From positions 62,001 through 126,000 of the forward strand of contig JACQZP010000030.1 of the NCBI GenBank assembly GCA_016213825.1: 64,000 nt of DNA, in the 5' to 3' direction. The stretch comes from Acetobacterium woodii (GTDB lineage: Bacteria; Bacillota; Clostridia; Eubacteriales; Eubacteriaceae). The notes under the pieces are model-generated. The model did not search any database. It was not told where the DNA came from and worked only from the letters and a program-made list of their open reading frames with translations. Position 1 is the stretch's first letter. Each line of letters starts with the position of its first letter. Below are positions 1 to 64,000 of the stretch, in pieces. A program made the position numbers and the translations under genes.

Positions 1-597
1 TGGCGTTGTACCGTTTGTAATTATATCCATATAGGTGAAACACCACCAGATAAGTGCCCGATCTGCGGGGTGGGTCCAGAAAAATTTGTTCTAGTTGAAG
101 AAGCCTCGGACGGTTTGTCCGATAAGAAAAGAGAGGCGCTGCAGACCTTATTATTTAATGTCAGCTACGGCTTATATATTATTTCATCGCTTAAAGATGA
201 TAAGCTCAATGGCATGGTTTCCAATACCTTTATTCAGGTTACCAGCACCCCATTAAGAGCAAGCGTATGCTTGGGAAAAGGAACCCTGACATCTGAATAT
301 GTGAGAGGATCCGGCGTGTTCGGTGTTTCGATTCTGGGAAAAGAAAATCATGATCTGATCAAACATTTTGGTTACCAAAGTGGACGCGACGTGGACAAGT
401 TTAAAACACTCAGCTATGTAACCGGAGAAAAAACCGGCTGTCCTGGTTTATTGGAAACCCTGTGCTTTATTGAATGTGAAGTCGAACAAACCATTGATTT
501 GGGAACCCACTACATGTTCATCGGCAAGGTTGTTGACGGGGACGGATTCAGCAAAGAAGAACCCATGACCTACGCTTATTACCACGCCACCCGATAG
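1..597 (+). CDS. Rubredoxin-flavin reductase domain protein (5' end outside window)
   Basis: The reading frame is open from base 1, so the start codon lies outside the window. The visible 198 residues begin with a rubredoxin-type iron site: Cys3 and Cys6 (WRCTVC) and Cys19 and Cys22 (CPICG). A flavin reductase-like FMN-binding domain follows (about residues 45-198, with SNTFIQVTSTP and GVFGVSILG). Related proteins in anaerobes (high molecular weight rubredoxin, flavoredoxin type) pass electrons from NADH:rubredoxin oxidoreductases to flavodiiron proteins for O2 or NO removal; that role is inferred here from domain order only. A strong terminator follows the stop. The missing 5' part is probably only a few codons, since rubredoxin domains usually start just before WRC, but a longer N-terminus cannot be excluded. 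Confidence 0.85.
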   Translation, partial: WRCTVCNYIHIGETPPDKCPICGVGPEKFVLVEEASDGLSDKKREALQTLLFNVSYGLYIISSLKDDKLNGMVSNTFIQVTSTPLRASVCLGKGTLTSEYVRGSGVFGVSILGKENHDLIKHFGYQSGRDVDKFKTLSYVTGEKTGCPGLLETLCFIECEVEQTIDLGTHYMFIGKVVDGDGFSKEEPMTYAYYHATR

Positions 598-605
598 TTA
601 ATACT

Positions 606-641
606 AAAGCCCATGCGAAAAAAAACGCATGGGCTTTTTTT
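606..641. terminator. Bidirectional rho-independent terminator
   Basis: Perfect 12-bp stem AAAGCCCATGCG / CGCATGGGCTTT with an A-rich loop, followed by T's on the plus strand and with A's on the other side. It lies between the convergent flavin reductase gene and the DUF1611 gene and can serve both. Confidence 0.85.
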
Positions 642-1716
642 AATTGGTGATCTTTTCTTTTAATTCAGGGAAAGCTTTTAAAACCGATTTAACCAATTTA
701 TTACAACCGTAGGTCAAGGTATCGGTGGTTGGCAGATGGTATTCGTGTTCGTAGGTTTTGATGGTATCGTGAACTTCACTTTCGCTCATATCTTCATGAT
801 TGAGGGTGATCGCAATAACCTTGGATTGGGAAAACTGTTCAAGAAGTTCAATTTCACTGGAGAGCGTTGGCATTTGCAGATAGTCAAAATCCACTCGACG
901 TTTTCGTTTAGGTGGATGCTGAACAATGATGGCATCTGGTTTTCCGCCGCGGATAATAGCGCAGGAGCTGATAAAGGCTGGATGACTGAGTGCGCCCTGT
1001 CCTTCCAGGATAATGACATCAGGTTTTTCGTGAATATTTGCCTCGACCACCGCATTTTCCAATTCGCCAGTCATAAATTCAGAGGGAATCGCATCAAGGG
1101 CAATACCATATTTTTCGCCCTGAATCAATGAGGTTTGACCAGTGCCGATAAAACTGGCACGAAGTCCCCGTTCCTTCAGGGCCGCAATCAGCAACATTGC
1201 TGTAGTTCGCTTACCGACGGCACAATCGGTACCGAGAATGGCAATTTTAGGCGTTTTTACATTCAAAATATCCCCGGTAAAAAGATGGAGGTAGCGATTG
1301 GCAAGGGGCTTTCGGATATCATAAAGTTTAACCCGAAAACGCTTAGCTTGTTGTTTAAATTCAGAATCTTCGGAAATAAATTCATGGAGACCGTTGACAA
1401 TATCCATTCCCAAGGACATGGCCTTAAGAAAAATACGTCTTTCTTTGGTTGATAAAATCGCATCTTTTGGTGCAATGCCGTAAATAAAATATTTGGGCAC
1501 CTCGGCCAATTGATCCATGGCATCAGCTAAGTCGCGGTAGATCGGGATCCCATTTTCGACTCCCTCCAATACTTTTCCGGCATCCTGGCCTTCTTTTGAG
1601 CTGTCTATAACACATGTGATGTGGTATTTTTGAGAACGTCTGATTAAACCATTGGCAGTTTTTCCATCGGATTCACCAAATTGACCTTCACAGTAGAGTA
1701 AAGCTTTTTCTTTCAT
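640..1716 (-). CDS. DUF1611 family P-loop protein
   Basis: 358-residue protein of the DUF1611 family. A nucleotide-binding loop GTDCAVGKRTTA is near residues 160-171 and a second conserved motif EGQGALSHPA follows in the C-terminal domain; the N-terminal half is a Rossmann-like region. Some family members (DgcN) have been linked to D-glutamate N-acetylation and others act beside amino-acid epimerases; no partner epimerase is next to this copy, so I give no substrate. I place the start at the ATG at 1716, which has AAAGGAG 11 nt upstream, rather than the ATG 60 nt further up, which has no ribosome binding site. It is a single-gene unit on the minus strand, convergent with the preceding gene. 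Confidence 0.75.
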   Translation of the reverse strand: MKEKALLYCEGQFGESDGKTANGLIRRSQKYHITCVIDSSKEGQDAGKVLEGVENGIPIYRDLADAMDQLAEVPKYFIYGIAPKDAILSTKERRIFLKAMSLGMDIVNGLHEFISEDSEFKQQAKRFRVKLYDIRKPLANRYLHLFTGDILNVKTPKIAILGTDCAVGKRTTAMLLIAALKERGLRASFIGTGQTSLIQGEKYGIALDAIPSEFMTGELENAVVEANIHEKPDVIILEGQGALSHPAFISSCAIIRGGKPDAIIVQHPPKRKRRVDFDYLQMPTLSSEIELLEQFSQSKVIAITLNHEDMSESEVHDTIKTYEHEYHLPTTDTLTYGCNKLVKSVLKAFPELKEKITN

Positions 1717-1958
1717 AGAGTATAATACTCCTTTCACGTGGACAAGAACAAGTTCTTTACAAGACAAACGATTCAATTAAATTAGATATAAAAATAAAGT
1801 TTGAGAATAAAGTGCGCTCGATAATCACTACATTAATGATACCACATAAAATGGCAAATAAACGTTTCCTTAAGAAAAACATGAAATAAGGAGGCATTAC
1901 CTAAGAAAACGATGACCGGAGTATGGGCAGTAGTGCTATAAAAAATCAGACTTTATGA

Positions 1959-1987
1959 TTGACATAAATTTTCCCAAATGATATATT
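1959..1987 (+). promoter_or_regulatory. Sigma-A promoter of the TetR operon
   Basis: TTGACA at 1959-1964, 17-bp spacer, TATATT at 1982-1987. The -10 box lies inside the left arm of the large inverted repeat at 1973-2014. Confidence 0.75.
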
Positions 1988-2014
1988 GAACATATATTCA
2001 ATATATCATTTGGG
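1973..2014. promoter_or_regulatory. Probable TetR operator (perfect 18-bp inverted repeat)
   Basis: CCCAAATGATATATTGAA at 1973-1990 and its exact reverse complement at 1997-2014, separated by 6 nt. The left arm covers the -10 box and the right arm runs into the GGGAGG ribosome binding site of the TetR gene. The position predicts autorepression of the three-gene operon by its first product. Confidence 0.75.
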
Positions 2015-2021
2015 AGGCATC

Positions 2022-2675
2022 ATGGCACGAACAAAGGAACAAAATGAAAAAATCAGGGAAACCCGCAAAGAGGTAATTCGCAATGCGGCACTTAGTCAAT
2101 TTGTCAAACAGGGCTTGTTTTCCACCCGGATCCAGGATATTGCTACGGAAGCTGGCATAGCTCAGGGGCTTTTATATCATTACTATGCATCAAAAGACGA
2201 AATCTTTGTGGATCTTATCAATGATGCATTAGATAAAACCATTGGAGCATCTTATTCAGTGCGGGATATGGACACCGATCCCTGTGAAAAAATTCGTTTT
2301 TCCTTAGAACGACTGGTTGAGACCATTGAAAACAGCCAGACATTTTTAGATACCTGTCGGCTGATTACCCAGGCAACCAATTCGACCGCAATCCCTCAGG
2401 CGGCCCAGGATCTGATTCAGGAAAAACGGAACATCCCTTATCAGGTCATCGAAAAAATTATGGAAGCTGGACAAAAAGAAGGAACTATTATAGCTGGAGA
2501 TCCTAAAATGTTGGCTATTTTTTTCTGGACCAGCATTAACGGCCTGGCAATATATTATTCCACCAATAAAAACAGAGAAGTTAAACTGGATTATCGTGTT
2601 ATTGCAGCGATGTTTTTGATTGAAAGCGAAAGAGAGGATAAAAATCATGCAAAAGATAAAACCGTTTTTAAATGA
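2022..2675 (+). CDS. TetR/AcrR family transcriptional regulator
   Basis: 217-residue one-component regulator. The N-terminal helix-turn-helix (about residues 15-62: IRNAALSQFVKQGLFSTRI, IATEAGIAQGLLYHYYASKDEIF) is typical of the family; the C-terminal ligand-binding half is diverged and gives no hint of the ligand. The start is the ATG at 2022 with GGGAGG ahead of it; an upstream in-frame ATG lies within the operator and is unlikely. It heads an operon with a DUF2087 protein (overlapping by 29 nt) and an esterase, so it probably represses these genes and is induced by an esterase substrate or product. The perfect inverted repeat over its promoter supports self-regulation. Confidence 0.88.
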   Translation: MARTKEQNEKIRETRKEVIRNAALSQFVKQGLFSTRIQDIATEAGIAQGLLYHYYASKDEIFVDLINDALDKTIGASYSVRDMDTDPCEKIRFSLERLVETIENSQTFLDTCRLITQATNSTAIPQAAQDLIQEKRNIPYQVIEKIMEAGQKEGTIIAGDPKMLAIFFWTSINGLAIYYSTNKNREVKLDYRVIAAMFLIESEREDKNHAKDKTVFK

Positions 2676-2919
2676 AGAAGGGAAAATCACCCAGATTCCG
2701 GCAAAACAATCAAAAAAATTACTGGTCTATAAGTATTTGGCAGAAAAATTCGATTGTGATCAGGAATACTCGGAAAAGTCAGTTAATCAGTTAATTAATT
2801 CCTGGCATACCTTTGGAGATTTTATTTTGTTAAGACGTGGTTTAGTGGAAACCGGATTTTTATGTCGATTACCAGATGGCAGTAAGTATTGGAAAAATAA
2901 GGAAAAGGAACAAATATAA
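2647..2919 (+). CDS. DUF2087 domain protein
   Basis: 90-residue protein resembling the DUF2087 domain, which elsewhere occurs alone or fused to winged-helix regulators. Visible features are a basic N-terminal stretch (residues 12-32), conserved FDCDQEYSEKSVNQLI and a C-terminal LRRGLVETGFLCRLPDGSKYW, reminiscent of a small nucleic-acid or protein binding fold. It starts inside the end of the TetR gene (ATG 2647, GAGAGGA upstream) and ends one base before the esterase start, so translation is coupled. A helper of the TetR protein is possible; the function is not known. Confidence 0.7.
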   Translation: MQKIKPFLNEEGKITQIPAKQSKKLLVYKYLAEKFDCDQEYSEKSVNQLINSWHTFGDFILLRRGLVETGFLCRLPDGSKYWKNKEKEQI

Positions 2920-2920
2920 G

Positions 2921-3844
2921 ATGAGTACAAAAGCAAAAATGATGCACCTGACCCTGAAATATCGGCATCTGTTAAAAGGTCAATTACGACCGGAAGTGAT
3001 TGACAACAACACATCAATCAAAAAATTGCGGAAAGAATGTGATGAGAGTGCCGCCCGTTTTTTTAAACCAATCGATGGTATCCGTTATCGAGAAAGTGAT
3101 TATCTGGATTTTTATGCGGAATGGGTCGAATTTAAAGGTGCCCCTAAAGATAAAGTCGTTCTTTATTTTCATGGCGGCGGTTTTGTGATGGGCAACGCCC
3201 GATCGCACCGAAATATTGTCGGAAATTTTGTCAAACATTTGGGCATCAACGCCCTGGTCTTTGATTATCGGCTGGCTCCGGAATATCCGGCACCGGCCGC
3301 CGTTAATGATTCAGCAGCGATTTACAGCTGGCTTCTTGAACAAGGACATCAACCGGAAAATGTTGTGTTTGCAGGTGATTCGGCAGGCGGTGGGATTGCA
3401 CTGGCCACCCTATTAAAATGCAAGGACGATGGCATCCCGTTGCCGGGAGTCTGTGCCGTATTTTCGCCATGTACCGATATGACAATCTCGGGAGAGTCCC
3501 ATAAAACTCGGCTCAAAGCCGACCCCTGTACGCCCAAAGGGGCAAACGAAACCTATCTTGGCTATTATGTTGGGGCAGGTGATCGCAAACATCCTTATGC
3601 ATCGCCGTTATTTGGGGATTTAAACGGTCTGCCGCCAACCATTATTCAGGTTGGCAATAATGAAACAGGACGGGATGATTCAACACGCTTTGCCCAAAAA
3701 GCAAAAGAAGCAGGGTCGGAGATTCAGATAAAAGTGTGGAAAGATATGTTTCACTGCTTCCCCTTGCTGGCACCGATGTTTCCAGAAGCAACCGAGGCGC
3801 TGGAAGAGGTCTGTCAATTCATTTGGAACCATTTAAAAGCCTAA
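2921..3844 (+). CDS. Alpha/beta hydrolase, hormone-sensitive lipase type esterase
   Basis: 307-residue carboxylesterase of the HSL family. The oxyanion motif HGGGF begins at His84, the nucleophile is Ser154 in GDSAGGG, the acid is in the NNETGRDDS region, and the catalytic His is His278 (MFHCF). No signal peptide is visible, so it is expected in the cytoplasm. It hydrolyses short acyl esters in other members; the natural substrate is unknown. The chosen start (ATG 2921) follows the DUF2087 stop directly and has AAAGGAAC upstream; an earlier in-frame ATG at 2876 lies within the DUF2087 gene. Last gene of the TetR-controlled operon. Confidence 0.85.
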   Translation: MSTKAKMMHLTLKYRHLLKGQLRPEVIDNNTSIKKLRKECDESAARFFKPIDGIRYRESDYLDFYAEWVEFKGAPKDKVVLYFHGGGFVMGNARSHRNIVGNFVKHLGINALVFDYRLAPEYPAPAAVNDSAAIYSWLLEQGHQPENVVFAGDSAGGGIALATLLKCKDDGIPLPGVCAVFSPCTDMTISGESHKTRLKADPCTPKGANETYLGYYVGAGDRKHPYASPLFGDLNGLPPTIIQVGNNETGRDDSTRFAQKAKEAGSEIQIKVWKDMFHCFPLLAPMFPEATEALEEVCQFIWNHLKA

Positions 3845-3871
3845 GTTTGAAACTTTGATCAGACGGAGTAA

Positions 3872-3889
3872 TTTAAAAGCGCTTTTAAA
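3872..3889. repeat. Perfect 18-bp palindrome
   Basis: TTTAAAAGCGCTTTTAAA reads identically on both strands. It lies 28 nt after the esterase stop. With no loop and no T-tract it is not a typical terminator; a protein binding site is possible. Confidence 0.5.
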
Positions 3890-3943
3890 AAAAGTTCCGA
3901 TTTTTACAATATGATCGAATATAAATAAGGTAAAGTTATAAAC

Positions 3944-4002
3944 AAGAAAGACAAAGTAGTCTAGTTTCTTAATGGAAAAGGGGCTGCTTTGTCTTTCTTT
4001 AT
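3944..4002 (+). terminator. Long-stem terminator after esterase operon
   Basis: A 16-bp stem, AAGAAAGACAAAGTAG with CTGCTTTGTCTTTCTT (one G-T pair), with a 24-nt loop, followed by a T/A-rich tract. Probably ends the TetR operon. Confidence 0.6.
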
Positions 4003-4058
4003 TAAACAGCGTTTGATCAGTCGCTTTTAGTGTGGGCATTGATTAAGCCAGCAAACCA

Positions 4059-4087
4059 GGCGAGAAGTGTATCGTGCATTTCTCGCC
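4059..4087 (+). other. Leader hairpin before the amine-oxidation operon
   Basis: GGCGAGAA at 4059-4066 pairs with TTCTCGCC at 4080-4087, ending 15 nt before the AGGAG of the first gene. It would sit in the mRNA leader; no known riboswitch consensus is recognisable. Confidence 0.4.
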
Positions 4088-4114
4088 AAACTAAATGCAA
4101 TAAGGAGAAAAATG

Positions 4115-5248
4115 ATGAACGATACTAAAATTGATTTTTTATACTTGAGTGAACCAGATATGATTGCTGCCGGAGTTGAGAACATGGCGGAGTGTGTGGA
4201 TACGATGATTGAAATGTTTAAACTGATGAGTGATGGTGATTATATCATGGGTGGCGCCAATCAAAATTCTCACGGAATTATGTTGTCCTTTCCGGAAACA
4301 TCACCATTTCCCAATATGCCCCTGAATGGCCCGGACCGACGTTATATGGCGATGCCAGCTTATCTTGGCGGGGAATTCGATATGGCAGGGATGAAATGGT
4401 ATGGTTCCAATACTGCCAATAAAGAAAAAGGTCTGCCCCGTTCCATCCTGACCGTGATGCTCAACGAAAAAGATACCGGTGCACCGATGGCGTTAATGTC
4501 AGCAAACATTCTCAGTGCCACCCGTACGGGTGCGATTCCCGGAGTTGGTGCAAAATATCTGGCAAAAAAAGATTCTAAAGTTGTTGGAATCATTGGCCCC
4601 GGCGTGATGAATAAAACCGCTCTGGCGTCTTTTATGGTTACCTGTCCAAACATTGACCACATCAAAATCAATGGTCGAAGAAGCGTTACTTCAGAAGCAT
4701 TCGCTGATTATGTCAAAGCCGAATTTCCGCAGATCACCACTATCGAAATCGTCGATACCATGGAAGAGGCAGTACGAGGTGCCGACATCATCAGTGTGGC
4801 CACCTCCGGATCCGTTGGATCGGATTCCTATCCCTATATTGAAGAAGCCTGGATTAAATCGGGCGCACTGTTTTGTATGCCAGCCAATATCAAATTTGAT
4901 GACGACTTTATTTTAAACCGCGCCAGAAATGTAGTTGATAATTATAAATTATATGAGGCCTGGAGTGAGGAACTCCCCGCTCCCCGACACGAAATAGTGG
5001 GACTATTAGCTGTTCATTACATGGATCTCATTGAAAAAGGACTGATGAAGCCGGAAGACATCAGTGATTTAGGCAACATCATTGCCGGCCGAACCCCAGC
5101 CCGGCAATCAGATGATGAGATTATTCTCTACACCGTCGGCGGGATGCCAGTGGAAGATATTGCCTGGGGTACCAAACTATATCGTAAAGCACTGGAAAAA
5201 GGCATCGGTACCAAACTGAATCTTTGGGAAAAACCCCACCTGGCTTAA
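4115..5248 (+). CDS. Ornithine cyclodeaminase/mu-crystallin family protein (tyramine oxidase subunit B-like)
   Basis: 377-residue member of the ornithine cyclodeaminase/mu-crystallin family. It has the family's substrate region (MKWYGSNTANKEKGLPRSI) and a Rossmann NAD(P) site (VVGIIGPGVMNKTALASF, about residues 157-174). Family members deaminate ornithine or reduce cyclic and linear imines such as pyrroline-2-carboxylate; close relatives are annotated as tyramine oxidase subunit B. Beside a multi-subunit FAD amine dehydrogenase and RidA it probably handles the imine produced or feeds the substrate in. The ATG at 4115 is 7 nt from AGGAG; the ATG at 4112 is only 4 nt from it. An intergenic repeat element (5268-5389) separates it from the next gene. 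Confidence 0.8.
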   Translation: MNDTKIDFLYLSEPDMIAAGVENMAECVDTMIEMFKLMSDGDYIMGGANQNSHGIMLSFPETSPFPNMPLNGPDRRYMAMPAYLGGEFDMAGMKWYGSNTANKEKGLPRSILTVMLNEKDTGAPMALMSANILSATRTGAIPGVGAKYLAKKDSKVVGIIGPGVMNKTALASFMVTCPNIDHIKINGRRSVTSEAFADYVKAEFPQITTIEIVDTMEEAVRGADIISVATSGSVGSDSYPYIEEAWIKSGALFCMPANIKFDDDFILNRARNVVDNYKLYEAWSEELPAPRHEIVGLLAVHYMDLIEKGLMKPEDISDLGNIIAGRTPARQSDDEIILYTVGGMPVEDIAWGTKLYRKALEKGIGTKLNLWEKPHLA

Positions 5249-5267
5249 GCTGTCAGGAATTTTAAAA

Positions 5268-5389
5268 TAATCGAACGAAGGCAGCTTTGATGTCAGTTTC
5301 CACAATCAATTTTGTAACGTGTAGGCGTACAGTGTAAAAATTATTTTGTGTAAACTGGCAGCGAAGCTCACGGTAGGTTTTCAAATAAC
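5268..5389. repeat. Palindromic intergenic repeat, copy C
   Basis: Matches the copy at 33067-33254 in the same orientation: shared stretches include CAGTTTCCACA, GTAACGTGTAGGCG, ACAGTGTA and GAAGCTCACGG. It lacks the central 20-odd nt hairpin seen in the other full copies. It lies between the first and second genes of the amine-oxidation operon. Confidence 0.75.
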
Positions 5390-5422
5390 GAATAAGTTGT
5401 TTGTACCGAAAGGAGAATGAAA

Positions 5423-5731
5423 ATGCGAATCACAGAACACCCGATTTTGGGTGAAAGTAATAAAGGCCGCTTGGTCACATTTTACTTCGATGGAAAACCA
5501 ATCGAAGGATACGAAGCCGAACCCATTGCCGCAGCATTGCGAGCAGCCGGGGTAATGGTTCATCGTCATACTCAAAAAGGAAACTCGCCACGGGGCATAT
5601 TTTGTGCCATCGGACGCTGTACCGACTGTGTCATGGTGGTTGATGGTAAGCCTAATGTGCGAACCTGTGTTACGCCCCTGACAGAAGGAATGACTGTTCA
5701 AACGCAGGATGGGGTTTCGGCAAAGCAGTAA
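5423..5731 (+). CDS. Small (2Fe-2S) subunit of amine dehydrogenase (HcnA/SoxA-like)
   Basis: 102-residue ferredoxin-like subunit. Cysteines follow the plant-type [2Fe-2S] spacing C-x4-C-x2-C-x12-C (FCAIGRCTDC then VRTC). Such proteins are the gamma subunits of hydrogen cyanide synthase, opine oxidase, and heteromeric sarcosine or proline dehydrogenases, where they relay electrons between flavins. I prefer the ATG at 5423, 8 nt from GGAG, to the ATG at 5417, which is only 2 nt from it. It is followed within 45 nt by the large FAD subunit, giving the standard gene order for this complex. Confidence 0.85.
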   Translation: MRITEHPILGESNKGRLVTFYFDGKPIEGYEAEPIAAALRAAGVMVHRHTQKGNSPRGIFCAIGRCTDCVMVVDGKPNVRTCVTPLTEGMTVQTQDGVSAKQ

Positions 5732-5774
5732 GAACAGACACGCTTTGAGGACAATAAAAAGGATTGGTAGTGTT

Positions 5775-7361
5775 ATGAAAAGATATGATGTAATAGTGGT
5801 CGGAGCAGGTCCGGCAGGGCTATCCGCTGCCATAGAAGCGGCAAAAAGAGGGCTCAAGGTAATTGTATTTGACGAAAATGTCAAGCCCGGAGGACAATTA
5901 TTCAAGCAGATCCATAAATTTTTTGGTTCAAAAGAACATAAAGCGAAAATACGTGGGTTTAAAATTGGCGAAGATCTGCTAAATGAAGCTGAAGCGGCCG
6001 GCGTAGAAGTCGTGCTCAATGCGGCAGTCGTGGGGCTATACCTCGACAAGGAAGTGGTGGTCCAGCTTAACGGCGAAGTGAACCATTTTAAGGGTGATGC
6101 CATTATTGTAGCAACGGGTGCCTCGGAAAATATGATTACCTTTGATGGTTGGACATTGCCGGGGGTCATTGGTGCAGGAGCGGCCCAAACCATGATGAAT
6201 CTCCATCATATCCGACCGGGAAAAAAGGTGCTGATGCTGGGCACCGGCAACGTTGGTTTGGTGGTCAGTTATCAGTTAATGCAGTCTGGTTGTGAAGTGG
6301 TGGCACTGGTAGATGCAGCCCCCCGTATTGGGGGCTATGGCGTTCATGCTGCCAAGGTAGCCCGCTGTGGAGTTCCTTATTATTTATCCCACACCATTAT
6401 CAAAGCCCATGGATCAGATTATGTTACCGGCGTGACCATCGGTCAGGTCGATGCCAACTGGAATATCGTTCCGGGATCGGAAAAAGAATTTGAGGTGGAC
6501 ACCATTTGTCTGGCCGTGGGGTTATCACCAATGTCGCAGTTGCTTAAAATGGCCGGTTGTGACATGGCCGAAAACCCAGCCAAGGGTGGCTATGTGCCAA
6601 CTTGCAACAGCTATGGCGAAACATCCATTCCCGGTCTTTTTGTGGCTGGCGATGTTTCCGGAATCGAAGAAGCCAGCTCGGCAATGATCGAAGGTCGGAT
6701 TGCTGGCGTTGCTGCAGCGCATCGACTGGGCTTCATTGACGCGCTGGAACTGGAAGAAAAATCCCAGGAACTGGAACGCGCCTTGTTAAGTCTCAGAGAA
6801 GGCATGTTCAGCCCGGAAAATAAGGGGAAAGAAGTTAAAAAGACCGAAGAAGGCTATTTGGTTTCTAGTAATCTGCTGACAAAAGGCTATCTCACTGCTG
6901 AGGAAGTATTGACCTATCCGGGAGTAACCCAATCGAGTGGTATTCATCCGGTGATTGAATGCTCTCAGAATATACCCTGCAATCCCTGTCAGGATGCTTG
7001 TGTTAAAAAATGTATTACCATCGGCGAAAAAATTACATCCCTGCCAGTGGTCGATGAAACCGCCAGTTGTACCGGCTGTGGCATGTGTGTGGCCGCCTGT
7101 TCTGGGCAGTCGATCTTTCTGGTTAATGAAGATGTCGAGGATGGCACGACAGCCGTGACTATTCCGTATGAGTTTTTACCGCTGCCAGAAAAAGGAACCA
7201 AAGGAATTGCCCTGGATCGTAGCGGAGCAGAAATTTGTCAGGCGGAAATTGTGGAAATTAAAAATGTACGTGCATTTGACCGGACCAGCTTGTTGACGAT
7301 GAAGGTTCCCCTTGAAATGGGAATGAAAGCCCGATTTTTTAAATGCGTGCAGGAGGTGTGA
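5775..7361 (+). CDS. FAD/NAD-dependent amine dehydrogenase large subunit with C-terminal 4Fe-4S domain (HcnB/OoxA-like)
   Basis: 528-residue cytoplasmic flavoprotein. The FAD motif VIVVGAGPAGLSAA is at the N-terminus (about residues 6-19) and a second dinucleotide site VLMLGTGNVGLVVS near 151-164. It resembles HcnB, opine oxidase subunit A and the alpha subunit of multimeric proline dehydrogenases. Unlike the simplest members it carries, around residues 395-450, two cysteine clusters (CSQNIPCNPCQDACVKKC and CTGCGMCVAAC) like a two-cluster ferredoxin domain, suggesting electron transfer to or from ferredoxin-level carriers. The ATG at 5775 matches the FAD domain start; an upstream in-frame ATG at 5709 overlaps the previous gene. 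The next gene starts 2 nt after its stop. Confidence 0.85.
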   Translation: MKRYDVIVVGAGPAGLSAAIEAAKRGLKVIVFDENVKPGGQLFKQIHKFFGSKEHKAKIRGFKIGEDLLNEAEAAGVEVVLNAAVVGLYLDKEVVVQLNGEVNHFKGDAIIVATGASENMITFDGWTLPGVIGAGAAQTMMNLHHIRPGKKVLMLGTGNVGLVVSYQLMQSGCEVVALVDAAPRIGGYGVHAAKVARCGVPYYLSHTIIKAHGSDYVTGVTIGQVDANWNIVPGSEKEFEVDTICLAVGLSPMSQLLKMAGCDMAENPAKGGYVPTCNSYGETSIPGLFVAGDVSGIEEASSAMIEGRIAGVAAAHRLGFIDALELEEKSQELERALLSLREGMFSPENKGKEVKKTEEGYLVSSNLLTKGYLTAEEVLTYPGVTQSSGIHPVIECSQNIPCNPCQDACVKKCITIGEKITSLPVVDETASCTGCGMCVAACSGQSIFLVNEDVEDGTTAVTIPYEFLPLPEKGTKGIALDRSGAEICQAEIVEIKNVRAFDRTSLLTMKVPLEMGMKARFFKCVQEV

Positions 7362-7363
7362 CA

Positions 7364-7681
7364 ATGAGTAAAATCAATGATCGATCACGAGATCTTGGTG
7401 ACTATATTCCTGGCGCAGATGATGAAATGATCATTTGCCGATGTGAGGAAATCACAAAGGGAGAAATAAGAAGAGCGGTTCATGACGGAATGTTTACCCT
7501 TACTGAAATCAGACGCTACCTGAGAACCAGTATGGGACTCTGTCAGGGTCAAACCTGCGGACGTCTGATTAAGGGAATTGTGGCCAAAGAATTGGGGATA
7601 TCCCCATTGGATTTAGAACCTGCTATGTCCCGGGCACCGATGCGGCCCATTGAAATGAAGGTTTTAGCCAATGAACGATAG
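7364..7681 (+). CDS. BFD-like (2Fe-2S)-binding subunit
   Basis: 105-residue protein with the bacterioferritin-associated ferredoxin-like [2Fe-2S] pattern: CRC near residues 25-27 and CQGQTC near residues 58-63. In the multi-subunit amine and proline dehydrogenases this domain is either fused to the large subunit or a separate delta subunit, as here. The ATG at 7364 follows AGGAGG, and the gene begins directly after the large subunit stop, so the two are co-translated. Together with the genes on either side it makes a four-subunit oxidoreductase very likely. Confidence 0.83.
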   Translation: MSKINDRSRDLGDYIPGADDEMIICRCEEITKGEIRRAVHDGMFTLTEIRRYLRTSMGLCQGQTCGRLIKGIVAKELGISPLDLEPAMSRAPMRPIEMKVLANER

Positions 7682-7707
7682 AAATGAAATAAGATGAGGA
7701 AAATAAC

Positions 7708-8835
7708 ATGAAAAATAATGCAGACGTAATTATTATCGGCAGTGGCGTCATTGGAAATGCTGCAGCATATTATCTTGCTAAAAAAGGCTGTTCTGTTATT
7801 GTCCTGGAAAAAAGCGAGAGTATCGGAGATGGCGGCTCATCACGAAACGGTGGCGGTGTCAGACAGTCCGGCCGGGATAAACGCGAACTCCCCCTGGCAA
7901 TGTACGGCATTAAAAACATCTGGCCGACCTTGTCCGAAGAATTGGAAATGGATGTGGAGTATTATCAGGAAGGCAATTTACGTTTAGGAAAAACGGATGC
8001 CCACCTCAATGTACTGACTGGTCTGACCAAAAATGCCGTTGATTGTGGCTTAGACGTAAAAATGATTACTGGGGATGAAGCGCGCGCGATCTGCCCCTAC
8101 CTTTCCGAAGAGGTAACCGGTGCCAGTTGGTGTCCCACCGATGGCCATGCCAATCCCCTATTAACGACCTTGGCCTATTATCGCAAGGCCCGTCAATTGG
8201 GGGTCCAATTCATTACCGGTGAGGGCGTGGTTGAAATCCGCAAGATCCGTGGGAAAGCAAAACAGGTCGTCACCGAAAATGGTGTTTATGAAGGCGAAAC
8301 CATTATCCTCGCCGCTGGCTATGAAAGCCGGGAATTGGCCTCACAACTGGGAATTGATATTCCAATGACCCAGGCACTGCTGGAAGTACTGGTGACCGAA
8401 GCCCAGCCACCGATGTTTTATCAGATGCTGGGAACTGCCGCCGCTGATTTTTACGGACACCAGAGTACCCATGGCTCGTTTGTATTTGGTGGCTCATCAG
8501 GGTTTGAAGGCGTGAATAAAGACAATGGTACCCCTACGACTTCAAGTATTACGGCACCTTGTATTTGTCGCGGGATTATGAAATATTTCCCGATTCTGGA
8601 GGATGCCAAGATTGTCAGAACCTGGGCCGGTTGGATGGATGTCTGTGCCGACATGGTACCGGTGATCAGTCCGGTAGAAGAGGTACCGGGACTCATTCTG
8701 GCAGCGGCCTTCTCGGGTCACGGCTTTGGGATTTCACCAACGGTCGGGATGCTTTTGGCAGAAATGGCCACCGAAGGAAAAACAACCCTGGATCTGAGTG
8801 CCTTCCGATATGACCGATTTAAAGCGAAGATTTAA
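7708..8835 (+). CDS. FAD-dependent amino acid/amine oxidoreductase (DAO family, HcnC/SoxB-like)
   Basis: 375-residue flavoprotein of the D-amino-acid oxidase family, the expected substrate-oxidising beta subunit. The FAD motif VIIIGSGVIGNAAAYYLAKKG is at residues 8-28, and SSRNGGGVRQSGR and the C-terminal SGHGFGISPTVG are characteristic. It should oxidise a C-N bond of a secondary or primary amino acid and pass the electrons through the three partner subunits rather than to O2, in line with an anaerobe. Candidate substrates from related complexes are sarcosine, proline, hydroxyproline, opines or glycine; the sequence does not decide. It overlaps none of its neighbours and is followed 10 nt later by ridA. 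Confidence 0.85.
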   Translation: MKNNADVIIIGSGVIGNAAAYYLAKKGCSVIVLEKSESIGDGGSSRNGGGVRQSGRDKRELPLAMYGIKNIWPTLSEELEMDVEYYQEGNLRLGKTDAHLNVLTGLTKNAVDCGLDVKMITGDEARAICPYLSEEVTGASWCPTDGHANPLLTTLAYYRKARQLGVQFITGEGVVEIRKIRGKAKQVVTENGVYEGETIILAAGYESRELASQLGIDIPMTQALLEVLVTEAQPPMFYQMLGTAAADFYGHQSTHGSFVFGGSSGFEGVNKDNGTPTTSSITAPCICRGIMKYFPILEDAKIVRTWAGWMDVCADMVPVISPVEEVPGLILAAAFSGHGFGISPTVGMLLAEMATEGKTTLDLSAFRYDRFKAKI

Positions 8836-8845
8836 GGAGAAACAA

Positions 8846-9256
8846 ATGGATTTATTACGAACAAATTATTCATCCGGTGCACCGTTGGAAGAAAAAGCGG
8901 GCTATTCCCGGATGGTTAAAGTCGGACCGTTTATTTATCTTGGGGGGACCACCTCAGTTTTGCCGGATGGCTCCGTTTATGGCGAAGATGATCCCTATGC
9001 CCAAACAAAGTACGTGCTGGAAAAACATGTCGATTTGCTTGAAAAAGCTGGAGCCAAAAAAGAAGACGTCATCCGAATAAAAATCTACACGACAGATATG
9101 AAATATGGGCCAGAGATTGCCAAAGCCTATACTGAGATTTTCAAACCGGTAAAACCGCTGTTTACCATGGTGGGAACAACGATGCTCAATCGTCCCACCC
9201 AATTGGTAGAAATTGAAACAGACGCAGTGATCGGAACGACTTTAGTAGCAGATTAA
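8846..9256 (+). CDS. RidA family imine/enamine deaminase
   Basis: 136-residue member of the RidA/YjgF family. The family's hallmark strands are visible (YSRMVKVGPFIYLGGTTS; VIRIKIYTTDM; RPTQLVEIETDAVI). RidA-type proteins hydrolyse reactive imines and enamines released by PLP and flavin enzymes. Its place at the end of the amine dehydrogenase operon argues that the dehydrogenase product is an imine needing hydrolysis. The start is the ATG at 8846 behind AAGGAG; a longer frame reaching to 8798 overlaps the previous gene. The usual catalytic Arg in the C-terminal part is present in NRPTQLVEIE. Confidence 0.87.
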   Translation: MDLLRTNYSSGAPLEEKAGYSRMVKVGPFIYLGGTTSVLPDGSVYGEDDPYAQTKYVLEKHVDLLEKAGAKKEDVIRIKIYTTDMKYGPEIAKAYTEIFKPVKPLFTMVGTTMLNRPTQLVEIETDAVIGTTLVAD

Positions 9257-9376
9257 GAAATTAGAAGGGACTGATAAAAGTAATAAACGCTGAAAAACAG
9301 CTATTATTATAGAATATTCATATGTTATAATACACCTATGCTGAAACATCCAGAAATAAGTGTATGGAGAAAACGA

Positions 9377-10219
9377 ATGAACTCAAATCAAAACAAACAA
9401 ATTGTCAGTCCCAAACAACCTTATTTTGTGATGGCAACCTCCCGTTATTATAAGGCAGTGGTAATGAACTATGGCATTTCTCATTTTTACTGTTTTAACA
9501 ATGATGTGATTGGAAATTCTGTGATTGCGGTTCCTGACGGATGTATCGATATGCTCTTCTGTTGTGATGATAAAAAACCATATGCAAGTGTATGTGGAAC
9601 GGTTTTGCACCCGAAAATTGTCAAAAATGAACGCAATTATTATTTTGGAATCCGATTTTTACCAGGTCTGTCCTTAAATCTAAAAAATGCAGCAATGTCA
9701 GATTTCATCGAAAATGAAATTCCGTTTCTGGAAGTGATCCAAGATCAAGAGCTGTTTGATAAAATTACGAGTAGCAGAGATTTTAACTATCAGATTCAGG
9801 AATTCATGAAGATGTATATGCAATTCTACCAGAAAGCCCAAACAACCGATAAGTTTCTTGATTTAAAAAACTTTATGCTAAAAAGAATAAATGAAACGGC
9901 TGGACAGATTAAAATAAGTGAATTGGCCGAACAGGCTGGTTATACGGTTCGATATATTAATAAAATATTTTCAGAAGAATTTGGGTTACCGCCAAAAATA
10001 TTTTGCAAACTCATGCGTTTTCAACATTTGCTGAGTAATTTAAATGAGTTTGACAAAAACAGCTTTGATGCCAATCTGGCACAGCTTTCCATTGAATTGG
10101 GTTATTATGATCAATCTCACATGATTAGAGATTTTTATGAATTGACGAATACAACCCCCGGCAAATATATTTATTCTTTAAAAGAAAAAGAGTACAACAA
10201 ACGATTAATTGTTATATAG
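9377..10219 (+). CDS. AraC family transcriptional regulator
   Basis: 280-residue regulator. The N-terminal sensor (about residues 15-135) contains VPDGCIDMLF and GIRFLPG, as in AraC proteins with a DUF6597-like domain; the C-terminal DNA-binding domain (about 180-275) has two helix-turn-helix motifs (KISELAEQAGYTVRYINKIF and LAQLSIELGYYDQSHMIRDF). It lies in the same direction just after the amine-oxidation operon and is its most likely regulator. I start it at the ATG at 9377 (GGAG 7 nt upstream); an ATG at 9338 is also in frame. A TATAAT at 9324-9329 may be its -10 box. Confidence 0.82.
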   Translation: MNSNQNKQIVSPKQPYFVMATSRYYKAVVMNYGISHFYCFNNDVIGNSVIAVPDGCIDMLFCCDDKKPYASVCGTVLHPKIVKNERNYYFGIRFLPGLSLNLKNAAMSDFIENEIPFLEVIQDQELFDKITSSRDFNYQIQEFMKMYMQFYQKAQTTDKFLDLKNFMLKRINETAGQIKISELAEQAGYTVRYINKIFSEEFGLPPKIFCKLMRFQHLLSNLNEFDKNSFDANLAQLSIELGYYDQSHMIRDFYELTNTTPGKYIYSLKEKEYNKRLIVI

Positions 10220-10239
10220 ACCTGTAGATAAAGAAAAAA

Positions 10240-10283
10240 TGCTCGAAGCTCCTTAGTTATAGGGGGGCTTCGAGCAATTTTTT
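10240..10283 (+). terminator. Terminator after AraC regulator
   Basis: Stem TGCTCGAAGC / GCTTCGAGCA, followed by ATTTTTTT. A clear rho-independent terminator. Confidence 0.85.
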
Positions 10284-10423
10284 TGATCTGCTCGTGACAC
10301 AATCTCATTGTCAAATGCGATTTATTCAAGACAAATTTATTGAAAGCGCATTCATGATTTGATTAAAGTAATGTATTCTTCTGCCGATTAAATAAAAAAT
10401 ATAGTTTTTGGTCATTATCTGGA

Positions 10424-10453
10424 TTGGTTGCAGCATTTAATAAAGGGTATAAA
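10424..10453 (+). promoter_or_regulatory. Possible promoter of giant surface protein
   Basis: TTGGTT at 10424-10429, 18-bp spacer, TATAAA at 10448-10453, about 120 nt before the start codon. A weak match, listed because it is the best in the region. Confidence 0.3.
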
Positions 10454-10572
10454 AATTTTGTTAACCATTGATTGCACAATGTCGCGTAGTCTTGACTCGA
10501 TCGTGTCATAAAAAATGTTTTATTTGTCAATTTATACCAATCATCAAATCAGAAAAAGAGGAGAAAAGAAAG

Positions 10573-13500
10573 ATGAGATTTTTAAAAAACCTGGCACTAT
10601 TTCTTTCATTGATCTTGGTATTAAATACCATATTACCCCAAGCATTGGTTTTTGCCCAAGAGACAAATATTTCTGAAAATGTCACAACCGCAGTAGCTAC
10701 TGTCAGTGTGGCGGTGGTCAGCGGTGGCAATGGGACAGTAGCCGGCGGAGGAAACTATACATCCGGCACAATAGCAACGATCACAGCCACCCCTAACACC
10801 GGTTATTTGTTTAGCAAATGGACTGATGCAAACGGCAATACGGTTAGCACTGAGGCAAGCTATCTTTTCACAGTGTCTAATAATGTTACTTATCAGGCAA
10901 ATTTCGTCAAATCGGTACAGGTAACCAATAGAATGAACCCGATCTTTGGAAGTATGGAAATCAGCGGCGAAAATGGTCAAACCGGTAGTGGCGCCTACCC
11001 GATGGGCTCAACGATTACCGTGACGGTTACGCCAGCCCCGGGTTTTACGGTAGCATATATAGAGGCTGGGTTTAATAACGGGACATATTATCAGTATGCT
11101 TACAATACATCAACCGCAACCTTTGTTGTAAAAGATGATGTCGATTTGTTGGTTTCAGTTAATGATATCCCGTATCAGATCACGGTGGAAAGTTCCAACA
11201 CTGCATTGGGAACGGTGGCGAATACGTCAGGAACGTATTTTTATGGACAAAATGTTAGTTTAAGTGCTTATCCGGCCCCGGGTTATACCTGCCTCAGCTA
11301 TAGTTTTACATCGGGAAATGATTCGATTTGGTATCAATATTCAGGACCGATCAGCGTACCCGTGACACAGTCGGGAACATACCAATTGTTTTTTCAGCCG
11401 CAAACCTATACGCTGACGGTCACCAGCGACGGCAATGGCAACGTCACCGGTGGCGGCGCATTTGAATATGGCTCGACGCATGTCATCACAGCCACGCCCA
11501 ATCCCGGTTATCAGTTCAGTAAGTGGACTGATGCCAACGGCAATACCGTGAGCACCGCAGCAAACTATCAAGTGACGGTTAGTGGTAATGCGAACTACAC
11601 TGCGAACTTTTCGATGACGGCGGCAAATATACAAGTCTCCGGGAGTCCAACAGCAGGTGGGACCGTGACCGGGAATGGCCTTTACAATCTGGGTTCGGCG
11701 GTCACACTGACGGCCACTCCGGCAACGGGTTATCAATTTAAACAGTGGATCAATGCGGCCACTCAGGCCGTAGTCAGCAACAGCAGCAGTTATACATTTA
11801 CCGCCAGTACATCAACAGCCGGTCAGTATACGGCGATCTTTACCCCGCAGACCTATACCATTTCGACAGCAACTAACCCGACGCAAGGGGGAACTGCTCT
11901 GGTCACTTCAGCCGCGACTGTGGCTTATGGCGATACGGCAACGGTTTTGGCTACACCAGGAGCTGGCTATACCTTTGCAAAATGGGTGGATAGCGACACC
12001 GGCCAAACGGTCAGCACCATGGCATCTTATTCCTTTAATCCGGTTAAAAACACCCGTTTGATTGCAAACTTTACCCAAAGTAAATACACGTTGAGTTTAG
12101 CGGCAAATCCATCCGCTGGCGGAACGGTCAGCAGCAACACGACGAACAATCTGATTTACGGTCAGACAGTAGCCATTCAGGCCACTCCAGCAGATGGCTA
12201 TGTTTTTAATGGCTGGGTCGATTCTTCCGGCAACAGCATTTCAACCAATGCCAGTTATAATCTTGCCATCACCGGGAACATGTCACTCACTGCCAATTTC
12301 TCGGCGATTGAGTATCCGGTCGCAGTAACGGTCTCACCCGATGGCGGCGGCACTGCCACGGGCGGCGGATCTTTTGTTAATGGTGCCCAAGTCACCTTAT
12401 CAGCCACACCCGGAGCAAATTATAATTTTGTCAAATGGACACAGGCCGGATCAAATTTGGCAGTGAGTACCAATCCCCAATATACCTTTACGGCCAGCGC
12501 AGCAACCCAGGGAAATTACACCGCGGTCTTTGCTTTAAAGACATTTTCGGTGAACTTCAAACTGGATGCTCAGGCAGCCATAGCAAACCAGGTGACCATT
12601 ACGCCATCAAGCGGTATTTTTAACTATGGGTCGGTTGTGCCTGTTAATGCCGTAATCCCGATTGCTAATCCGGCCATTCATTTTCTGGGGTGGTATGAAA
12701 ACGGACGATTAGTCAGCAAAACCCAGGCATTTAACTATACGGTGACTCAAAATGCCAATCTTTCAGCGGTTTTTGTTACCGATTACGGTGCCATCATCTA
12801 TTATGGCGATCCCACTGCTGCTCAAAAGTCAAAGGTTGTCATTGCACCGATGAATACGACAAAAACGATTAGCGCAGCAACATCGTCGCTTTATGATTTT
12901 GCTTATTGGACAGATACAGCCGGTAACCAATATCCCCAAACAACCCTCGATGTCACGGTTGGACCAGATTGGGTTGAGAGTTATGTGGCCCATTATACCC
13001 CTAAAACATTTACGGTTGCAGTCGCTGGTCAAACTCCGGGCGGAACCGCAACCACCTCGTTGAATTCGATTCAATATGGTCAGGAGGTAACGGTGACAGC
13101 TACCCCCGACACGGGATATGCATTTTTAAACTGGACGGATTCTGCAACCGGGGCAGTCTTAAGTACCGATGCCAGTTGGACCTTTCAACCCTCTCAAAAC
13201 ACATCGCTGCAGGCTAATTTCAATCAAATCGTTTATACCGTGGGTTTAAACGCTGATCCGGACGGCGGGGGAACGGTAGCCTGGGGTGATTATCCAAACG
13301 CAGGGCCTTACTATGGAACCGTTATCACTGCTATCGCTACGCCAGAACAGAATTATGTGTTTGATGGCTGGATTAATGCCCAGGGTGTCTGCGTTTCTAC
13401 CAACAGCTCATATGATTATACGGTCATCGGAAATGACACCTTAACGGGACAGTTTCACGTCAGTCAGAACACCATTACGGCGATCGCCGAACCCGCTAAT

Positions 13501-16500
13501 ATGGGGACGGTTACTGGCGGGGGCACGTTTGCGTATAAAACTCAGCAGACCTTATCAGCGATCCCCAATACCGGTTTTGAGTTTGTGAATTGGACAAACA
13601 ACTTGGATGATACCGTCGTAACGACGCCTGAAATGGTGGTGAATGTATCGGAAGATATCACGTATACGGCAAACTTTGATGTGCTGAAATGCCCGGTCAC
13701 GTTAAATGTTATCGATCCCGCCCGTTCCACTTATGGTACGGTGGAAATGGATGTCTATCAGAATGGGGTACTGGCACCAAGTGGTACCATCCCCAATTAT
13801 GGGGATAAGGTGGTGCTGACAGCAACCACCAATCCCGCCATGACGAATGTGATTTTCAAAGACTACCTCGATGGCACCGGAGCGCTGCTTTCCTACAATT
13901 CGGTTTATACCATCGAAGCCATGACTCAACCGATGGAAATTCAGTATGATTTTGTTCAGAAATATACTGTGACGGTCCCTGTTTCGGCCAAGTGGACCGA
14001 TAATTATCAGCGGAACCTGCTGCCCGGGGTTGTTCCCCAGGTCACTCAATTTCCCAATCAGCAGGTAAGTGGGAATTTTAAGGATGCCATTACTCTTAAC
14101 TATGGAACAGTAGATGCCAATCTTGTTTTTGATGGCTGGTATACCGATGAGGAAACACCGGTTTTAGTCAGCAGTGAACCGTCCTTCAGCTATCAGCTGC
14201 TGGACAGCACCCCGCTGGTGGCCAAGCTGCATTTAAAGGACATTGGAATCATGGTAGAAAATGCCTATGTTCCGAATCAAGCCATTTCTGGAGTGGACTT
14301 AAACGGCGGTGAGGTATCCGGCAGCGGTTATCGAAATGTCGGGGAATCTTTTAATATCAGCAGCACGGTGGATGATAATTACAGTTTTGAAAATTGGACT
14401 CAGGGTGGTACCACCTTGAGTAAAAAGGCCAGCTTTGACTATCCGGTAGCCGGACAACCAGGCGTTGATGCAACCCCGATTCAGGCCAACTATTCACCGA
14501 ATGCCTACTACCTGACCTTGAATGCCAATCCAAAAGGCAGTGGGCAGGCAGCTCCATCGGGATATTATCCCTATGGAACCCTGGTGACCATCTCCCAGGG
14601 AAATCAGGCTGGGTATGTGTTTTCCCATTTTGAAGACGGTAACGGCAACACCTTGACGAGTACGACTCCAAACAGTAAAGCTGGCACACTAACTCTTTAT
14701 ATGACTGGTGATACAACCGTGGTGGCGGTTTATAAAGAAAGTGCCGGCAGTGAGGCCAAAAAGATCGTCGAAATCATCGCCGCTGCTGCTACGGCCGCCG
14801 CCATTGCCGCCGGTATTGCTGCGGCCATCTATTTTGGCGGCGATGAGCTGTTGGCTGATGCCGCATTGGACACCGCCGAGGTAGCTTTAGAGGATTTGGA
14901 CGAATTGGCTGGCGGTGTCGTTGATCATAATCCGCCGGATCCGGACCCGGATCCTGACAATCCCGATGATCAAACGGATATCCTGATTACCGCCACCGCT
15001 TCGCCGGCAGATGCCGGAACGGCAATTGGCGGCGAAACGTATCGGGTCGGTGAAATGGCCGTCTTAAAAGCCACCGCTAATCCGGGCTGGGTTTTTGATA
15101 ACTGGACCAGTGAGGGTGCCGTGGTGATTGATGATCCGGAGGCAAAGAGCATTTCATTTCTGGTTGATGAAGCCGATGACGGTTCCGTTTTAACCGCTCA
15201 CTTCAATCAGGAATTTACGATTACTACCAGCGCTACCCCGGAAATTGGGGGAACAATCACACCCACCGAAAAAGTTGTTAGTGGGGAAAGTGCTATCGTG
15301 ACGGCCACTCCTAATGAAGGTTATCTCTTTGACGGCTGGTATGAAAATGGGGTTCAGGTTTCCACGGAAGAAACCTATACCCTTGAAGCGGTGGCCGCTG
15401 ATCATAATCTCACCGCCCAATTTGAAGCGGGATTTGACGTAACCCTGACTGCTGATCCGGTGGCGATGGATACCCTGGTGACCTTTACCGGAGATGGCTT
15501 ATCCAAAACCGGAGAGCATACCATTACGGCGACCTTATTAGATACCGAAGCTGAAAATTATGTCTTTAATGGCTGGTATGTCAATCTGACCGACCCGGCA
15601 CCGGTATCAACCGAAGAAAGCTACACCTTCAATCTAACAGCAGACACCAGTTACATCGCCAGTTATAGTGAACAATTTACCATAAGCACCAGTGCCACCC
15701 CTGAAGCAGGCGGAACGGTCACCCCGACTCAGCAGGTCACGATCGGCAATGACGCCACCGTCACAGCAACGCCAAATGAAGGCTATATTTTTGACGGCTG
15801 GTACGAAAATGGCGTTCAGGTTTCTACTGAGGAATCCTATACCCTTGAAGCGGTGGCAGCTGATCACAATCTCACCGCCCAATTTGAAGCGGGCTTCAAT
15901 GTAAGCCTCACCGCTGATCCTGCGACAATGGCTACCCTGGTGACCTTAACCGGAGATGGCTTATCCAAAACAGGAGAGCATACCATTACGGCGACCTTAT
16001 TAGATACTGAAGCCGAAAATTATGTCTTTAATGGCTGGTATGTCAACCTGACCGACCCGGCACCGGTGTCAACCGAAGAAAACTACACCTTCGATTTAAC
16101 CGCAGACACCAGTTACATTGCCAGTTATAGTGAGCAATTTACCATAAGCACCAGTGCTACCCCGGAAGCAGGCGGAACGGTTACCCCGACTCAGCAGGTC
16201 ACGATCGGCAATGACGCCACCGTCACAGCAACGCCAAATGAAGGCTATGTTTTTAATGGCTGGTATGAAGGTGAAGCCCAGGTTTCCGAAGACGAATCCT
16301 ATACGCTGACAGCGGTGGCGGCTGATCACAGTCTGACTGCTCAGTTTGAGTTAGGTGCCAATGTAACCCTGACGGCTGATCCGAGTACAATGGGCACCCT
16401 GGTGACCTTTACCGGAGCGGGCTTATCCCAAACCGGGGAACATACCATCACCGCGACTCTGGATGATGCAAATACTGATAATTATATCTTTAAAGGCTGG

Positions 16501-19221
16501 TTCAGCGCATTGACGGATGATGTGCCGGCTTCGACTTCAGAGATGTATACCTTTGATTTAACGGCAGATACCAGCTACATTGCCAGTTATGAAGAAAATG
16601 CCTTTACCGTAACAGCAGAATCCGCAGACGCTGCTCAGGGAACGGTCACCCAAACGGGAACAAGCCCCTACAAACGTTCAGATTCAGTAACGGTCAGTGC
16701 GACCTCGCTAAAAGGATATTCCTTTACCAACTGGACCGATGAAAATAATGCGGTTGTTTCGCAAACCGCAGAGTATACCTTTGATGTCACCGAAAATACA
16801 ACCGTAACCGCTCATTTTGAGGCCGAACCGTCGGTTACAATTCTCGTCCAATGCGACTATGTCGAGGGGGGAACGGTGACCGCCGATGATAAAGACATCC
16901 CGGAAACGGGATTGGTCGCAACAAATGGCGAGTCGGTTACTTTAAAAGCTGAAGAGAAGAAGGACTACGAATTTGAAGGCTGGTATGAAAATGGAAAGGA
17001 AGTAGCGAAGAAAGATACCTATACTTTTACGGCCGAAAAAGACCGGACCTTGGTCGCTGCTTTTTCTCATAAAGGGATCATGGCATTGGCCTTCCCAGAT
17101 CCCCTTGAGGGCGGACGGGTTTATAAGGTTTACCAGACATCCGAAACAAAAGATGAATTTTACATGAATGCGGTGCCGTTTACCGGCTATGAATTCGTAG
17201 GCTGGTACGATCTTGCCGGAATAAAGGTTTGTGATACCCCGGAATATGATTTTGTAGCCTATTATTCACGGGTGCTTTTTGCCAAATTCAAGCTCGAACA
17301 ATTTGCTGTCAATGTCAGTATTACGCCAGATGGCGGGGGCACCGTTACCGGAGCTGGAACCGCTGATTACGGAAAAGCAGTCACTTTAACGGCCACTCCG
17401 GAAGCGGGCTATATTTTCAATGGCTTTATGGATGCCACTGGAAATCTGTTGAGTTCCGATGCCGTTTATACCTTTACCTTAAGAGCAGAAACCGACTTGA
17501 CCGCCAGCTTCTCCCCACAAACCTATACGATGACCACCACGGTCAATGATCCGGCCTTGGGGAGTGTTTCCAATAGCGATCCGGATGGGATATATCCAGC
17601 TGGTTCTGCGGTTTCACTGCAGGCTTCACCCACAAACGGTTCGCAATTTGTGGGCTGGTTTGAAAACGGCCAATGTGTGAGTCAGCAACCCAACTATAGC
17701 TTCACTGCCACCGCTGACCGCAATCTGGAAGCTGATTTCAGTAACGAGGAATTTGTTCTGACCCTTATGGCTGACCCGGTTACCGGCGGAACCCTATCCG
17801 GTGAGGGCGGCTATAATCCTACTTCGGATGCCGATCAGGCCAGTATTTCAGCAGTGGCCTTTCCTGGCTATTCCTTTACGGCCTGGCTGGATGCAGACAC
17901 CGGAGAACAGGTCTCAACGCTGAGCAGTGATGCCATTACCCTGACAAAAGACACCAATCTTACGGCAGTCTTTACACCCAATGTCTATCAGGTGGACGTA
18001 ACCGTTGATGATGGCGGAACGGCAACCGGGGCTGGTTATTACAATTTTGGCGACGCCGTCAATTTATCAGCCAGTGCCAAGAGTGGATACACTTTTGCCG
18101 GGTGGATGATGACTGACGCTCAAGGAACGCAGTCTTGTATTTCGACAGACTTGGATTATACCTTTACCTTAAATGAAGACTGGATTAATCGGACGCCGAT
18201 CACGATTTCCGCAACCTTTAAAAATACGAAAGGGGCTCTGATTATTCCTTTGGCCGAAGAGTACCTGCGTGGCAATATCGCCAGAGGCTATCATCTGGAT
18301 GCCACCGTTGGGAATCAGACAACCGTAGAAGCCATCCCCGGTTATGGCTATGAATTTACCAACTGGACGGACCTTAAAGGGAATGTTATCAGTTCGGATG
18401 CGGTCTATACCTTTACTGTCACGGGTGATACTGTAGTGATGGCCCATTTTAAATCTAATGCAACAGTTAAACTGACCGTGACGGAACAATCTGTTTTACA
18501 AGGCAAGGCGCTTCTGGTAGGGGACCTTATTTCTGGCGAAAAGACCGTCGAATCCGGCCAATATGTAATGGCCTATGCAGTGGCCTACCCGGGTTACAAA
18601 TTCCTTCATTGGGTAAACCAAAATGGCTTAAAGCTTTCAAATGCCAGAAATTACACCTTAAGAATTTATGAAGATACGACCCTGACAGCGGTGTTTGAAA
18701 AAACAACCCACGATATCAGTGCCAATGTGGATCCGCAGGGAGCCGGTTATATCACCGGCCAGCAAACTTATAACTATGGCGATACGGCCACATTAACCGC
18801 CATCCCCACGGAACTCGGTTATATCTTTGGCTACTGGTCGGATGAAAATGGCCGAATTAAGGGAGCGATCTCGCCAGTCTTTAAGACGACGGTTAATGGC
18901 AGCAAAACCTATACCGCTCATTTTGTTCAGGGAAAATACAGCATTACTGCCAAGGCTGTGCCTGAACAAGGTGGGACGGTAACTGGAGGCGGATCATTCG
19001 GGCAGGAAGAAGCGGTCACATTAACTGCGACTCCTAATAGCGGGTACCAATTTGACGGCTGGTTTGTGACTGGTACTAGTGTCAGTACCGAAACCAGTTG
19101 GACCTTTGATGCGACCGAATCGTTGGCTGCGGAGGCTCATTTTTCGACGCTTCCATCGTCGGATATCAAAGAACCCGGTAATCCACACCCCGGACTTCCG
19201 CACCGAGGCAGAAATAGGTAA
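10573..19221 (+). CDS. Giant secreted InlB B-repeat (Listeria-Bacteroides repeat) protein
   Basis: 2882 residues. The N-terminus is a signal peptide (MRFLKNLALFLSLILVLNTI, cleavage probably after VFA). The rest is built from dozens of units of about 70-80 residues with the pattern GG-V-G-G-Y--G--VT-TA-P--GY-F--W-----VS----Y-F-V--N---TA-F, the InlB B-repeat/Flg_new type. An Ala-rich hydrophobic stretch lies near residues 1399-1425, followed by an acidic Pro-Asp linker near 1445-1468, then more repeats. The C-terminus (EPGNPHPGLPHRGRNR) has no LPxTG, S-layer or choline-binding anchor, so attachment is unclear. The start at 10573 has GAGGAG; an upstream in-frame ATG at 10468 would spoil the signal peptide. 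Adhesion or a surface scaffold is the family expectation. Confidence 0.88.
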   Translation: MRFLKNLALFLSLILVLNTILPQALVFAQETNISENVTTAVATVSVAVVSGGNGTVAGGGNYTSGTIATITATPNTGYLFSKWTDANGNTVSTEASYLFTVSNNVTYQANFVKSVQVTNRMNPIFGSMEISGENGQTGSGAYPMGSTITVTVTPAPGFTVAYIEAGFNNGTYYQYAYNTSTATFVVKDDVDLLVSVNDIPYQITVESSNTALGTVANTSGTYFYGQNVSLSAYPAPGYTCLSYSFTSGNDSIWYQYSGPISVPVTQSGTYQLFFQPQTYTLTVTSDGNGNVTGGGAFEYGSTHVITATPNPGYQFSKWTDANGNTVSTAANYQVTVSGNANYTANFSMTAANIQVSGSPTAGGTVTGNGLYNLGSAVTLTATPATGYQFKQWINAATQAVVSNSSSYTFTASTSTAGQYTAIFTPQTYTISTATNPTQGGTALVTSAATVAYGDTATVLATPGAGYTFAKWVDSDTGQTVSTMASYSFNPVKNTRLIANFTQSKYTLSLAANPSAGGTVSSNTTNNLIYGQTVAIQATPADGYVFNGWVDSSGNSISTNASYNLAITGNMSLTANFSAIEYPVAVTVSPDGGGTATGGGSFVNGAQVTLSATPGANYNFVKWTQAGSNLAVSTNPQYTFTASAATQGNYTAVFALKTFSVNFKLDAQAAIANQVTITPSSGIFNYGSVVPVNAVIPIANPAIHFLGWYENGRLVSKTQAFNYTVTQNANLSAVFVTDYGAIIYYGDPTAAQKSKVVIAPMNTTKTISAATSSLYDFAYWTDTAGNQYPQTTLDVTVGPDWVESYVAHYTPKTFTVAVAGQTPGGTATTSLNSIQYGQEVTVTATPDTGYAFLNWTDSATGAVLSTDASWTFQPSQNTSLQANFNQIVYTVGLNADPDGGGTVAWGDYPNAGPYYGTVITAIATPEQNYVFDGWINAQGVCVSTNSSYDYTVIGNDTLTGQFHVSQNTITAIAEPANMGTVTGGGTFAYKTQQTLSAIPNTGFEFVNWTNNLDDTVVTTPEMVVNVSEDITYTANFDVLKCPVTLNVIDPARSTYGTVEMDVYQNGVLAPSGTIPNYGDKVVLTATTNPAMTNVIFKDYLDGTGALLSYNSVYTIEAMTQPMEIQYDFVQKYTVTVPVSAKWTDNYQRNLLPGVVPQVTQFPNQQVSGNFKDAITLNYGTVDANLVFDGWYTDEETPVLVSSEPSFSYQLLDSTPLVAKLHLKDIGIMVENAYVPNQAISGVDLNGGEVSGSGYRNVGESFNISSTVDDNYSFENWTQGGTTLSKKASFDYPVAGQPGVDATPIQANYSPNAYYLTLNANPKGSGQAAPSGYYPYGTLVTISQGNQAGYVFSHFEDGNGNTLTSTTPNSKAGTLTLYMTGDTTVVAVYKESAGSEAKKIVEIIAAAATAAAIAAGIAAAIYFGGDELLADAALDTAEVALEDLDELAGGVVDHNPPDPDPDPDNPDDQTDILITATASPADAGTAIGGETYRVGEMAVLKATANPGWVFDNWTSEGAVVIDDPEAKSISFLVDEADDGSVLTAHFNQEFTITTSATPEIGGTITPTEKVVSGESAIVTATPNEGYLFDGWYENGVQVSTEETYTLEAVAADHNLTAQFEAGFDVTLTADPVAMDTLVTFTGDGLSKTGEHTITATLLDTEAENYVFNGWYVNLTDPAPVSTEESYTFNLTADTSYIASYSEQFTISTSATPEAGGTVTPTQQVTIGNDATVTATPNEGYIFDGWYENGVQVSTEESYTLEAVAADHNLTAQFEAGFNVSLTADPATMATLVTLTGDGLSKTGEHTITATLLDTEAENYVFNGWYVNLTDPAPVSTEENYTFDLTADTSYIASYSEQFTISTSATPEAGGTVTPTQQVTIGNDATVTATPNEGYVFNGWYEGEAQVSEDESYTLTAVAADHSLTAQFELGANVTLTADPSTMGTLVTFTGAGLSQTGEHTITATLDDANTDNYIFKGWFSALTDDVPASTSEMYTFDLTADTSYIASYEENAFTVTAESADAAQGTVTQTGTSPYKRSDSVTVSATSLKGYSFTNWTDENNAVVSQTAEYTFDVTENTTVTAHFEAEPSVTILVQCDYVEGGTVTADDKDIPETGLVATNGESVTLKAEEKKDYEFEGWYENGKEVAKKDTYTFTAEKDRTLVAAFSHKGIMALAFPDPLEGGRVYKVYQTSETKDEFYMNAVPFTGYEFVGWYDLAGIKVCDTPEYDFVAYYSRVLFAKFKLEQFAVNVSITPDGGGTVTGAGTADYGKAVTLTATPEAGYIFNGFMDATGNLLSSDAVYTFTLRAETDLTASFSPQTYTMTTTVNDPALGSVSNSDPDGIYPAGSAVSLQASPTNGSQFVGWFENGQCVSQQPNYSFTATADRNLEADFSNEEFVLTLMADPVTGGTLSGEGGYNPTSDADQASISAVAFPGYSFTAWLDADTGEQVSTLSSDAITLTKDTNLTAVFTPNVYQVDVTVDDGGTATGAGYYNFGDAVNLSASAKSGYTFAGWMMTDAQGTQSCISTDLDYTFTLNEDWINRTPITISATFKNTKGALIIPLAEEYLRGNIARGYHLDATVGNQTTVEAIPGYGYEFTNWTDLKGNVISSDAVYTFTVTGDTVVMAHFKSNATVKLTVTEQSVLQGKALLVGDLISGEKTVESGQYVMAYAVAYPGYKFLHWVNQNGLKLSNARNYTLRIYEDTTLTAVFEKTTHDISANVDPQGAGYITGQQTYNYGDTATLTAIPTELGYIFGYWSDENGRIKGAISPVFKTTVNGSKTYTAHFVQGKYSITAKAVPEQGGTVTGGGSFGQEEAVTLTATPNSGYQFDGWFVTGTSVSTETSWTFDATESLAAEAHFSTLPSSDIKEPGNPHPGLPHRGRNR
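15214..16599 (+). repeat. Three tandem 462-bp near-identical units inside the giant protein gene
   Basis: Units begin at 15214, 15676 and 16138, spaced exactly 462 bp (154 residues). Units one and two are the most alike; stretches such as TATPNEGY and FDGWYENGVQVSTEE are shared. Each unit spans two B-repeats (one ATPEAGG-VTP type and one TGEHTITATL type), so the duplication unit is a repeat pair. Recent recombination is likely. Confidence 0.85.
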
Positions 19222-19240
19222 AATTTTACATTAGCAGATC

Positions 19241-19276
19241 AAGCATCCATGAAGAAAAAGTTCATGGATGCTTTTA
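19241..19276 (+). terminator. Terminator after giant surface protein
   Basis: Perfect 13-bp stem AAGCATCCATGAA / TTCATGGATGCTT with a 7-nt loop, followed by TTATT. Confidence 0.8.
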
Positions 19277-19308
19277 TTGAATTGACTTTAGCGGATTTGT
19301 GTATTTGA

Positions 19309-19337
19309 TTGCATCGCTTCTGTTAGTCTAGTATAAT
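19309..19337 (+). promoter_or_regulatory. Probable promoter of EAL protein gene
   Basis: TTGCAT at 19309-19314, 17-bp spacer, TATAAT at 19332-19337, 44 nt before the start codon. Confidence 0.55.
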
Positions 19338-19381
19338 GATTTCACATAGAATAGCTAATTAATAAGATTGAAAGGACGGTT

Positions 19382-22126
19382 ATGATGAAGGCTGAGAGTA
19401 AGCGAATAAAACAGATCTTGAAAAATTTTGTTATGATCTTTGTACCGGGATTGTTTATGATCGTCATTTTAGCTAGTATGTTCATTTACATAAACATAGA
19501 AAATGGAAAAAATATCATAAAAATCAGACAATTGAATAACAGTGAGATCGTTGGCGTTAATGTCAATTCGATTTTTGAGGATATTAATTCCGATGGAAAT
19601 ATTATCTTGAATTCAAGTGAAATGAAGGCTTATGTCAGTAATTCATCAGAGGTTATCAATCGGGACGAATTAAAGCGAATTTTTTCTAATATGATGATCA
19701 ATAAAAAAATCTATGATTCGATTCGGTTCATCGGAAGCGATGGTAACGAAAAAGTTCGGGTAAATAATGGGAACAGCGGAACGATATCCGTAGCCGATAT
19801 TGATTTGCAATATAAAGGCGACCGATATTATTTTCAGGAAGGGATGAAGCTTAATCCGGGGGAAATTTATATTTCGCCAATGGATTTGAGTATGAAAGAC
19901 AATGAAATTGAAATCCCCATCAAACCGCTAATTCGACTGGTTATCCCTATTTTTAATGATAAAAATGAGCGACAGGGTATTTTAATTTTAAACTATCTGG
20001 CTCAAAACATGTTGGATCAAATTGAAAATGACTCAAAAAGTAGCATCGATATGAAAATTCTGCTGTTGAATGAAGACAGTTATTATTTATTAAGTGAGAA
20101 TAGTGATAAAGATTTTTCATTTATGTATGAAAACGAAAAAGAGGTCTCATTCAGCCAGGAAGAACCGGCAATTTGGCAGGCTGCCTCAAATAACGTAAGC
20201 GGCTATTTTGATGATGGAAAAGATCTCTACTTTTATACCCCCATTTATCCCTTAGAAGGCTATCGAAATCTTCACTGGGTATTGGTGGGCGCTGCGCCGC
20301 TGGATACTTTGGGGATTATCAATAATGTTGATAATCGAAACATTGTACTGATTTCAGTGTTATTAATCTTTATTTTATTTATTATCAGTCTAATTGTCGC
20401 CTGGCTTTTGATGTTAAAAAAGGAAGCTTCCTCCAGAGAAAAAATTACTGAGAATATCTTTAAAAATTCCAAAGAAGGCATTATGATCATGGATGCCAAG
20501 GCAAATATTATTTATGTTAACAAGGCATTCTCAACGGTATCCGGGTATTCAGCTGATGAGGTACTGGGGAAAAAACCCATTGATTTCAAATATAGTGAAG
20601 AATTACAAGCTATTTACAGCGATATCTGGAAAAAGGTCAATCAAGAAGGCAATTGGCAGGGTGAAATTCTTGATGAGAGAAAGGATGGCAGTAGGTATCC
20701 TAAATACATTTCACTCTCAAAAATATTTGATAGTAAAAGTGATTCATTAAGCAGCTACCTGGAAGTATTTGAGGATTTGACCAATACCAGGATAACTGAA
20801 GAAGCCATTAATAAGATTAAACACTATGATCAGATTACCGGCCTTCCCACCCAGGTTTTATTTGAAATAAAAACCAAGGAATTCATTAAACAATATGATG
20901 CGATGGCCATCATCGTATTACAGGTTACCAATTTTAATACCCTTTATGATAATTTAGGGAAGAAGTCAGGGACTCTTTTAATAAAAGAAGCCGCTCAACG
21001 GATCCAGATTTTTTTAAAAGACGAGGATCTTTTAGGTGTTCTTCACAAGGACCAGTTTGTGATTGCTCATGTCAAGAACAGGGACAAATTGGAAATAGGC
21101 CATTTATTGAATAAATTAATGACTTATTTAAAAGAACCGGTGGAAATTGAAAACGAAAAGGTCTATTTAAATGTTTCAATGGGTATTGCAATTTTCCAGG
21201 AAGACAGTGCCGATTTGGATAAACTCATTGAATTTGCCAATATTGCCAAAAATTATGCTATTCAAACCGGCGATAACACCTATGTTTTTTATGAAAAAGA
21301 AATTAAAGAAAACTACCTTAATAATTTAAAACTGGAAACCGAACTGAGAAGCGCCCTTGAAAATAATGAGTTGAGCCTGCATTATCAGCCCCAAATACAG
21401 GTTGGAACCGAAGCAATCATTGGGATTGAAGCCCTGCTGAGATGGCGTAACCCGAATCTTGGACATGTCAGTCCGGTACAATTCATTCCGGTAGCAGAGC
21501 GGACTGAACTAATTATTCCCATTGGAAATTGGGTTTTAGAAGAAGCCATTAAACAAAATAAAAAATGGATGGAATTGACAGGGCGAAAAATTGTCGTGGC
21601 TGTAAATCTATCCCCGGTCCAATTTAAAAAGTCTGATCTTGTTAAAATCATCAAAGAACTCTTGGAAAAATATCAATTGCCAGCTGAGCTGTTGGAAATT
21701 GAAATTACAGAAAATGTTTTAGTCGAGAATATGGTCAGTATCCGAAGTGAACTGGAGAAAATAAAGGCCATGGGTGTAAAAGTAGCCATTGATGATTTTG
21801 GCACCGGATATTCATCTCTAAAATATCTGCAAAATCTCAACTTTGACAAATTAAAAATCGATCGTGAATTCATCAAGGATTATCCGAAAAACGACAATGG
21901 CAACATTGCTAAAACTATCTTGAATCTGGCCGGGCAAATGCAACTAAAGGTTGTGGCCGAAGGGGTTGAAACGCTGGAACAGTTTTTGTTTTTGAAAGAA
22001 AATGACTGTGATGAGATCCAGGGTTACTATTTCCATAAACCGATGTCAGCCAATGATTTTGAGCAGCTGCTAAACAAAGGGGCTCATCTGGGAAAAACCG
22101 AGGATCATCACTTAAAAGATGATTAA
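19382..22126 (+). CDS. Membrane c-di-GMP phosphodiesterase: sensor-PAS-degenerate GGDEF-EAL
   Basis: 914 residues. Transmembrane helices at about 16-37 and 321-345 enclose an extracellular sensor domain. A PAS domain follows (about 356-470), then a GGDEF domain (about 478-640) whose signature is HKDQF (about 553-557) instead of GGDEF, so diguanylate cyclase activity is unlikely. The EAL domain is intact: EALLRW (E683), DDFGTGYSSLKYL (D804, D805), KIDREFIKD and AEGVET. The protein should lower c-di-GMP in response to an extracellular signal. Its position right after the giant surface protein suggests a link to attachment, but it has its own promoter and a terminator lies between. Start ATG 19382, with AAGGA upstream. 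Confidence 0.88.
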   Translation: MMKAESKRIKQILKNFVMIFVPGLFMIVILASMFIYINIENGKNIIKIRQLNNSEIVGVNVNSIFEDINSDGNIILNSSEMKAYVSNSSEVINRDELKRIFSNMMINKKIYDSIRFIGSDGNEKVRVNNGNSGTISVADIDLQYKGDRYYFQEGMKLNPGEIYISPMDLSMKDNEIEIPIKPLIRLVIPIFNDKNERQGILILNYLAQNMLDQIENDSKSSIDMKILLLNEDSYYLLSENSDKDFSFMYENEKEVSFSQEEPAIWQAASNNVSGYFDDGKDLYFYTPIYPLEGYRNLHWVLVGAAPLDTLGIINNVDNRNIVLISVLLIFILFIISLIVAWLLMLKKEASSREKITENIFKNSKEGIMIMDAKANIIYVNKAFSTVSGYSADEVLGKKPIDFKYSEELQAIYSDIWKKVNQEGNWQGEILDERKDGSRYPKYISLSKIFDSKSDSLSSYLEVFEDLTNTRITEEAINKIKHYDQITGLPTQVLFEIKTKEFIKQYDAMAIIVLQVTNFNTLYDNLGKKSGTLLIKEAAQRIQIFLKDEDLLGVLHKDQFVIAHVKNRDKLEIGHLLNKLMTYLKEPVEIENEKVYLNVSMGIAIFQEDSADLDKLIEFANIAKNYAIQTGDNTYVFYEKEIKENYLNNLKLETELRSALENNELSLHYQPQIQVGTEAIIGIEALLRWRNPNLGHVSPVQFIPVAERTELIIPIGNWVLEEAIKQNKKWMELTGRKIVVAVNLSPVQFKKSDLVKIIKELLEKYQLPAELLEIEITENVLVENMVSIRSELEKIKAMGVKVAIDDFGTGYSSLKYLQNLNFDKLKIDREFIKDYPKNDNGNIAKTILNLAGQMQLKVVAEGVETLEQFLFLKENDCDEIQGYYFHKPMSANDFEQLLNKGAHLGKTEDHHLKDD

Positions 22127-22268
22127 AGCAAAAAAAAATTTCATATGATATAATAAACGTTCATTCGTAGATCCATCTGAAGGGGTTTACACAAATAAAT
22201 AATTGCTGGAATTCAGTAGCAATGGTTTCGATGACCTCTTATTAATGCGCACCAATTAAGAGGTAGAA

Positions 22269-24182
22269 ATGATGAAAGGATTCAAATTGACTTTATTAAA
22301 TAACGTTTTATCCCCCCAGGATTTAAAAGACCTGTCATATAGTGACCTTAACGAGCTTGCCGGGGAAATTCGCAATAAAATTTTAGAAACGGTATCAAAA
22401 AATGGGGGACATCTGGCTTCAAATCTTGGTATTGTTGAAACAACCCTGGCGATCCATCGGATCTTTAACAACCCGGAGGACCAGATTGTATTTGATGTGG
22501 GGCATCAATGCTATGCTCATAAGCTGGTAACCGGAAGGCAGCATGAATTCCCAACCCTTCGCCAGTGGAACGGGATCTCCGGCTTTACCAATCGCAAAGA
22601 GAGTGACTGGGATGCTTTTGGGGCCGGCCACAGCGGGACATCCATTTCAGCCGCCCTGGGTCTGGCCATGGCTAATCAACTGGATGGCAAGGAAAATTAT
22701 GTCATTGCGGTTGTGGGCGATGGTTCATTCACCAATGGGATGATTTATGAAGCCTTAAATAATTGTACCCGTAAGGATCTAAGACTGATTATTCTGCTAA
22801 ACGATAATGAAATGTCGATTTCTGAAAATGTCGGTGGTCTGTCTAATCACCTATCAAAAATAAGAAACAGTCAAAATTATTTTAATTTAAAACATCATAC
22901 CCAGTCTTTTTTACACAAAATCCCCATAATCGGAGATGGCCTGGTTGAGGGAACCAGAAGTATTAAAAAGCATGTAAAAAAAAGATTGGTTTCCGAAAAC
23001 TTTTTTGAACATCTGGGTCTGGATTATCTGGGACCGGTGGATGGATGCGATCTTAAAAAACTGGAATCAGTACTGAGTGAAGCTAAGAGCAAGCGTAACT
23101 GCTGTCTGGTTCATGTCCATACGGTCAAAGGAAAAGGCTACCAACCAGCTGAGGAACATCCCGAAATGTATCATTCATCAGGTGCCTTTGATATGGCAAA
23201 GGGAATTGAGAAAAATAATGCTGATATTAATTTTTCATCAGTATTTGGTGACATCATGGTAGCGGCCGCCAATACCAATGCGTCCGTTTGTGCAATCACT
23301 GCCGCCATGACCGGAGGAACCGGATTGGATCGGTTCAGTCAGGTTCATCCGAAACGTTTTTATGATGTGGGGATTGCCGAAGAACATGCCGTCACCTTTG
23401 GAACCGGACTTTCGGCCAATGGCAAAACCCCGGTATGTGCCATTTATTCAACCTTTGTCCAGCGGGTTTATGATCAGCTGATCCACGACGCGGCGATCCA
23501 AAAACTGCCGCTGATCATGGCTTTGGATCGGTGCGGTCTGGTTCCCGGCGATGGGATTACCCATCAGGGGATTTACGATTGCACCTATTTATCATCCATA
23601 CCGGGAATTGAGATCTTTAGCCCGGAAACCTATGATGAGATGCGAACAAGTTTTGATCAGGCCTTTATCGATAAAAAGCTGACAGTGATTCGCTATCCCA
23701 AAGGAGCCCAGCAGCAATACGACCGCAGTGGCTTCACCGCGTGTGATGGCTTGAGTTATCAGGATTTTTCAAATGATAATCAGGAGCAAATGGAGCCGAT
23801 CAATCCTGAAGTTGTGATCATAACCTATGGCAGAATCACCAGTAATGCCTATGAAGCGATCCAGTTAATAAAAGAACAGCATCCGGTCCGATTAATCAAG
23901 CTAGTGAAGGTTTATCCCTTTGATGCCGAACAGATTATGGCGTTGGTTGGCAACCCCAGACTCGTTTATATTTTGGAGGAAGGCATCCGAAGCGGTGGCA
24001 TTGGCGAAAAACTGGCGGCAACGTTTGCTCAGAATGAAACCATGAAAACAGGAAAGATCCGAATTCAGGCCATTGAAAATCCCTTAATGGAGCAAGGCGA
24101 TTTAACTTCATTATATGACTATTGTGGATTTTTACCAGACCAGATAGCAGCTCATATTACCGGATTTCTCGGTGATGCATAA
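22269..24182 (+). CDS. dxs: 1-deoxy-D-xylulose-5-phosphate synthase
   Basis: 637-residue thiamine diphosphate enzyme that joins pyruvate and glyceraldehyde 3-phosphate in the first step of the MEP isoprenoid pathway. The TPP motif GDGSFTNG begins near residue 150, and the second transketolase half has DVGIAEEHAVTFGTGL. The C-terminal transketolase domain follows (VVIITYGRITSNAYEA). Length and order are normal for the family. The gene stands alone, and a TATAAT at 22149-22154 may belong to its promoter. A bidirectional terminator immediately follows. In several clostridia and acetogens a second dxs-like gene exists, so this may be one of two; that cannot be judged here. Confidence 0.9.
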   Translation: MMKGFKLTLLNNVLSPQDLKDLSYSDLNELAGEIRNKILETVSKNGGHLASNLGIVETTLAIHRIFNNPEDQIVFDVGHQCYAHKLVTGRQHEFPTLRQWNGISGFTNRKESDWDAFGAGHSGTSISAALGLAMANQLDGKENYVIAVVGDGSFTNGMIYEALNNCTRKDLRLIILLNDNEMSISENVGGLSNHLSKIRNSQNYFNLKHHTQSFLHKIPIIGDGLVEGTRSIKKHVKKRLVSENFFEHLGLDYLGPVDGCDLKKLESVLSEAKSKRNCCLVHVHTVKGKGYQPAEEHPEMYHSSGAFDMAKGIEKNNADINFSSVFGDIMVAAANTNASVCAITAAMTGGTGLDRFSQVHPKRFYDVGIAEEHAVTFGTGLSANGKTPVCAIYSTFVQRVYDQLIHDAAIQKLPLIMALDRCGLVPGDGITHQGIYDCTYLSSIPGIEIFSPETYDEMRTSFDQAFIDKKLTVIRYPKGAQQQYDRSGFTACDGLSYQDFSNDNQEQMEPINPEVVIITYGRITSNAYEAIQLIKEQHPVRLIKLVKVYPFDAEQIMALVGNPRLVYILEEGIRSGGIGEKLAATFAQNETMKTGKIRIQAIENPLMEQGDLTSLYDYCGFLPDQIAAHITGFLGDA

Positions 24183-24212
24183 AAAAAACGGCTTTCGCCG
24201 TTTTTTTTTATA
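24181..24212. terminator. Bidirectional terminator between dxs and the molybdate regulator
   Basis: AAAAAACGGC TTTC GCCGTTTTTT with long A and T runs on either side. It overlaps the 3' end of the dxs frame and serves the two convergent genes. Confidence 0.85.
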
Positions 24213-25161
24213 TTTCGGCGATAATATTTCCCATTTCGGAAATCTCATAGCCTTCGATTCCTTCAAACTCCAGCCGGAATTCTTCCGAGCGGAGAATTTC
24301 AAGAATCGCCTGAACCGGTGCAGAAGCAAAGTCTTCCTTTTTAATAACTAATTCATAGCGTTCTTTTTGAAGCGGAATAAAATCAATCCCTTTAACCTGA
24401 TTGGCCACTTTTTCCTGGCCCACTCCAACATCAGCGCCGCCTCGGCCGACGGTGCTGGCAACGGCAAAATGGGACTGGCTCTCCCGATGATAACCGGCAA
24501 TGGAATTGCCATCGATGCCCAGTAAGCGCAGGTGTTCATCCAGGAGGATCCGGGATCCGGAGCCTTTTTCCCGGTTGATGATGGTAAGACCGGGTTGGGC
24601 TAAATCGGCGATGGTGTGGATGTTTTTAGGATTACCCTTAGCCACGTAAAAACCCTGAATCCGGCAGGTTAGATGAATGATTACAGTTGGAATGCCCGGG
24701 AGCAGACGTCGGACAAAGGGGATGTTATAGGCTCCAGTGTCGCCATCCCAAAGATGAGCGGTGGCAACCTGAACATGACCCTGATATAAGGCTACCAAAC
24801 TGTTGTAACTGCCAATGTACGAGCGCAGGGTACGCGTTCCCGGAGCCTGTTTTTCAATATGACTGGACAAAACATCCAGCATTAAATCCTGACCACAGAT
24901 AATAAAATCACTCCCTGAGAGTATAGAATTTGGTGTAGATTGAGGCTGGGGAGCAGGCTGAATTAATTCGCCAGACAGGGGTTTTTGAATACATTTGGAA
25001 CGGGCGATGTATTCTTCCACATCACTGAGCGTAAAGCGAACCTTTCGGCCCACCTTATAGGAATTCAATTCGCCCCGTTTAATCAGCTCATAAACCGTGT
25101 TTTTGGCGATCTTCAATATATCTGCAACATCTTGAGCAGTTAAAGCGGTATTATTTTCCAT
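24208..25161 (-). CDS. Excisionase-type HTH regulator fused to a periplasmic-binding-protein-like domain
   Basis: 317 residues. The N-terminal excisionase/MerR-like helix-turn-helix spans residues 5-54 (LTAQDVADILKIAKNTVYEL, GRKVRFTLSDVEEYI). After a Pro/Gln linker (about 60-85) comes a domain resembling substrate-binding proteins of the molybdate/tungstate type (PBP_like): FIICGQDLMLDVL, GSYNSLVALYQGHV, REKGSGSRILLDEHL, GGADVGVGQEKVA. It should be a cytoplasmic sensor that binds a small anion or molybdenum cofactor-related ligand. It faces dxs and lies downstream of a second HTH regulator and close to modABC, so control of molybdate uptake is the natural inference. Start ATG 25161, with TGGAGA upstream. 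Confidence 0.82.
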   Translation of the reverse strand: MENNTALTAQDVADILKIAKNTVYELIKRGELNSYKVGRKVRFTLSDVEEYIARSKCIQKPLSGELIQPAPQPQSTPNSILSGSDFIICGQDLMLDVLSSHIEKQAPGTRTLRSYIGSYNSLVALYQGHVQVATAHLWDGDTGAYNIPFVRRLLPGIPTVIIHLTCRIQGFYVAKGNPKNIHTIADLAQPGLTIINREKGSGSRILLDEHLRLLGIDGNSIAGYHRESQSHFAVASTVGRGGADVGVGQEKVANQVKGIDFIPLQKERYELVIKKEDFASAPVQAILEILRSEEFRLEFEGIEGYEISEMGNIIAEI

Positions 25162-25194
25162 AATTATCTCCAGTATTTAATTATTATTAAAACA

Positions 25195-25223
25195 ATTATA
25201 ACACGTTTCATCACGTTTGACAA
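25195..25223 (-). promoter_or_regulatory. Promoter of the PBP-HTH regulator
   Basis: On the minus strand TTGTCA (25223-25218), 17-bp spacer, TATAAT (25200-25195). The spacer contains a direct repeat, AACGTG-ATGA-AACGTG, a candidate operator. Confidence 0.7.
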
Positions 25224-25283
25224 TTTTAAATACTAATATTTATTGACAAACAGGATAAAAGTAATTATAATAAATGAAAAAGA

Positions 25284-25330
25284 AACTAAAAAACCCGTTA
25301 CGTAACGCTTCGAAACGTTATGTAACGGGT
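25284..25330 (-). terminator. Terminator of the TOBE-domain regulator
   Basis: On the minus strand, stem ACCCGTTACATAACG / CGTTACGTAACGGGT (one mismatch), followed by TTTTTTAG. Each arm is itself nearly palindromic (CGTTACGTAACG). Confidence 0.75.
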
Positions 25331-25366
25331 CAAGATGGGAAGTCGAGTTTATGATTTCCTTAGATT

Positions 25367-25888
25367 CTATTTATAAACATTAATGGACATGGTTTTAAAA
25401 ACAGCATAAAGATCGCAACCTTTGCTGATGTTCATATTTTCCAAGGATTTCTTGGTAATAAGGGACATAATGGGGATGCCAATGTCTAAAATGACCTTAA
25501 CGCCATCGTCATTTGAGACGAGATCGGCAACGGTACCCTTAAAGATATTTCGGGCGCTACTGGTAAAGGGTTCAAGACTGAGGATGATATCCTCAGGCCG
25601 AATCGAGAGTTTTACTTCTCCGGTCAAGTCGGTGTGAACATGAATTTTGACATCGTTAACCTGGACAAATTGTTCATCATTTTCTAACAAAACAATGCCT
25701 TGATACTGATTGGCAGAGCCCTTAGATTTTAATAAATAGGTTTCAAACTGAGATTGGGAAATACGTAGATGTTTACCAAGTCGATGGGCATCAAGATCCC
25801 CTCGTTTGATCATTTCATAAACGGTGTTTTTGGTTATTTTAAGTTTTTGGCTAATTTCTTCAGGGGTATATAAAAGTTCGTCATTCAT
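25367..25888 (-). CDS. Excisionase-type HTH regulator with TOBE (molybdate-binding) domain
   Basis: 173 residues. The N-terminal helix-turn-helix (residues 6-52: YTPEEISQKLKITKNTVYEM, GKHLRISQSQFETYLLK) is close to that of the neighbouring regulator. The C-terminal part has an IRPEDIILS segment like the end of ModC ATPases and then a Mop/TOBE domain (FKGTVADLVSNDDGVKVILD, MSLITKKSLENMNISKG), which binds molybdate or tungstate in ModE and ModC. This is a ModE substitute with a different DNA-binding domain. The start is the ATG at 25888 behind AGGAGG. Divergent from modA; the operator-like inverted repeats at 25906-25985 lie over its own promoter. Confidence 0.82.
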   Translation of the reverse strand: MNDELLYTPEEISQKLKITKNTVYEMIKRGDLDAHRLGKHLRISQSQFETYLLKSKGSANQYQGIVLLENDEQFVQVNDVKIHVHTDLTGEVKLSIRPEDIILSLEPFTSSARNIFKGTVADLVSNDDGVKVILDIGIPIMSLITKKSLENMNISKGCDLYAVFKTMSINVYK

Positions 25889-25905
25889 TATGATTGCCTC
25901 CTTTT

Positions 25906-25985
25906 GATTCTTGTTTCTATTATATACAAGAATCACTGAATATCAAAGAAATAAAACAGGGTTTTCTATTATATTCAGTGATTCT
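25906..25985. promoter_or_regulatory. Nested inverted repeats over the TOBE regulator promoter
   Basis: AGAATCACTGAATAT at 25929-25943 has an exact inverted copy at 25971-25985, and GATTCTTGT at 25906-25914 pairs with ACAAGAATC at 25926-25934. The minus-strand promoter TTGATA (25946-25941), 16-bp spacer, TATAAT (25924-25919) lies within this region, so binding here should control the regulator itself. Confidence 0.7.
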
Positions 25986-26031
25986 GCTTAAATGAATCGA
26001 GGAAATGTACAAAATTAAAACATTTCATCAA

Positions 26032-26060
26032 TTGACTTTGGTACTTATGTTTTGTATAAT
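26032..26060 (+). promoter_or_regulatory. Promoter of modABC
   Basis: TTGACT at 26032-26037, 17-bp spacer, TATAAT at 26055-26060; start codon 56 nt downstream. The AACGCAAC / AAAACATAAC stretch after the -10 box could be an operator but has no clear symmetry. Confidence 0.8.
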
Positions 26061-26115
26061 GAAAAACAGTTAAACGCAACAAAACATAACTAAAAAAAGT
26101 AAAAGGAGAAAAGAA

Positions 26116-26910
26116 ATGAAATTGTTTAAAAGAGGAATTGTATTGGTGGCATTGTTGTCAATGGTCTTTGCCCTGGCCGGTTGTCAGTCAACCGCTAAAG
26201 AAGAGACCAAGTCGGAACCGGTAGCATTAACTATTTCAGCGGCAGCAAGTTTGAAAGATGCGATGGCAGAAATTCAGACCTTGTATTTAAAAGAGGAGCC
26301 AAATACTACCTTAACCCTTAACTTTGGTTCATCGGGATCACTGGCTCAGCAAATTCAGCAAGGTGCAGCAGTTGATGTATTTATGTCAGCGTCAATCAAA
26401 GATATGACAACATTAAAAGATGCGTCGTTATTAAATGATGATACAATAAAAAACATCCTTGGAAATGAAGTGGTTTTGGTAGTGCCTAAAGATTCAACTG
26501 CTACCATTAATGATTTTGCCCAGGTCGTAGATCCGGCCATCGCTAATATTGGGATCGGTGAACCAACAACGGTGCCTGCCGGTCAATATGCGGTAGACGT
26601 TTTTACTTATTATAATGTGATGGATCAAATTGCAGCTAAGCTTGTTTATGGTAAAGATGTAAAAGAAGTGCTAAGCTGGGTAGAAACTGGCAATGTTAGT
26701 GCTGGTGTAGTATACTCAACTGATGCAAAAGCTTCAACCGGTGTAAAAGTTGTGGCTACTGCCCCAGCGGCTTCACATAAACCGATTGTTTACCCAGCCG
26801 CTGTCATTAAAGCAAGTACCAATCAGGATCCGGCAAAGGCGTTTGTGGACTTCTTAAGCAGTGATGCAGCCAAGGCGGTCTTTGTTAAATACGGATTTAC
26901 TACCCTATAA
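26116..26910 (+). CDS. modA: Molybdate ABC transporter substrate-binding lipoprotein
   Basis: 264 residues. A lipoprotein signal peptide ends in LAGC (Cys at residue 23), so the protein is anchored on the outer face of the membrane. The mature part has the ModA fold: LTISAAASLKDAMAEI, FGSSGSLAQQIQQGA, GEPTTVPAGQYA, AGVVYSTDA. It binds molybdate (or tungstate) and delivers it to ModBC. First gene of modABC, behind a near-consensus promoter and AGGAG. A short remnant of the intergenic repeat family lies between it and modB. Confidence 0.92.
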   Translation: MKLFKRGIVLVALLSMVFALAGCQSTAKEETKSEPVALTISAAASLKDAMAEIQTLYLKEEPNTTLTLNFGSSGSLAQQIQQGAAVDVFMSASIKDMTTLKDASLLNDDTIKNILGNEVVLVVPKDSTATINDFAQVVDPAIANIGIGEPTTVPAGQYAVDVFTYYNVMDQIAAKLVYGKDVKEVLSWVETGNVSAGVVYSTDAKASTGVKVVATAPAASHKPIVYPAAVIKASTNQDPAKAFVDFLSSDAAKAVFVKYGFTTL

Positions 26911-26950
26911 AAATGAGTAACGATTCAAATAAATAATAAATAAGTGATTG

Positions 26951-27014
26951 AGAAACTGGGCCCAAAGCTCACGGCACTTTCGCAATTACCTAAAAACAAT
27001 AAAAGAAGGGAGTG
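26951..27014 (+). repeat. Palindromic intergenic repeat, copy D (truncated)
   Basis: Matches only the right end of copy A: CCCAAAGCTCACGGCA, TTTCGC-ATTACCTA and the terminal AAAGAAGGGAGTG. The last part overlaps the modB ribosome binding site and proposed GTG start. Located inside the modABC operon. Confidence 0.7.
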
Positions 27015-27704
27015 ATTATTATCAATTTTGACTTTTCACCAGCATGGATTTCTATCAAAGTTACACTAATTGCGACAGTCATCAATTTTTTTCTGGGATT
27101 ATCCATCGCCTGGTTGCTGACCAACTATAAAGGAAAATGGAAAGGCTTAATTGATGGTATACTAACACTCCCTCTGGTTTTACCGCCAACGGTAGTCGGC
27201 TTTGGAATATTATTATTGGTTGGCAAAAATGGTCCGATTGGAAATTTTCTGGAGATCTTCGGAGTAAATATTATTTTTTCCTGGTATGCGGCTGTTCTGG
27301 CTGCAATTGTTGTGGCGTTTCCATTGATGTATAAAACTTCCATGGGCGCGTTTGAACAAGTTGACCCCAACGTTCTAAGTGCCGCCAGAACCCTGGGAGC
27401 TTCTGAATGGAAGGTCTTTTGGCGAGTCGCGGTACCTGTTGCGAGGCCGGGAATTGCGGCCGCAACGGCTTTAACCTTTGCCAGAAGTCTGGGAGAATTT
27501 GGCGCGACCCTGATGGTTGCCGGGAGTATCCCGGGAAAAACTGAAACCATCCCCATTGCCATCTATTTTGCCACCTCGGGTGGAGAAATGCAGGTTGCCC
27601 TGATCTGGGTGCTGATTATTTTTGTCATCTCATTATCGGTGTTAGTGATTAACAACTATTGGGAAAGCTATAAAAAGAAAGAACGGCAGGGGTTTGGAGG
27701 ATGA
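27012..27704 (+). CDS. modB: Molybdate ABC transporter permease
   Basis: 230-residue membrane protein with five to six hydrophobic segments and the permease loop EAA motif (ARTLGASEWKVFWRVAVP). It forms the channel for molybdate with ModC. The listed start is GTG 27012, but this GTG is part of the repeat-derived stretch that also supplies GGGAG, so the two overlap; initiation at an ATT or ATC codon at 27018-27023, better spaced from GGGAG, is possible and would remove two or three residues. The stop lies just ahead of the modC start. Confidence 0.88.
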   Translation: MIIINFDFSPAWISIKVTLIATVINFFLGLSIAWLLTNYKGKWKGLIDGILTLPLVLPPTVVGFGILLLVGKNGPIGNFLEIFGVNIIFSWYAAVLAAIVVAFPLMYKTSMGAFEQVDPNVLSAARTLGASEWKVFWRVAVPVARPGIAAATALTFARSLGEFGATLMVAGSIPGKTETIPIAIYFATSGGEMQVALIWVLIIFVISLSVLVINNYWESYKKKERQGFGG

Positions 27705-27708
27705 TCAG

Positions 27709-28782
27709 ATGGAATTTTTTGTTGATGTAAAAAAGAAGTTTAACGGCTTTCAGCTGGATGTGAAGCTTCAATCGCAAGAAGAAATCATTGGTATACTGGG
27801 AGCTTCCGGTTCAGGAAAAAGTATGTTACTGCGATGCATCGCCGGATTGGTGAAGCCGGATGAAGGAAAAATTATCATCAATGGCAAAACATTTTTCGAT
27901 TCAGAGAAAAAAATCAATCTTTCCATGAGGGACAGAAAGGTCGGATTCCTTTTTCAGAACTATGCCCTTTTCCCCAATATGACCATTGAAGAAAATATTG
28001 CTTTTGGGCTCGACAAGCTGCCTAAACTTGAGAAAAAGAATCGTGTCACGGTTCTTCTGGAAAAATACCATCTGGGTGATATTGGCAAACGCTATCCCAC
28101 CCAAATATCCGGAGGACAGCAGCAACGGGTGGCACTGGCCAGGGCGGTGGCGGTTGAACCAGATATTTTATTATTGGATGAACCATTTTCGGCATTGGAT
28201 GTGCATCTCCGCAATCATATGATGAAAGAAATGTCAGAATCACTAAAAGAATATCAGGGTTTGACCCTTTTTGTAACCCATAATCGTGAGGAAGCCTATC
28301 GCTTATCTGATTATATTGCCGTTTTCAATACCGGAAAGCTTGAAGTTTTCGGACAGAAAGATGCCATTTTTAAATGGCCGGCATCGTTGGAAACTGCCAA
28401 AATAACTGGTTGTAAAAACATCGTCAAAGCCACGCGGATTTCTGATAATCAATTGGCTGTAGCGGAGTGGGGGATAACCCTGCGAACTGAAATGAAGATC
28501 GAACACAATACCGGATTCATGGGAGTTCGAGCGAATCAGGTCAAACTCATCGATGAGCGGGATTGCCAAGACGAGAACTGTTTCAAGGTCTGGATTGCCG
28601 ATGAAAGCGACGGTCCATTCCGGACGTCGCTGTATTTAAAAATAGGATCTAAACCCAAAAGTCTGGATGATTTCCACATTCAATGTGAGATCAGCCGAGA
28701 AGAACGGAATCATTTATATGACCTCTCGGAACCATTTGTCATTTATATCAATCCGAACTATGTTTTCTTTGTGAATCAATAA
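27709..28782 (+). CDS. modC: Molybdate ABC transporter ATP-binding protein
   Basis: 357 residues. Walker A GASGSGKS (about residues 32-39), Q-loop FLFQNYALFP, signature ISGGQQQR, Walker B ILLLDEPFSALD, and switch His in FVTHNREEA. The C-terminal extension (about 235-357) corresponds to the TOBE regulatory region, with MGVRANQVKLI. It powers ModAB. The ATG at 27709 is 8 nt from GGAGG at 27696-27700; a TTG further up overlaps modB. Last gene of modABC, followed by a terminator. Confidence 0.9.
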   Translation: MEFFVDVKKKFNGFQLDVKLQSQEEIIGILGASGSGKSMLLRCIAGLVKPDEGKIIINGKTFFDSEKKINLSMRDRKVGFLFQNYALFPNMTIEENIAFGLDKLPKLEKKNRVTVLLEKYHLGDIGKRYPTQISGGQQQRVALARAVAVEPDILLLDEPFSALDVHLRNHMMKEMSESLKEYQGLTLFVTHNREEAYRLSDYIAVFNTGKLEVFGQKDAIFKWPASLETAKITGCKNIVKATRISDNQLAVAEWGITLRTEMKIEHNTGFMGVRANQVKLIDERDCQDENCFKVWIADESDGPFRTSLYLKIGSKPKSLDDFHIQCEISREERNHLYDLSEPFVIYINPNYVFFVNQ

Positions 28783-28807
28783 TTTAAGCCACCATACGGT
28801 CTCATAA

Positions 28808-28850
28808 TTAAAAACAGGAAATCAGCAAAGGCGCTGGTTTCCTGTTTTTG
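28808..28850 (+). terminator. Terminator of modABC
   Basis: AAAAACAGGAAATCAGC pairs with GCTGGTTTCCTGTTTTT (one G-T pair), with T's at the end. Confidence 0.85.
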
Positions 28851-28921
28851 ATTGGTTTAAGATGCTAATGGGTATATAGATAAAAAGTGATGTTCACAAG
28901 ATATCTGAAAGGCGGGTAAAA

Positions 28922-29890
28922 ATGGAAATGATGATGGAAAAGCTGTCGCGGCTATTGATGGAAAATCAGGGTCGCTATCAGAAGGGGGTGCTGCTCCCCG
29001 AAATACCACCGATAAAATCGGTTAAAATTGTTAGCGATCAACCAAGCCTGAATCTAAAATCAAAAAAAAAGGTGGTCGCTTCGGTTGATATCATTCTGAA
29101 AAATGGTTTTAATGAAATCATTAATGCTTTCGATTATTTTTTTGAAAATCCCGATGATCCGGAAGGTGTTCATCAGGTTCGGGTGCGGATCAGAAAATAT
29201 CGGGCAGTACTGGCTTTTTTTATGCCGATATTCGAAGCCGAAAAATACCGAATACAACAGGAAACCTTGCGAAATTTGGGGCTTTTATTTGGTGACGTGC
29301 GGCAGTTAGATGTGCTTTTAGAAGAAATTACTGTTATCGAAGGGGACAGTGTTCTGCCCATTTGTGAGTTCACCGAAATTAAACACTATTTAGTGGGAAA
29401 ACGAGAAACAGCATTCAAAAATCTAATGGATAACTTGCAGACCAATCAGTTTGCCCTGGATTTATTGGACATTTTGGTTTGGAAGCTAAATCAGCCCTGG
29501 TTGGAGGGCTCCCCAGATCTTAATATTTCGATAAAAACCTACACCAAAAATCATATTGACATTTGGTTGAAAAAAATAAAAAAAAGCATGAGAAATCTCG
29601 ATGTAAAGCAGCAGCACGAGGTACATAAGGTACGGATAAAAAGCAAAAAACTCCGCTATGTGATTGATCAATTATCAGCGATTCTTGATAAGAAGACCCG
29701 AAAATCGATGGATCAATTTGAGAAGATTCAGGATGATTTGGGCTATTTTCACGATGTTTTTGCCAATAAACAAATGCTTGATCAATTCATTTCAGCCAGC
29801 GAAAATTGTCAACTCTACTATCAGGCTGGAATCATCATCGGTTGGCAGATGATGACGGGGAATCAAAAAATCAGGAAATATCTCAAATAA
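28922..29890 (+). CDS. CHAD domain protein
   Basis: 322 residues, mostly helical, with the conserved basic CHAD helices: VHQVRVRIRKYRAVLAFF near residues 82-99 and HEVHKVRIKSKKLRYVID near 232-249. CHAD domains bind inorganic polyphosphate and often occur beside polyphosphate or phosphate genes; this copy has no CYTH domain and no such neighbour, lying between modC and nadA. No signal peptide or membrane segment. It has its own GGCGGG ribosome site and is flanked by a terminator upstream and the nadA promoter downstream, so it is probably a single-gene unit. Confidence 0.83.
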   Translation: MEMMMEKLSRLLMENQGRYQKGVLLPEIPPIKSVKIVSDQPSLNLKSKKKVVASVDIILKNGFNEIINAFDYFFENPDDPEGVHQVRVRIRKYRAVLAFFMPIFEAEKYRIQQETLRNLGLLFGDVRQLDVLLEEITVIEGDSVLPICEFTEIKHYLVGKRETAFKNLMDNLQTNQFALDLLDILVWKLNQPWLEGSPDLNISIKTYTKNHIDIWLKKIKKSMRNLDVKQQHEVHKVRIKSKKLRYVIDQLSAILDKKTRKSMDQFEKIQDDLGYFHDVFANKQMLDQFISASENCQLYYQAGIIIGWQMMTGNQKIRKYLK

Positions 29891-29918
29891 CTTTACACTC
29901 AGCTTGTCAGCTGTAAAG
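29891..29918. promoter_or_regulatory. Probable NiaR operator before nadABC
   Basis: Dyad CTTTACA...TGTAAAG with an inner CAGCT / AGCTG pair, overlapping the -35 box of the nadA promoter. A niaR gene lies at the end of the same cluster. The assignment rests on position and symmetry, not on a matched consensus. Confidence 0.55.
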
Positions 29919-29932
29919 ATAAGTGCTATACT
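29904..29932 (+). promoter_or_regulatory. Promoter of nadABC
   Basis: TTGTCA at 29904-29909, 17-bp spacer, TATACT at 29927-29932; start codon 43 nt downstream. Confidence 0.7.
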
Positions 29933-29974
29933 TTTAAGCAAGAAAACCCCTGGTTAAAAGTAGGAGGCAAAAAG

Positions 29975-30883
29975 TTGAAAGAGATCTTGTCAAAAATAGA
30001 ATTGCTGAAAAAAGAAAAGGATGCGGTGATCCTCGCCCATTATTATGTGAATGATGAAATTCAGGAAATCGCAGATTACGTGGGCGATTCCTATTACTTG
30101 AGTAAAATTGCCGTTGAGGTGCCCCAAAAGGTGATTGTCTTTTGCGGGGTTACCTTTATGGGCGAAAGTGCGAAAATTCTCAGCCCGGAAAAAATGGTGA
30201 TTATGCCTGAGGCCAATGCCGATTGCCCCATGGCCCATATGGCTTCTATTGAAAAAATTAAAGAAGTTCGGGAGAAATACGATGATTTGGCGGTGGTGTG
30301 CTATATCAATTCAACTGCCGAGATAAAAAAATATGTGGATGTCTGTGTGACCTCCTCCAATGCCTTAAAAATTGTCAAGGCACTGCCCCAGCAGAATATT
30401 TATTTTGTGCCAGATGAAAACCTGGGCCGATACATTGCCAGTAAAGTTCCTGAAAAGAATTTTATCTTTAATAATGGCTATTGTCATGTTCATGATGAAA
30501 TCATGATCGATGAGGTCGAAGACGCCAAAGCGGCGCATCCCGAGGCTAAAGTATTAGTTCATCCCGAATGTACCATGCCGATTATTGAGGCTGCCGATTA
30601 TGTCGGCAGTACTTCGGGGATTATCGATTATGCCACCACCAGCGATGCCGAAGCGTTTATAATTTGCACCGAAATTGGTATCTTATATCAGCTCAAGAAA
30701 AATAATCCCGATAAAAAATTCTATCTCGTCAATAAAAACCAGATCTGTCCCAATATGAAAAAAATCTCCTTACCTAAGGTGGCTTATGCCCTGGAAAATG
30801 AAATCAATCAGGTGGAAGTCGACGACGAAACCCGGACAAAAGCTGTTTTGGCTCTGGGAAAAATGCTGGAGCTGTCAAAATGA
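29975..30883 (+). CDS. nadA: Quinolinate synthase
   Basis: 302-residue cytoplasmic [4Fe-4S] enzyme that condenses iminoaspartate with dihydroxyacetone phosphate to quinolinate in NAD synthesis. The three cluster ligands are seen at Cys84 (NADCPMA), Cys170 (NGYCHVH) and Cys258 (NQICPNM), spaced as in the family. Starts with TTG at 29975, 7 nt after AGGAGG. First of nadA-nadB-nadC; nadB begins 30 nt after its stop. Confidence 0.93.
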   Translation: MKEILSKIELLKKEKDAVILAHYYVNDEIQEIADYVGDSYYLSKIAVEVPQKVIVFCGVTFMGESAKILSPEKMVIMPEANADCPMAHMASIEKIKEVREKYDDLAVVCYINSTAEIKKYVDVCVTSSNALKIVKALPQQNIYFVPDENLGRYIASKVPEKNFIFNNGYCHVHDEIMIDEVEDAKAAHPEAKVLVHPECTMPIIEAADYVGSTSGIIDYATTSDAEAFIICTEIGILYQLKKNNPDKKFYLVNKNQICPNMKKISLPKVAYALENEINQVEVDDETRTKAVLALGKMLELSK

Positions 30884-30913
30884 CGGAGCTTTTAAAATGA
30901 TGGAGATGCAAAA

Positions 30914-32218
30914 ATGAACGGGAAAACAGATATTATTGTTGTGGGAACCGGCGCATCTGGCTTGTTTTATGCCCTTAATGTCCCGGTCGATAAGCAGATA
31001 CTAATGATTACCAAAACGACCGTGGATGAAAGTGATTCCTACCTGGCCCAGGGAGGGATCTGCGTGTTGAGGGACGAGGATGACTATGACAGTTTCTTCG
31101 AAGATACCTTAAAAGCCGGACATTATGAAAATGATCGCGCTTCAGTGGATGTGATGATCCGAACTTCCCCGGAAATCATTTCAGACCTCATTTCGTTGGG
31201 CGTGGAATTTGAAAAGAACAATGGCGAGCTGGCCTATACCAAAGAAGGGGCGCATTCAAAGGCCCGGATTTTATACCATGAAGATTTAACCGGCAAAGAA
31301 ATCACTAGCAAACTGTTAGCTCAGGTGAAAAAACGAAATAATATTACCATCATCGAAAATATGGCAATGGTGGACCTGATCTGCCAAAACAATACCTGCA
31401 ATGGGGTGGTTGCCAGTGACACGGCTGGTAAAATCCATTTATTCGAGGCCGACTATGTGGTTTTGGCAACTGGCGGATTAGGGGGGCTGTTTCATAGTTC
31501 CACTAATTTACAGCATCTCACCGGTGATGCTATCGCCATTGCTTTGAAGCGACAAATTGAATTGGAAAACATCAGCTACATTCAAATCCATCCCACCACC
31601 CTTTATTCACAAAAACCGGGCCGTCGTTTTTTAATTTCCGAATCGGTTCGGGGAGAAGGGGCGGTGCTGTATAATCGTAAGATGCAACGTTTCGTGGATG
31701 AACTGTTACCCCGAGATCTGCTCACCAAGGCTATCCACGAACAGATGGAACAGGACCAGAGTGATTTTGTCTGGCTGTCGATGCAGGATATGGGCAGCGA
31801 TATTATCAAAAACCGTTTTCCCAATATTTATCAGCATTGTTTGGAAGAAGGCTACGATATTACCCGAGAATGTATCCCGGTGACCCCGGCGCAGCATTAT
31901 TTTATGGGCGGAATTCGGGTGGATTTAAAAAGCCGAACCTCCATGAATCATTTGTATGCCATTGGTGAAATCAGCTGCAATCGCGTTCACGGTGCCAATC
32001 GGTTAGCCAGCAATTCCCTGTTGGAAAGCCTGGTCTTTGCAAAAAGAGCTGCCAATGATACAATAAATAAATATGAAATTTCAAAAGACTATCAACTGAA
32101 CATTAATGTGGATGACTATCAGGATCTGGAGCAATTAAAAGCGGATTATAAAACAATCATCCTGGACGAAATCGAAAGGAGCAAGGTCATTGAACGAATC
32201 GATAACAAAAAAGCTTAA
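30914..32218 (+). CDS. nadB: L-aspartate oxidase
   Basis: 434-residue FAD enzyme giving iminoaspartate for NadA. FAD motif IIVVGTGASGLFYAL at the N-terminus, DSYLAQGGI, the catalytic region IQIHPTTLY, RGEGAVLYN, and HGANRLASNSLLE near the end. It is shorter than the roughly 540-residue enterobacterial enzyme because the C-terminal helical domain is cut down, as is usual in clostridial forms. It overlaps nadC by 29 nt, indicating coupled translation. In an anaerobe the electron acceptor is probably fumarate or another carrier rather than O2. Confidence 0.92.
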   Translation: MNGKTDIIVVGTGASGLFYALNVPVDKQILMITKTTVDESDSYLAQGGICVLRDEDDYDSFFEDTLKAGHYENDRASVDVMIRTSPEIISDLISLGVEFEKNNGELAYTKEGAHSKARILYHEDLTGKEITSKLLAQVKKRNNITIIENMAMVDLICQNNTCNGVVASDTAGKIHLFEADYVVLATGGLGGLFHSSTNLQHLTGDAIAIALKRQIELENISYIQIHPTTLYSQKPGRRFLISESVRGEGAVLYNRKMQRFVDELLPRDLLTKAIHEQMEQDQSDFVWLSMQDMGSDIIKNRFPNIYQHCLEEGYDITRECIPVTPAQHYFMGGIRVDLKSRTSMNHLYAIGEISCNRVHGANRLASNSLLESLVFAKRAANDTINKYEISKDYQLNINVDDYQDLEQLKADYKTIILDEIERSKVIERIDNKKA

Positions 32219-33044
32219 CATGGATCCACTGATATTGCTGGCGCTTAAAGAAGATGTTACCAGTGAAGACATTACCACCAACGCCGTTGTCAAGGAAGGC
32301 TCACGAGGACAGGTGGACCTGATTTCCAAAGAAGCTGGCATCATTGCCGGCTTGACGGTTTATCAACGGGTTTTCGAACTGCTGGATGAAACTGCCAGCG
32401 TGGAAAAATATGTCAATGACGGCGATAGTGTCAAACCCGGAGATCTCCTAGCAGTGGTCGATGCCGATGCTAGAACCTTGCTGACCGGGGAACGAACGGC
32501 GCTAAACTATCTGCAACGAATGAGCGGCATTGCCACCCACACCCAAAAAGTCGCAAAACACCTGATCGGCACCAAAACAAAATTACTGGATACCCGGAAA
32601 ACAACCCCCAATATGCGCATCTTTGAGAAATATGCGGTCACTGTTGGTGGCGGCTATAATCACCGCTATAATTTGTCAGATGGAATTTTAATCAAAGACA
32701 ATCACATCAATGCCGCTGGCGGGGTTAAAGAAGCTATTGCAGCGGCTAAAGCATATGCCCCCTTTGTCCGGAAAATTGAAGTGGAAGTGGAAAATCTGGG
32801 GATGTTAAAAGAAGCCCTGGAAGCTGGTGCCGACATCATCATGCTGGATAACATGAATACCAACACCATGAAAGAAGCCATTAATATCATCGCTGGCCGA
32901 GCGGTAACCGAGTGTTCCGGGAATGTAACCGAAGCACGCTTAAAAGAATTGGCCGGTATTGGCGTGGATTTTATTTCTTGCGGAGCCCTGACCCACTCAT
33001 CGCCAATTCTTGACTTGTCGATGAAAAATCTGCGGATTTTATAG
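32190..33044 (+). CDS. nadC: Nicotinate-nucleotide pyrophosphorylase (carboxylating)
   Basis: 284 residues. Converts quinolinate and PRPP to nicotinate mononucleotide. Signature stretches: LTGERTALNYLQRMSGIATH, LDTRKTTPNMRIFEKYAV, GGGYNHRYNLSDGILIKDNH and DIIMLDNM. Starts with TTG at 32190 (GAAAGGAG upstream) inside the nadB 3' end. The completed nadABC set gives de novo NAD synthesis from aspartate. A full copy of the intergenic repeat follows before niaR. Confidence 0.93.
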   Translation: MNESITKKLNMDPLILLALKEDVTSEDITTNAVVKEGSRGQVDLISKEAGIIAGLTVYQRVFELLDETASVEKYVNDGDSVKPGDLLAVVDADARTLLTGERTALNYLQRMSGIATHTQKVAKHLIGTKTKLLDTRKTTPNMRIFEKYAVTVGGGYNHRYNLSDGILIKDNHINAAGGVKEAIAAAKAYAPFVRKIEVEVENLGMLKEALEAGADIIMLDNMNTNTMKEAINIIAGRAVTECSGNVTEARLKELAGIGVDFISCGALTHSSPILDLSMKNLRIL

Positions 33045-33066
33045 CATTCGTTGACTATTAATAGTT

Positions 33067-33254
33067 AATTGCGAAATTAAAAAACATCGAACAACGGTTG
33101 CTTTGGGTACAGTTTCCACAAACGATTTCGTAACGTGTAGGCGAACAGTTCAGCGAACTGTCCGCCGTACAGTGTAGAAATTGTTTCGTGCAAAACTGCA
33201 CCCAAAGCTCACGGCAGTTTCGCTATTACCTATGACTATCAAAGAAGGGAGTGT
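33067..33254. repeat. Palindromic intergenic repeat, copy A (full)
   Basis: About 188 bp. Outer arms AATTGCGAAA / TTTCGCTATT; CTTTGGGTACAGTTT faces AAACTGCACCCAAAG (one mismatch); central perfect hairpin ACAGTTC-AGC-GAACTGT. Ends in AAAGAAGGGAGTG, which is the niaR ribosome binding site. Between nadC and niaR. Confidence 0.8.
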
Positions 33255-33259
33255 AAACC

Positions 33260-33778
33260 ATGAAAAAACAGCAGCGACAAGAAGATATTATTAAAACCCT
33301 GCGGTCTTCCCGGGAACCCGTTTCGGGAACGGCCTTGTCAGAAATTTATCGAGTGAGTCGTCAGAGCATTGTCCAGGATATTGCACTCCTGAAAGCGGCG
33401 CACTACAATATTATCTCAACCAATAAGGGCTATATTCTGATCGACCCGCCGCCCAAAGAGCAGGTTTTTAAGGTCTATCATACGCATGAAGAAATCGCGG
33501 ATGAGCTTTACACCATCGTCGATGCTGGTGGTTTTGTGAAGGATGTGTTCATCATTCATGATCTTTATGGAAAGATCCAGGTCGATCTGTTTCTGGCCAC
33601 CAGAGCGGACGTGGATGCTTTTGTGGCTGGGCTGGATGAAAAGCAGACCAGCCCGCTGATGAAGCTCACCGACAAATATCATTATCATACCGTCGAAGCA
33701 GTTTCGGACATCATTCTTCAGGCAGTGGAAAAGAGTTTAAAAGAAAAAGGATATTTAATCACCCCGGGTGATTTTTAA
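33260..33778 (+). CDS. niaR: NiaR family NAD-responsive transcriptional repressor (HTH-3H)
   Basis: 172 residues. N-terminal winged helix (residues 5-60: RQEDIIKTLRSSREPVSGTA, YRVSRQSIVQDIALLKAA) and the C-terminal 3H domain with its conserved histidines (VYHTHEE, FIIHDLYG, DKYHYHTVEAVS). NiaR senses nicotinic acid and represses NAD synthesis and niacin uptake genes. Here it follows nadABC, consistent with self and operon control through the dyad at 29891-29918. The ATG at 33260 uses GGGAG supplied by the repeat element, which separates it from nadC. Confidence 0.88.
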   Translation: MKKQQRQEDIIKTLRSSREPVSGTALSEIYRVSRQSIVQDIALLKAAHYNIISTNKGYILIDPPPKEQVFKVYHTHEEIADELYTIVDAGGFVKDVFIIHDLYGKIQVDLFLATRADVDAFVAGLDEKQTSPLMKLTDKYHYHTVEAVSDIILQAVEKSLKEKGYLITPGDF

Positions 33779-33810
33779 ATCAGAAATTTGGGTATGAAAA
33801 GAATAGCATA

Positions 33811-33845
33811 AAAAAAGGAAGACATCAGGTGGTTTTCCTTTTTTA
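33811..33845 (+). terminator. Terminator after niaR
   Basis: AAAAAAGGAA ... TTCCTTTTTT hairpin ending in T's. Confidence 0.7.
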
Positions 33846-33927
33846 GTTGCGTCAGAAAGTTCATATTTTGACACAGGATGATCTCTTGTGCAAAAGATCA
33901 GTTAAATCAATGAAGGGTGGAATAATT

Positions 33928-34758
33928 GTGAGTAAAATAGTATGTCAGCTCTGTCCGCATCACTGTAAATTAGATCAGGACGAGATCGGATTTTGTCGCG
34001 CCAGAATTAACAAATCAGATGTGATTGAAGCGCTGAATTATGGAATCGTAACAGCCATTTCATTGGATCCCATTGAAAAAAAACCATTGCGTCGCTTTTT
34101 CCCGGGAACTAAAATTCTTTCAGTCGGGAGCTTCGGCTGTAATTTAAGGTGTTCTTTTTGTCAGAACTACGAAATTTCGATGGCCGGCATCGAAGAAGCT
34201 CATGGGCGCAGAATGAGCCCCGAAAGTCTTGTCAACAATGCCATTAGATTGGTCGATGAAGGGAATATCGGTCTGGCCTATACCTACAATGAACCGCTGG
34301 TCGGTTATGAATTTGTCAGAGACTGCGCCAAAGAGATCAAGAAAAACGGTTTGAAGAATGTTCTGGTTACCAACGGAAACTTTTGTGAAGAACCGATTCG
34401 AGAGATCCTGCCGGAGATTGATGCCTTGAACATTGACTTGAAAGCATTTACCCAGGCGTTTTATAAAAAAATAAAAGGGGATTTGGAAACGGTGAAACAA
34501 ACCATCAAAATTGCCAGTGAGTATAGTCATGTGGAAGTAACCACATTAATTATACCTGGTGAAAATGATAGTGAAGCGGAAATCCGGGCACTGTCTCAAT
34601 GGCTGGGTTCAGTCAACAAGACCATTCCCCTGCATTTGTCACGGTTTTTCCCGAGATACGAAATGGTGGATCGGGAAGCCACTGAGGTTAATGAGGTTTA
34701 TCATCTTGCCGATATAGCCAGGGAGTCCCTGGAATTTGTCTATGCTGGAAATTGTTGA
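33928..34758 (+). CDS. amrS: AmmeMemoRadiSam-type radical SAM enzyme
   Basis: 276 residues. An N-terminal Cys cluster (Cys6, Cys9, Cys13, Cys23) precedes the radical SAM motif CNLRCSFC (Cys71, Cys75, Cys78). Family features YNEPLVGYEF, KNVLVTNGN and NIDLKAF are present. This matches the AmmeMemoRadiSam system radical SAM protein (AmrS), related to pyruvate formate-lyase activating enzymes; the usual partners with AMMECR1 and Memo domains are not adjacent here. The start is GTG 33928 with AGGGTGG upstream; the frame continues further up, but those codons lack a site. It precedes a phosphoesterase gene by 10 nt, so the two are probably one operon. Confidence 0.82.
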   Translation: MSKIVCQLCPHHCKLDQDEIGFCRARINKSDVIEALNYGIVTAISLDPIEKKPLRRFFPGTKILSVGSFGCNLRCSFCQNYEISMAGIEEAHGRRMSPESLVNNAIRLVDEGNIGLAYTYNEPLVGYEFVRDCAKEIKKNGLKNVLVTNGNFCEEPIREILPEIDALNIDLKAFTQAFYKKIKGDLETVKQTIKIASEYSHVEVTTLIIPGENDSEAEIRALSQWLGSVNKTIPLHLSRFFPRYEMVDREATEVNEVYHLADIARESLEFVYAGNC

Positions 34759-34768
34759 GGCGCTATAA

Positions 34769-36292
34769 ATGGGAAATAAACGTTCAAAAAAAACAAATAA
34801 TCGCTTATCAAAGCAGATTAAAGAAATCGAACAGCTCATTGTTCCAGTTCCAGTACCGATAACTGATCTGGATCTGGACTTCCATTCAGAAAAACAATGC
34901 TATACCTTCTTTCTGGATCCAGTAATTGCCACATCACCCAATGTGGAAAGCTCCGAAATTATTAAGTATGGCAAAGAGGGCTATGGCGGATGGACGTCAA
35001 ACAGCAATCCTGAATTGGAAAAGCGGATGGAGCTGCTGACGGAAGACTATCAAAGTCCAGCAGTCAATCAGGCAGAAACACTGCTCCATTTTTTCGCCAT
35101 GACCGATCTTCATATCACTGACGGAGAATTTCCGGCCCATGGGATTTATACAAAGTATGGTGGCGGGATTGTGTCCGTCTATTCTGAGATGATGCATTAT
35201 ACAACCCATGTTTTGGATGGTGCTATCCATTCGATTAATGCCATTCACCATGAGAATCCCATGGATTTTGGTTTGTCAATGGGCGATAATACCAATAATG
35301 CCCGATACAACGAACTCCGATGGTCTATCGACGTATTTGATGGGGGCGAAATTAATCTGGACTTCGGCATCAATAATAATCCCCGAATTGGACCGCGAAA
35401 AAATTTTTATGATGATTTTATGGCAGTGGGATTGAATCAACAGATTCCCTGGTATCAGGTCATCGGCAATCATGATCACATCTGGCCCGATAAAAAACCA
35501 AAAGTCGTTTCCGACGATCCCAGCCGACGGTTTTTGTTTCGGGCAGACTGGATGAAGGAATTTTTCAAGACCAGTACCAAACCGATTGGGCACGGATTTA
35601 CAGCGGCTCATCTTGAGAGCGGTTTTGCCTGCTACGCCTTTGAACCAAAGGAAGGTGTCCCCTTAAAGGTTATTGTGCTGGACAATACCCAACCGGATGA
35701 TGATCCCAACGTTAATGGCTATGCTCATGGTTCATTGGATCGGTTGCGCTTTGATTGGTTGATCAATGAACTGGATAAGGGCCAGGAAGAGGGGAAATTG
35801 ATGATTATTGCCGCCCATATTCCTATCGGGGTGGAATATCTGGAACCACTCACTAAACCCTTCATGTCCTGGAGCACGATTTCTCAAGTATCGGAACCGG
35901 AAATTATCGAAAAACTTCACTCCTATCCCAACTTGATCTTATGGGTTGCCGGACATCGGCACCGTAATACGGTAACGCCCCTGAAATCACCGGACCCAAT
36001 TCAGCCGGAACGTGGTTTCTGGGTGGTTGAAGCAGCATCACTCCGGGATTTTCCGCAGAATTTTCGAACCTTTGAAATCCTCAAAAACAGTGATAATACC
36101 ATCTCAATTGTCACTAAAAATATTAGTCCCACGGTGAAAGAGGGATCATTTGCCAGCATTGCCCGATCTTACGCGGTGGCAGCTCAGCAGACTTTTAATG
36201 GCCGGACCGACATGATGCCAACGGGATCTTATAACGCGGAGCTGATGGTGGCCTTAAGTCCAGAAATGAAAAAAATAATTACTGAGTTTTGA
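34769..36292 (+). CDS. Calcineurin-like metallophosphoesterase
   Basis: 507 residues with the complete two-metal motif set: TDLHITDGE (about residues 112-120), GDNTNN, GNHDH, AAHIP and GHRHRN. No signal peptide or Tat motif is seen; the N-terminus is basic (MGNKRSKKTNNRLSKQI), so a cytoplasmic location is expected, although some relatives (PPA1498 type) are exported. Substrate unknown; the family includes nucleotidases, phosphodiesterases and phosphonate enzymes. It starts 10 nt after amrS. No terminator is recognisable between it and the sigma-54 activator gene. Confidence 0.78.
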   Translation: MGNKRSKKTNNRLSKQIKEIEQLIVPVPVPITDLDLDFHSEKQCYTFFLDPVIATSPNVESSEIIKYGKEGYGGWTSNSNPELEKRMELLTEDYQSPAVNQAETLLHFFAMTDLHITDGEFPAHGIYTKYGGGIVSVYSEMMHYTTHVLDGAIHSINAIHHENPMDFGLSMGDNTNNARYNELRWSIDVFDGGEINLDFGINNNPRIGPRKNFYDDFMAVGLNQQIPWYQVIGNHDHIWPDKKPKVVSDDPSRRFLFRADWMKEFFKTSTKPIGHGFTAAHLESGFACYAFEPKEGVPLKVIVLDNTQPDDDPNVNGYAHGSLDRLRFDWLINELDKGQEEGKLMIIAAHIPIGVEYLEPLTKPFMSWSTISQVSEPEIIEKLHSYPNLILWVAGHRHRNTVTPLKSPDPIQPERGFWVVEAASLRDFPQNFRTFEILKNSDNTISIVTKNISPTVKEGSFASIARSYAVAAQQTFNGRTDMMPTGSYNAELMVALSPEMKKIITEF

Positions 36293-36368
36293 TAAATTTC
36301 AAAGCAGACAGCCAAGCGAAACTACTTTCCTAATTGTATGAATAATTATTAATTTGGAGGTAAAGTTC

Positions 36369-37760
36369 ATGGAACCAAGGACGCTGATGGAAAAATTTAA
36401 AAATGGAGACGAACTGACCCAGGAAATGCGATATGAAATCATTGACTCCTACAAATTAATGGATGTGGCTCTGGATTCAATCCTCAATGGTCTGATGATC
36501 ATTGGTACAGATCTGAAAATTAAAAAAATCAATAATAAAATTTCAGAACTTTTTCAAATGGGCGATGATGATATTTTCAAGCTGGATATGAATGTGGTCT
36601 TAAAAGATATCGATATCGTCAACAACATTTTTATTAATAAACGAAAATTCAGTTACTCTGATATTACCCTTTTTATTGGGCATAAAAAAATTGACAGTTT
36701 TCTGGATATTACCCCAGTTGTTTTTAATGATAAGGTAATGGGCGCGGTATTGGTCATTCGGGAGTCCAAACAGGTCCGTAAAGAAATCAATAAGTTAGCT
36801 GGTTTTCGAGCAAATTATACCTTTGAGAAGATCATAACCAATAACAAAACCATGATGGAATTGATCACCACCGCTAAAAGAATTTCTAAAACCCACTGCT
36901 CGGTGCTTATTGAAGGGGAAAGCGGTACTGGTAAAGAACTTTTTGCCCAATCCATTCATAACGAAAGCCAGCGCCGAAACGGGCCTTTTATTGCCATCAA
37001 CTGCGCAGCCATTCCCAAGGAGCTGGTGGAGAGCGAGTTTTTTGGATATGAAACCGGTTCATTTACCGGAGCCATCAAGGGCGGCATGCCGGGAAAATTT
37101 GAGCTGGCCAATGGCGGTACCTTATTTCTTGATGAAATCGGTGAGATCCCGCTAGAGATGCAACCCAAACTTTTACGGGTGTTGGATGAAAACAAGGTGA
37201 TGCGGATCGGTGGGAATTATGAACGAGAATTGGACGTTCGGATTATTGCGGCCACCAATCGAAATCTTTTAAATGAGATGTCCAAAGAGGCTTTCCGGCA
37301 GGATCTTTATTTTCGGCTTAATGTTATAAATCTCAGGTTACCGCCGTTAAAAAAAAGGCAGGAAGATATTCTGGTATTAGGAAAATACTTTCTGCAACAA
37401 TTAAACCAAGAGAACAGTGGGGTTTCTAAATACTTCAGTAAAAAATTTGAGGATAAACTACTGGAATATGAATGGGAAGGTAATGTGCGAGAACTAAAAA
37501 ATATTGTCCAGCGCGGTTACTATATGTCAACCGGAGATCAGATTGAAAATATGGAAGTTTTGCTGAAAGACAAAGAAGAAAAATCGCAGGTTTCAGAAAG
37601 TGAAGGCGAAACCTTAAAAGACCTGGAAAAGAACAGCATTGAACACGCTTTATTTTTAAACAACGGCAATGCGGTAAAGGCGGCTGAGGAGTTAAGCATC
37701 AGCCGGGCGACAATCTATCGAAAAATCAAAGCCTATGATATTCATGTCACTGGCGCATAA
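36369..37760 (+). CDS. Sigma-54 dependent transcriptional activator (PAS-AAA+-Fis)
   Basis: 463 residues. N-terminal sensor of PAS type (about residues 35-140: NGLMIIGTDLKIKKIN, FLDITPVVFNDKVMGAVLV), AAA+ domain with Walker A GESGTGKE (183-190), sigma-54 contact loop GSFTGA (230-235, variant of GAFTGA), Walker B TLFLDEIGE, and a Fis-type helix-turn-helix at the end (NAVKAAEELSISRATIYRKI). It activates transcription from -24/-12 promoters. Two such promoters follow directly: 37817-37832 and 40716-40731. It is the likely acetoin-operon activator, though it lacks the GAF arrangement of AcoR. Start ATG 36369, with GGAGG 8 nt before; a terminator follows. Confidence 0.88.
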   Translation: MEPRTLMEKFKNGDELTQEMRYEIIDSYKLMDVALDSILNGLMIIGTDLKIKKINNKISELFQMGDDDIFKLDMNVVLKDIDIVNNIFINKRKFSYSDITLFIGHKKIDSFLDITPVVFNDKVMGAVLVIRESKQVRKEINKLAGFRANYTFEKIITNNKTMMELITTAKRISKTHCSVLIEGESGTGKELFAQSIHNESQRRNGPFIAINCAAIPKELVESEFFGYETGSFTGAIKGGMPGKFELANGGTLFLDEIGEIPLEMQPKLLRVLDENKVMRIGGNYERELDVRIIAATNRNLLNEMSKEAFRQDLYFRLNVINLRLPPLKKRQEDILVLGKYFLQQLNQENSGVSKYFSKKFEDKLLEYEWEGNVRELKNIVQRGYYMSTGDQIENMEVLLKDKEEKSQVSESEGETLKDLEKNSIEHALFLNNGNAVKAAEELSISRATIYRKIKAYDIHVTGA

Positions 37761-37772
37761 AAAATATTATAA

Positions 37773-37807
37773 GTCTGCAACTGGATATGGTTGCAGATTT
37801 TTTTTAG
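37773..37807 (+). terminator. Terminator after sigma-54 activator gene
   Basis: TCTGCAAC / GTTGCAGA stem with a T8 run. Confidence 0.85.
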
Positions 37808-37816
37808 AAACATGTT

Positions 37817-37832
37817 TGGCATGAAATATGCT
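37817..37832 (+). promoter_or_regulatory. Sigma-54 promoter before the ABC transporter operon
   Basis: TGGCATGAAATATGCT: GG and GC separated by exactly 10 nt, close to consensus TGGCAC-N5-TTGCT (two core differences). It lies just after the activator's terminator and 68 nt before the transporter start. No clear upstream activator site like those at 40568-40621 is seen nearby. Confidence 0.6.
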
Positions 37833-37899
37833 AGAATATAGATTGGCAAGAAGAAAAGAAAAAGAAAGTAAAGAAGAAATGAAAGCAGGAGCACAATTA

Positions 37900-38673
37900 A
37901 TGAGAAAGTATCAAAATATCGTTGACCGATTAATACCAATTGTGTTTATTCTGGCTATTCTCATTTTATGGCAGCTGGTTGTCGATCTGGGATGGGTGGA
38001 AAGATATGTATTGCCATCACCAATGGATATTATTAAGGCCTTGGTTGAAAATTGGTCAGAGATTATGATGCACACCGGGGTGACTTTTTTCGAAGGCATG
38101 GTCGGCCTCGTTGTTGCTATTTCACTCTCGCTGTTGATGGCTATTGCCATGGATCAGTATCCGATGGTCAAAAAAGCCGTTTATCCGGTGCTGGTCATGT
38201 CGCAAACGGTGCCCATTATTGTCATTGCCCCCTTATTGGCGATGTGGTTTGGTTTTGGGATTGCGCCAAAAATATTCGTAGTGGTACTGGTTTGTTTTTT
38301 CCCGATTACCGTCAATTTGATTGAAGGACTGCAAAGTGTGGATGGCGAACTCATCAATTTGACGCGGTCAATGGGGGCGTCGAAGCGTCAGATTTTTACT
38401 AAAATCAAGTTTCCCAGTGCGTTGCCCTATTTTTTTTCAGGGCTGAAAATAGCGGTGACTTATAGCATTATGGGTGCGGTGATCGGTGAATGGCTGGGAG
38501 GAAAAGCCGGGTTAGGGGTTTATATGCTCAGAGCAAGGCATGCTTTTGCCCTGGATCTGGTATTTGCTTCGATTCTGGTCATTGTGATTTTATCGATTGG
38601 GCTTTTTTATGGGATCGCGATGATTCAACGGGCACTGATGCCCTGGGAAAGATTAAAGGAGGAAGAGGGATGA
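37900..38673 (+). CDS. ABC transporter permease (thiamine-precursor/ThiX type)
   Basis: 257-residue membrane protein with about six transmembrane helices and the permease loop (LTRSMGASKRQIFTKIKFPSAL). It is of the SsuC/TauC/ThiX class and pairs with the NMT1-type binding protein encoded next. The ATG at 37900 has AGGAG 8 nt upstream. An ATG at 37828 in the same frame overlaps the sigma-54 promoter and cannot be used from that transcript. Its stop overlaps the start of the binding-protein gene (ATGA). Confidence 0.85.
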   Translation: MRKYQNIVDRLIPIVFILAILILWQLVVDLGWVERYVLPSPMDIIKALVENWSEIMMHTGVTFFEGMVGLVVAISLSLLMAIAMDQYPMVKKAVYPVLVMSQTVPIIVIAPLLAMWFGFGIAPKIFVVVLVCFFPITVNLIEGLQSVDGELINLTRSMGASKRQIFTKIKFPSALPYFFSGLKIAVTYSIMGAVIGEWLGGKAGLGVYMLRARHAFALDLVFASILVIVILSIGLFYGIAMIQRALMPWERLKEEEG

Positions 38674-39644
38674 AAAAGAAATTAATGTTGATTGCAGTCG
38701 GAATTTTGATGATTACATTAACCGGGTGCGCCCAGAAAGAAGATCAGAAAATCACCGTAGTACTGGATTGGGTGCCGAATACCAATCATACCGGACTCTA
38801 TGTCGCCCAACAGTTAGGTTATTTTAAAGAAGAGGGTCTAGACGTTGAAATAATCCAACCATCCGAGGGCGGCAGTGCCGATCTTATCGCCGCTGGTCAG
38901 GGAGACTTTGGGATCAGTTATCAGGAACAGGTCACCTATGCAAGAACTGCGGCCAACCCACTGCCGATTAAGGCCATCGCCGCCATTATTCAGCATAACA
39001 CTTCCGGGTTTGCCTCACCAGCTGATCGCAACATTGTCGCTCCTAAAAATTTCGCAGGCAAAAAATACGGTGGCTGGGGTTCACCGATGGAAGTAGCGAC
39101 GCTGAAAGGGTTGATGGAAGCCGACAATGCTGATTTTAATCAACTTGAAATTGTTGATGTGGGAGCCTTGGACTTTTTTACAGCGGTTAAGGAGCATGTC
39201 GATTTCACCTGGATCTTTTATGGTTGGGATGGGGTTTCAGCAGAACTGCAGAACTATCCCATCAATTTTATCCGTCTCCAGGATGTGGACAAAAATCTCG
39301 ATTATTATACCCCGGTAATTATTGCCAGTGAAGATTATCTGGCCAAAAATCCGGAAACGACCAAGAAGTTTTTAAGAGCAGTCTCCAAAGGCTATCAATA
39401 TGCTATTGACAATCCCGAAGCAGCGGCCGATCTGCTGCTTGTTGAAAACCCGGAGATTGACCGTGATCTGGCTGTGGCATCCCAAAAATATCTAGCTGGC
39501 GAATATCAGAGTGATGCCGCAAAATGGGGCGTGATGAAGTCTAGTATCTGGGAAAACTATGGAAAATGGATGTATGATCATGGTTTGCTGGAAAATCAAT
39601 TGAATGCAGATGAGGCATTTACGAATGAATACCTGCCAGAATAA
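38670..39644 (+). CDS. NMT1/THI5-like substrate-binding lipoprotein (ThiY type)
   Basis: 324 residues. Lipoprotein signal peptide ending in LTGC (Cys at residue 18). The mature protein begins VVLDWVPNTNHTGLYVAQQLGYFKEEGLDVEI, typical of NMT1/THI5 proteins that bind the pyrimidine precursor of thiamine or its breakdown products (formylaminopyrimidine). DWxPNTNHTGLY is the strongest family signal. It delivers substrate to the permease before it and the ATPase after it. The substrate is inferred from family; riboflavin or other pyrimidines are alternatives. Overlaps the ATPase start by 20 nt. Confidence 0.85.
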   Translation: MKKKLMLIAVGILMITLTGCAQKEDQKITVVLDWVPNTNHTGLYVAQQLGYFKEEGLDVEIIQPSEGGSADLIAAGQGDFGISYQEQVTYARTAANPLPIKAIAAIIQHNTSGFASPADRNIVAPKNFAGKKYGGWGSPMEVATLKGLMEADNADFNQLEIVDVGALDFFTAVKEHVDFTWIFYGWDGVSAELQNYPINFIRLQDVDKNLDYYTPVIIASEDYLAKNPETTKKFLRAVSKGYQYAIDNPEAAADLLLVENPEIDRDLAVASQKYLAGEYQSDAAKWGVMKSSIWENYGKWMYDHGLLENQLNADEAFTNEYLPE

Positions 39645-40377
39645 ACCGGTGCTCAAAGTTGAACAGGTCACCAAGGAATATAATCACAAGAATATTATCG
39701 AAGGTATTGATCTTTACTTGAATCAGGGCGAGTTTGTGACGATTCTTGGCCCCAGTGGCTGTGGAAAAAGTACGCTCTTTAACGTTATTGCTGGACTGCT
39801 GACGCCGGAAACAGGAAAGATCTTTGTGAACGATGCCGAGGTCACCGGAAGGACCGGGATTGTCAGCTATATGTATCAGAAAGACCTGTTGTTGCCCTGG
39901 CGAACCGTTGTCGACAATGGCATTTTGCCACTGGAAATTCGGGGAATCAAGAAAAAGGAAGCGCGCGAAAAAGTACGGGAGATGTTGCCAGTTTTTGAAT
40001 TGGAAAGTGATGGCGATAAATACCCCAATCAGCTTTCCGGTGGAATGAAACAGCGGGTTTCGTTGTTGCGAACCTATATGTTTTCAAAAGAAATAATGCT
40101 GCTGGACGAGCCTTTCGGGGGACTGGACGCCATCACCCGGCTTAAAATGCAGGAGTATCTGATGGCGATACTAAAAAAAATTAAGGGATCAGTTTTATTT
40201 ATTACCCATGATATTGATGAAGCAATCTTTTTATCAGATCGTATTTACGTCATCAACGGCTCCCCGGCGCACATTGTGGAAGAGTTCAAAGTGCCACAGA
40301 AGCATAAAGAAACTCAAGCGGCTTTGGTCTCCAGTGAGCTAAGCCAGCTTCGCCGTGACATCTTAAAACGATTGTGA
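39625..40377 (+). CDS. ABC transporter ATP-binding protein (ThiZ type)
   Basis: 250 residues. Walker A GPSGCGKST, Q-loop SYMYQKDLLLPW, signature LSGGMKQR, Walker B IMLLDEPFGGLD and switch FITHDIDEA. Of the nitrate/sulfonate/pyrimidine importer ATPase subgroup. The start ATG 39625 lies inside the binding-protein gene. Last gene of the transporter operon; a hairpin at 40385-40408 without a T-run follows, then the acetoin promoter region. Confidence 0.87.
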   Translation: MNTCQNKPVLKVEQVTKEYNHKNIIEGIDLYLNQGEFVTILGPSGCGKSTLFNVIAGLLTPETGKIFVNDAEVTGRTGIVSYMYQKDLLLPWRTVVDNGILPLEIRGIKKKEAREKVREMLPVFELESDGDKYPNQLSGGMKQRVSLLRTYMFSKEIMLLDEPFGGLDAITRLKMQEYLMAILKKIKGSVLFITHDIDEAIFLSDRIYVINGSPAHIVEEFKVPQKHKETQAALVSSELSQLRRDILKRL

Positions 40378-40567
40378 CACCCTTGGGCGAGCAAAGCTCG
40401 ACCCGACACCTAGACCAGTCAGATTAATGAATACAAGCAACAAGACGTGATTTGTAAGGGTGGCCATTAGCCACCCATATTATGAACCAAGTATTGATAG
40501 TTCAATTAACACAAATAATCGACATTTTTTGCAGTGGCGGCTCATGACCGCCGGTTTTCCAAAGCAG

Positions 40568-40621
40568 TCTCATTTTTGAGACTGCTTTTCTCATTATGAG
40601 ACTTTAATTCTCATAATGAGA
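40568..40621. promoter_or_regulatory. Three phased inverted repeats: probable upstream activator sites
   Basis: TCTCATTTTTGAGA (40568-40581), TCTCATTATGAGA (40589-40601) and TCTCATAATGAGA (40609-40621). Centres are 20-21 bp apart, two helical turns, and lie roughly 125-170 bp before the expected start of transcription. This is the expected geometry for sigma-54 activator binding. The first could also be read as a terminator stem (AAGCAGTCTCA), but the repeated half-site favours protein binding. Confidence 0.7.
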
Positions 40622-40715
40622 ATTAATCACAGCACCGATTGGAGTATCCGTTCCCAAAAATAGAAATTTGCAGGGTTTTAGTAAACGTTTAAATAAAAAT
40701 AAAAACCATAGAATT

Positions 40716-40731
40716 TGGCACAAATATTGCT
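40716..40731 (+). promoter_or_regulatory. Sigma-54 (-24/-12) promoter of the acetoin operon
   Basis: TGGCACAAATATTGCT fits TGGCAC-N5-TTGCT exactly, with 10 nt between GG and GC. Transcription should start near 40742, about 50 nt before the first gene. Confidence 0.88.
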
Positions 40732-40793
40732 CTATTAATAATCAATACACAAAGCAATGCCCAAAAACAACATCAAAACAAGGAGGTTTGTAG

Positions 40794-41096
40794 ATGGCAT
40801 TAAAAGCAGCATTTATTTTTATTGCCCCAAATGCGGATCCGGCCATTCACCGTGCAACGGTTGAAACTGAACAGGTTACCCTGATTTCAGTTGGGGTTTC
40901 GTCTTATGAAAGTGCCGTGGATGTAGCTCTGAAACTTGTCGAAGAAGGGGTAGGAGCCTTTGAATTGTGCGGTGGATTTGGACACCGAGGAACAGCTATG
41001 ATCAGTGAGGCTGTCAAAGGTAAAGCAGCGGTTGGCGTAGTAAGGTTTGATATTCATCCCGGACTGGGAAACAAGAGTGGGGATGAAATTTTCTAG
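40794..41096 (+). CDS. DUF6506 family protein leading the acetoin operon
   Basis: 100-residue protein that I match to the DUF6506 family from its AAFIFIAPNADPAIHRATVET start and ELCGGFGHRGTAMISEAV core. No signal peptide or membrane segment; a compact alpha/beta fold with Gly-rich loops is likely. Function unknown. ATG 40794 with AGGAGG upstream, first gene after the sigma-54 promoter and before a second small conserved protein and acoA. Being co-transcribed with a dehydrogenase complex suggests a role in acetoin use, cofactor handling or product sensing; nothing more can be read from the sequence. Confidence 0.72.
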   Translation: MALKAAFIFIAPNADPAIHRATVETEQVTLISVGVSSYESAVDVALKLVEEGVGAFELCGGFGHRGTAMISEAVKGKAAVGVVRFDIHPGLGNKSGDEIF

Positions 41097-41135
41097 CGGA
41101 AAGATAAAACCAATAAGGCTTTTGTAAGTTGGGAG

Positions 41136-41504
41136 GTGACCAATATAAAAAAGTTCATTATTGAATTTGGAATGGGAATGGATTTTCATGGGCAGAACGT
41201 CAATGTTGCAGCCGGAAAAGCCATCAAAGATGCAATTTCCAGGAGTTGTCTGATCGGATTAAATGAAATCTATAATTTAACCGAAGCGAATATCAATGAA
41301 AGAATGATGATTGAGGCAATCATCGGGGTTTCCAGACCAGAAGAATTAAATACCGAGGAATTGAAAAAGCTCTTTCCGGTGGGAAAAGTGACCATCAAAA
41401 CACAGAAAGGAGGATTAACAACAGCCGGTCTATTCTTCCCTGGTTTTGGTGATACTGACGATACTATCGAGGCGGCCATTGTTTGTGTCACGGTGAGTGT
41501 ATAA
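41136..41504 (+). CDS. Lin0512 family protein
   Basis: About 120 residues matching the Lin0512 conserved family: IIEFGMGMDFHGQNVNVAAGKAI, RSCLIGL, and a Gly-rich end TTAGLFFPGFGDTDDTIEAAI. Function unknown. The only in-frame standard start is GTG 41136, but that GTG overlaps the GGGAGG at 41131-41136; the codon best spaced from it is ATA at 41145, where family members begin (KKFIIEFGMG). Initiation at ATA would be unusual and needs checking. Second gene of the acetoin operon, followed 57 nt later by acoA. Confidence 0.75.
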   Translation: MTNIKKFIIEFGMGMDFHGQNVNVAAGKAIKDAISRSCLIGLNEIYNLTEANINERMMIEAIIGVSRPEELNTEELKKLFPVGKVTIKTQKGGLTTAGLFFPGFGDTDDTIEAAIVCVTVSV

Positions 41505-41561
41505 GAATCAAACACGTAGGATTTGGTAAGAAACGAAGCGGATCAAGAAGGAGGAAATATT

Positions 41562-42548
41562 TTGAAAATTTCAAACGAAAATATCATTGAAATGTATGAA
41601 AAAATGGTAAAAATCAGGAAGTTCGAAAATAGAGCCATGAATCTTTTTGCTGAAGGTCAGGTTGGTGGGTTTGTTCATCTTTATATTGGTGAAGAAGCCG
41701 TTGCCACCGGAGCATGTGCAAGCTTACGTGAGGATGATTACATCACCAGCACCCATCGTGGACATGGACACATTATCGCCAAAGGCGGAGATTTAAAATA
41801 CATGATGGCTGAACTATTTGGTAAAGAAACTGGATACTGTAAAGGTAAAGGGGGATCCATGCATATCGCTGATGCAACTAAAGGAATCCTTGGTGCCAAT
41901 GGGATCGTCGGTGCCGGTCATAATATTGCAACCGGTGCGGGACTGGGAATCCAGTACAAGGGCACCGATCAGGTTTGTGCCTGTTTCTTTGGCGATGCAT
42001 CCACCAATCAAAGTACCTTTCATGAAGGTTTAAACCTTGCCAGTACCTGGAAGCTGCCAGTCATTTTTATCTGCGAAAACAATGGCTACGGAATTTCAGT
42101 CAGTCAGGCCAGACATCAGAATATCACCGATATCTCCCAACGGGCGGTATCTTATAATATTCCTGGCATCACGGTCGATGGCAACGATGTGTTTGCTGTT
42201 TTTGAAGCCGTTCAGGAAGCCGTCGCCAGAGCCCGAAAAGGCCAGGGACCAACCCTGATCGAATGTAAAACCTACCGCTGGCGAGGCCATTTTGAAGGAG
42301 ATCCAACGGTTTACCGACCAGAAGGTGAATTGGAACAGTGGAAGAAAAAAGATCCGATTCCCAGAGCCGAAAAATACATTCTTGAGCATAATATCATGAC
42401 TCAGCCGGAAATGGATAAACTCAATGAAAAAATTGATGCAATGGTTGAAGAAGCTGTCGATTTTGCGTTGGCAAGTAAATTCCCAGATATATCATCCGCT
42501 GTTGAAGATGTCTACACCGATATAGTAGAGGAGGGACGATCAAGATGA
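41562..42548 (+). CDS. acoA: Acetoin dehydrogenase E1 alpha subunit
   Basis: 328 residues, thiamine diphosphate dependent. TPP motif GDASTNQSTFHEGLN to CENNGYG, RGHGHIIAKGG and the phosphorylation-loop-like YRWRGHFEGDP are all present, as in AcoA and PDH E1 alpha proteins. With AcoB it cleaves acetoin to acetaldehyde and a hydroxyethyl-TPP passed to AcoC. The start is TTG 41562 behind AAGGAGG; the reading frame extends to 41523 without a site. Pyruvate or 2-oxoacid dehydrogenase is the alternative, but acoX in the operon argues for acetoin. Stop overlaps the acoB start by 4 nt. Confidence 0.9.
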   Translation: MKISNENIIEMYEKMVKIRKFENRAMNLFAEGQVGGFVHLYIGEEAVATGACASLREDDYITSTHRGHGHIIAKGGDLKYMMAELFGKETGYCKGKGGSMHIADATKGILGANGIVGAGHNIATGAGLGIQYKGTDQVCACFFGDASTNQSTFHEGLNLASTWKLPVIFICENNGYGISVSQARHQNITDISQRAVSYNIPGITVDGNDVFAVFEAVQEAVARARKGQGPTLIECKTYRWRGHFEGDPTVYRPEGELEQWKKKDPIPRAEKYILEHNIMTQPEMDKLNEKIDAMVEEAVDFALASKFPDISSAVEDVYTDIVEEGRSR

Positions 42549-43516
42549 GAGAGCTCACATACGGACAAGGAATCAAAGAAGGCATGCGGATAAAAATGTT
42601 GGAAAATCCCGATGTATTTATTTTCGGTGAAGATGTTGGACTTTTCGGTGGCTGCTTCGGAGTAACCTCGGGACTCGTTGAAGAGTTTGGCGAAAAAAGA
42701 GTACGGGACACACCCATTTCAGAAGGGGCAATCATTGGTGCAGCCGTTGGTGCTGCAGCTGTCGGTCTACGACCAATACCCGAGTTGATGTTTGTCGACT
42801 TTGCAACAGTTGGGATGGATCAGTTGGTCAATCAGGCCGCTAAAATGCGTTATATGTTCGGTGGCAAATTAAAACTTCCGATGGTGGTTCGTTTACCATC
42901 TGGCGGTGGTGTCGCAGCAGCAGCCCAGCATTCCCAATCTCTGGAAGCCTGGTTTACTCATGTGCCGGGTCTCAAGGTTGTTTATCCGTCAAACCCACAG
43001 GATGCCATCGGCTTGATGCTCACAGCCATTGATGACGACAATCCGGTTATCTATCTGGAAAATAAAACCCTGTATGCCATGCCGGGACAGGTAGAAGATG
43101 AAGTCAAACCGATTCCCTTTGGCAAAGCCAATATTAAAAAAGAGGGCAATGATGTGACCATCATTACCTATGGAAAACAGGTTTATGATGCGCTTAAAGC
43201 AGCAGAAATTCTCGAAAAAGACGGTATCGATGTGGAAGTGGTTGATTTAAGATCACTTTATCCGTTAGATAAAGAAGCCATCTTTGAATCGGTCAAAAAA
43301 ACCCATAAGGTGGTTATCGTCTCCGAAGAAGCAAAGCGAGGCAGCTATGCCGGTGAAGTGGCGGCAATCATTGCTGATGAATGTTTTTACGAATGTGACG
43401 CGCCCATCAAACGGGTTTGCGCACTGAATACGCCGATCCCGTTTAGCGGTGTTCTGGAAGAATATGTATTGCCGAATGCAGCGGATGTGGTTCAGGCAGT
43501 TAAATCATTATTTTAA
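42545..43516 (+). CDS. acoB: Acetoin dehydrogenase E1 beta subunit
   Basis: 323 residues of the transketolase pyrimidine-binding and C-terminal domains: FGEDVGLFGG, DTPISEGAIIGAAVGAA, MFVDFATVGMDQLVNQAAK, RLPSGGG and, in the C-terminal half, VDLRSLYPLDKEAI and VIVSEEAKRG. It forms the E1 heterotetramer with AcoA. ATG 42545 overlaps the acoA end. A hairpin with T-run at 43535-43587 follows before acoX and may reduce downstream transcription. Confidence 0.92.
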   Translation: MRELTYGQGIKEGMRIKMLENPDVFIFGEDVGLFGGCFGVTSGLVEEFGEKRVRDTPISEGAIIGAAVGAAAVGLRPIPELMFVDFATVGMDQLVNQAAKMRYMFGGKLKLPMVVRLPSGGGVAAAAQHSQSLEAWFTHVPGLKVVYPSNPQDAIGLMLTAIDDDNPVIYLENKTLYAMPGQVEDEVKPIPFGKANIKKEGNDVTIITYGKQVYDALKAAEILEKDGIDVEVVDLRSLYPLDKEAIFESVKKTHKVVIVSEEAKRGSYAGEVAAIIADECFYECDAPIKRVCALNTPIPFSGVLEEYVLPNAADVVQAVKSLF

Positions 43517-43534
43517 TGAATAATAACTGACGAG

Positions 43535-43587
43535 GTTTTGGAAATAATGGAGTTTAAAAACGATGATATTATTTCCAGAACTTTTTT
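43535..43587 (+). terminator. Attenuator-like hairpin between acoB and acoX
   Basis: GTTTTGGAAATAAT pairs with ATTATTTCCAGAAC (one G-T pair) over a 19-nt loop, followed by TTTTTT. Inside an operon, so partial termination or mRNA stabilisation is more likely than a full stop. Confidence 0.55.
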
Positions 43588-43610
43588 AGAGTAGAAAAGG
43601 TGGTGGACTT

Positions 43611-44609
43611 ATGAATTCAATTGGAATAATTGCCAATCCTGCTTCAGGAAAGGATATCAGAAGACTGGTTTCTCATGCCACGGTAATTGATAATAATGAG
43701 AAAATAAATATTGTCGAGCGAATCATTCTTGGAGCGCAACAAAATGGGGTGGAAAAAATTTACATGATGCCGGATCCTTACAACATGGGTTACCGGGTTG
43801 CGGATAAACTTAAAACCACCAGAGAGCTACGGTGTGACATTGAAGTGTTCGATTTTTATAAAGAGGACACTGTCGAAGATACCTATAAAGCGGTTCAGAT
43901 GATGATTGAAAAAAAAGTGGGATGCATTGTGACATTGGGCGGAGATGGAACCAATCGGGCTGTGGCCAAAGAACTACAAGAGACACCGCTTATTTCCATT
44001 TCGACAGGAACCAATAATGTCTATCCGGATATGATCGAAGGCACAATTGCAGGTATTGCAGCTGCGGTGGTGGCTTCCAATAAATTTGATAAAAAAGTCT
44101 ATTCAAAAAAAGATAAGATTATTGAAATAGATTATCAAGGGCAGTTAAAGGATATTGCTCTTATTGATGCGGTGATTTCAAGAGATGTATTTGTGGGATC
44201 TCGGGCCATTTGGAAAATTGATGACATCGAAAAGATATTTGTCGCCAGAAGCCACCCGGCTTCCATCGGCTTTTCTTCAGTAGTGGGCGGTAAGATTATC
44301 ATTAGGGAAGAGGATGATTTTGGCGCCTATGTAAGCATTGATAAAAATTCACCTAAAATACGCATCCCGATGGCTGCAGGGATTGTTTTGCCGATTGGTA
44401 CAAATCAGCCAACACTTTTAGGTTTTGATGAAAAATATGAATGGACTACCAGCTGTCGAGGAACCATTGCGTTGGATGGTGAACGGGAAATCGAATTCAA
44501 TGCGGATCAGACTTTTACCTTTAAAATCAGCAGAAAAGGCCCCTGGCATGTGGAGGTAAAAAAAGCCATTGAAGTTGGACAACAGCATGGCTTCTTTAAC
44601 GTTTTATAA
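43611..44609 (+). CDS. acoX: AcoX, ATP-NAD kinase-like protein
   Basis: 332 residues. The N-terminal half has the NAD/diacylglycerol kinase-like motif VTLGGDGTNRAVAKE (near residues 103-117) and STGTNNVYPD. AcoX occurs in acetoin dehydrogenase operons, and its exact biochemical role is not settled; it is the best marker that this operon is for acetoin and not pyruvate. ATG 43611 with AAAGGTGG upstream. A full copy of the palindromic repeat lies between it and acoC. Confidence 0.87.
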   Translation: MNSIGIIANPASGKDIRRLVSHATVIDNNEKINIVERIILGAQQNGVEKIYMMPDPYNMGYRVADKLKTTRELRCDIEVFDFYKEDTVEDTYKAVQMMIEKKVGCIVTLGGDGTNRAVAKELQETPLISISTGTNNVYPDMIEGTIAGIAAAVVASNKFDKKVYSKKDKIIEIDYQGQLKDIALIDAVISRDVFVGSRAIWKIDDIEKIFVARSHPASIGFSSVVGGKIIIREEDDFGAYVSIDKNSPKIRIPMAAGIVLPIGTNQPTLLGFDEKYEWTTSCRGTIALDGEREIEFNADQTFTFKISRKGPWHVEVKKAIEVGQQHGFFNVL

Positions 44610-44612
44610 ACT

Positions 44613-44765
44613 AATTGCGAAACTACCGTGAGCTTCGCTGTCAGTTTACACGAAACAATTTCTACACTGTACGGAGTGCAGTTCTATGAACTGTTCGCCG
44701 ACACGTTACGAAATTGTCTGTGAAAACCGACATCAAAGCAACCATTGTTCGTATTTTTAAATTGC
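44613..44765. repeat. Palindromic intergenic repeat, copy B (full, inverted)
   Basis: 153 bp matching the reverse complement of copy A: CCGTGAGCTTCGCTG, CACGAAACAATTTCTACACT, central GCAGTTC-TAT-GAACTGT, CACGTTACGAAAT and CAAAGCAACCATTGTTCG. Located between acoX and acoC. Confidence 0.8.
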
Positions 44766-44806
44766 TTGAATACGTATGAAAGTTTAAAACAAAGGAGGAT
44801 TGAACA

Positions 44807-46126
44807 ATGGCAAAATTTTTAGTAATGCCAAAACTCGGACTGACGATGACCGAGGGAAATATTGCCAACTGGCGTAAGTCGGAAGGTGACAGTGTCGAGA
44901 TGGGTGAAATTATCTTTGATGTGGAAACGGATAAAATAACCAAGGAATTTGAATCCACCGGAGCTGGGGTTATCCGAAAGATCCTGGTCAGTGAGGGCAC
45001 CGTAGAGGTTTTAAAACCCATTGCGATCATTGGCAAGGCGGATGAAGATATTTCGGCGCTGTTGGCGGAGGCCGAAAAGGCGGTTGCAAGCTCAGCAGCT
45101 CCGGCCGAACCGGCGGCAGCTGTCGCTCAGACCAAAGCTGCGGAAGCATCACCTCAGCCGGCTGCTGGTGGCAGAGTAAAAGCTTCAGCTCGAACCAAAA
45201 AAATAGCAGCGGATTTGAATGTTGATATTGCTCTGGTACCGGGTACCGGACCGCAAGGCGCGATTACGGAAAAGGATGTCACTGAATATGCTGAAAAAGC
45301 CAAGGTGGCACAGCCTAAAATATCACCGACAGCCGCCGTAATTGCCGAGGGCTTGGGAGTTGATCCGAGTCACATTCAAAAGGCCGGCAGGATTATGAAA
45401 GACGATGTGCTTCGTTTTAAACACGATGCTGAGCTTCATAAATTTGCCGATCCTCAGGAGTTCACCAAACCCATGTCAGCCATGCGAAAAATTATCGCCA
45501 GTCGGATGTCGGCAAGTCAGGAAACCTCGGCCACCGTTAATTACAACCAACGGGTGGATACCACGGCTATGAAGCTGTTACGAGATGAACTAAAAAGCAC
45601 AGCAAAAATTACCTATACCGATATTCTGGTGAAGATTTTGGCCAAGGTTCTATTAGAATTTCCGCTGCTTAACTGTTCCATTAATGGAACGGATATGATC
45701 ACTCGAAATTATGTGAACATCGGCGTGGCGGTGGCACTCCCGGATGGCCTCATTGTACCCGTGGTTAAATATGCCAATAAAAAAAATCTGGGAGAGATTT
45801 CCAATGAAATCAAGGCGCTGGCAGAAAAAGCCAGAAGCAATGAACTGGAAGCAGATGAAATCACTGGGGGAACCTTTACGCTTACCAATATTGGGATGTT
45901 TGGTATGGAATCTTTTACCCCGATTATCAATCAGCCAGAGGTGGCCATTTTAGGTATTAACACCATCATCGATACGCCCATGGTAATCGATGGCCAGGTA
46001 GTTATTAAACCGATGATGAATTTGAGTTTGACTGCGGATCATCGGGTGGTTGATGGCTCGGTTGCCGCTGCTTTTGTTGCCAGACTTAAAGAGGTCATTG
46101 AAAAACCCGGATTATTACTATTGTAA
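44807..46126 (+). CDS. acoC: Dihydrolipoamide acetyltransferase E2 of acetoin dehydrogenase
   Basis: 439 residues. Lipoyl domain 1-77 with the lipoylated Lys43 in VETDKI; Ala/Pro-rich linker; first peripheral-subunit-binding domain (about 125-160: ASARTKKIAADLNVDIALVP); a second such domain (about 170-205: SPTAAVIAEGLGVDPSHIQK), which is less usual; catalytic domain from about 225 with the active site HRVVDGSVAAAF at the end. It accepts the acetyl group from E1 and transfers it to CoA. ATG 44807 with AAAGGAGG upstream. Ends 13 nt before acoL. Confidence 0.91.
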   Translation: MAKFLVMPKLGLTMTEGNIANWRKSEGDSVEMGEIIFDVETDKITKEFESTGAGVIRKILVSEGTVEVLKPIAIIGKADEDISALLAEAEKAVASSAAPAEPAAAVAQTKAAEASPQPAAGGRVKASARTKKIAADLNVDIALVPGTGPQGAITEKDVTEYAEKAKVAQPKISPTAAVIAEGLGVDPSHIQKAGRIMKDDVLRFKHDAELHKFADPQEFTKPMSAMRKIIASRMSASQETSATVNYNQRVDTTAMKLLRDELKSTAKITYTDILVKILAKVLLEFPLLNCSINGTDMITRNYVNIGVAVALPDGLIVPVVKYANKKNLGEISNEIKALAEKARSNELEADEITGGTFTLTNIGMFGMESFTPIINQPEVAILGINTIIDTPMVIDGQVVIKPMMNLSLTADHRVVDGSVAAAFVARLKEVIEKPGLLLL

Positions 46127-46139
46127 TGGAGGGGAAACT

Positions 46140-47543
46140 ATGAAGATTGTAATATTAGGAGGAGGCCCGGGAGGCTATGTGGCGGCTATCCGGGCGGCCC
46201 AGCTAGGTGCCGAGGTAAGCCTGATTGAAAATAAGTACTTAGGCGGAACCTGTCTCAATGTGGGCTGTATACCCACAAAAGTGCTGCTGCATACCACTGA
46301 ACTTATTGAAGTTCTGGAAAATGATGCCAAAGAATTGGGAATCAATATTCTAGGCTATGAAGCCGACTGGCAGAAACTTCAGCAGCGAAAAACAAAAATC
46401 ATCAAAAAATTAGTTAGCGGTGTTAATGGCTTATTAAAGAACAACACCATTACCAAAATCATGGGCACAGGTACGTTTCTCAATGATCATCAGATTAAGG
46501 TGCTTTATAATGATGAAAGTGATGATACAAAAGCAGCAATGATTATCGATTTTGATTTTGCCATCATTGCAACCGGTTCAAAACCAGTTATTCCGCCCGT
46601 ACCGGGATTCGATCTGGAAGATGTGATCACCAGTGAAACAGCGTTATCCTTAGAAACCGTTCCAGAGAGCCTGGGCATTATTGGCGGCGGTGTGATTGGG
46701 TGTGAATTTGCCAGCATCTACAATACCTTTGGCTGTAAGGTAACCATCATTGAAATGTTACCGGAGCTGATTGCCAATATGGATAGGGATATCGTCAAGC
46801 CGCTTAAAGAAAAACTGATTAAAGATGGAGTCGAAATTTTCACCAGCACAAAGGTCGAATCAATCCAGAAGACAAGCGAAGGATTGGCGGTTAAGACCAC
46901 GTCAAAGTCAGGTGAGAACATCGTTCGCGTTCAAAAAATCCTGCTTTCAGTTGGCCGAAAACCAGAGTTGGATACCCTGGAACTTGATAAGGCTGGAATT
47001 GAGACGGAGAGAGGGGCCATCAGAGTCAATCAAAAAATGCAGACCAACAAGCATAATATCTACGCGGTGGGAGATTGCAATGGCGGTGTGATGCTTGCCC
47101 ATGTGGCTTCTGCCGAAGGGATCGTTGCAGTTGAGACCATCATGGGAATAAAATCAAAAATTGATTTTAAAACCATTCCCTATTGCGTTTATACCAAACC
47201 CGAATTGGCCAGCGTCGGGCTGACAGAATCTCAGGCCCGGGACCTTGGGTATGAAGTGAAGGTTGGCAATTTCCCCATGGCCGTTAATGGCAAAGCGATG
47301 ATTATGGGTGAAACAAGCGGGGTCGTCAAGTACATTGCTGATGCAGTTACCGGAGAAATATTGGGGCTCCACATGGCCGGTCCGCGGGCGACGGATCTGA
47401 TTGTGGAAGGGGCACTGGCCATCCGGCTGGAGGCAACAGTGGAAGAACTGATCACCACCATCCACGCCCATCCCACGGTTGGTGAGTCATTGCTGGAAGC
47501 TGCTCATGCAGTGAATGGCCATGCCATCCATTTAATGAGATAG
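46140..47543 (+). CDS. acoL: Dihydrolipoamide dehydrogenase E3
   Basis: 467 residues. FAD motif IVILGGGPGGYVAAIRAAQ, redox-active CLNVGCIPTK (Cys38, Cys43), NAD motif GIIGGGVIGCEFASIY, AVGDCNGGVMLAHVASAEG and the C-terminal HAHPTVGESLLEA with the catalytic His. Reoxidises the E2 lipoamide with NAD. No N-terminal lipoyl domain, unlike some Gram-positive acetoin E3 proteins. ATG 46140 with GGAGGGG. Last gene of the operon; no lipoate ligase gene is in the operon. Confidence 0.93.
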   Translation: MKIVILGGGPGGYVAAIRAAQLGAEVSLIENKYLGGTCLNVGCIPTKVLLHTTELIEVLENDAKELGINILGYEADWQKLQQRKTKIIKKLVSGVNGLLKNNTITKIMGTGTFLNDHQIKVLYNDESDDTKAAMIIDFDFAIIATGSKPVIPPVPGFDLEDVITSETALSLETVPESLGIIGGGVIGCEFASIYNTFGCKVTIIEMLPELIANMDRDIVKPLKEKLIKDGVEIFTSTKVESIQKTSEGLAVKTTSKSGENIVRVQKILLSVGRKPELDTLELDKAGIETERGAIRVNQKMQTNKHNIYAVGDCNGGVMLAHVASAEGIVAVETIMGIKSKIDFKTIPYCVYTKPELASVGLTESQARDLGYEVKVGNFPMAVNGKAMIMGETSGVVKYIADAVTGEILGLHMAGPRATDLIVEGALAIRLEATVEELITTIHAHPTVGESLLEAAHAVNGHAIHLMR

Positions 47544-47574
47544 CAGAAATTGTTATTGATAAAAACAAAAAAAT

Positions 47575-47626
47575 AAGGCTGTTTATCTTTCGGTTATCGT
47601 GTGAAAACTGAAAGATAAACAGCCTT
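47575..47626. terminator. Terminator between acoL and panD
   Basis: 21-bp stem starting AAGGCTGTTTATCTTTC with GAAAGATAAACAGCCTT. The T-run (TTTTTTTGTTTTT) follows on the minus strand, so it mainly ends the pan operon, and may also slow transcription from acoL. Confidence 0.8.
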
Positions 47627-47675
47627 AAATTATGGCAGGGGCCTTTGAAGAGGCTCTTAAGATCAGGCTGGCTGA

Positions 47676-48059
47676 TTACTGAATCTGCCCATGAATCTCA
47701 TGATCTTTAACTTCTTGAATGCCATTATTATCGTCAAGAATCAGCACCCTGGGTTTAAAGTTCAGGGCTTCAGTCCGATCCATCATGGCATAGGCAATAA
47801 TGATTACCTTGTCCCCTTTTTGCACCAGTCTGGCAGCGGCGCCGTTCACGCAGACAATTCCGCTGCCCCGTTCACCCAGGATGGTATAGGTTTCAAATCG
47901 CTGACCATTATTCACATCCACCACCTGAACCTTCTCACCGGGAAGAATATCAGCCTGCTCCAGCAGATCCTGGTCAATGGTGATACTCCCTACATAATTG
48001 AGATCGGCTTCGGTGATAGTGGCCCGATGGAGTTTTGATTTAAATAGTGTGATATACAT
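47676..48059 (-). CDS. panD: Aspartate 1-decarboxylase
   Basis: 127 residues. Pyruvoyl enzyme forming beta-alanine from aspartate. The self-cleavage site is Gly24-Ser25 in [19 protein letters not shown] and [14 protein letters not shown] are conserved. Last gene of the pan operon, 10 nt after panC, before a strong terminator. ATG 48059. Confidence 0.95.
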
Positions 48060-48069
48060 AACGTACCTC

Positions 48070-48912
48070 TTAATCTAAAATAATATTATCAATCAGCCGG
48101 GCGTTGCCGAAGCGGACAGCCACGGCAGCCAGCGCGGGAGAAGTGATGGTTTCGATGTCTTCCAGAGTTTCAAAATCCAGGATGTCCACATAGTCGATGG
48201 CGGCCAGGGGCATCGTGTTAATCAGGTTAATAATCTGTTCTTTTAAGATTTTGACCTTGGTTTCGCCCAAATTATAACGCGCTTTGGCTTCAGCCAGGGA
48301 CTGGCTGAGAACCAAGGCCTGGCTTCGTTCCTCGGGATTCAGAAAGACATTTCGGGAACTTAAGGCTAAGCCATCGGCTTCCCGGACAATTGGGCAGACC
48401 ACAATCGTAACAGTCATATGTAAATCCCGAACCATTTTTTTTATCACCGCAACCTGTTGGGCATCCTTTTGACCAAAGTAGGCATTGTTGGGGTTAATCA
48501 AGTTGAACAAAATATTAACTACCGTCGTAACCCCCTTAAAATGAGTGGGTCGGGACTGGCCGCAGAGTTTGCCAGTAATGCTGCCTTCCACTTCCACAAA
48601 GGTAGAAGAACCGTTGGGGTAGATTTCGACGGCATTGGGGAAAAACAAGATATCCGTACCAGCTGATTCAGCAAGCTGGGCATCCCGGTCAAAATCCCGG
48701 GGGTAGGCATCCAGATCTTCACCGGGAGCAAACTGGGTGGGGTTGACAAAAATACTCACGATGATTACATCATTATGGGCATGTGCATCTTTGATTAATG
48801 AAAGGTGACCCTCATGAAGATAGCCCATAGTGGGGACAAAACCAATGGTTTTATCCCTGGCGACGCTCCCAAGAAAGTCCTTTAATTCGGTGATGGTTTT
48901 GGCAATCTTCAT
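48070..48912 (-). CDS. panC: Pantothenate synthetase
   Basis: 280 residues. Joins pantoate and beta-alanine using [17 protein letters not shown] carries the nucleotidyl-transferase HxGH motif; [26 protein letters not shown] and LSSRN are present. ATG 48912, 3 nt after the panB stop, so translation is probably coupled. Confidence 0.95.
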
Positions 48913-48915
48913 CGT

Positions 48916-49752
48916 CTATTTTGTCAATTCTGCAATGATGGCATCATCAATGGTGAAGGTATGCTTTTCTTCCGGGAATTGTGCCGCTTTCACTTCTGCC
49001 ACGTAGGCTTTGACCGATTCGTTGATGGTTTCGTTCAAGGCCGCATAACGTTTGGAGAATTTGGGCGATTGTCCGGAATACATCCCCAGTAAATCGTGAA
49101 TGACCAGAACCTGACCGTCACAGTAACGGCCAGCACCGATACCAATGGTGGGGATAGCAATTTTTTCGGTAATTAGGCTAGCCAGCTTTTCGGGAATCCC
49201 TTCCAGAACAATGGCAAAGGCACCGGCTGCTTCAAGAGCTAAAGCATCATCGATGACTTTTTGGGCCTGGGAAATGTCCTTGCCCTGAACCTTAAAGCCG
49301 CCAAACATGTTAACGGACTGAGGCGTCAAACCGATATGTCCCATCACCGGAATCTGCGCTTTGACAATAGCACGCACATTTTCAACCTGATCCACACCGC
49401 CTTCAAGCTTGACGGCATGCGCCTTACCTTCCTGAATCAGCCGTCCGGCATTGCGGACGGCGTCTTCCACCGAAATATGATAAGATAAAAAGGGCATATC
49501 GCCAACGATCAGGGCGTTTTCAGCTCCCCGGGCGACGGCTCGGCAATGGTAAACCATATCGTCCATGGTCACTTCCAGGGTGGACTCATAGCCCTGGACA
49601 ACCATCCCCAGAGAATCACCCACCAGAATGGAATCGATGCCGGCATCATTGACGATTTTAGCCATGGAATAATCATAGGCGGTGAGCATGGTAATTTTTT
49701 CCTTGTTTGCTTTGGCTTGTAAAAATGAGCTGACAGTAAATTTACTTTTCAT
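48916..49752 (-). CDS. panB: 3-methyl-2-oxobutanoate hydroxymethyltransferase
   Basis: 278 residues. Adds a one-carbon unit from methylene-THF to ketoisovalerate. Conserved stretches: [56 protein letters not shown] and [17 protein letters not shown] 49752 behind AAGGAAG. A truncated repeat copy lies between it and the preceding PanG-type gene. Confidence 0.95.
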
Positions 49753-49789
49753 TGTTATCTTCCTTTATTTATAAATTTTAATTACGGAT

Positions 49790-49845
49790 GGTTATTAACG
49801 GAGGCGCCGTTAGCTTTGCGATCAGTTTCGCACGAAACAATTGTT
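49790..49845. repeat. Palindromic intergenic repeat, copy E (truncated)
   Basis: CCGTTAGCTTTGCG, ATCAGTTTCGCACGAAACAA and the following TTGTTAGA match one half of copy B. It begins within 10 nt of the PanG-type stop codon and lies before panB. Relative to the pan genes it has the same orientation as copy A relative to niaR. Confidence 0.65.
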
Positions 49846-49851
49846 AGATGT

Positions 49852-50709
49852 TTAACTTAGAATTTTTGTTAATTGATCATATTTTTTGGTGTCGATTCGT
49901 TTGTCTTTAATCATATCGATGGTGGCCAACCCCATGGTCTGGTAGAGGGGTAAAAACTCAGGGCTCTGGATTTTAATGGCCTGGACGTGTGCTGTGATGG
50001 TGTTTTCATCCCCGCGTACCAGAGGGCCGGTGAGAGCATTGACGGTTCCGGAGTTTTCAATGTTTCCCAGAGTGGCGGTGATTAGTGGCATAAATGCCTT
50101 CGTGATCTGATCCGCGGCAATACCGGTGGCTTTGAGTAAACCAAAACCGGAATTCATCAAGGTGACCAGATAATTTGATAAAATGCAGGCGGCTGCGTGA
50201 TAGAGAACTTTATGTTCCTTGTTGATGATAAAGTAAGGGTTCGCTGTGATCTCAAGGATTTTTTCTACATCAGCCAAACCATTTTTGTTGCCTTCCAGGG
50301 TGAATACGGTTGAACTGAGGTTTTCGGCAGCGTTGATGATGTCCGAAAAACTCATAATCGGATGAAGGGAACACAAGCCACATCCAATAGCTTTGATGGG
50401 ATCAAAGAGATCGGTGGACAGGGCACCGCTGGTATGAATCAGGGTATGATTTTCGGTGAGGCATGACAATTGAGCGATTTGGTTGACAACTGAGGAAATT
50501 TGATCATCACCGGTGGTGATCAAAACCAGATTGCTTGCTTTGATGAGGGCGGAAATGTCAGAAAAAAGGCAAGATTCAGTCAGGTTAGCGGCGTTTTGAG
50601 ATGAAGCCTCACTGCGGCTGAAATAACCCGACAAGGATAATCCATTATTTTTGAAAAAGATGCCCAAGGATGTGCCGACTTTGCCGGCGCCAATAAATCC
50701 GATTTTCAT
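49852..50709 (-). CDS. panG: Rossmann-like/DUF2520 protein, probable PanG-type ketopantoate reductase
   Basis: 285 residues. N-terminal dinucleotide fold MKIGFIGAGKVGTSLGIFF and a C-terminal helical DUF2520 domain (from about residue 130: NAAENLSSTVFTLEG, AAACILSNYLVTLMNSG). This architecture matches PanG, the alternative ketopantoate reductase reported in Francisella and found in some Gram-positives. It precedes panB-panC-panD and no PanE or IlvC-type gene is near, so it probably supplies the missing step. The start is ATG 50709 with AAGGTG; a longer frame to 50760 has no site. Identification is by family and neighbourhood. Confidence 0.75.
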   Translation of the reverse strand: MKIGFIGAGKVGTSLGIFFKNNGLSLSGYFSRSEASSQNAANLTESCLFSDISALIKASNLVLITTGDDQISSVVNQIAQLSCLTENHTLIHTSGALSTDLFDPIKAIGCGLCSLHPIMSFSDIINAAENLSSTVFTLEGNKNGLADVEKILEITANPYFIINKEHKVLYHAAACILSNYLVTLMNSGFGLLKATGIAADQITKAFMPLITATLGNIENSGTVNALTGPLVRGDENTITAHVQAIKIQSPEFLPLYQTMGLATIDMIKDKRIDTKKYDQLTKILS

Positions 50710-51330
50710 GCGTTTCACCTTAAATATTATTTGGTTGTTCCGACAAATACCAGAATACACATGGTACGCAAACCTGGGCTGTTATTTTGTGCAAAGAAAA
50801 AAGGCCCTTTGCACTGAAATTAACAACTGCAAAAAGACCTAGAATGCATTATAAAAATGCAAAATAGCTTGGCGTTATTCAGTCTCTATCACCAGGGATT
50901 AGAGCAGGTTTTTATATTATTATTATTTAATTTAAATAAAAAACTAAAATTAAAATAAAAATAAAAAGTATGTGCGTTAATCATGTGCAGCTCATATAGA
51001 TGCCACCATGGTGGTATAATACCTGATCATGGATCATAATGCAAGCGTTTTATTTGGCGGATTAAGACATGGAATTAAGATTTTTTTGGCGGTAAAAAAA
51101 CAGGAAACGCAGCATTGCATTTCCTGAGAGACTGTAGACAAAGCACTGACGCAGTACCGACAATTGTTACATCATGTTGTATGCATCAAGGCGGACACGG
51201 CGATAGCCTGTCCGATCTTGCAGCATACAACAGATTAACAATTTGTCGGTACGGTAGTTTGTCGACAACCTGACAGGAAACACAGTATTGCGTTTCCTGA
51301 GACTGTAGATACTGGGGATATTTGTTAAGA
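50710..51330. other. Noncoding region with several hairpins
   Basis: About 620 bp with no credible gene. It contains the leader hairpin GTGCAAAG...CTTTGCAC (50789-50814), a perfect palindrome CCACCATGGTGG (51003-51014) directly before an extended -10 box TGGTATAAT (51012-51020, plus strand), and the repeat-palindrome structure at 51101-51311. A small structured RNA on the plus strand is possible. Confidence 0.5.
51101..51311. repeat. Direct repeats flanking a 99-bp imperfect palindrome
   Basis: Direct repeats at 51101-51140 and 51274-51311 share CAGGAAAC-CAG-ATTGC-TTTCCTGAGA and ACTGTAGA; each is itself a hairpin (CAGGAAA / TTTCCTG). Between them, GTACCGACAA (51154) is inverted as TTGTCGGTAC (51252), with inner TGTTGTATGC / GCATACAACA and a centre CGGACA / TGTCCG. 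The first hairpin has a T-run on the minus strand and could terminate the 51331-53259 gene. Confidence 0.7.
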
Positions 51331-53259
51331 TCAGATATCCAAACCGGCATTATAACCGGCGGTGGTGGCAGTGTAGAGGGTGCCCTGACTGGTGGTGCAA
51401 TCACCGATGACGAAAACATCATCAATGAGATTGGCAAATTTGGATACTTCCAGAAGGTTGGGTTTAACGCCCAGCGAAAGAATCAGGGTATCAAAGCTGA
51501 TTTCTTTTTCACCATCATTGGTTTCGATACTACCTTTAATCAAAACGGAATGATCCTTGGCCTTGATCAGCTTGTGATCGGCCAGAATGGTCACATTTTC
51601 CTTTTTAAGTAGCTGCAGCAAGGCAGTCATGGGAATTGGCGAAGGGTCAAGCATCTTCTTTTCACTGACCATTTCGACAATCGTCACATTTTTGCCTTTT
51701 CGGGCCAGATCCAAAGCTGTTTCGCATCCGGTCAATCCGCCGCCGGCAATGACGACGTTTTGACCAACGTCAACCGTTCCGGATTCGACATCGCCAACCC
51801 AAACCACATCAGCTCCGTCTAAACCGGAAAGGTTGGGAATATTGCTTTGGGCACCGACCGCAATAACCAGCGCATCCGGTGATTCCGCCATAATGTTTGC
51901 AGTGGTTGCTTCGGTGGATAATCGCAGCGAAACATTGGGATGGCGGCTGGTCATGCGAATGGCCCAGGCCAGATAGTTTTTCAGATCAGTCTTAAAATCC
52001 GGAGCCACCGCCAGGCGCAGGGTGCCGCCCAGACAATCGCTTTTTTCAAACAGAACCACTTCATGGCCGCGGTCACCGGCGGTTCTGGCGGCTTCCATCC
52101 CGGCCGGTCCGCCGCCGATAACAACCACCTTTTTCTTTTGATCAGCCAGAGTCGGAAGGTCTTTTAATTCACATTCCCGTCCAGCTTTCGGATTAACCGC
52201 ACAGGCAACGCGAAGGGGTTCCATGCCGTGGGTGCGATTCAGGCAGAGCACACATCGGATGCAGGGCCGGGTTTCTTCTTCTTTTCCGGTGCGGGCTTTG
52301 TTCACACTATTGGGGTCGGCAATCACCGTACGGATCATTGCACACATATCAGCGTCGTCGTTCTCAATAATTTCAGCAGCCAGATCCAGATCAATGGAGC
52401 CAACGGTGGTGACAGGAACGTGAATGCCTGCCGCTTTTTTGATACTGGCGGCGTAGTGGGCATTATAGCCACGTTTTAAATAAGTGGGCTGAGTGGTGAT
52501 CGGCACCATTTCATCATCCAGCAACATTCCGGCAGAAACGTGAACCAGATCAATTTTATCCTGGATGATTTTTATGAATTCAATGGTTTCGGCCAATTCA
52601 ACGCCCCCAGGAACCAGTTCAGCGGCACTTAGACGAAATTCAATGGCCAGTTTAGTGCCGACCTTGCTGCGAATGGCATCGAATAATTCACAGGCAAATC
52701 GGGCTCTATTTTCAGTGCTGCCGCCATATTTATCGGTGCGGTGATTGAACAATGGCGAGAAGAAGTTGCTGACCAGAATTCCATGCCCGCCATGAATCAG
52801 AACCATATCCATTCCAGCTTTCATGGCCCGTTCGGCGGCGTTGGCAAAAAGACTAATCCAGTTTTCGATATCTTCCTGACTCATCATGTCAATGGGTGAT
52901 TTGCCTTCCTCCGGCATATCGTGCCCCATGGCAAATCCGGCCAGCTCGATGGAGGCCTTGGCACCATAGCGATGAACGGTGTCGGCCAGTACCGCCAAAC
53001 CGGGAACCACATTGTCGTCGCCGATGTTTACACAGAAGCCGTTCATATGTCCAAAAGGCGGAGTTACCATGGAAATTCCCACAGTGACAATCCCGGCACC
53101 GCCTTTAGCCAGGGCTCGGGTCCACTCAATCAGCTCCGGTGTGACCAGTCCTTCAGGTGAAGCAAGCCGGGGAGCCGCCGGGGCGGTTTCAATCCGATTC
53201 TTTACTATCATGCTGCCAATTTTAATCGGGGTGAAAATCTTTGCATATTTGGAATTCAT
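51331..53259 (-). CDS. Old Yellow Enzyme/NADH:flavin oxidoreductase with FAD-NAD domain (dienoyl-CoA reductase type)
   Basis: 642 residues. N-terminal FMN TIM barrel (1-340: FTPIKIGSMIVKNRIETAP, HGGHGILVSNFFSPLFNHR), then an iron-sulfur site CIRCVLC with a fourth Cys 14 residues on (VAC), and a C-terminal FAD/NAD(P) domain (VVVIGGGPAGMEAARTAGDR; VVIAGGGLTGCETALDLARK). Same architecture as 2,4-dienoyl-CoA reductase, trimethylamine dehydrogenase and enoate reductases. It probably reduces an activated C=C bond; the substrate cannot be named. Start ATG 53259 with AGAGGT. Divergent from a PucR-type regulator. Confidence 0.85.
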   Translation of the reverse strand: MNSKYAKIFTPIKIGSMIVKNRIETAPAAPRLASPEGLVTPELIEWTRALAKGGAGIVTVGISMVTPPFGHMNGFCVNIGDDNVVPGLAVLADTVHRYGAKASIELAGFAMGHDMPEEGKSPIDMMSQEDIENWISLFANAAERAMKAGMDMVLIHGGHGILVSNFFSPLFNHRTDKYGGSTENRARFACELFDAIRSKVGTKLAIEFRLSAAELVPGGVELAETIEFIKIIQDKIDLVHVSAGMLLDDEMVPITTQPTYLKRGYNAHYAASIKKAAGIHVPVTTVGSIDLDLAAEIIENDDADMCAMIRTVIADPNSVNKARTGKEEETRPCIRCVLCLNRTHGMEPLRVACAVNPKAGRECELKDLPTLADQKKKVVVIGGGPAGMEAARTAGDRGHEVVLFEKSDCLGGTLRLAVAPDFKTDLKNYLAWAIRMTSRHPNVSLRLSTEATTANIMAESPDALVIAVGAQSNIPNLSGLDGADVVWVGDVESGTVDVGQNVVIAGGGLTGCETALDLARKGKNVTIVEMVSEKKMLDPSPIPMTALLQLLKKENVTILADHKLIKAKDHSVLIKGSIETNDGEKEISFDTLILSLGVKPNLLEVSKFANLIDDVFVIGDCTTSQGTLYTATTAGYNAGLDI

Positions 53260-53345
53260 TTTAAACCTCTTTCTATTTGTAAATCGTTTACTTAAACAAA
53301 TTCTATCAGGAATAAGATTTAAAACAATGTCAAAAGAGCAAAAAT

Positions 53346-53374
53346 TATATAATAATATTTTTGCAAAATGACAA
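53346..53374 (-). promoter_or_regulatory. Probable promoter of the Old Yellow Enzyme gene
   Basis: Minus strand TTGTCA (53374-53369), 17-bp spacer, TATATA (53351-53346). It lies back-to-back with the regulator's promoter at 53384-53412, only 9 bp away. Confidence 0.5.
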
Positions 53375-53383
53375 CAGATTGAT

Positions 53384-53412
53384 TTGCTTTTAAATCATTA
53401 AATGCGTATAAT
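53384..53412 (+). promoter_or_regulatory. Promoter of the PucR-type regulator
   Basis: TTGCTT at 53384-53389, 17-bp spacer, TATAAT at 53407-53412, 50 nt before the start. Confidence 0.65.
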
Positions 53413-53461
53413 ATGAGCAAAAATAAGCGGTTCAAAAATTTGAAAAAGCAGGTTAAAGATA

Positions 53462-54805
53462 ATGGATATGAAAGACCAGAAAAATCCGAATCGGATCCGG
53501 GTGAAAAGTCTTACGGATGATCAGGAACCGACTCAAATGATCAAAACCTTATTCGCCCAAAAACGGAGTTTCGAACGAAAAAAAGCAAAACTGGTGGCGG
53601 CATTATTATCATGCCGGGGTCTGCAGTATATCATTGATGTGGGTTACGAAGTGCTTGGAAATCCGATGTTTGTCAGTGATATGGGCTACAATGTGCTGGC
53701 TTTCAATAAAAATGCCGAGGTGGGTGATCCCTCCTGGCCTACGGCCGACCATGAAGAAGAATTTGAAGCCTATGAACGCATTAAAAAGCTCAATGACAGC
53801 GGCGTCTTTGAGCGGCTTTATACCAGTGAAGTTCCCTGCATTGAGCATTTTGATTATTCACCAAGCCGGTGGATGGCCCATAAATTAACAATCAAAGAAA
53901 AAAACATTGGTCATATTGCCGTGGTTGAATCAAATAAAATATTTTTAGATGCGGATCTGGAACTACTCCAGTTTTTATGTAGTATTGTCGCCAGTGAATT
54001 GCAAAAGGAAAATGTCCAGAGCAGTCAATTTGAAAATGAGTTTGAGCATTTTCTGATGGACATGCTGGGCGAGAAAATATCAAAAGAAGAAACAATTCAA
54101 AGGCAAGCAAAAAAACTGAACTTAAATGCAAAAAAGTACGCATTTGTTATCACAATCAGTTCTGAATTAAAGGTGGGAAATGGAATGTCTTTGAGTTATG
54201 TCAGAGGCATCATCAATCGCTTATTAGGGACTGAAAAATCAATCGTTTATCAAAATAAAATTACCGTACTTTTGCTGAGTGACAAAAAAGAGCCGTTTTC
54301 AAGTAGCACCGAAGATAAACTAGTTGAATTTTTAAAAAGTAATGAAATGAATGCCGGAATAAGCACCTGTTTCCAGGAGCTGGCAGGGCTTAAAAATCAC
54401 TATACTCAATCTGTTAAAGCGTTGGAATTGGGGGTATCCATCGATCCAGATGAGAAGCGTTTTTATTATGAGGAATACTCATTCTATCACTTGCTTGAAC
54501 TGGCAGGAGATCAAACTAACTTAAAGGATTTCTGCAATCCGGTATTGCTTGATTTAATAGCTTATGATCAGCAATACAAAACCGACTATTGTCATAACCT
54601 GTTTATCCATCTGCAGAATGACGGCAATGTGACAAAAACCTCCCAGCATTTTCAAATTCATCGCAACTCGATGAAATATCGCATCAAAAAAATAGAAGAA
54701 ATTATGGACACCTCTTTGAACGATATGGAAGCAAAATTTTCGTTGCTACAATCATTTAAAATTCTTACATACTTGGGAGCTAAAAGTTATTTTGGTAAAG
54801 AATAA
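53462..54805 (+). CDS. PucR/CdaR-type helix-turn-helix regulator
   Basis: 447 residues. N-terminal part includes a GAF/PAS-like region (about residues 55-175: GYEVLGNPMFVSDMGYNVLA, IGHIAVVESNKIFLDADLELLQFL), a middle degenerate nucleotidyl-cyclase-like section typical of these regulators, and the C-terminal PucR HTH (about 375-430: LFIHLQNDGNVTKTSQHFQI, HRNSMKYRIKKIEEIM). Divergent from the Old Yellow Enzyme gene with adjoining promoters, so it is its likely activator. The inducer is unknown. ATG 53462. A terminator shared with corA follows. Confidence 0.83.
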   Translation: MDMKDQKNPNRIRVKSLTDDQEPTQMIKTLFAQKRSFERKKAKLVAALLSCRGLQYIIDVGYEVLGNPMFVSDMGYNVLAFNKNAEVGDPSWPTADHEEEFEAYERIKKLNDSGVFERLYTSEVPCIEHFDYSPSRWMAHKLTIKEKNIGHIAVVESNKIFLDADLELLQFLCSIVASELQKENVQSSQFENEFEHFLMDMLGEKISKEETIQRQAKKLNLNAKKYAFVITISSELKVGNGMSLSYVRGIINRLLGTEKSIVYQNKITVLLLSDKKEPFSSSTEDKLVEFLKSNEMNAGISTCFQELAGLKNHYTQSVKALELGVSIDPDEKRFYYEEYSFYHLLELAGDQTNLKDFCNPVLLDLIAYDQQYKTDYCHNLFIHLQNDGNVTKTSQHFQIHRNSMKYRIKKIEEIMDTSLNDMEAKFSLLQSFKILTYLGAKSYFGKE

Positions 54806-54812
54806 AAAAAAA

Positions 54813-54847
54813 TACAAGTGGGCATTAAAACCACTTGTTTTTTTTGA
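54813..54847. terminator. Bidirectional terminator overlapping corA stop
   Basis: ACAAGTGG / CCACTTGT stem, A-run before and T8 after. The corA stop codon (54825-54827) lies in the loop. Confidence 0.8.
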
Positions 54848-55748
54848 AGTATATCAGAGTACCGGCAGCAACAGTGATGCTTAAGACAATGACAAAGGGA
54901 TAACCATATTTCCAATCGAATTCCGGCATCATGAGGTTCATGCCATACCAACCGACGATCAATGTCAGTGGCAGGAAAATCGAAGTGACGACAGTGAAGA
55001 TTTTCATCACATAGTTCAGGTTGATATCCAGTTGAGCCTGATAGGCTTCCCGGACCTGGGTGCCATAATCCCTCAGGTTTAAAACATTAGTAAAAAGGCG
55101 ATTGATCCGGTTGGTAAGAATTTTAAAATAGCGCAGTTCCTTTTTATCGATCAGATTGTTTTCGTTTTCCTCAATCGCTTCCGAAATCTCTAAAAGCTGC
55201 TCATAATACTGCTTAAGACTGAGTAGCCGTTTGCGAAAAGCAATCAGGTATTCCGCCAAATCTTTTTTAATGGAGACAATAAATTCTTCTTCCAGACTGG
55301 AGATTTCCTCTTCAATGGATGCCAGAACCAACCGGTCATCAATGGTCAGTTTATCAAAAAACAAATGCAAAAATTTACCTAGAGTAGGTATCTTAATGCC
55401 TTCAGTTTGGGCGTTGACAACAATATCGCTGATGAAATCGCTGCGATCAGAAATAAAAACCAATAAATTTACGCTAAAATAAATGCAGATTCGTTTTGGT
55501 TTTTGATCCAGCACAATGGCATCGGGCAGATGAAGGGTGATGAAATCAAAACCATCATAACTTTCCAAACGCGATCCACCATTTTGAATACACTCTTTGA
55601 CAATTTTGTCACTGATCCCCAATTGTTCATTAATGCTGGGGAGTTCATCAAAGTCAGTCAGACATAAATGCTTTTGATCAATTGTAATACCTGTTTGTGA
55701 AAGAGCATCAATCATCAAGGTATCATTTTCAAGACGATATAACAACAT
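54825..55748 (-). CDS. corA: CorA family divalent cation transporter
   Basis: 307 residues. N-terminal cytoplasmic domain, a long stalk helix region, and two C-terminal membrane helices with the signature YGMNLM between them (FTVVTSIFLPLTLIVGWYGM; YPFVIVLSITVAAGTLIYF). Transports Mg2+ or Co2+ in the family. The start is ATG 55748 with AAAGGT; the frame extends upstream into the NYN gene. It begins 4 nt past the end of the NYN gene, so they are probably co-transcribed. Confidence 0.87.
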   Translation of the reverse strand: MLLYRLENDTLMIDALSQTGITIDQKHLCLTDFDELPSINEQLGISDKIVKECIQNGGSRLESYDGFDFITLHLPDAIVLDQKPKRICIYFSVNLLVFISDRSDFISDIVVNAQTEGIKIPTLGKFLHLFFDKLTIDDRLVLASIEEEISSLEEEFIVSIKKDLAEYLIAFRKRLLSLKQYYEQLLEISEAIEENENNLIDKKELRYFKILTNRINRLFTNVLNLRDYGTQVREAYQAQLDINLNYVMKIFTVVTSIFLPLTLIVGWYGMNLMMPEFDWKYGYPFVIVLSITVAAGTLIYFKKNKWF

Positions 55749-55752
55749 GGGA

Positions 55753-56508
55753 TTACCTTTGCTTTGCTTTATTTCGAACAACGTAGTGAGAATTTTGGTT
55801 TTTGCTAGTTTTTCGGGCTTCAATTTCAAATTGATTCAGAGATAATATCAGTGGTCGCAGTTTTGAGTGACCGTAGTTTCGGGTATCAAAATCCGGGTAA
55901 CGGTTATTGAGACGGGAGCCGACTTCCCCTAAATTTGCCCAGCCATCTTCATCAGAACTCTCGGTGATAATGGTTTTGAGTGATTGGATCAATTCCTTTC
56001 GGTTGGTCATCCCTTCTTTTTGATGCTCGTGTTTCCCGTTCTGTTCGTGCAGAACTTCAGTATCTCCGGGCTCACTGGCAATGACTTCCAGATATTTGAA
56101 CTTTTCACAGGCAGAAATAAATGGCGTTGGCGTTTTCTTTTCACCCATGCCGACCACATACATACCGGCTTCCCGTAAGCGGGTAGCCAATCGGGTAAAG
56201 TCACTGTCACTGGATACGATGCAAAAACTGTCCACATTATTCGAATAAAGAATATCCATGGCATCAATAATCAGAGCCGCATCGGTGGCATTTTTTCCGG
56301 TGGTATAGCTGTATTGCTGAATCGGGGTAATGGAATAGTTCAGCAGCACGGTTTTCCAGGATGCCAGCTGGGGTTTGGTCCAGTCACCGTAGATGCGTTT
56401 ATATGTTGGCATACCAAGGTTGGAGATTTCGTCAAAAATATATTTAATATACTTATCAGAAACATTGTCTGCATCGATCAAGACTGCGATTTTCATATCA
56501 TTTTTCAT
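55753..56508 (-). CDS. NYN domain nuclease with OST-HTH/LOTUS domain
   Basis: 251 residues. The N-terminal NYN (PIN-like) domain has the acidic residues of the active site: LIDADNVSDKYI near residues 11-22, KNATDAALIIDAMDI, and SSDSDFTRLATRLREAG. The C-terminal OST-HTH/LOTUS domain (about 165-245: LIQSLKTIITESSDEDGWAN, SKLRPLILSL) is an RNA-binding module. Together this is a LabA-like predicted ribonuclease; target RNA unknown. ATG 56508 with GAAGGTAA upstream. Confidence 0.84.
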   Translation of the reverse strand: MKNDMKIAVLIDADNVSDKYIKYIFDEISNLGMPTYKRIYGDWTKPQLASWKTVLLNYSITPIQQYSYTTGKNATDAALIIDAMDILYSNNVDSFCIVSSDSDFTRLATRLREAGMYVVGMGEKKTPTPFISACEKFKYLEVIASEPGDTEVLHEQNGKHEHQKEGMTNRKELIQSLKTIITESSDEDGWANLGEVGSRLNNRYPDFDTRNYGHSKLRPLILSLNQFEIEARKTSKNQNSHYVVRNKAKQR

Positions 56509-56615
56509 CGGCGTTACCTTCTATTTCTATCGTGATGATTAGTTATCGATCTTTTTGTTACTATCAGTATAATAGAAATTTTGCTTTTTTACAACAGCAC
56601 AGACTTCACAAAAAA

Positions 56616-56643
56616 AATAACTGATCACGAGGATCAGTTATTT
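56616..56643. terminator. Terminator after uraA
   Basis: AAATAACTGATC / GATCAGTTATTT stem; T-run on the minus strand, ending the permease gene. Confidence 0.8.
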
Positions 56644-56672
56644 GATATTTTTATGATATTATGACAATCGAT

Positions 56673-58013
56673 CTAAGGTTGGTCATAAAGATGCTCTTCT
56701 TCGCGATCATTGGTCAGGTTTAACTTGTCTAAAACAAAGAAAATCAGACTTAAGATCATCCCGACGATGGTGGAAAGAACCATCCCGGATAATTGAATGC
56801 TGCCAAAAGTAACGGCCACACCGGATAAACCAACAACAAAAACGACCGAAGTTAAAGCAAGATTTCGTGACTTGCCATAATCTACCTGAGCATCAACCAG
56901 AATCCGAATCCCAGCAGCACCGATCATCCCATAAAGTAAAAAGGAGATCCCGCCAATAACAGGGCCAGGGATAGTTGAGATCAGCATGGACAGTTTGCCA
57001 ACAAAAGAGCAGACAATCGATAAGACCGCCGCACCAGCGATAACCTGCACACTATAAACCTTGGTCACTGCCATAACACCGATGTTTTCACCATAGGTTG
57101 TGGTTGGCACCGAACCGACCATCCCAGAAAGTGCGGTTGAAATATAGTCGCCCAGCAGTGAACGGTGAAGACCTGGATCTTTTAAAAGATCACGATCAAC
57201 GATTTTACTGGTTACAATCTGGTGGCCAATGTGCTCAGAAGTAAGCACCAGCAGCACCGGCAGAATAATAATAATGGCTTCTAACTTAAATTGTGGGAAT
57301 TGGAAGTTCGGAATCGCAAGCCAGGGAGCTGCTGCAACGGCCTCAAAGGTTGCTGGTCCGACGACACCCGTGATCAGAGCAGCGATGTATCCGGCAATAA
57401 TAGAGATGAGAATTGGGATAACAGCCAGAAATTTCTTAAATAAAACCGATCCAAAAACTGCAAAGCCCAGAGTAACGAGAAAGACAATTACATTGTTAGG
57501 CTCGATGCTGGTAACAACCTGTTGATAAAGACCAGTAGCTTGATCAAGAACATAGCTGGTAGAAGTAACAACGCCAGCAGTTTTGGCGGCAGTGCCGGCA
57601 AGTTCAAGACCGATGAGAGCAACAACCGGACCCATAGCAGCTGGCGGTAAAACCACGTTGATCCAGTCAATCCCAAATTTGTAGATGATCCCGGCCAGGA
57701 TACAACCACATAAACCGACAACCACAAAGCCGCCTAACGCATAGGAATATCCCCAGGTGGCGATGACGATGCCAGCCGGTGCCAAAAAGGCGAAACTTGA
57801 ACCAAGGTAGGCCGGGGCCTTTCCTTTAGTAATAAACATAAACAACAAGGTTCCGATACCGTTCATCAAAAGTACAACGGCGGGATTAATGCCAAATAGG
57901 AACGGCACTAAAACAGAGGCCCCAAACATTGCAAACATGTGCTGCAAGCTTAAGGGCGCCAGCATATTCAGTGGAACCTTTTCATCCACTTGTATAATTC
58001 TTTGAGTATTCAA
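56673..58013 (-). CDS. uraA: Uracil permease (NCS2 family)
   Basis: 446-residue membrane protein with about 12-14 helices. NCS2 features: QHMFAMFGASVLVPFLFGIN at the N-terminus, AYLGSSFAFLAPAG, the conserved LVLTSEHIGHQIVTSK with the substrate Glu, and GSVPTTTYGENIGVMAVTKVYS. Imports uracil by proton symport in the family. Starts with TTG 58013 behind GGAGG. No PyrR attenuator hairpin is seen in the leader. A dyad TTATGCA...TGCATAA at 58080-58099 lies in the divergent region to aroE. Confidence 0.88.
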   Translation of the reverse strand: MNTQRIIQVDEKVPLNMLAPLSLQHMFAMFGASVLVPFLFGINPAVVLLMNGIGTLLFMFITKGKAPAYLGSSFAFLAPAGIVIATWGYSYALGGFVVVGLCGCILAGIIYKFGIDWINVVLPPAAMGPVVALIGLELAGTAAKTAGVVTSTSYVLDQATGLYQQVVTSIEPNNVIVFLVTLGFAVFGSVLFKKFLAVIPILISIIAGYIAALITGVVGPATFEAVAAAPWLAIPNFQFPQFKLEAIIIILPVLLVLTSEHIGHQIVTSKIVDRDLLKDPGLHRSLLGDYISTALSGMVGSVPTTTYGENIGVMAVTKVYSVQVIAGAAVLSIVCSFVGKLSMLISTIPGPVIGGISFLLYGMIGAAGIRILVDAQVDYGKSRNLALTSVVFVVGLSGVAVTFGSIQLSGMVLSTIVGMILSLIFFVLDKLNLTNDREEEHLYDQP

Positions 58014-58079
58014 AAAATATCCTCCATTCTTTCATTTTCCTCTGAAATTATAACATAGGAACGGTGGGGCGCAAAGACT

Positions 58080-58099
58080 TTATGCAATTATCTGCATAA
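58080..58099. promoter_or_regulatory. Dyad between uraA and aroE
   Basis: TTATGCA-ATTATC-TGCATAA, a perfect 7-bp inverted repeat. A possible operator upstream of the uraA -10 box (TATAAT on the minus strand near 58050). Confidence 0.4.
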
Positions 58100-58196
58100 T
58101 AATAAAAAAATGTACGGTTTGACATTCAGCGTGCATTTACCAACCACCAATCCTGTGTTACAATGCAAAATAAATCTAGAATTTAAGGAGACTTTC

Positions 58197-59057
58197 ATGA
58201 AAATATCAGTCAACACTAAAATATATGCCGTCATCGGCGATCCCATCGCCCAAAGCTTATCGCCGCAGCTACACAATGGGCTATTTGAAACGATCGGAGT
58301 GGATGCCCTTTACCTGCCGATTGGGGTAAAAGCTGAGGATTTGGAAAAATTAGTTGATGGATTCCGGCTGATGAATTTTGGTGGGTTTAATATTACCAAA
58401 CCGCATAAAATGGAAGTCATGAAATATTTGGATGGGTTAGATCCACTGGCCGAAAAAATCGGCGCGGTTAATACTGTTGTTTATCAGGACGGAAAAATGA
58501 TTGGCTACAATACCGATGGCTTTGGCTTTATCAAATCGATTGAAAATAAAATTGGAGATATTCTCAAAGAAGATTTGACCATCCTTATTTTAGGATGTGG
58601 GGGAGCGGTTAAGTCAGTCGCCATGGCATTGGCCGATTGGGGTATTAAAAAAGTTATCATTGCCAATCGAACGGTCGAAAAAGCTGAAGAATTAGCTAAT
58701 CAAATCAACGAAAGTTGGCCAGGAAAAGCCCAGGCGATTTCCATGGAAGTCTCGGCACTGGAAAAGGCAGTCAATCAGTCAGTCGTAATTGCTAACGGAA
58801 CCAGCCTGGGGATGGCTGACACCATCGATCAAACCCCGCTTCCCAAAAACTTGATGAAAAAGGATCTGTTAGTTTATGACATGATCTATAGTCCTCCGGT
58901 TACTCAGTTTATGAACGATGCAAGCGCAGTTGGTGCCCAAACGGTCAATGGATTGGAAATGCTCTTATACCAGGGGCTGTTAGCCTTTGAATTATGGACA
59001 AATGTTTTTCCGGACCCTGAACTGGGAATGAAATTGTTGAAAGACGGATTAAACTGA
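58197..59057 (+). CDS. aroE: Shikimate dehydrogenase
   Basis: 286 residues. Substrate site YAVIGDPIAQSLSPQLHN (residues 8-25), catalytic Lys in FNITKPHK, NTDGFGFIKS, and NADP fold ILGCGGAVKSVAMAL with the ANRT basic motif. Reduces dehydroshikimate to shikimate. ATG 58197 behind AAGGAG; the frame extends upstream to 58110 without a site. aroK follows after 1 nt. Confidence 0.93.
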   Translation: MKISVNTKIYAVIGDPIAQSLSPQLHNGLFETIGVDALYLPIGVKAEDLEKLVDGFRLMNFGGFNITKPHKMEVMKYLDGLDPLAEKIGAVNTVVYQDGKMIGYNTDGFGFIKSIENKIGDILKEDLTILILGCGGAVKSVAMALADWGIKKVIIANRTVEKAEELANQINESWPGKAQAISMEVSALEKAVNQSVVIANGTSLGMADTIDQTPLPKNLMKKDLLVYDMIYSPPVTQFMNDASAVGAQTVNGLEMLLYQGLLAFELWTNVFPDPELGMKLLKDGLN

Positions 59058-59058
59058 C

Positions 59059-59607
59059 ATGGCAAACTCAAAAAAATTGAATACAATAAAATCGAACTCA
59101 ACAAAATGCATCGCGCTAATTGGTTTTATGGCCACTGGAAAATCCACCATTGGTCCGCTGTTGGCTGAAAAAATGGGATACACATTTGTTGATACTGATG
59201 CCATGGTGGAAGCAGATATGGGTATGAAAATCAGCGATATCTTTTCCGAGATGGGCGAAGATGTTTTTCGGAATGCCGAACATGAGGCATTGAAAAAAGC
59301 CTTGGAGATGGAAAACAGTGTTCTTTCCACTGGGGGCGGCATCATTCTTTTTGAGAGAAATCGAAAATTATTGGCAGAAAAAGCTTTCGTAGTCAGTCTT
59401 GCGGCTCAGGCCGAAACAATTTTTGATCGGGTAAAAGGTGACAAAACCCGGCCCCTCCTGCAATGTGAAGATCCCTTATTACGAATCAAACAAATGATGT
59501 CAGAACGACAACCGTATTATGATACCTGCGATCTGAAAATTTCAACCGATAACTTATCAGCTGAAGCCTGTTGTCAGAGGATTATCAAAGCATATCAAAA
59601 AGAATAG
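59059..59607 (+). CDS. aroK: Shikimate kinase
   Basis: 182 residues. Walker A GFMATGKST near residues 21-29, DTDAMVEADMG, FRNAEHEALKKAL and STGGGII are typical. Phosphorylates shikimate, the step after AroE. It starts 1 nt past the aroE stop and ends ahead of a terminator, forming a two-gene operon. Confidence 0.93.
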   Translation: MANSKKLNTIKSNSTKCIALIGFMATGKSTIGPLLAEKMGYTFVDTDAMVEADMGMKISDIFSEMGEDVFRNAEHEALKKALEMENSVLSTGGGIILFERNRKLLAEKAFVVSLAAQAETIFDRVKGDKTRPLLQCEDPLLRIKQMMSERQPYYDTCDLKISTDNLSAEACCQRIIKAYQKE

Positions 59608-59619
59608 GACAAAAAAATA

Positions 59620-59655
59620 CACCGATCATCTGATCGGTGCCATAATTTTTGTTGA
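59620..59655 (+). terminator. Terminator after aroK
   Basis: CACCGATCA / TGATCGGTG stem followed by a T-rich tract (ATTTTTG). Confidence 0.7.
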
Positions 59656-59682
59656 TTTCAATTTTTGATTCTGATTCCGGTA

Positions 59683-59931
59683 TTATTTCATCGCCTTAAG
59701 GTCGCAAATATAGCAGTCGGTCAAGCGCTGTACCGCATCGGGGTTTTTAACAGGCCAGGTGGTTTCCAGTGCTTCGCAATGCCCCGTGGAGGTTTCTTCG
59801 TCGAATACAAAATCAATACAGCCATTGCATTTTTTGTCTTTTGTTTTTTTAATCAGTTCAAGAACCGATTCGTTTACAAACTCTCGGAATTCCTTATAAG
59901 CAATTGTTTTGTGGTTTTCAAACATGCTCAT
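59683..59931 (-). CDS. Small cysteine-rich hypothetical protein
   Basis: 82 residues from ATG 59931 (or 80 from ATG 59925), with TTAGGTGAAG upstream. Five cysteines, in CNGC, GHCEA and DCYIC, suggest a metal site. No family recognised, no signal peptide. Alone on the minus strand between aroK and the tRNA locus. Codon use and ribosome site look genuine. Confidence 0.6.
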   Translation of the reverse strand: MSMFENHKTIAYKEFREFVNESVLELIKKTKDKKCNGCIDFVFDEETSTGHCEALETTWPVKNPDAVQRLTDCYICDLKAMK

Positions 59932-60164
59932 CACTTCACCTAACTTTCTAAAAATAGTACAAATGAATGGCAATTAAATGCTTGTTTAATAACCAATCTA
60001 CTAAGTAATATACTACCCCATATATAAAAAAAAACAAGATAATATTTTGTCGTGTTTTCAAATTAAAAAAATAATTTAAAATTAAAAAAAATGATTGAAA
60101 TTCGTTTTAAGTTGTGTTATTATTTATGACAGTGTCCTATGAGATGCAATGAAATCTAGTTTAC
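59932..60164. other. AT-rich intergenic region before the tRNA locus
   Basis: Very AT-rich; it holds only the promoter at 60095-60123. Nothing else recognisable. Confidence 0.5.
60095..60123 (+). promoter_or_regulatory. Promoter of the tRNA-like repeat/tRNA locus
   Basis: TTGAAA at 60095-60100, 17-bp spacer, TATTAT at 60118-60123. A transcript from here would run through both 119-bp units into tRNA-Leu and tRNA-Lys. Confidence 0.65.
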
Positions 60165-60402
60165 GCCGAAGTGATGGAATTGGCATAAGCAGAGAACCCA
60201 AATCTTTGATTTGGTGTGAATCGCTTAGTTATATCTATTGTATTTGGAGTACAATTTCTACAACTTAATAAAGTTTTTATTTCGCCGAAGTGATGGAATT
60301 GGCATAAGTAGAGAACCCAAATCTTCGATTTGGTGTGAATCACTTAGTTATTTCTATTGTATTTGGAGTACAATTTCCACAACTCAATAAAGTTTTTATT
60401 TC
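60165..60402 (+). repeat. Two tandem 119-bp units that begin with the tRNA-Leu 5' end
   Basis: Units 60165-60283 and 60284-60402 differ at about six positions. Each opens with the same 21 nt as the following tRNA-Leu (GCCGAAGTGATGGAATTGGC plus A), then departs. Inside, TAAGC...GCTTA (unit 1) and TAAGT...ACTTA (unit 2) enclose a hairpin CCAAATC-loop-GATTTGG; the two changes preserve pairing. A second hairpin TTGTA...TACAA follows, and both units end in GTTTTTATTTC. Confidence 0.85.
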
Positions 60403-60489
60403 GCCGAAGTGATGGAATTGGCAGACGTGACGGACTCAAAATCCGTTGTGAGTGATCACGTGCGGGTTCGAGTCCCGCCTTCGGCACCA
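60403..60489 (+). tRNA. tRNA-Leu (anticodon CAA)
   Basis: 87 nt with encoded CCA. Acceptor stem GCCGAAG / CTTCGGC, D-loop with GG, anticodon stem ACGGA / TCCGT with CAA at 60437-60439, long variable arm as in class II tRNAs, T-loop TTCGAGT. Reads UUG codons. Confidence 0.96.
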
Positions 60490-60494
60490 CTATC

Positions 60495-60571
60495 GCTCCC
60501 TTAGCTCAGTTGGCTAGAGCACCTGACTCTTAATCAGGGTGTCCAGAGTTCGAGTCTCTGAGGGAGCACCA
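60495..60571 (+). tRNA. tRNA-Lys (anticodon CTT)
   Basis: 77 nt with encoded CCA. Acceptor stem GCTCCCT / AGGGAGC, anticodon loop CTCTTAA with CTT at 60529-60531, T-loop TTCGAGT. Five nt after tRNA-Leu, so co-transcribed. Confidence 0.96.
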
Positions 60572-60583
60572 ATAATAGCGCAT

Positions 60584-60614
60584 AACAGAGCCGTTTATCG
60601 ACTCTGTTTTTTTT
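60584..60614 (+). terminator. Terminator of the tRNA operon
   Basis: AACAGAG / CTCTGTT stem followed by T8. Confidence 0.8.
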
Positions 60615-60943
60615 ATTGTCAAAAAATTACCCTAAAATTTTCTAAGATAATAGAGGTGCTTTTGTGGTACCAAATGCGAAAGAGGATGAAAAGACGCCGG
60701 TTCCCCGATGTCTCAACGTTTTGATTTCATGCAACCATAATATCACTTTTTTAATCTCTGATTTTTTTATTTTCCGTAATGACAACACTGCATCAATTTT
60801 GCAGCTGTGGTTAAATCGTTCACATGTTCTTCCAATAATTTGATATATAAGACTTTGGTCATTGTGTTCTTTCTCCTTTATAATTTATATTCAATTTTTG
60901 TTACAATATTATGTGTTTTGATTACATCACTCCGGTTGAGCTA

Positions 60944-60972
60944 TTGTTTATTTTTGTCTATGCTCTTATACT
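60944..60972 (+). promoter_or_regulatory. Promoter of the small gene at 61022
   Basis: TTGTTT at 60944-60949, 17-bp spacer, TATACT at 60967-60972, 49 nt before the start. Confidence 0.55.
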
Positions 60973-61021
60973 TAAAATATCGGTGTCACATCACTGAAAT
61001 ATTTTAAAAGAGGTACTTGCT

Positions 61022-61369
61022 ATGAGTAATGTAAAAGTCACAGGCTTGACAGAATTAAGTAAAACTCTTGAAAACATTTCAAAAGAAGTTGAATATCTAT
61101 CAAAACAAAAATCCATTCCCTTTGAGGACGTGATCACGAAATCTTTCATGACAGAAAATACACCTTATAATGATTTTGAGGAATTTTTGAAAGGTGGCGG
61201 GTTTTCTATAAATAGTCAAGAAGAATATGACTCGATTGATCAATCAGAATTTGATTCATTTGTTTCATCAATAACAAAATTTTCTGGATTGCAGGAAATG
61301 ATTGACTTTGCTGGTCGCGAGTATTTTAAAAAACGCTTTGAGAAGATATGCTTCAAACTGTTTGCTTGA
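61022..61369 (+). CDS. Small hypothetical protein, gp10-like N-terminus
   Basis: 115 residues, acidic, no signal peptide. The start VKVTGLTELSKTLENISKEV resembles the N-terminus of HK97 gp10-like phage proteins and of small proteins found on mobile elements of Bacillota; the rest (FEEFLKGGGFSINSQEEYDS, FVSSITKFSGLQEM) is helical and not assignable. Real gene: GAGG ribosome site, promoter upstream, terminator downstream. It lies alone beside the tRNA locus, a common place for island remnants, but no integrase or att site is seen. Confidence 0.65.
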   Translation: MSNVKVTGLTELSKTLENISKEVEYLSKQKSIPFEDVITKSFMTENTPYNDFEEFLKGGGFSINSQEEYDSIDQSEFDSFVSSITKFSGLQEMIDFAGREYFKKRFEKICFKLFA

Positions 61370-61470
61370 GTCGACTAAATCATTTAGCGCTTCCTTATCC
61401 TAATGCTAAAATTTGATTAAACATTGCTGTTACTTTACTGTTCGAGGTCAATACTAAATCGAAATTATTT

Positions 61471-61499
61471 AACCGCTATTCGTAGCGGTTTTTTTTTGT
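61471..61499 (+). terminator. Terminator of the small gene
   Basis: AACCGCTA-TTCG-TAGCGGTT, a UUCG-type tetraloop, followed by T's. Confidence 0.85.
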
Positions 61500-61911
61500 T
61501 TATTATTATTGGTATAGATTTTCTTCTAGGACAAACAGATTATTTGATAAAAAATTACTGTAAAGAGTAAGCAATTAGTAAATTACGACATAGTAAACCC
61601 CTAAGGATGTATTAGAAAGGTCTTTGTTGCAAAAATCGATTGGAGAATGTATGAAAAATTTTTTTTCTAGCTGAAACAAACATGTATCGAGAAAAGTTGG
61701 ATAAAAGTAATTAAAGCTGATTGAAGTTGATTTAATAAATTGTGAGCATCGCTCATAAATAATTAGTTAGTCTGATAAAGTGAATTGTTGTTAATAAAAG
61801 TATGCTTAAAATTACAACTATTGTTTATTAGTAATGATTAGCGTTTGTTCGCGAAAAATTGGGTAACTTTAGATTAGTCTATATGATTTCTGAAGTAATG
61901 ATCTGTGAATA

Positions 61912-61960
61912 AACAGAAGTTGATACTGCTATTCTTTGTGAAAATATACCAACTTCTGTT
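61912..61960 (-). terminator. Probable terminator of kdpD
   Basis: AACAGAAGTTG / CAACTTCTGTT inverted repeat with a 27-nt centre; T-rich after the stem on the minus strand. Confidence 0.5.
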
Positions 61961-61989
61961 TTGGATGTTAAGATGTTTTTTAAAAATTC

Positions 61990-64000
61990 TTATTCTTCTA
62001 AAGGTAGCGTAAATCTGAAAATGGCACCGCCGTAACTTTTGTTTGCTGCTTCCATTTTGCCATGGTGAGCGTTGATGATGGATTTGCAGATAGATAAACC
62101 AATGCCCATACCCCGGGAGGAATCGGCACTTTGTTTGCCATCAGGGATATAGGATTCAAATATATGCGACAGATGCTGATCACTTAGGCCAGAGCCATTA
62201 TCAATCACCTCAAACACGGCATTTTCTGCGGTTTTTTTCACTTCTACCCGGATGGTTGAATCGGCCGAAGAGTGTTTGATGGCATTTTCAAGAAGATTGA
62301 TGAGGACTTGTTCAATTAAGGTTCCATCCATTTCGACAACCAGCAATTCTTCTGGAACTGAAACTAATATTTTTTGTGTGGCGAAGCGCTTGCGGATGCG
62401 ACTAATCGATTCGGCAACAATTTCTTCGACGGCCTCCGGCGATTTGGTAACCGTCATCGGTCCTTCGCTGATGCGGGTTACCGATAAAAGATTTTCAACC
62501 ATTCGAATTAACCATTGCGATTCTTCCTTAATGTTGACGATCAAGGTATCAAGGGTTTCATCATCAAAATTCTTTCGGTTTTCTAAAAGGGCTGAGCTTG
62601 ATCCCAAAATACCCGTGAGCGGTGTCCTCAAGTCGTGGGAAATGGCACGAAGCAGATTACTTCGCAATTTTTCTTTTTCAGATTCAATTAACATCCGGCT
62701 TTGTTCAGCTGAAAGGTAGTGTCGTTCCAGGGCCATTTCAGCCTGGGAAGCAATCATGCTTAAAAACAGGCGATTATTTTGGTCGAGTTTTCCGTTTGTA
62801 CAGGACAGGCCAATCACTCCAAAAACTCTTTTTTCGGAAAAAATCGGCATATAAAAGGCACCCGCACTCGTAAAGGTATCAGTACCCTTGCCAGCACATT
62901 TTTTATTGATAAAGGTCCAGTGAGCAATTGCCTTTTCGTCTTCAGACAATAAAAATGAAGCATCCGGGTCATCCAGTGATTGCAAGAAGTTTTCCGGTTT
63001 GCCATTAATCGGATCCTGGGTGTAAAAAATTGCTGAACGTTTGAAAATATCGACCAGATAGTGATTCAGTAACCCCACGGTATTCTGCAGATCTCGGGAT
63101 ACCAACAACTTTTTATTAATCTCATACAGCACTTCTGTTCGATGTTCTCTTTCCACCGAAAATTGCGACTGCTTTTTGATCCGCAATGTCAGTGTGCTGG
63201 TGGTCAATGCAACCAGCAGCATCAGTGAGAAAGCAATCGGTGATCCTCTTTCGATGGTGTGCAAAGAGAAATAGGGAAATGAAAAAAAGAAATTAAAAAG
63301 CAAGACACTTAAAATAGCGGCGGAAATACCATAAATATAACCTGAGGTTACTCTGGAGATGATCAGTACGGATAAGATATAAATCATATTGATGTACTGG
63401 TTCTCAAAACCCAGGGTATGAAGCGCCATCGAAAAGAGCGTAGTTCCGCCGAGTGTTATTATAGTTTTCAAGGCGTCCTGGAACGAGAAACGCATATTTT
63501 CGCCAAATGAAAATCGTTTATATTTCTTTTTCTTGGCTCCGATTGAAGGAAGTTCGCCTGGGATAATATGTATTTCAATACTTGGCAACTGACTGATCAA
63601 TTGATCTTCTAAGCTTGGTTTAAATAGATTTCGAAGGCTTTTTTTGGTTCTGCTTTTTCCGATAATGATATTGGTAATACCAGTGAGTTTGGCATAACGG
63701 GCAATGACAGTCGGTACATCATAACCGCTGAGATTGACAATTTCGGCGCCCATTCGCTCAGCTAAATCGAGATTATCCCGAATACACTGTTTTTCAATAT
63801 CGGGAACATAATCAACCCCCAGGTTTTCAACGTAAACGGCAGTCCAAGGCGCATGAAAAGCTTCCGCGGTCCGCTGGGTCCAGCGGATACACTTAGCCGA
63901 TGAAGGGGAGCTGCTGATACAGACCATCAGTTTTATATTGGCCATTTTCCGGGACAAGCGAGATTCTTTCTGATTGGCATAGCTGATCCGGTTGGCCACT
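61990..64000 (-). CDS. kdpD: KdpD-type sensor histidine kinase (5' end outside window)
   Basis: About 670 residues visible; the frame is open to the window edge, so the N-terminal KdpD ATP-binding domain is outside. Visible order: universal-stress-protein-like domain (about 20-135: KLMVCISSSPSSAKCIRWTQ, IIIGKSRTKKSL), DUF4118 four-helix membrane region (about 170-270), GAF domain (about 285-410), HisKA with the phosphorylated His in ISHDLRTPLTGI, and HATPase with NLLENAIKHS, IDNGSGLS and GMGIGLSICKSII. It senses K+ limitation or turgor and controls kdpFABC through KdpE. No kdpE follows it. Confidence 0.88.
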   Translation of the reverse strand, partial: VANRISYANQKESRLSRKMANIKLMVCISSSPSSAKCIRWTQRTAEAFHAPWTAVYVENLGVDYVPDIEKQCIRDNLDLAERMGAEIVNLSGYDVPTVIARYAKLTGITNIIIGKSRTKKSLRNLFKPSLEDQLISQLPSIEIHIIPGELPSIGAKKKKYKRFSFGENMRFSFQDALKTIITLGGTTLFSMALHTLGFENQYINMIYILSVLIISRVTSGYIYGISAAILSVLLFNFFFSFPYFSLHTIERGSPIAFSLMLLVALTTSTLTLRIKKQSQFSVEREHRTEVLYEINKKLLVSRDLQNTVGLLNHYLVDIFKRSAIFYTQDPINGKPENFLQSLDDPDASFLLSEDEKAIAHWTFINKKCAGKGTDTFTSAGAFYMPIFSEKRVFGVIGLSCTNGKLDQNNRLFLSMIASQAEMALERHYLSAEQSRMLIESEKEKLRSNLLRAISHDLRTPLTGILGSSSALLENRKNFDDETLDTLIVNIKEESQWLIRMVENLLSVTRISEGPMTVTKSPEAVEEIVAESISRIRKRFATQKILVSVPEELLVVEMDGTLIEQVLINLLENAIKHSSADSTIRVEVKKTAENAVFEVIDNGSGLSDQHLSHIFESYIPDGKQSADSSRGMGIGLSICKSIINAHHGKMEAANKSYGGAIFRFTLPLEE

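What the first reader, a model, noticed from the sequence alone, without database searches (positions are those of the whole stretch)
4115..10219. Anaerobic amine/imino-acid oxidation module with a ferredoxin-fused subunit
Four dehydrogenase genes (2Fe-2S, FAD plus two 4Fe-4S clusters, BFD-like, DAO-like) are joined by an ornithine-cyclodeaminase-like protein, RidA and an AraC regulator. The parts resemble opine oxidase, HCN synthase and multimeric proline dehydrogenases, but the fused ferredoxin-like domain suggests coupling to low-potential carriers. Substrate unknown; sarcosine, hydroxyproline, opines or aromatic amines are candidates. RidA implies a free imine product.
Basis: partly seen in the sequence, partly recalled or inferred. 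Interest (0 to 1): 0.6.

Follow-up and report, generated by a model that had tools for sequence, protein, structure and literature searches.

The report
Anaerobic amine-oxidation gene module
An anaerobic bacterium, like many relatives in guts and sediments, carries a conserved set of iron-sulfur and flavin enzymes that probably strips the nitrogen from small amines without oxygen, using the same partner protein that other bacteria pair with a quite different oxidase.

Summary
The genes are real, nearly as described: an ornithine-cyclodeaminase-like protein (OCD), Fer2, an FAD protein with two 4Fe-4S motifs, BFD, DAO, a Rid protein and AraC. Cluster cysteines are invariant in 103-106 loci (one position in 105 of 106). 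The set is widespread: of 53 named loci with enough flank, 53 have the four dehydrogenase genes and 52 OCD, so OCD is a fifth core protein. OCD homologues (up to 59% identity) in Proteobacteria precede a Rid protein and a one-chain DAO flavoenzyme only 29% identical to ours (17 of 18 regions read); many are named 'tyramine oxidase subunit B'. Some anaerobic clusters hold polyamine-type importers; three of 80 carry agmatine-to-putrescine genes. Between transporter classes the OCD tree needs 1 change, DAO 3, the electron-transfer subunits 7-10 (shuffled about 16), though inside one class OCD does not follow the permease better. Best reading: an anaerobic counterpart of that amine-oxidation operon; OCD and DAO handle the amine, the Fe-S trio carries electrons. 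That OCD first joins the amine to a 2-oxo acid, like its closest fold SbnB in reverse, is inferred. Ferredoxin coupling is unsupported; substrate unproven.

The parts
4115..5248 (+). OCD/mu-crystallin-family protein (NF004848, 'tyramine oxidase subunit B'); fifth core protein, probably an NAD(P)-linked amine- or imine-handling enzyme
   Evidence: AAGGAG upstream of ATG 4115
5417..5731 (+). 2Fe-2S subunit (Fer2_4), like the N-end of SoxA
   Evidence: PF13510 104.9 bits; 4 Cys in 103 of 103 loci
5775..7361 (+). FAD (thioredoxin-reductase-like) subunit with two C-terminal 4Fe-4S motifs; ORF opens at 5709, family start at 5775
   Evidence: nine Cys in 105-106 of 106 loci
7364..7681 (+). BFD-like 2Fe-2S subunit (ORF opens at 7343; start uncertain)
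   Evidence: PF04324 49 bits; 4 Cys in 103 of 103
7708..8835 (+). DAO-family catalytic subunit (SoxB / proline dehydrogenase beta-like)
   Evidence: PF01266 230.8 bits; best solved relative 1y56_B, profile E 1.2e-57
8846..9256 (+). Rid-family (imine/enamine hydrolase-like) protein; ORF opens at 8798, start uncertain
   Evidence: PF01042 75.8 bits; below cut-off of TIGR00004
9338..10219 (+). AraC-type regulator (true start may lie further in)
   Evidence: PF12833 47.6 bits
10240..10276 (+). terminator-like hairpin with T tail
   Evidence: 15 pairs, 8 GC; consensus match only, such sites are at chance number in the region

Best explanation
This is an oxygen-independent amine-oxidation (deamination) operon. 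A five-protein core, OCD plus Fer2, FAD-2x(4Fe-4S), BFD and DAO, oxidises an amine. The flavin in DAO takes two electrons from a C-N bond and passes them through the Fe-S clusters to the FAD/NAD-type subunit. The Rid protein would help hydrolyse the imine to aldehyde and free or transferred nitrogen. OCD and DAO handle the substrate; the three Fe-S/FAD subunits are more interchangeable wiring. It is the anaerobic counterpart of the proteobacterial OCD-Rid-DAO operon whose OCD is named tyramine oxidase subunit B: the single-chain flavoenzyme is replaced by a four-subunit flavo-iron-sulfur dehydrogenase. Shown: gene content, conservation, near-constant OCD linkage, link of some clusters to polyamine-type importers and agmatine-to-putrescine genes. 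Inferred: amine rather than amino acid as substrate of the window copy, order of steps, aldehyde product, NAD(H) as partner.
For: Four dehydrogenase genes 53 of 53, OCD 52 of 53 loci with at least 8 kb on each side (27 of the 80 loci dropped for short flanks). Proteobacterial OCDs up to 59% identical lie directly before Rid and DAO in 17 of 18 regions read of 640 records. PotD-like importer genes near in 15 of 53. Agmatine deiminase and N-carbamoylputrescine amidase inside or beside the cluster in 3 of 80, checked against NCBIfam cut-offs for L135 only and over them. Label test on 66 loci: Pot/APC changes OCD 1, DAO 3, FAD 7, Fer2 9, BFD 10. OCD K95, R110 and D276 invariant in 96 of 96, DAO R52, R304 and H338 in 103 of 103. 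An aldehyde-dehydrogenase-like gene within 9 kb in 7 of 18 proteobacterial regions; Sagittula's scores best to phenylacetaldehyde dehydrogenase, below cut-off.
Against: No substrate, product or electron acceptor is tested. The window copy has no transporter, PII or aldehyde gene beside it. Within APC loci OCD follows the permease no better than FAD does (r 0.44 against 0.505), and AraC and Rid follow FAD and DAO better than OCD. The DAO relatives with solved structures act on amino acids or N-substituted amino acids (activities from general knowledge), and the proteobacterial DAO is closest to L-amino acid deaminase, so an amino-acid substrate is possible. APC permeases carry amino acids as well. 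The tyramine label rests on a database name; the paper behind it could not be read. Short subunits give noisier trees, which inflates their change counts. Aldehyde-dehydrogenase neighbours may be unrelated. 11 of 18 regions have none within 9 kb (one more only a 43-bit piece).
Confidence: 0.58

Rival explanations
1. N-carboxyalkyl (opine-type) tagging, a sharper form of the best explanation: OCD condenses the amine with a 2-oxo acid using NAD(P)H; the DAO complex, holding the carboxylate, oxidises the N-CH2R bond; Rid helps hydrolyse the imine, giving aldehyde and an amino acid.
For: OCD's closest fold is SbnB, Z 39.7; entry titles show it solved with N-(1-amino-1-carboxyl-2-ethyl)-glutamic acid and with 2-oxoglutarate plus NAD. 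SbnB splits that N-substituted glutamate with NAD+ (PMC9485241 passage). DAO kin such as SoxB need a carboxylate (general knowledge), and R52 and R304 are invariant in 103 of 103. OCD varies more than FAD between loci (mean distance 0.415 against 0.277) and follows transporter class best.
Against: Archaeal alanine dehydrogenase is tied by fold (Z 38.9). The route costs NAD(P)H. TIGR03944 (SbnB) is below cut-off, 177.8 against 326.9 bits. Inside the APC class OCD does not follow the permease better than FAD. No conjugate has been seen.
Confidence: 0.3
2. Amino-acid inversion or imino-acid shuttle of the DauA/DauB type (recalled): DAO oxidises a D- or cyclic amino acid to the imino acid, Rid hydrolyses it or OCD reduces it with NAD(P)H to the L-form.
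For: OCD resembles alanine dehydrogenase and pyrroline-2-carboxylate reductase; DAO is nearest proline dehydrogenase beta; the proteobacterial DAO is nearest L-amino acid deaminase; Rid proteins act on imino acids (general knowledge).
Against: Polyamine-type importers, agmatine deiminase and N-carbamoylputrescine amidase in some clusters; the NF004848 name; OCD scores far below the cut-offs of the pyrroline-2-carboxylate reductase families matched.
Confidence: 0.2
3. A catabolic dehydrogenase for opines, sarcosine or hydroxyproline, with OCD as an accessory that feeds the product onward.
For: Subunit kinship with SoxA/SoxB and with the flavin opine dehydrogenases of PMC4575208 (passages). An octopine-dehydrogenase-family gene lies upstream of the module in L081 and L082.
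Against: OCD is nearly as constant as the dehydrogenase (52 of 53) and is the best-conserved part shared with the proteobacterial operons; the sarcosine-oxidase lysine is glycine (G341, 103 of 103); I recognised no opine gene by eye among the 24 recurrent neighbour clusters.
Confidence: 0.12

Closest known systems
Proteobacterial OCD-Rid-DAO operon ('tyramine oxidase subunit B', NF004848)
   Same: OCD up to 59% identical; Rid protein, DAO-family flavoenzyme, often APC permease and AraC
   Different: Its DAO is one chain, L-amino-acid-deaminase-like, 29% identical to the window DAO; no Fer2/FAD/BFD genes listed beside it in the annotated regions; its Rid is only 26% identical
Heterotetrameric sarcosine oxidase (SoxABDG)
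   Same: DAO is SoxB-like; Fer2, FAD and BFD match successive parts of SoxA
   Different: SoxA-like parts split over three proteins, no SoxD/SoxG match among the seven genes scanned, added 4Fe-4S motifs, carboxylate lysine replaced by glycine
Dye-linked L-proline dehydrogenase (1y56), HCN synthase, flavin opine and D-hydroxyproline dehydrogenases
   Same: Multi-subunit FAD/Fe-S enzymes with a DAO catalytic subunit; 1y56_B is the nearest solved relative
   Different: Here two 4Fe-4S motifs are fused to the FAD subunit, BFD is separate and OCD is a constant partner; the subunit layouts of the others are recalled or from passages, not tested
[quoted passage not shown]
   Same: Closest fold and profile match to OCD
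   Different: 29-30% identity in the structural alignment; serves siderophore biosynthesis; below SbnB family cut-off

Membership tests
NF004848 'tyramine oxidase subunit B' (OCD) | Score over curated cut-off of 362 bits | tested here: met
   589.8 bits
NF004848 'tyramine oxidase subunit B' (OCD) | Takes part in tyramine oxidation | not testable with these tools
   Database name only; no paper with the phrase in the held library
Proteobacterial OCD-Rid-DAO operon | OCD next to Rid and a single-chain L-amino-acid-deaminase-like DAO | tested here: not met
   Four-subunit dehydrogenase instead; DAO 29% identical
Ornithine cyclodeaminase | NF005762 cut-off 350 bits | tested here: not met
   65.8 bits
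SbnB | TIGR03944 cut-off 326.9 bits | tested here: not met
   177.8 bits
Heterotetrameric sarcosine oxidase | One-chain SoxA over TIGR01372 cut-off, SoxB over TIGR01373 cut-off | tested here: not met
   FAD subunit 132 bits against 1164; DAO 150.5 against 529.45
Heterotetrameric sarcosine oxidase | Lysine after GGF in the SoxB C-terminal part (substrate-binding role recalled) | tested here: not met
   Aligned position is G341, glycine in 103 of 103
Multimeric L-proline dehydrogenase / HCN synthase / opine dehydrogenase class | DAO catalytic subunit with separate FAD and 2Fe-2S subunits | tested here: met
Multimeric L-proline dehydrogenase / HCN synthase / opine dehydrogenase class | Activity on proline, glycine or opine | not testable with these tools
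   needs assay
Canonical RidA subfamily (TIGR00004) | Score over 106.25 bits | tested here: not met
   45.9 bits; the superfamily PF01042 is met with 75.8 against 27.3

The most novel reading that the evidence does not exclude
A widespread, undescribed route of primary-amine use built on transient N-carboxyalkyl (opine-like) conjugates: an SbnB-like OCD joins the amine to a 2-oxo acid, and a generic carboxylate-anchored flavoenzyme frees the aldehyde. Anaerobes plug in a four-subunit Fe-S dehydrogenase and Proteobacteria a single-chain flavoenzyme, with OCD setting the substrate. It would stand beside the gamma-glutamyl and N-methylglutamate routes.
Probability: 0.28. Interest if true: 0.82.

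Novelty: new variant of a known kind. Interest (0 to 1): 0.6.

Why it matters
The bacterial oxidases known to me for biogenic amines use oxygen or a respiratory chain (general knowledge). A conserved anaerobic module in Acetobacterium-type bacteria and in many gut Lachnospiraceae would explain how amines such as putrescine, agmatine or tyramine are removed or used for nitrogen where there is no oxygen. It also offers a direct test of what the poorly understood 'tyramine oxidase subunit B' does.

Tried and rejected
Papers. Ten searches of an open-access library were made. 'Tyramine oxidase subunit B', OCD with four-component and BFD terms and OCD with Lachnospiraceae, Rid and amine terms found nothing. 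One search gave PMC4575208 (passages). Searches gave listings with nothing on this module that I could see from titles and abstract starts; led to passages of PMC10606097 and PMC13098254, where the 2010 tyramine/dopamine catabolon paper on Pseudomonas putida U was seen in reference lists only. Its tyn genes are recalled, not read, and that TynB is an OCD is my inference from the family name. led to passages of PMC12414870 and PMC9485241. A PotN-type role for the PII protein is recalled. 'Undescribed' rests on these searches alone.

Models and scans. The FAD-subunit model is poor (mean pLDDT 68.4) and was not used. The A3 profile found no solved relative at the strict limit 1e-30. No RNA family reached gathering score in 1-12000. 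Promoter-like sites (14 found, 14.8 in shuffles) and terminator-like sites (8, 7.2) are at chance number.

Co-variation. The idea that OCD follows the transporter fails inside the APC group (r OCD-APC 0.44, FAD-APC 0.505; AraC and Rid also follow FAD and DAO better) and holds between APC and Pot classes and for PII (r 0.667 against 0.26). In one search, 95 loci were common and 66 used; 29 were dropped as near copies or for having neither transporter. Where two OCDs stood in a locus, the one nearest FAD was used. The trees are quick trees without bootstrap; those are FastTree.
Full report
OBSERVATION. AAGGAG precedes the ATG at 4115; a 15-pair terminator-like hairpin follows at 10240-10276, though such sites are at chance number in the region as a whole. 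The FAD protein carries nine cysteines of two 4Fe-4S motifs after residue 395; eight are kept in 106 of 106 loci and one in 105. The four cysteines of Fer2 and of BFD are kept in 103 of 103 (the window and a few genomes held twice are included). The predicted clusters are thus under strong constraint, though cluster binding itself is not shown.

HOW COMMON. Of the 80, 53 have at least 8 kb on both sides; 27 were dropped. In these 53: Fer2, FAD, BFD and DAO 53; OCD 52 (missing in A. bakii, L115); PII 32; AraC 28; APC permease 28; Rid 18; iron-type alcohol dehydrogenase 16; PotD-like 15. These 80 are the best-scoring loci and so biased to near kin. In the window's genus 16 of 19 genomes have an OCD over the family cut-off; in a draw of 391 genomes of the class, 11 (the two sets overlap, and in two of the 11, G080 and G289, no dehydrogenase lies beside it). 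The own genome has a second, distant copy with Rid, APC and PII (L023; FAD 68% identical). OCDs without the dehydrogenase beside them exist (12 of 142 tree rows are labelled so, some only because of contig ends or distance).

THE PROTEOBACTERIAL TWIN. Against plasmids the OCD finds 640 records; the top row has 58.5% identity, and 18 of the 30 listed rows are annotated 'tyramine oxidase subunit B' (others lack annotation or bear other names). I read 18 regions. In 17 of 18 the OCD is followed directly by a Rid protein and a DAO flavoenzyme (four of these regions were judged from open frames alone or with sparse annotation). The exception is Agrobacterium cucumeris (47% identity); in Pseudomonas silvicola the genes are in pieces. 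An APC permease is found within 9 kb in 12 of 18 and an aldehyde-dehydrogenase-like gene in 7 of 18, an eighth scoring only 43 bits. The DAO is only 29% identical to the window's and is nearest L-amino acid deaminase, and the Rid protein is 26% identical, whereas OCD is 59% identical. In the OCD tree 16 of the 17 proteobacterial OCDs form one clade (support 100) inside the set of 105 rows that holds the window. The part best conserved between the two operons is therefore OCD, not the oxidase.

WHAT AMINE. Of 20 tree rows with polyamine-type ABC importers, 19 are labelled with two OCDs, 18 with an iron-type alcohol dehydrogenase and none with Rid. In L123, L135 and L152 (3 of 80) agmatine deiminase and N-carbamoylputrescine amidase lie inside or beside the cluster; for L135, the one checked, both pass equivalog cut-offs (574 against 381.8 and 460.8 against 410.25 bits). 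That points to agmatine and putrescine for those clusters. In Proteobacteria the adjoining aldehyde dehydrogenase scores best to phenylacetaldehyde dehydrogenase in Sagittula (613 bits, cut-off 850) and to aminobutyraldehyde dehydrogenase in Sphingobium (465, cut-off 615): below cut-off, so hints only. The window copy has no such neighbours; its substrate class is inferred from kinship.

WHO HANDLES THE SUBSTRATE. On 66 loci with a clear transporter class (48 APC, 18 Pot) the trees need these numbers of Pot/APC changes: OCD 1, PII 1 (51 loci), DAO 3, FAD 7, Fer2 9 (65 loci), BFD 10; shuffled labels need about 16 (13.3 for PII). Short proteins give noisier trees, but FAD is the longest. So OCD and DAO go with the substrate class while the electron-carrying subunits are swapped more freely. 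Against this, within the APC loci OCD does not follow the permease better than FAD does, and AraC and Rid follow FAD and DAO better than OCD.

HOW IT MAY WORK. OCD models well (pLDDT 93.4). Its nearest solved folds are SbnB (Z 39.7, rmsd 2.1, 327 residues) and archaeal alanine dehydrogenase (Z 38.9, 2.0, 314), which are tied; the sequence profile prefers SbnB (1.5e-59 against 3.5e-39). SbnB uses NAD+ to split an N-substituted glutamate into 2-oxoglutarate and L-2,3-diaminopropionate (PMC9485241, passage). DAO is nearest proline dehydrogenase beta and SoxB, enzymes of cyclic or N-substituted amino acids (general knowledge); R52 and R304 are invariant in 103 of 103, and the SoxB lysine is glycine. 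This suggests, without proof, that OCD joins amine and 2-oxo acid and DAO then oxidises the conjugate. Electrons would pass by the 2Fe-2S and 4Fe-4S centres to the FAD subunit, which keeps a second GxGNxG motif and D180 (17 of 17), suiting NAD(H). Ferredoxin as direct acceptor is unlikely on energy grounds (general knowledge of the redox couples). The aldehyde could go to an aldehyde:ferredoxin oxidoreductase-type enzyme (three matches in the own genome; four weaker matches at three places for Aldedh) or, in Pot-type clusters, to the alcohol dehydrogenase, which would make the whole a redox-neutral deamination for nitrogen; the PII protein in 32 of 53 clusters fits that. All of this paragraph beyond the fold, profile and residue results is inference.

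VERDICT. A real and widespread five-protein variant of the multimeric amino-acid-dehydrogenase class, not found described in the ten paper searches made, most likely for amines. Novelty: new variant of a known kind. The genus of the genome (Acetobacterium or very near) is inferred from tree neighbours.

Noticed in passing
window 10468-19221: A 2917-aa open frame of many repeated units of the 'ATPNTGY' kind starts just after the module; by eye a repetitive surface protein.
   Followed up: no
window 640-1776 (-): DUF1611 protein, weakly DgcN-like (167 bits, cut-off 480), beside a flavin-reductase-domain protein at 70-597; the same block precedes the module in L083 and L105.
   Followed up: no
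L024 7178-9493 (upstream of the window on the same contig): Three adjoining genes that look by eye like the anaerobic homocysteine-biosynthesis set; label recalled, not tested.
   Followed up: no
L023 8732-9091, L087 6622-6963, L135 557-910: PII-type proteins (PF00543 for L023 and L135) near the permease or Pot importer in 32 of 53 loci; they follow transporter class as closely as OCD does.
   Followed up: partly
L081 16727-17941 and L082 14569-15783: An octopine-dehydrogenase-family gene (PF02317, for L081) with corrinoid-protein-like and PanB-like genes (by eye) upstream of the module on the same strand in two species of the genus.
   Followed up: no
L138 and L152, downstream of the cluster: Circularly permuted ATP-grasp gene (PF14403, for L152) with an alpha-E-like gene (by eye) beside Pot-type clusters.
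   Followed up: no
L203 14116-17137 (Aminobacter aminovorans plasmid): The OCD-Rid-DAO operon lies about 3 kb from bhcABC of the beta-hydroxyaspartate cycle, which could mean a two-carbon product.
   Followed up: no
L104 (G394) 8142-10403: OCD with AraC but no dehydrogenase genes in the 20 kb read, in a species of the same genus.
   Followed up: no
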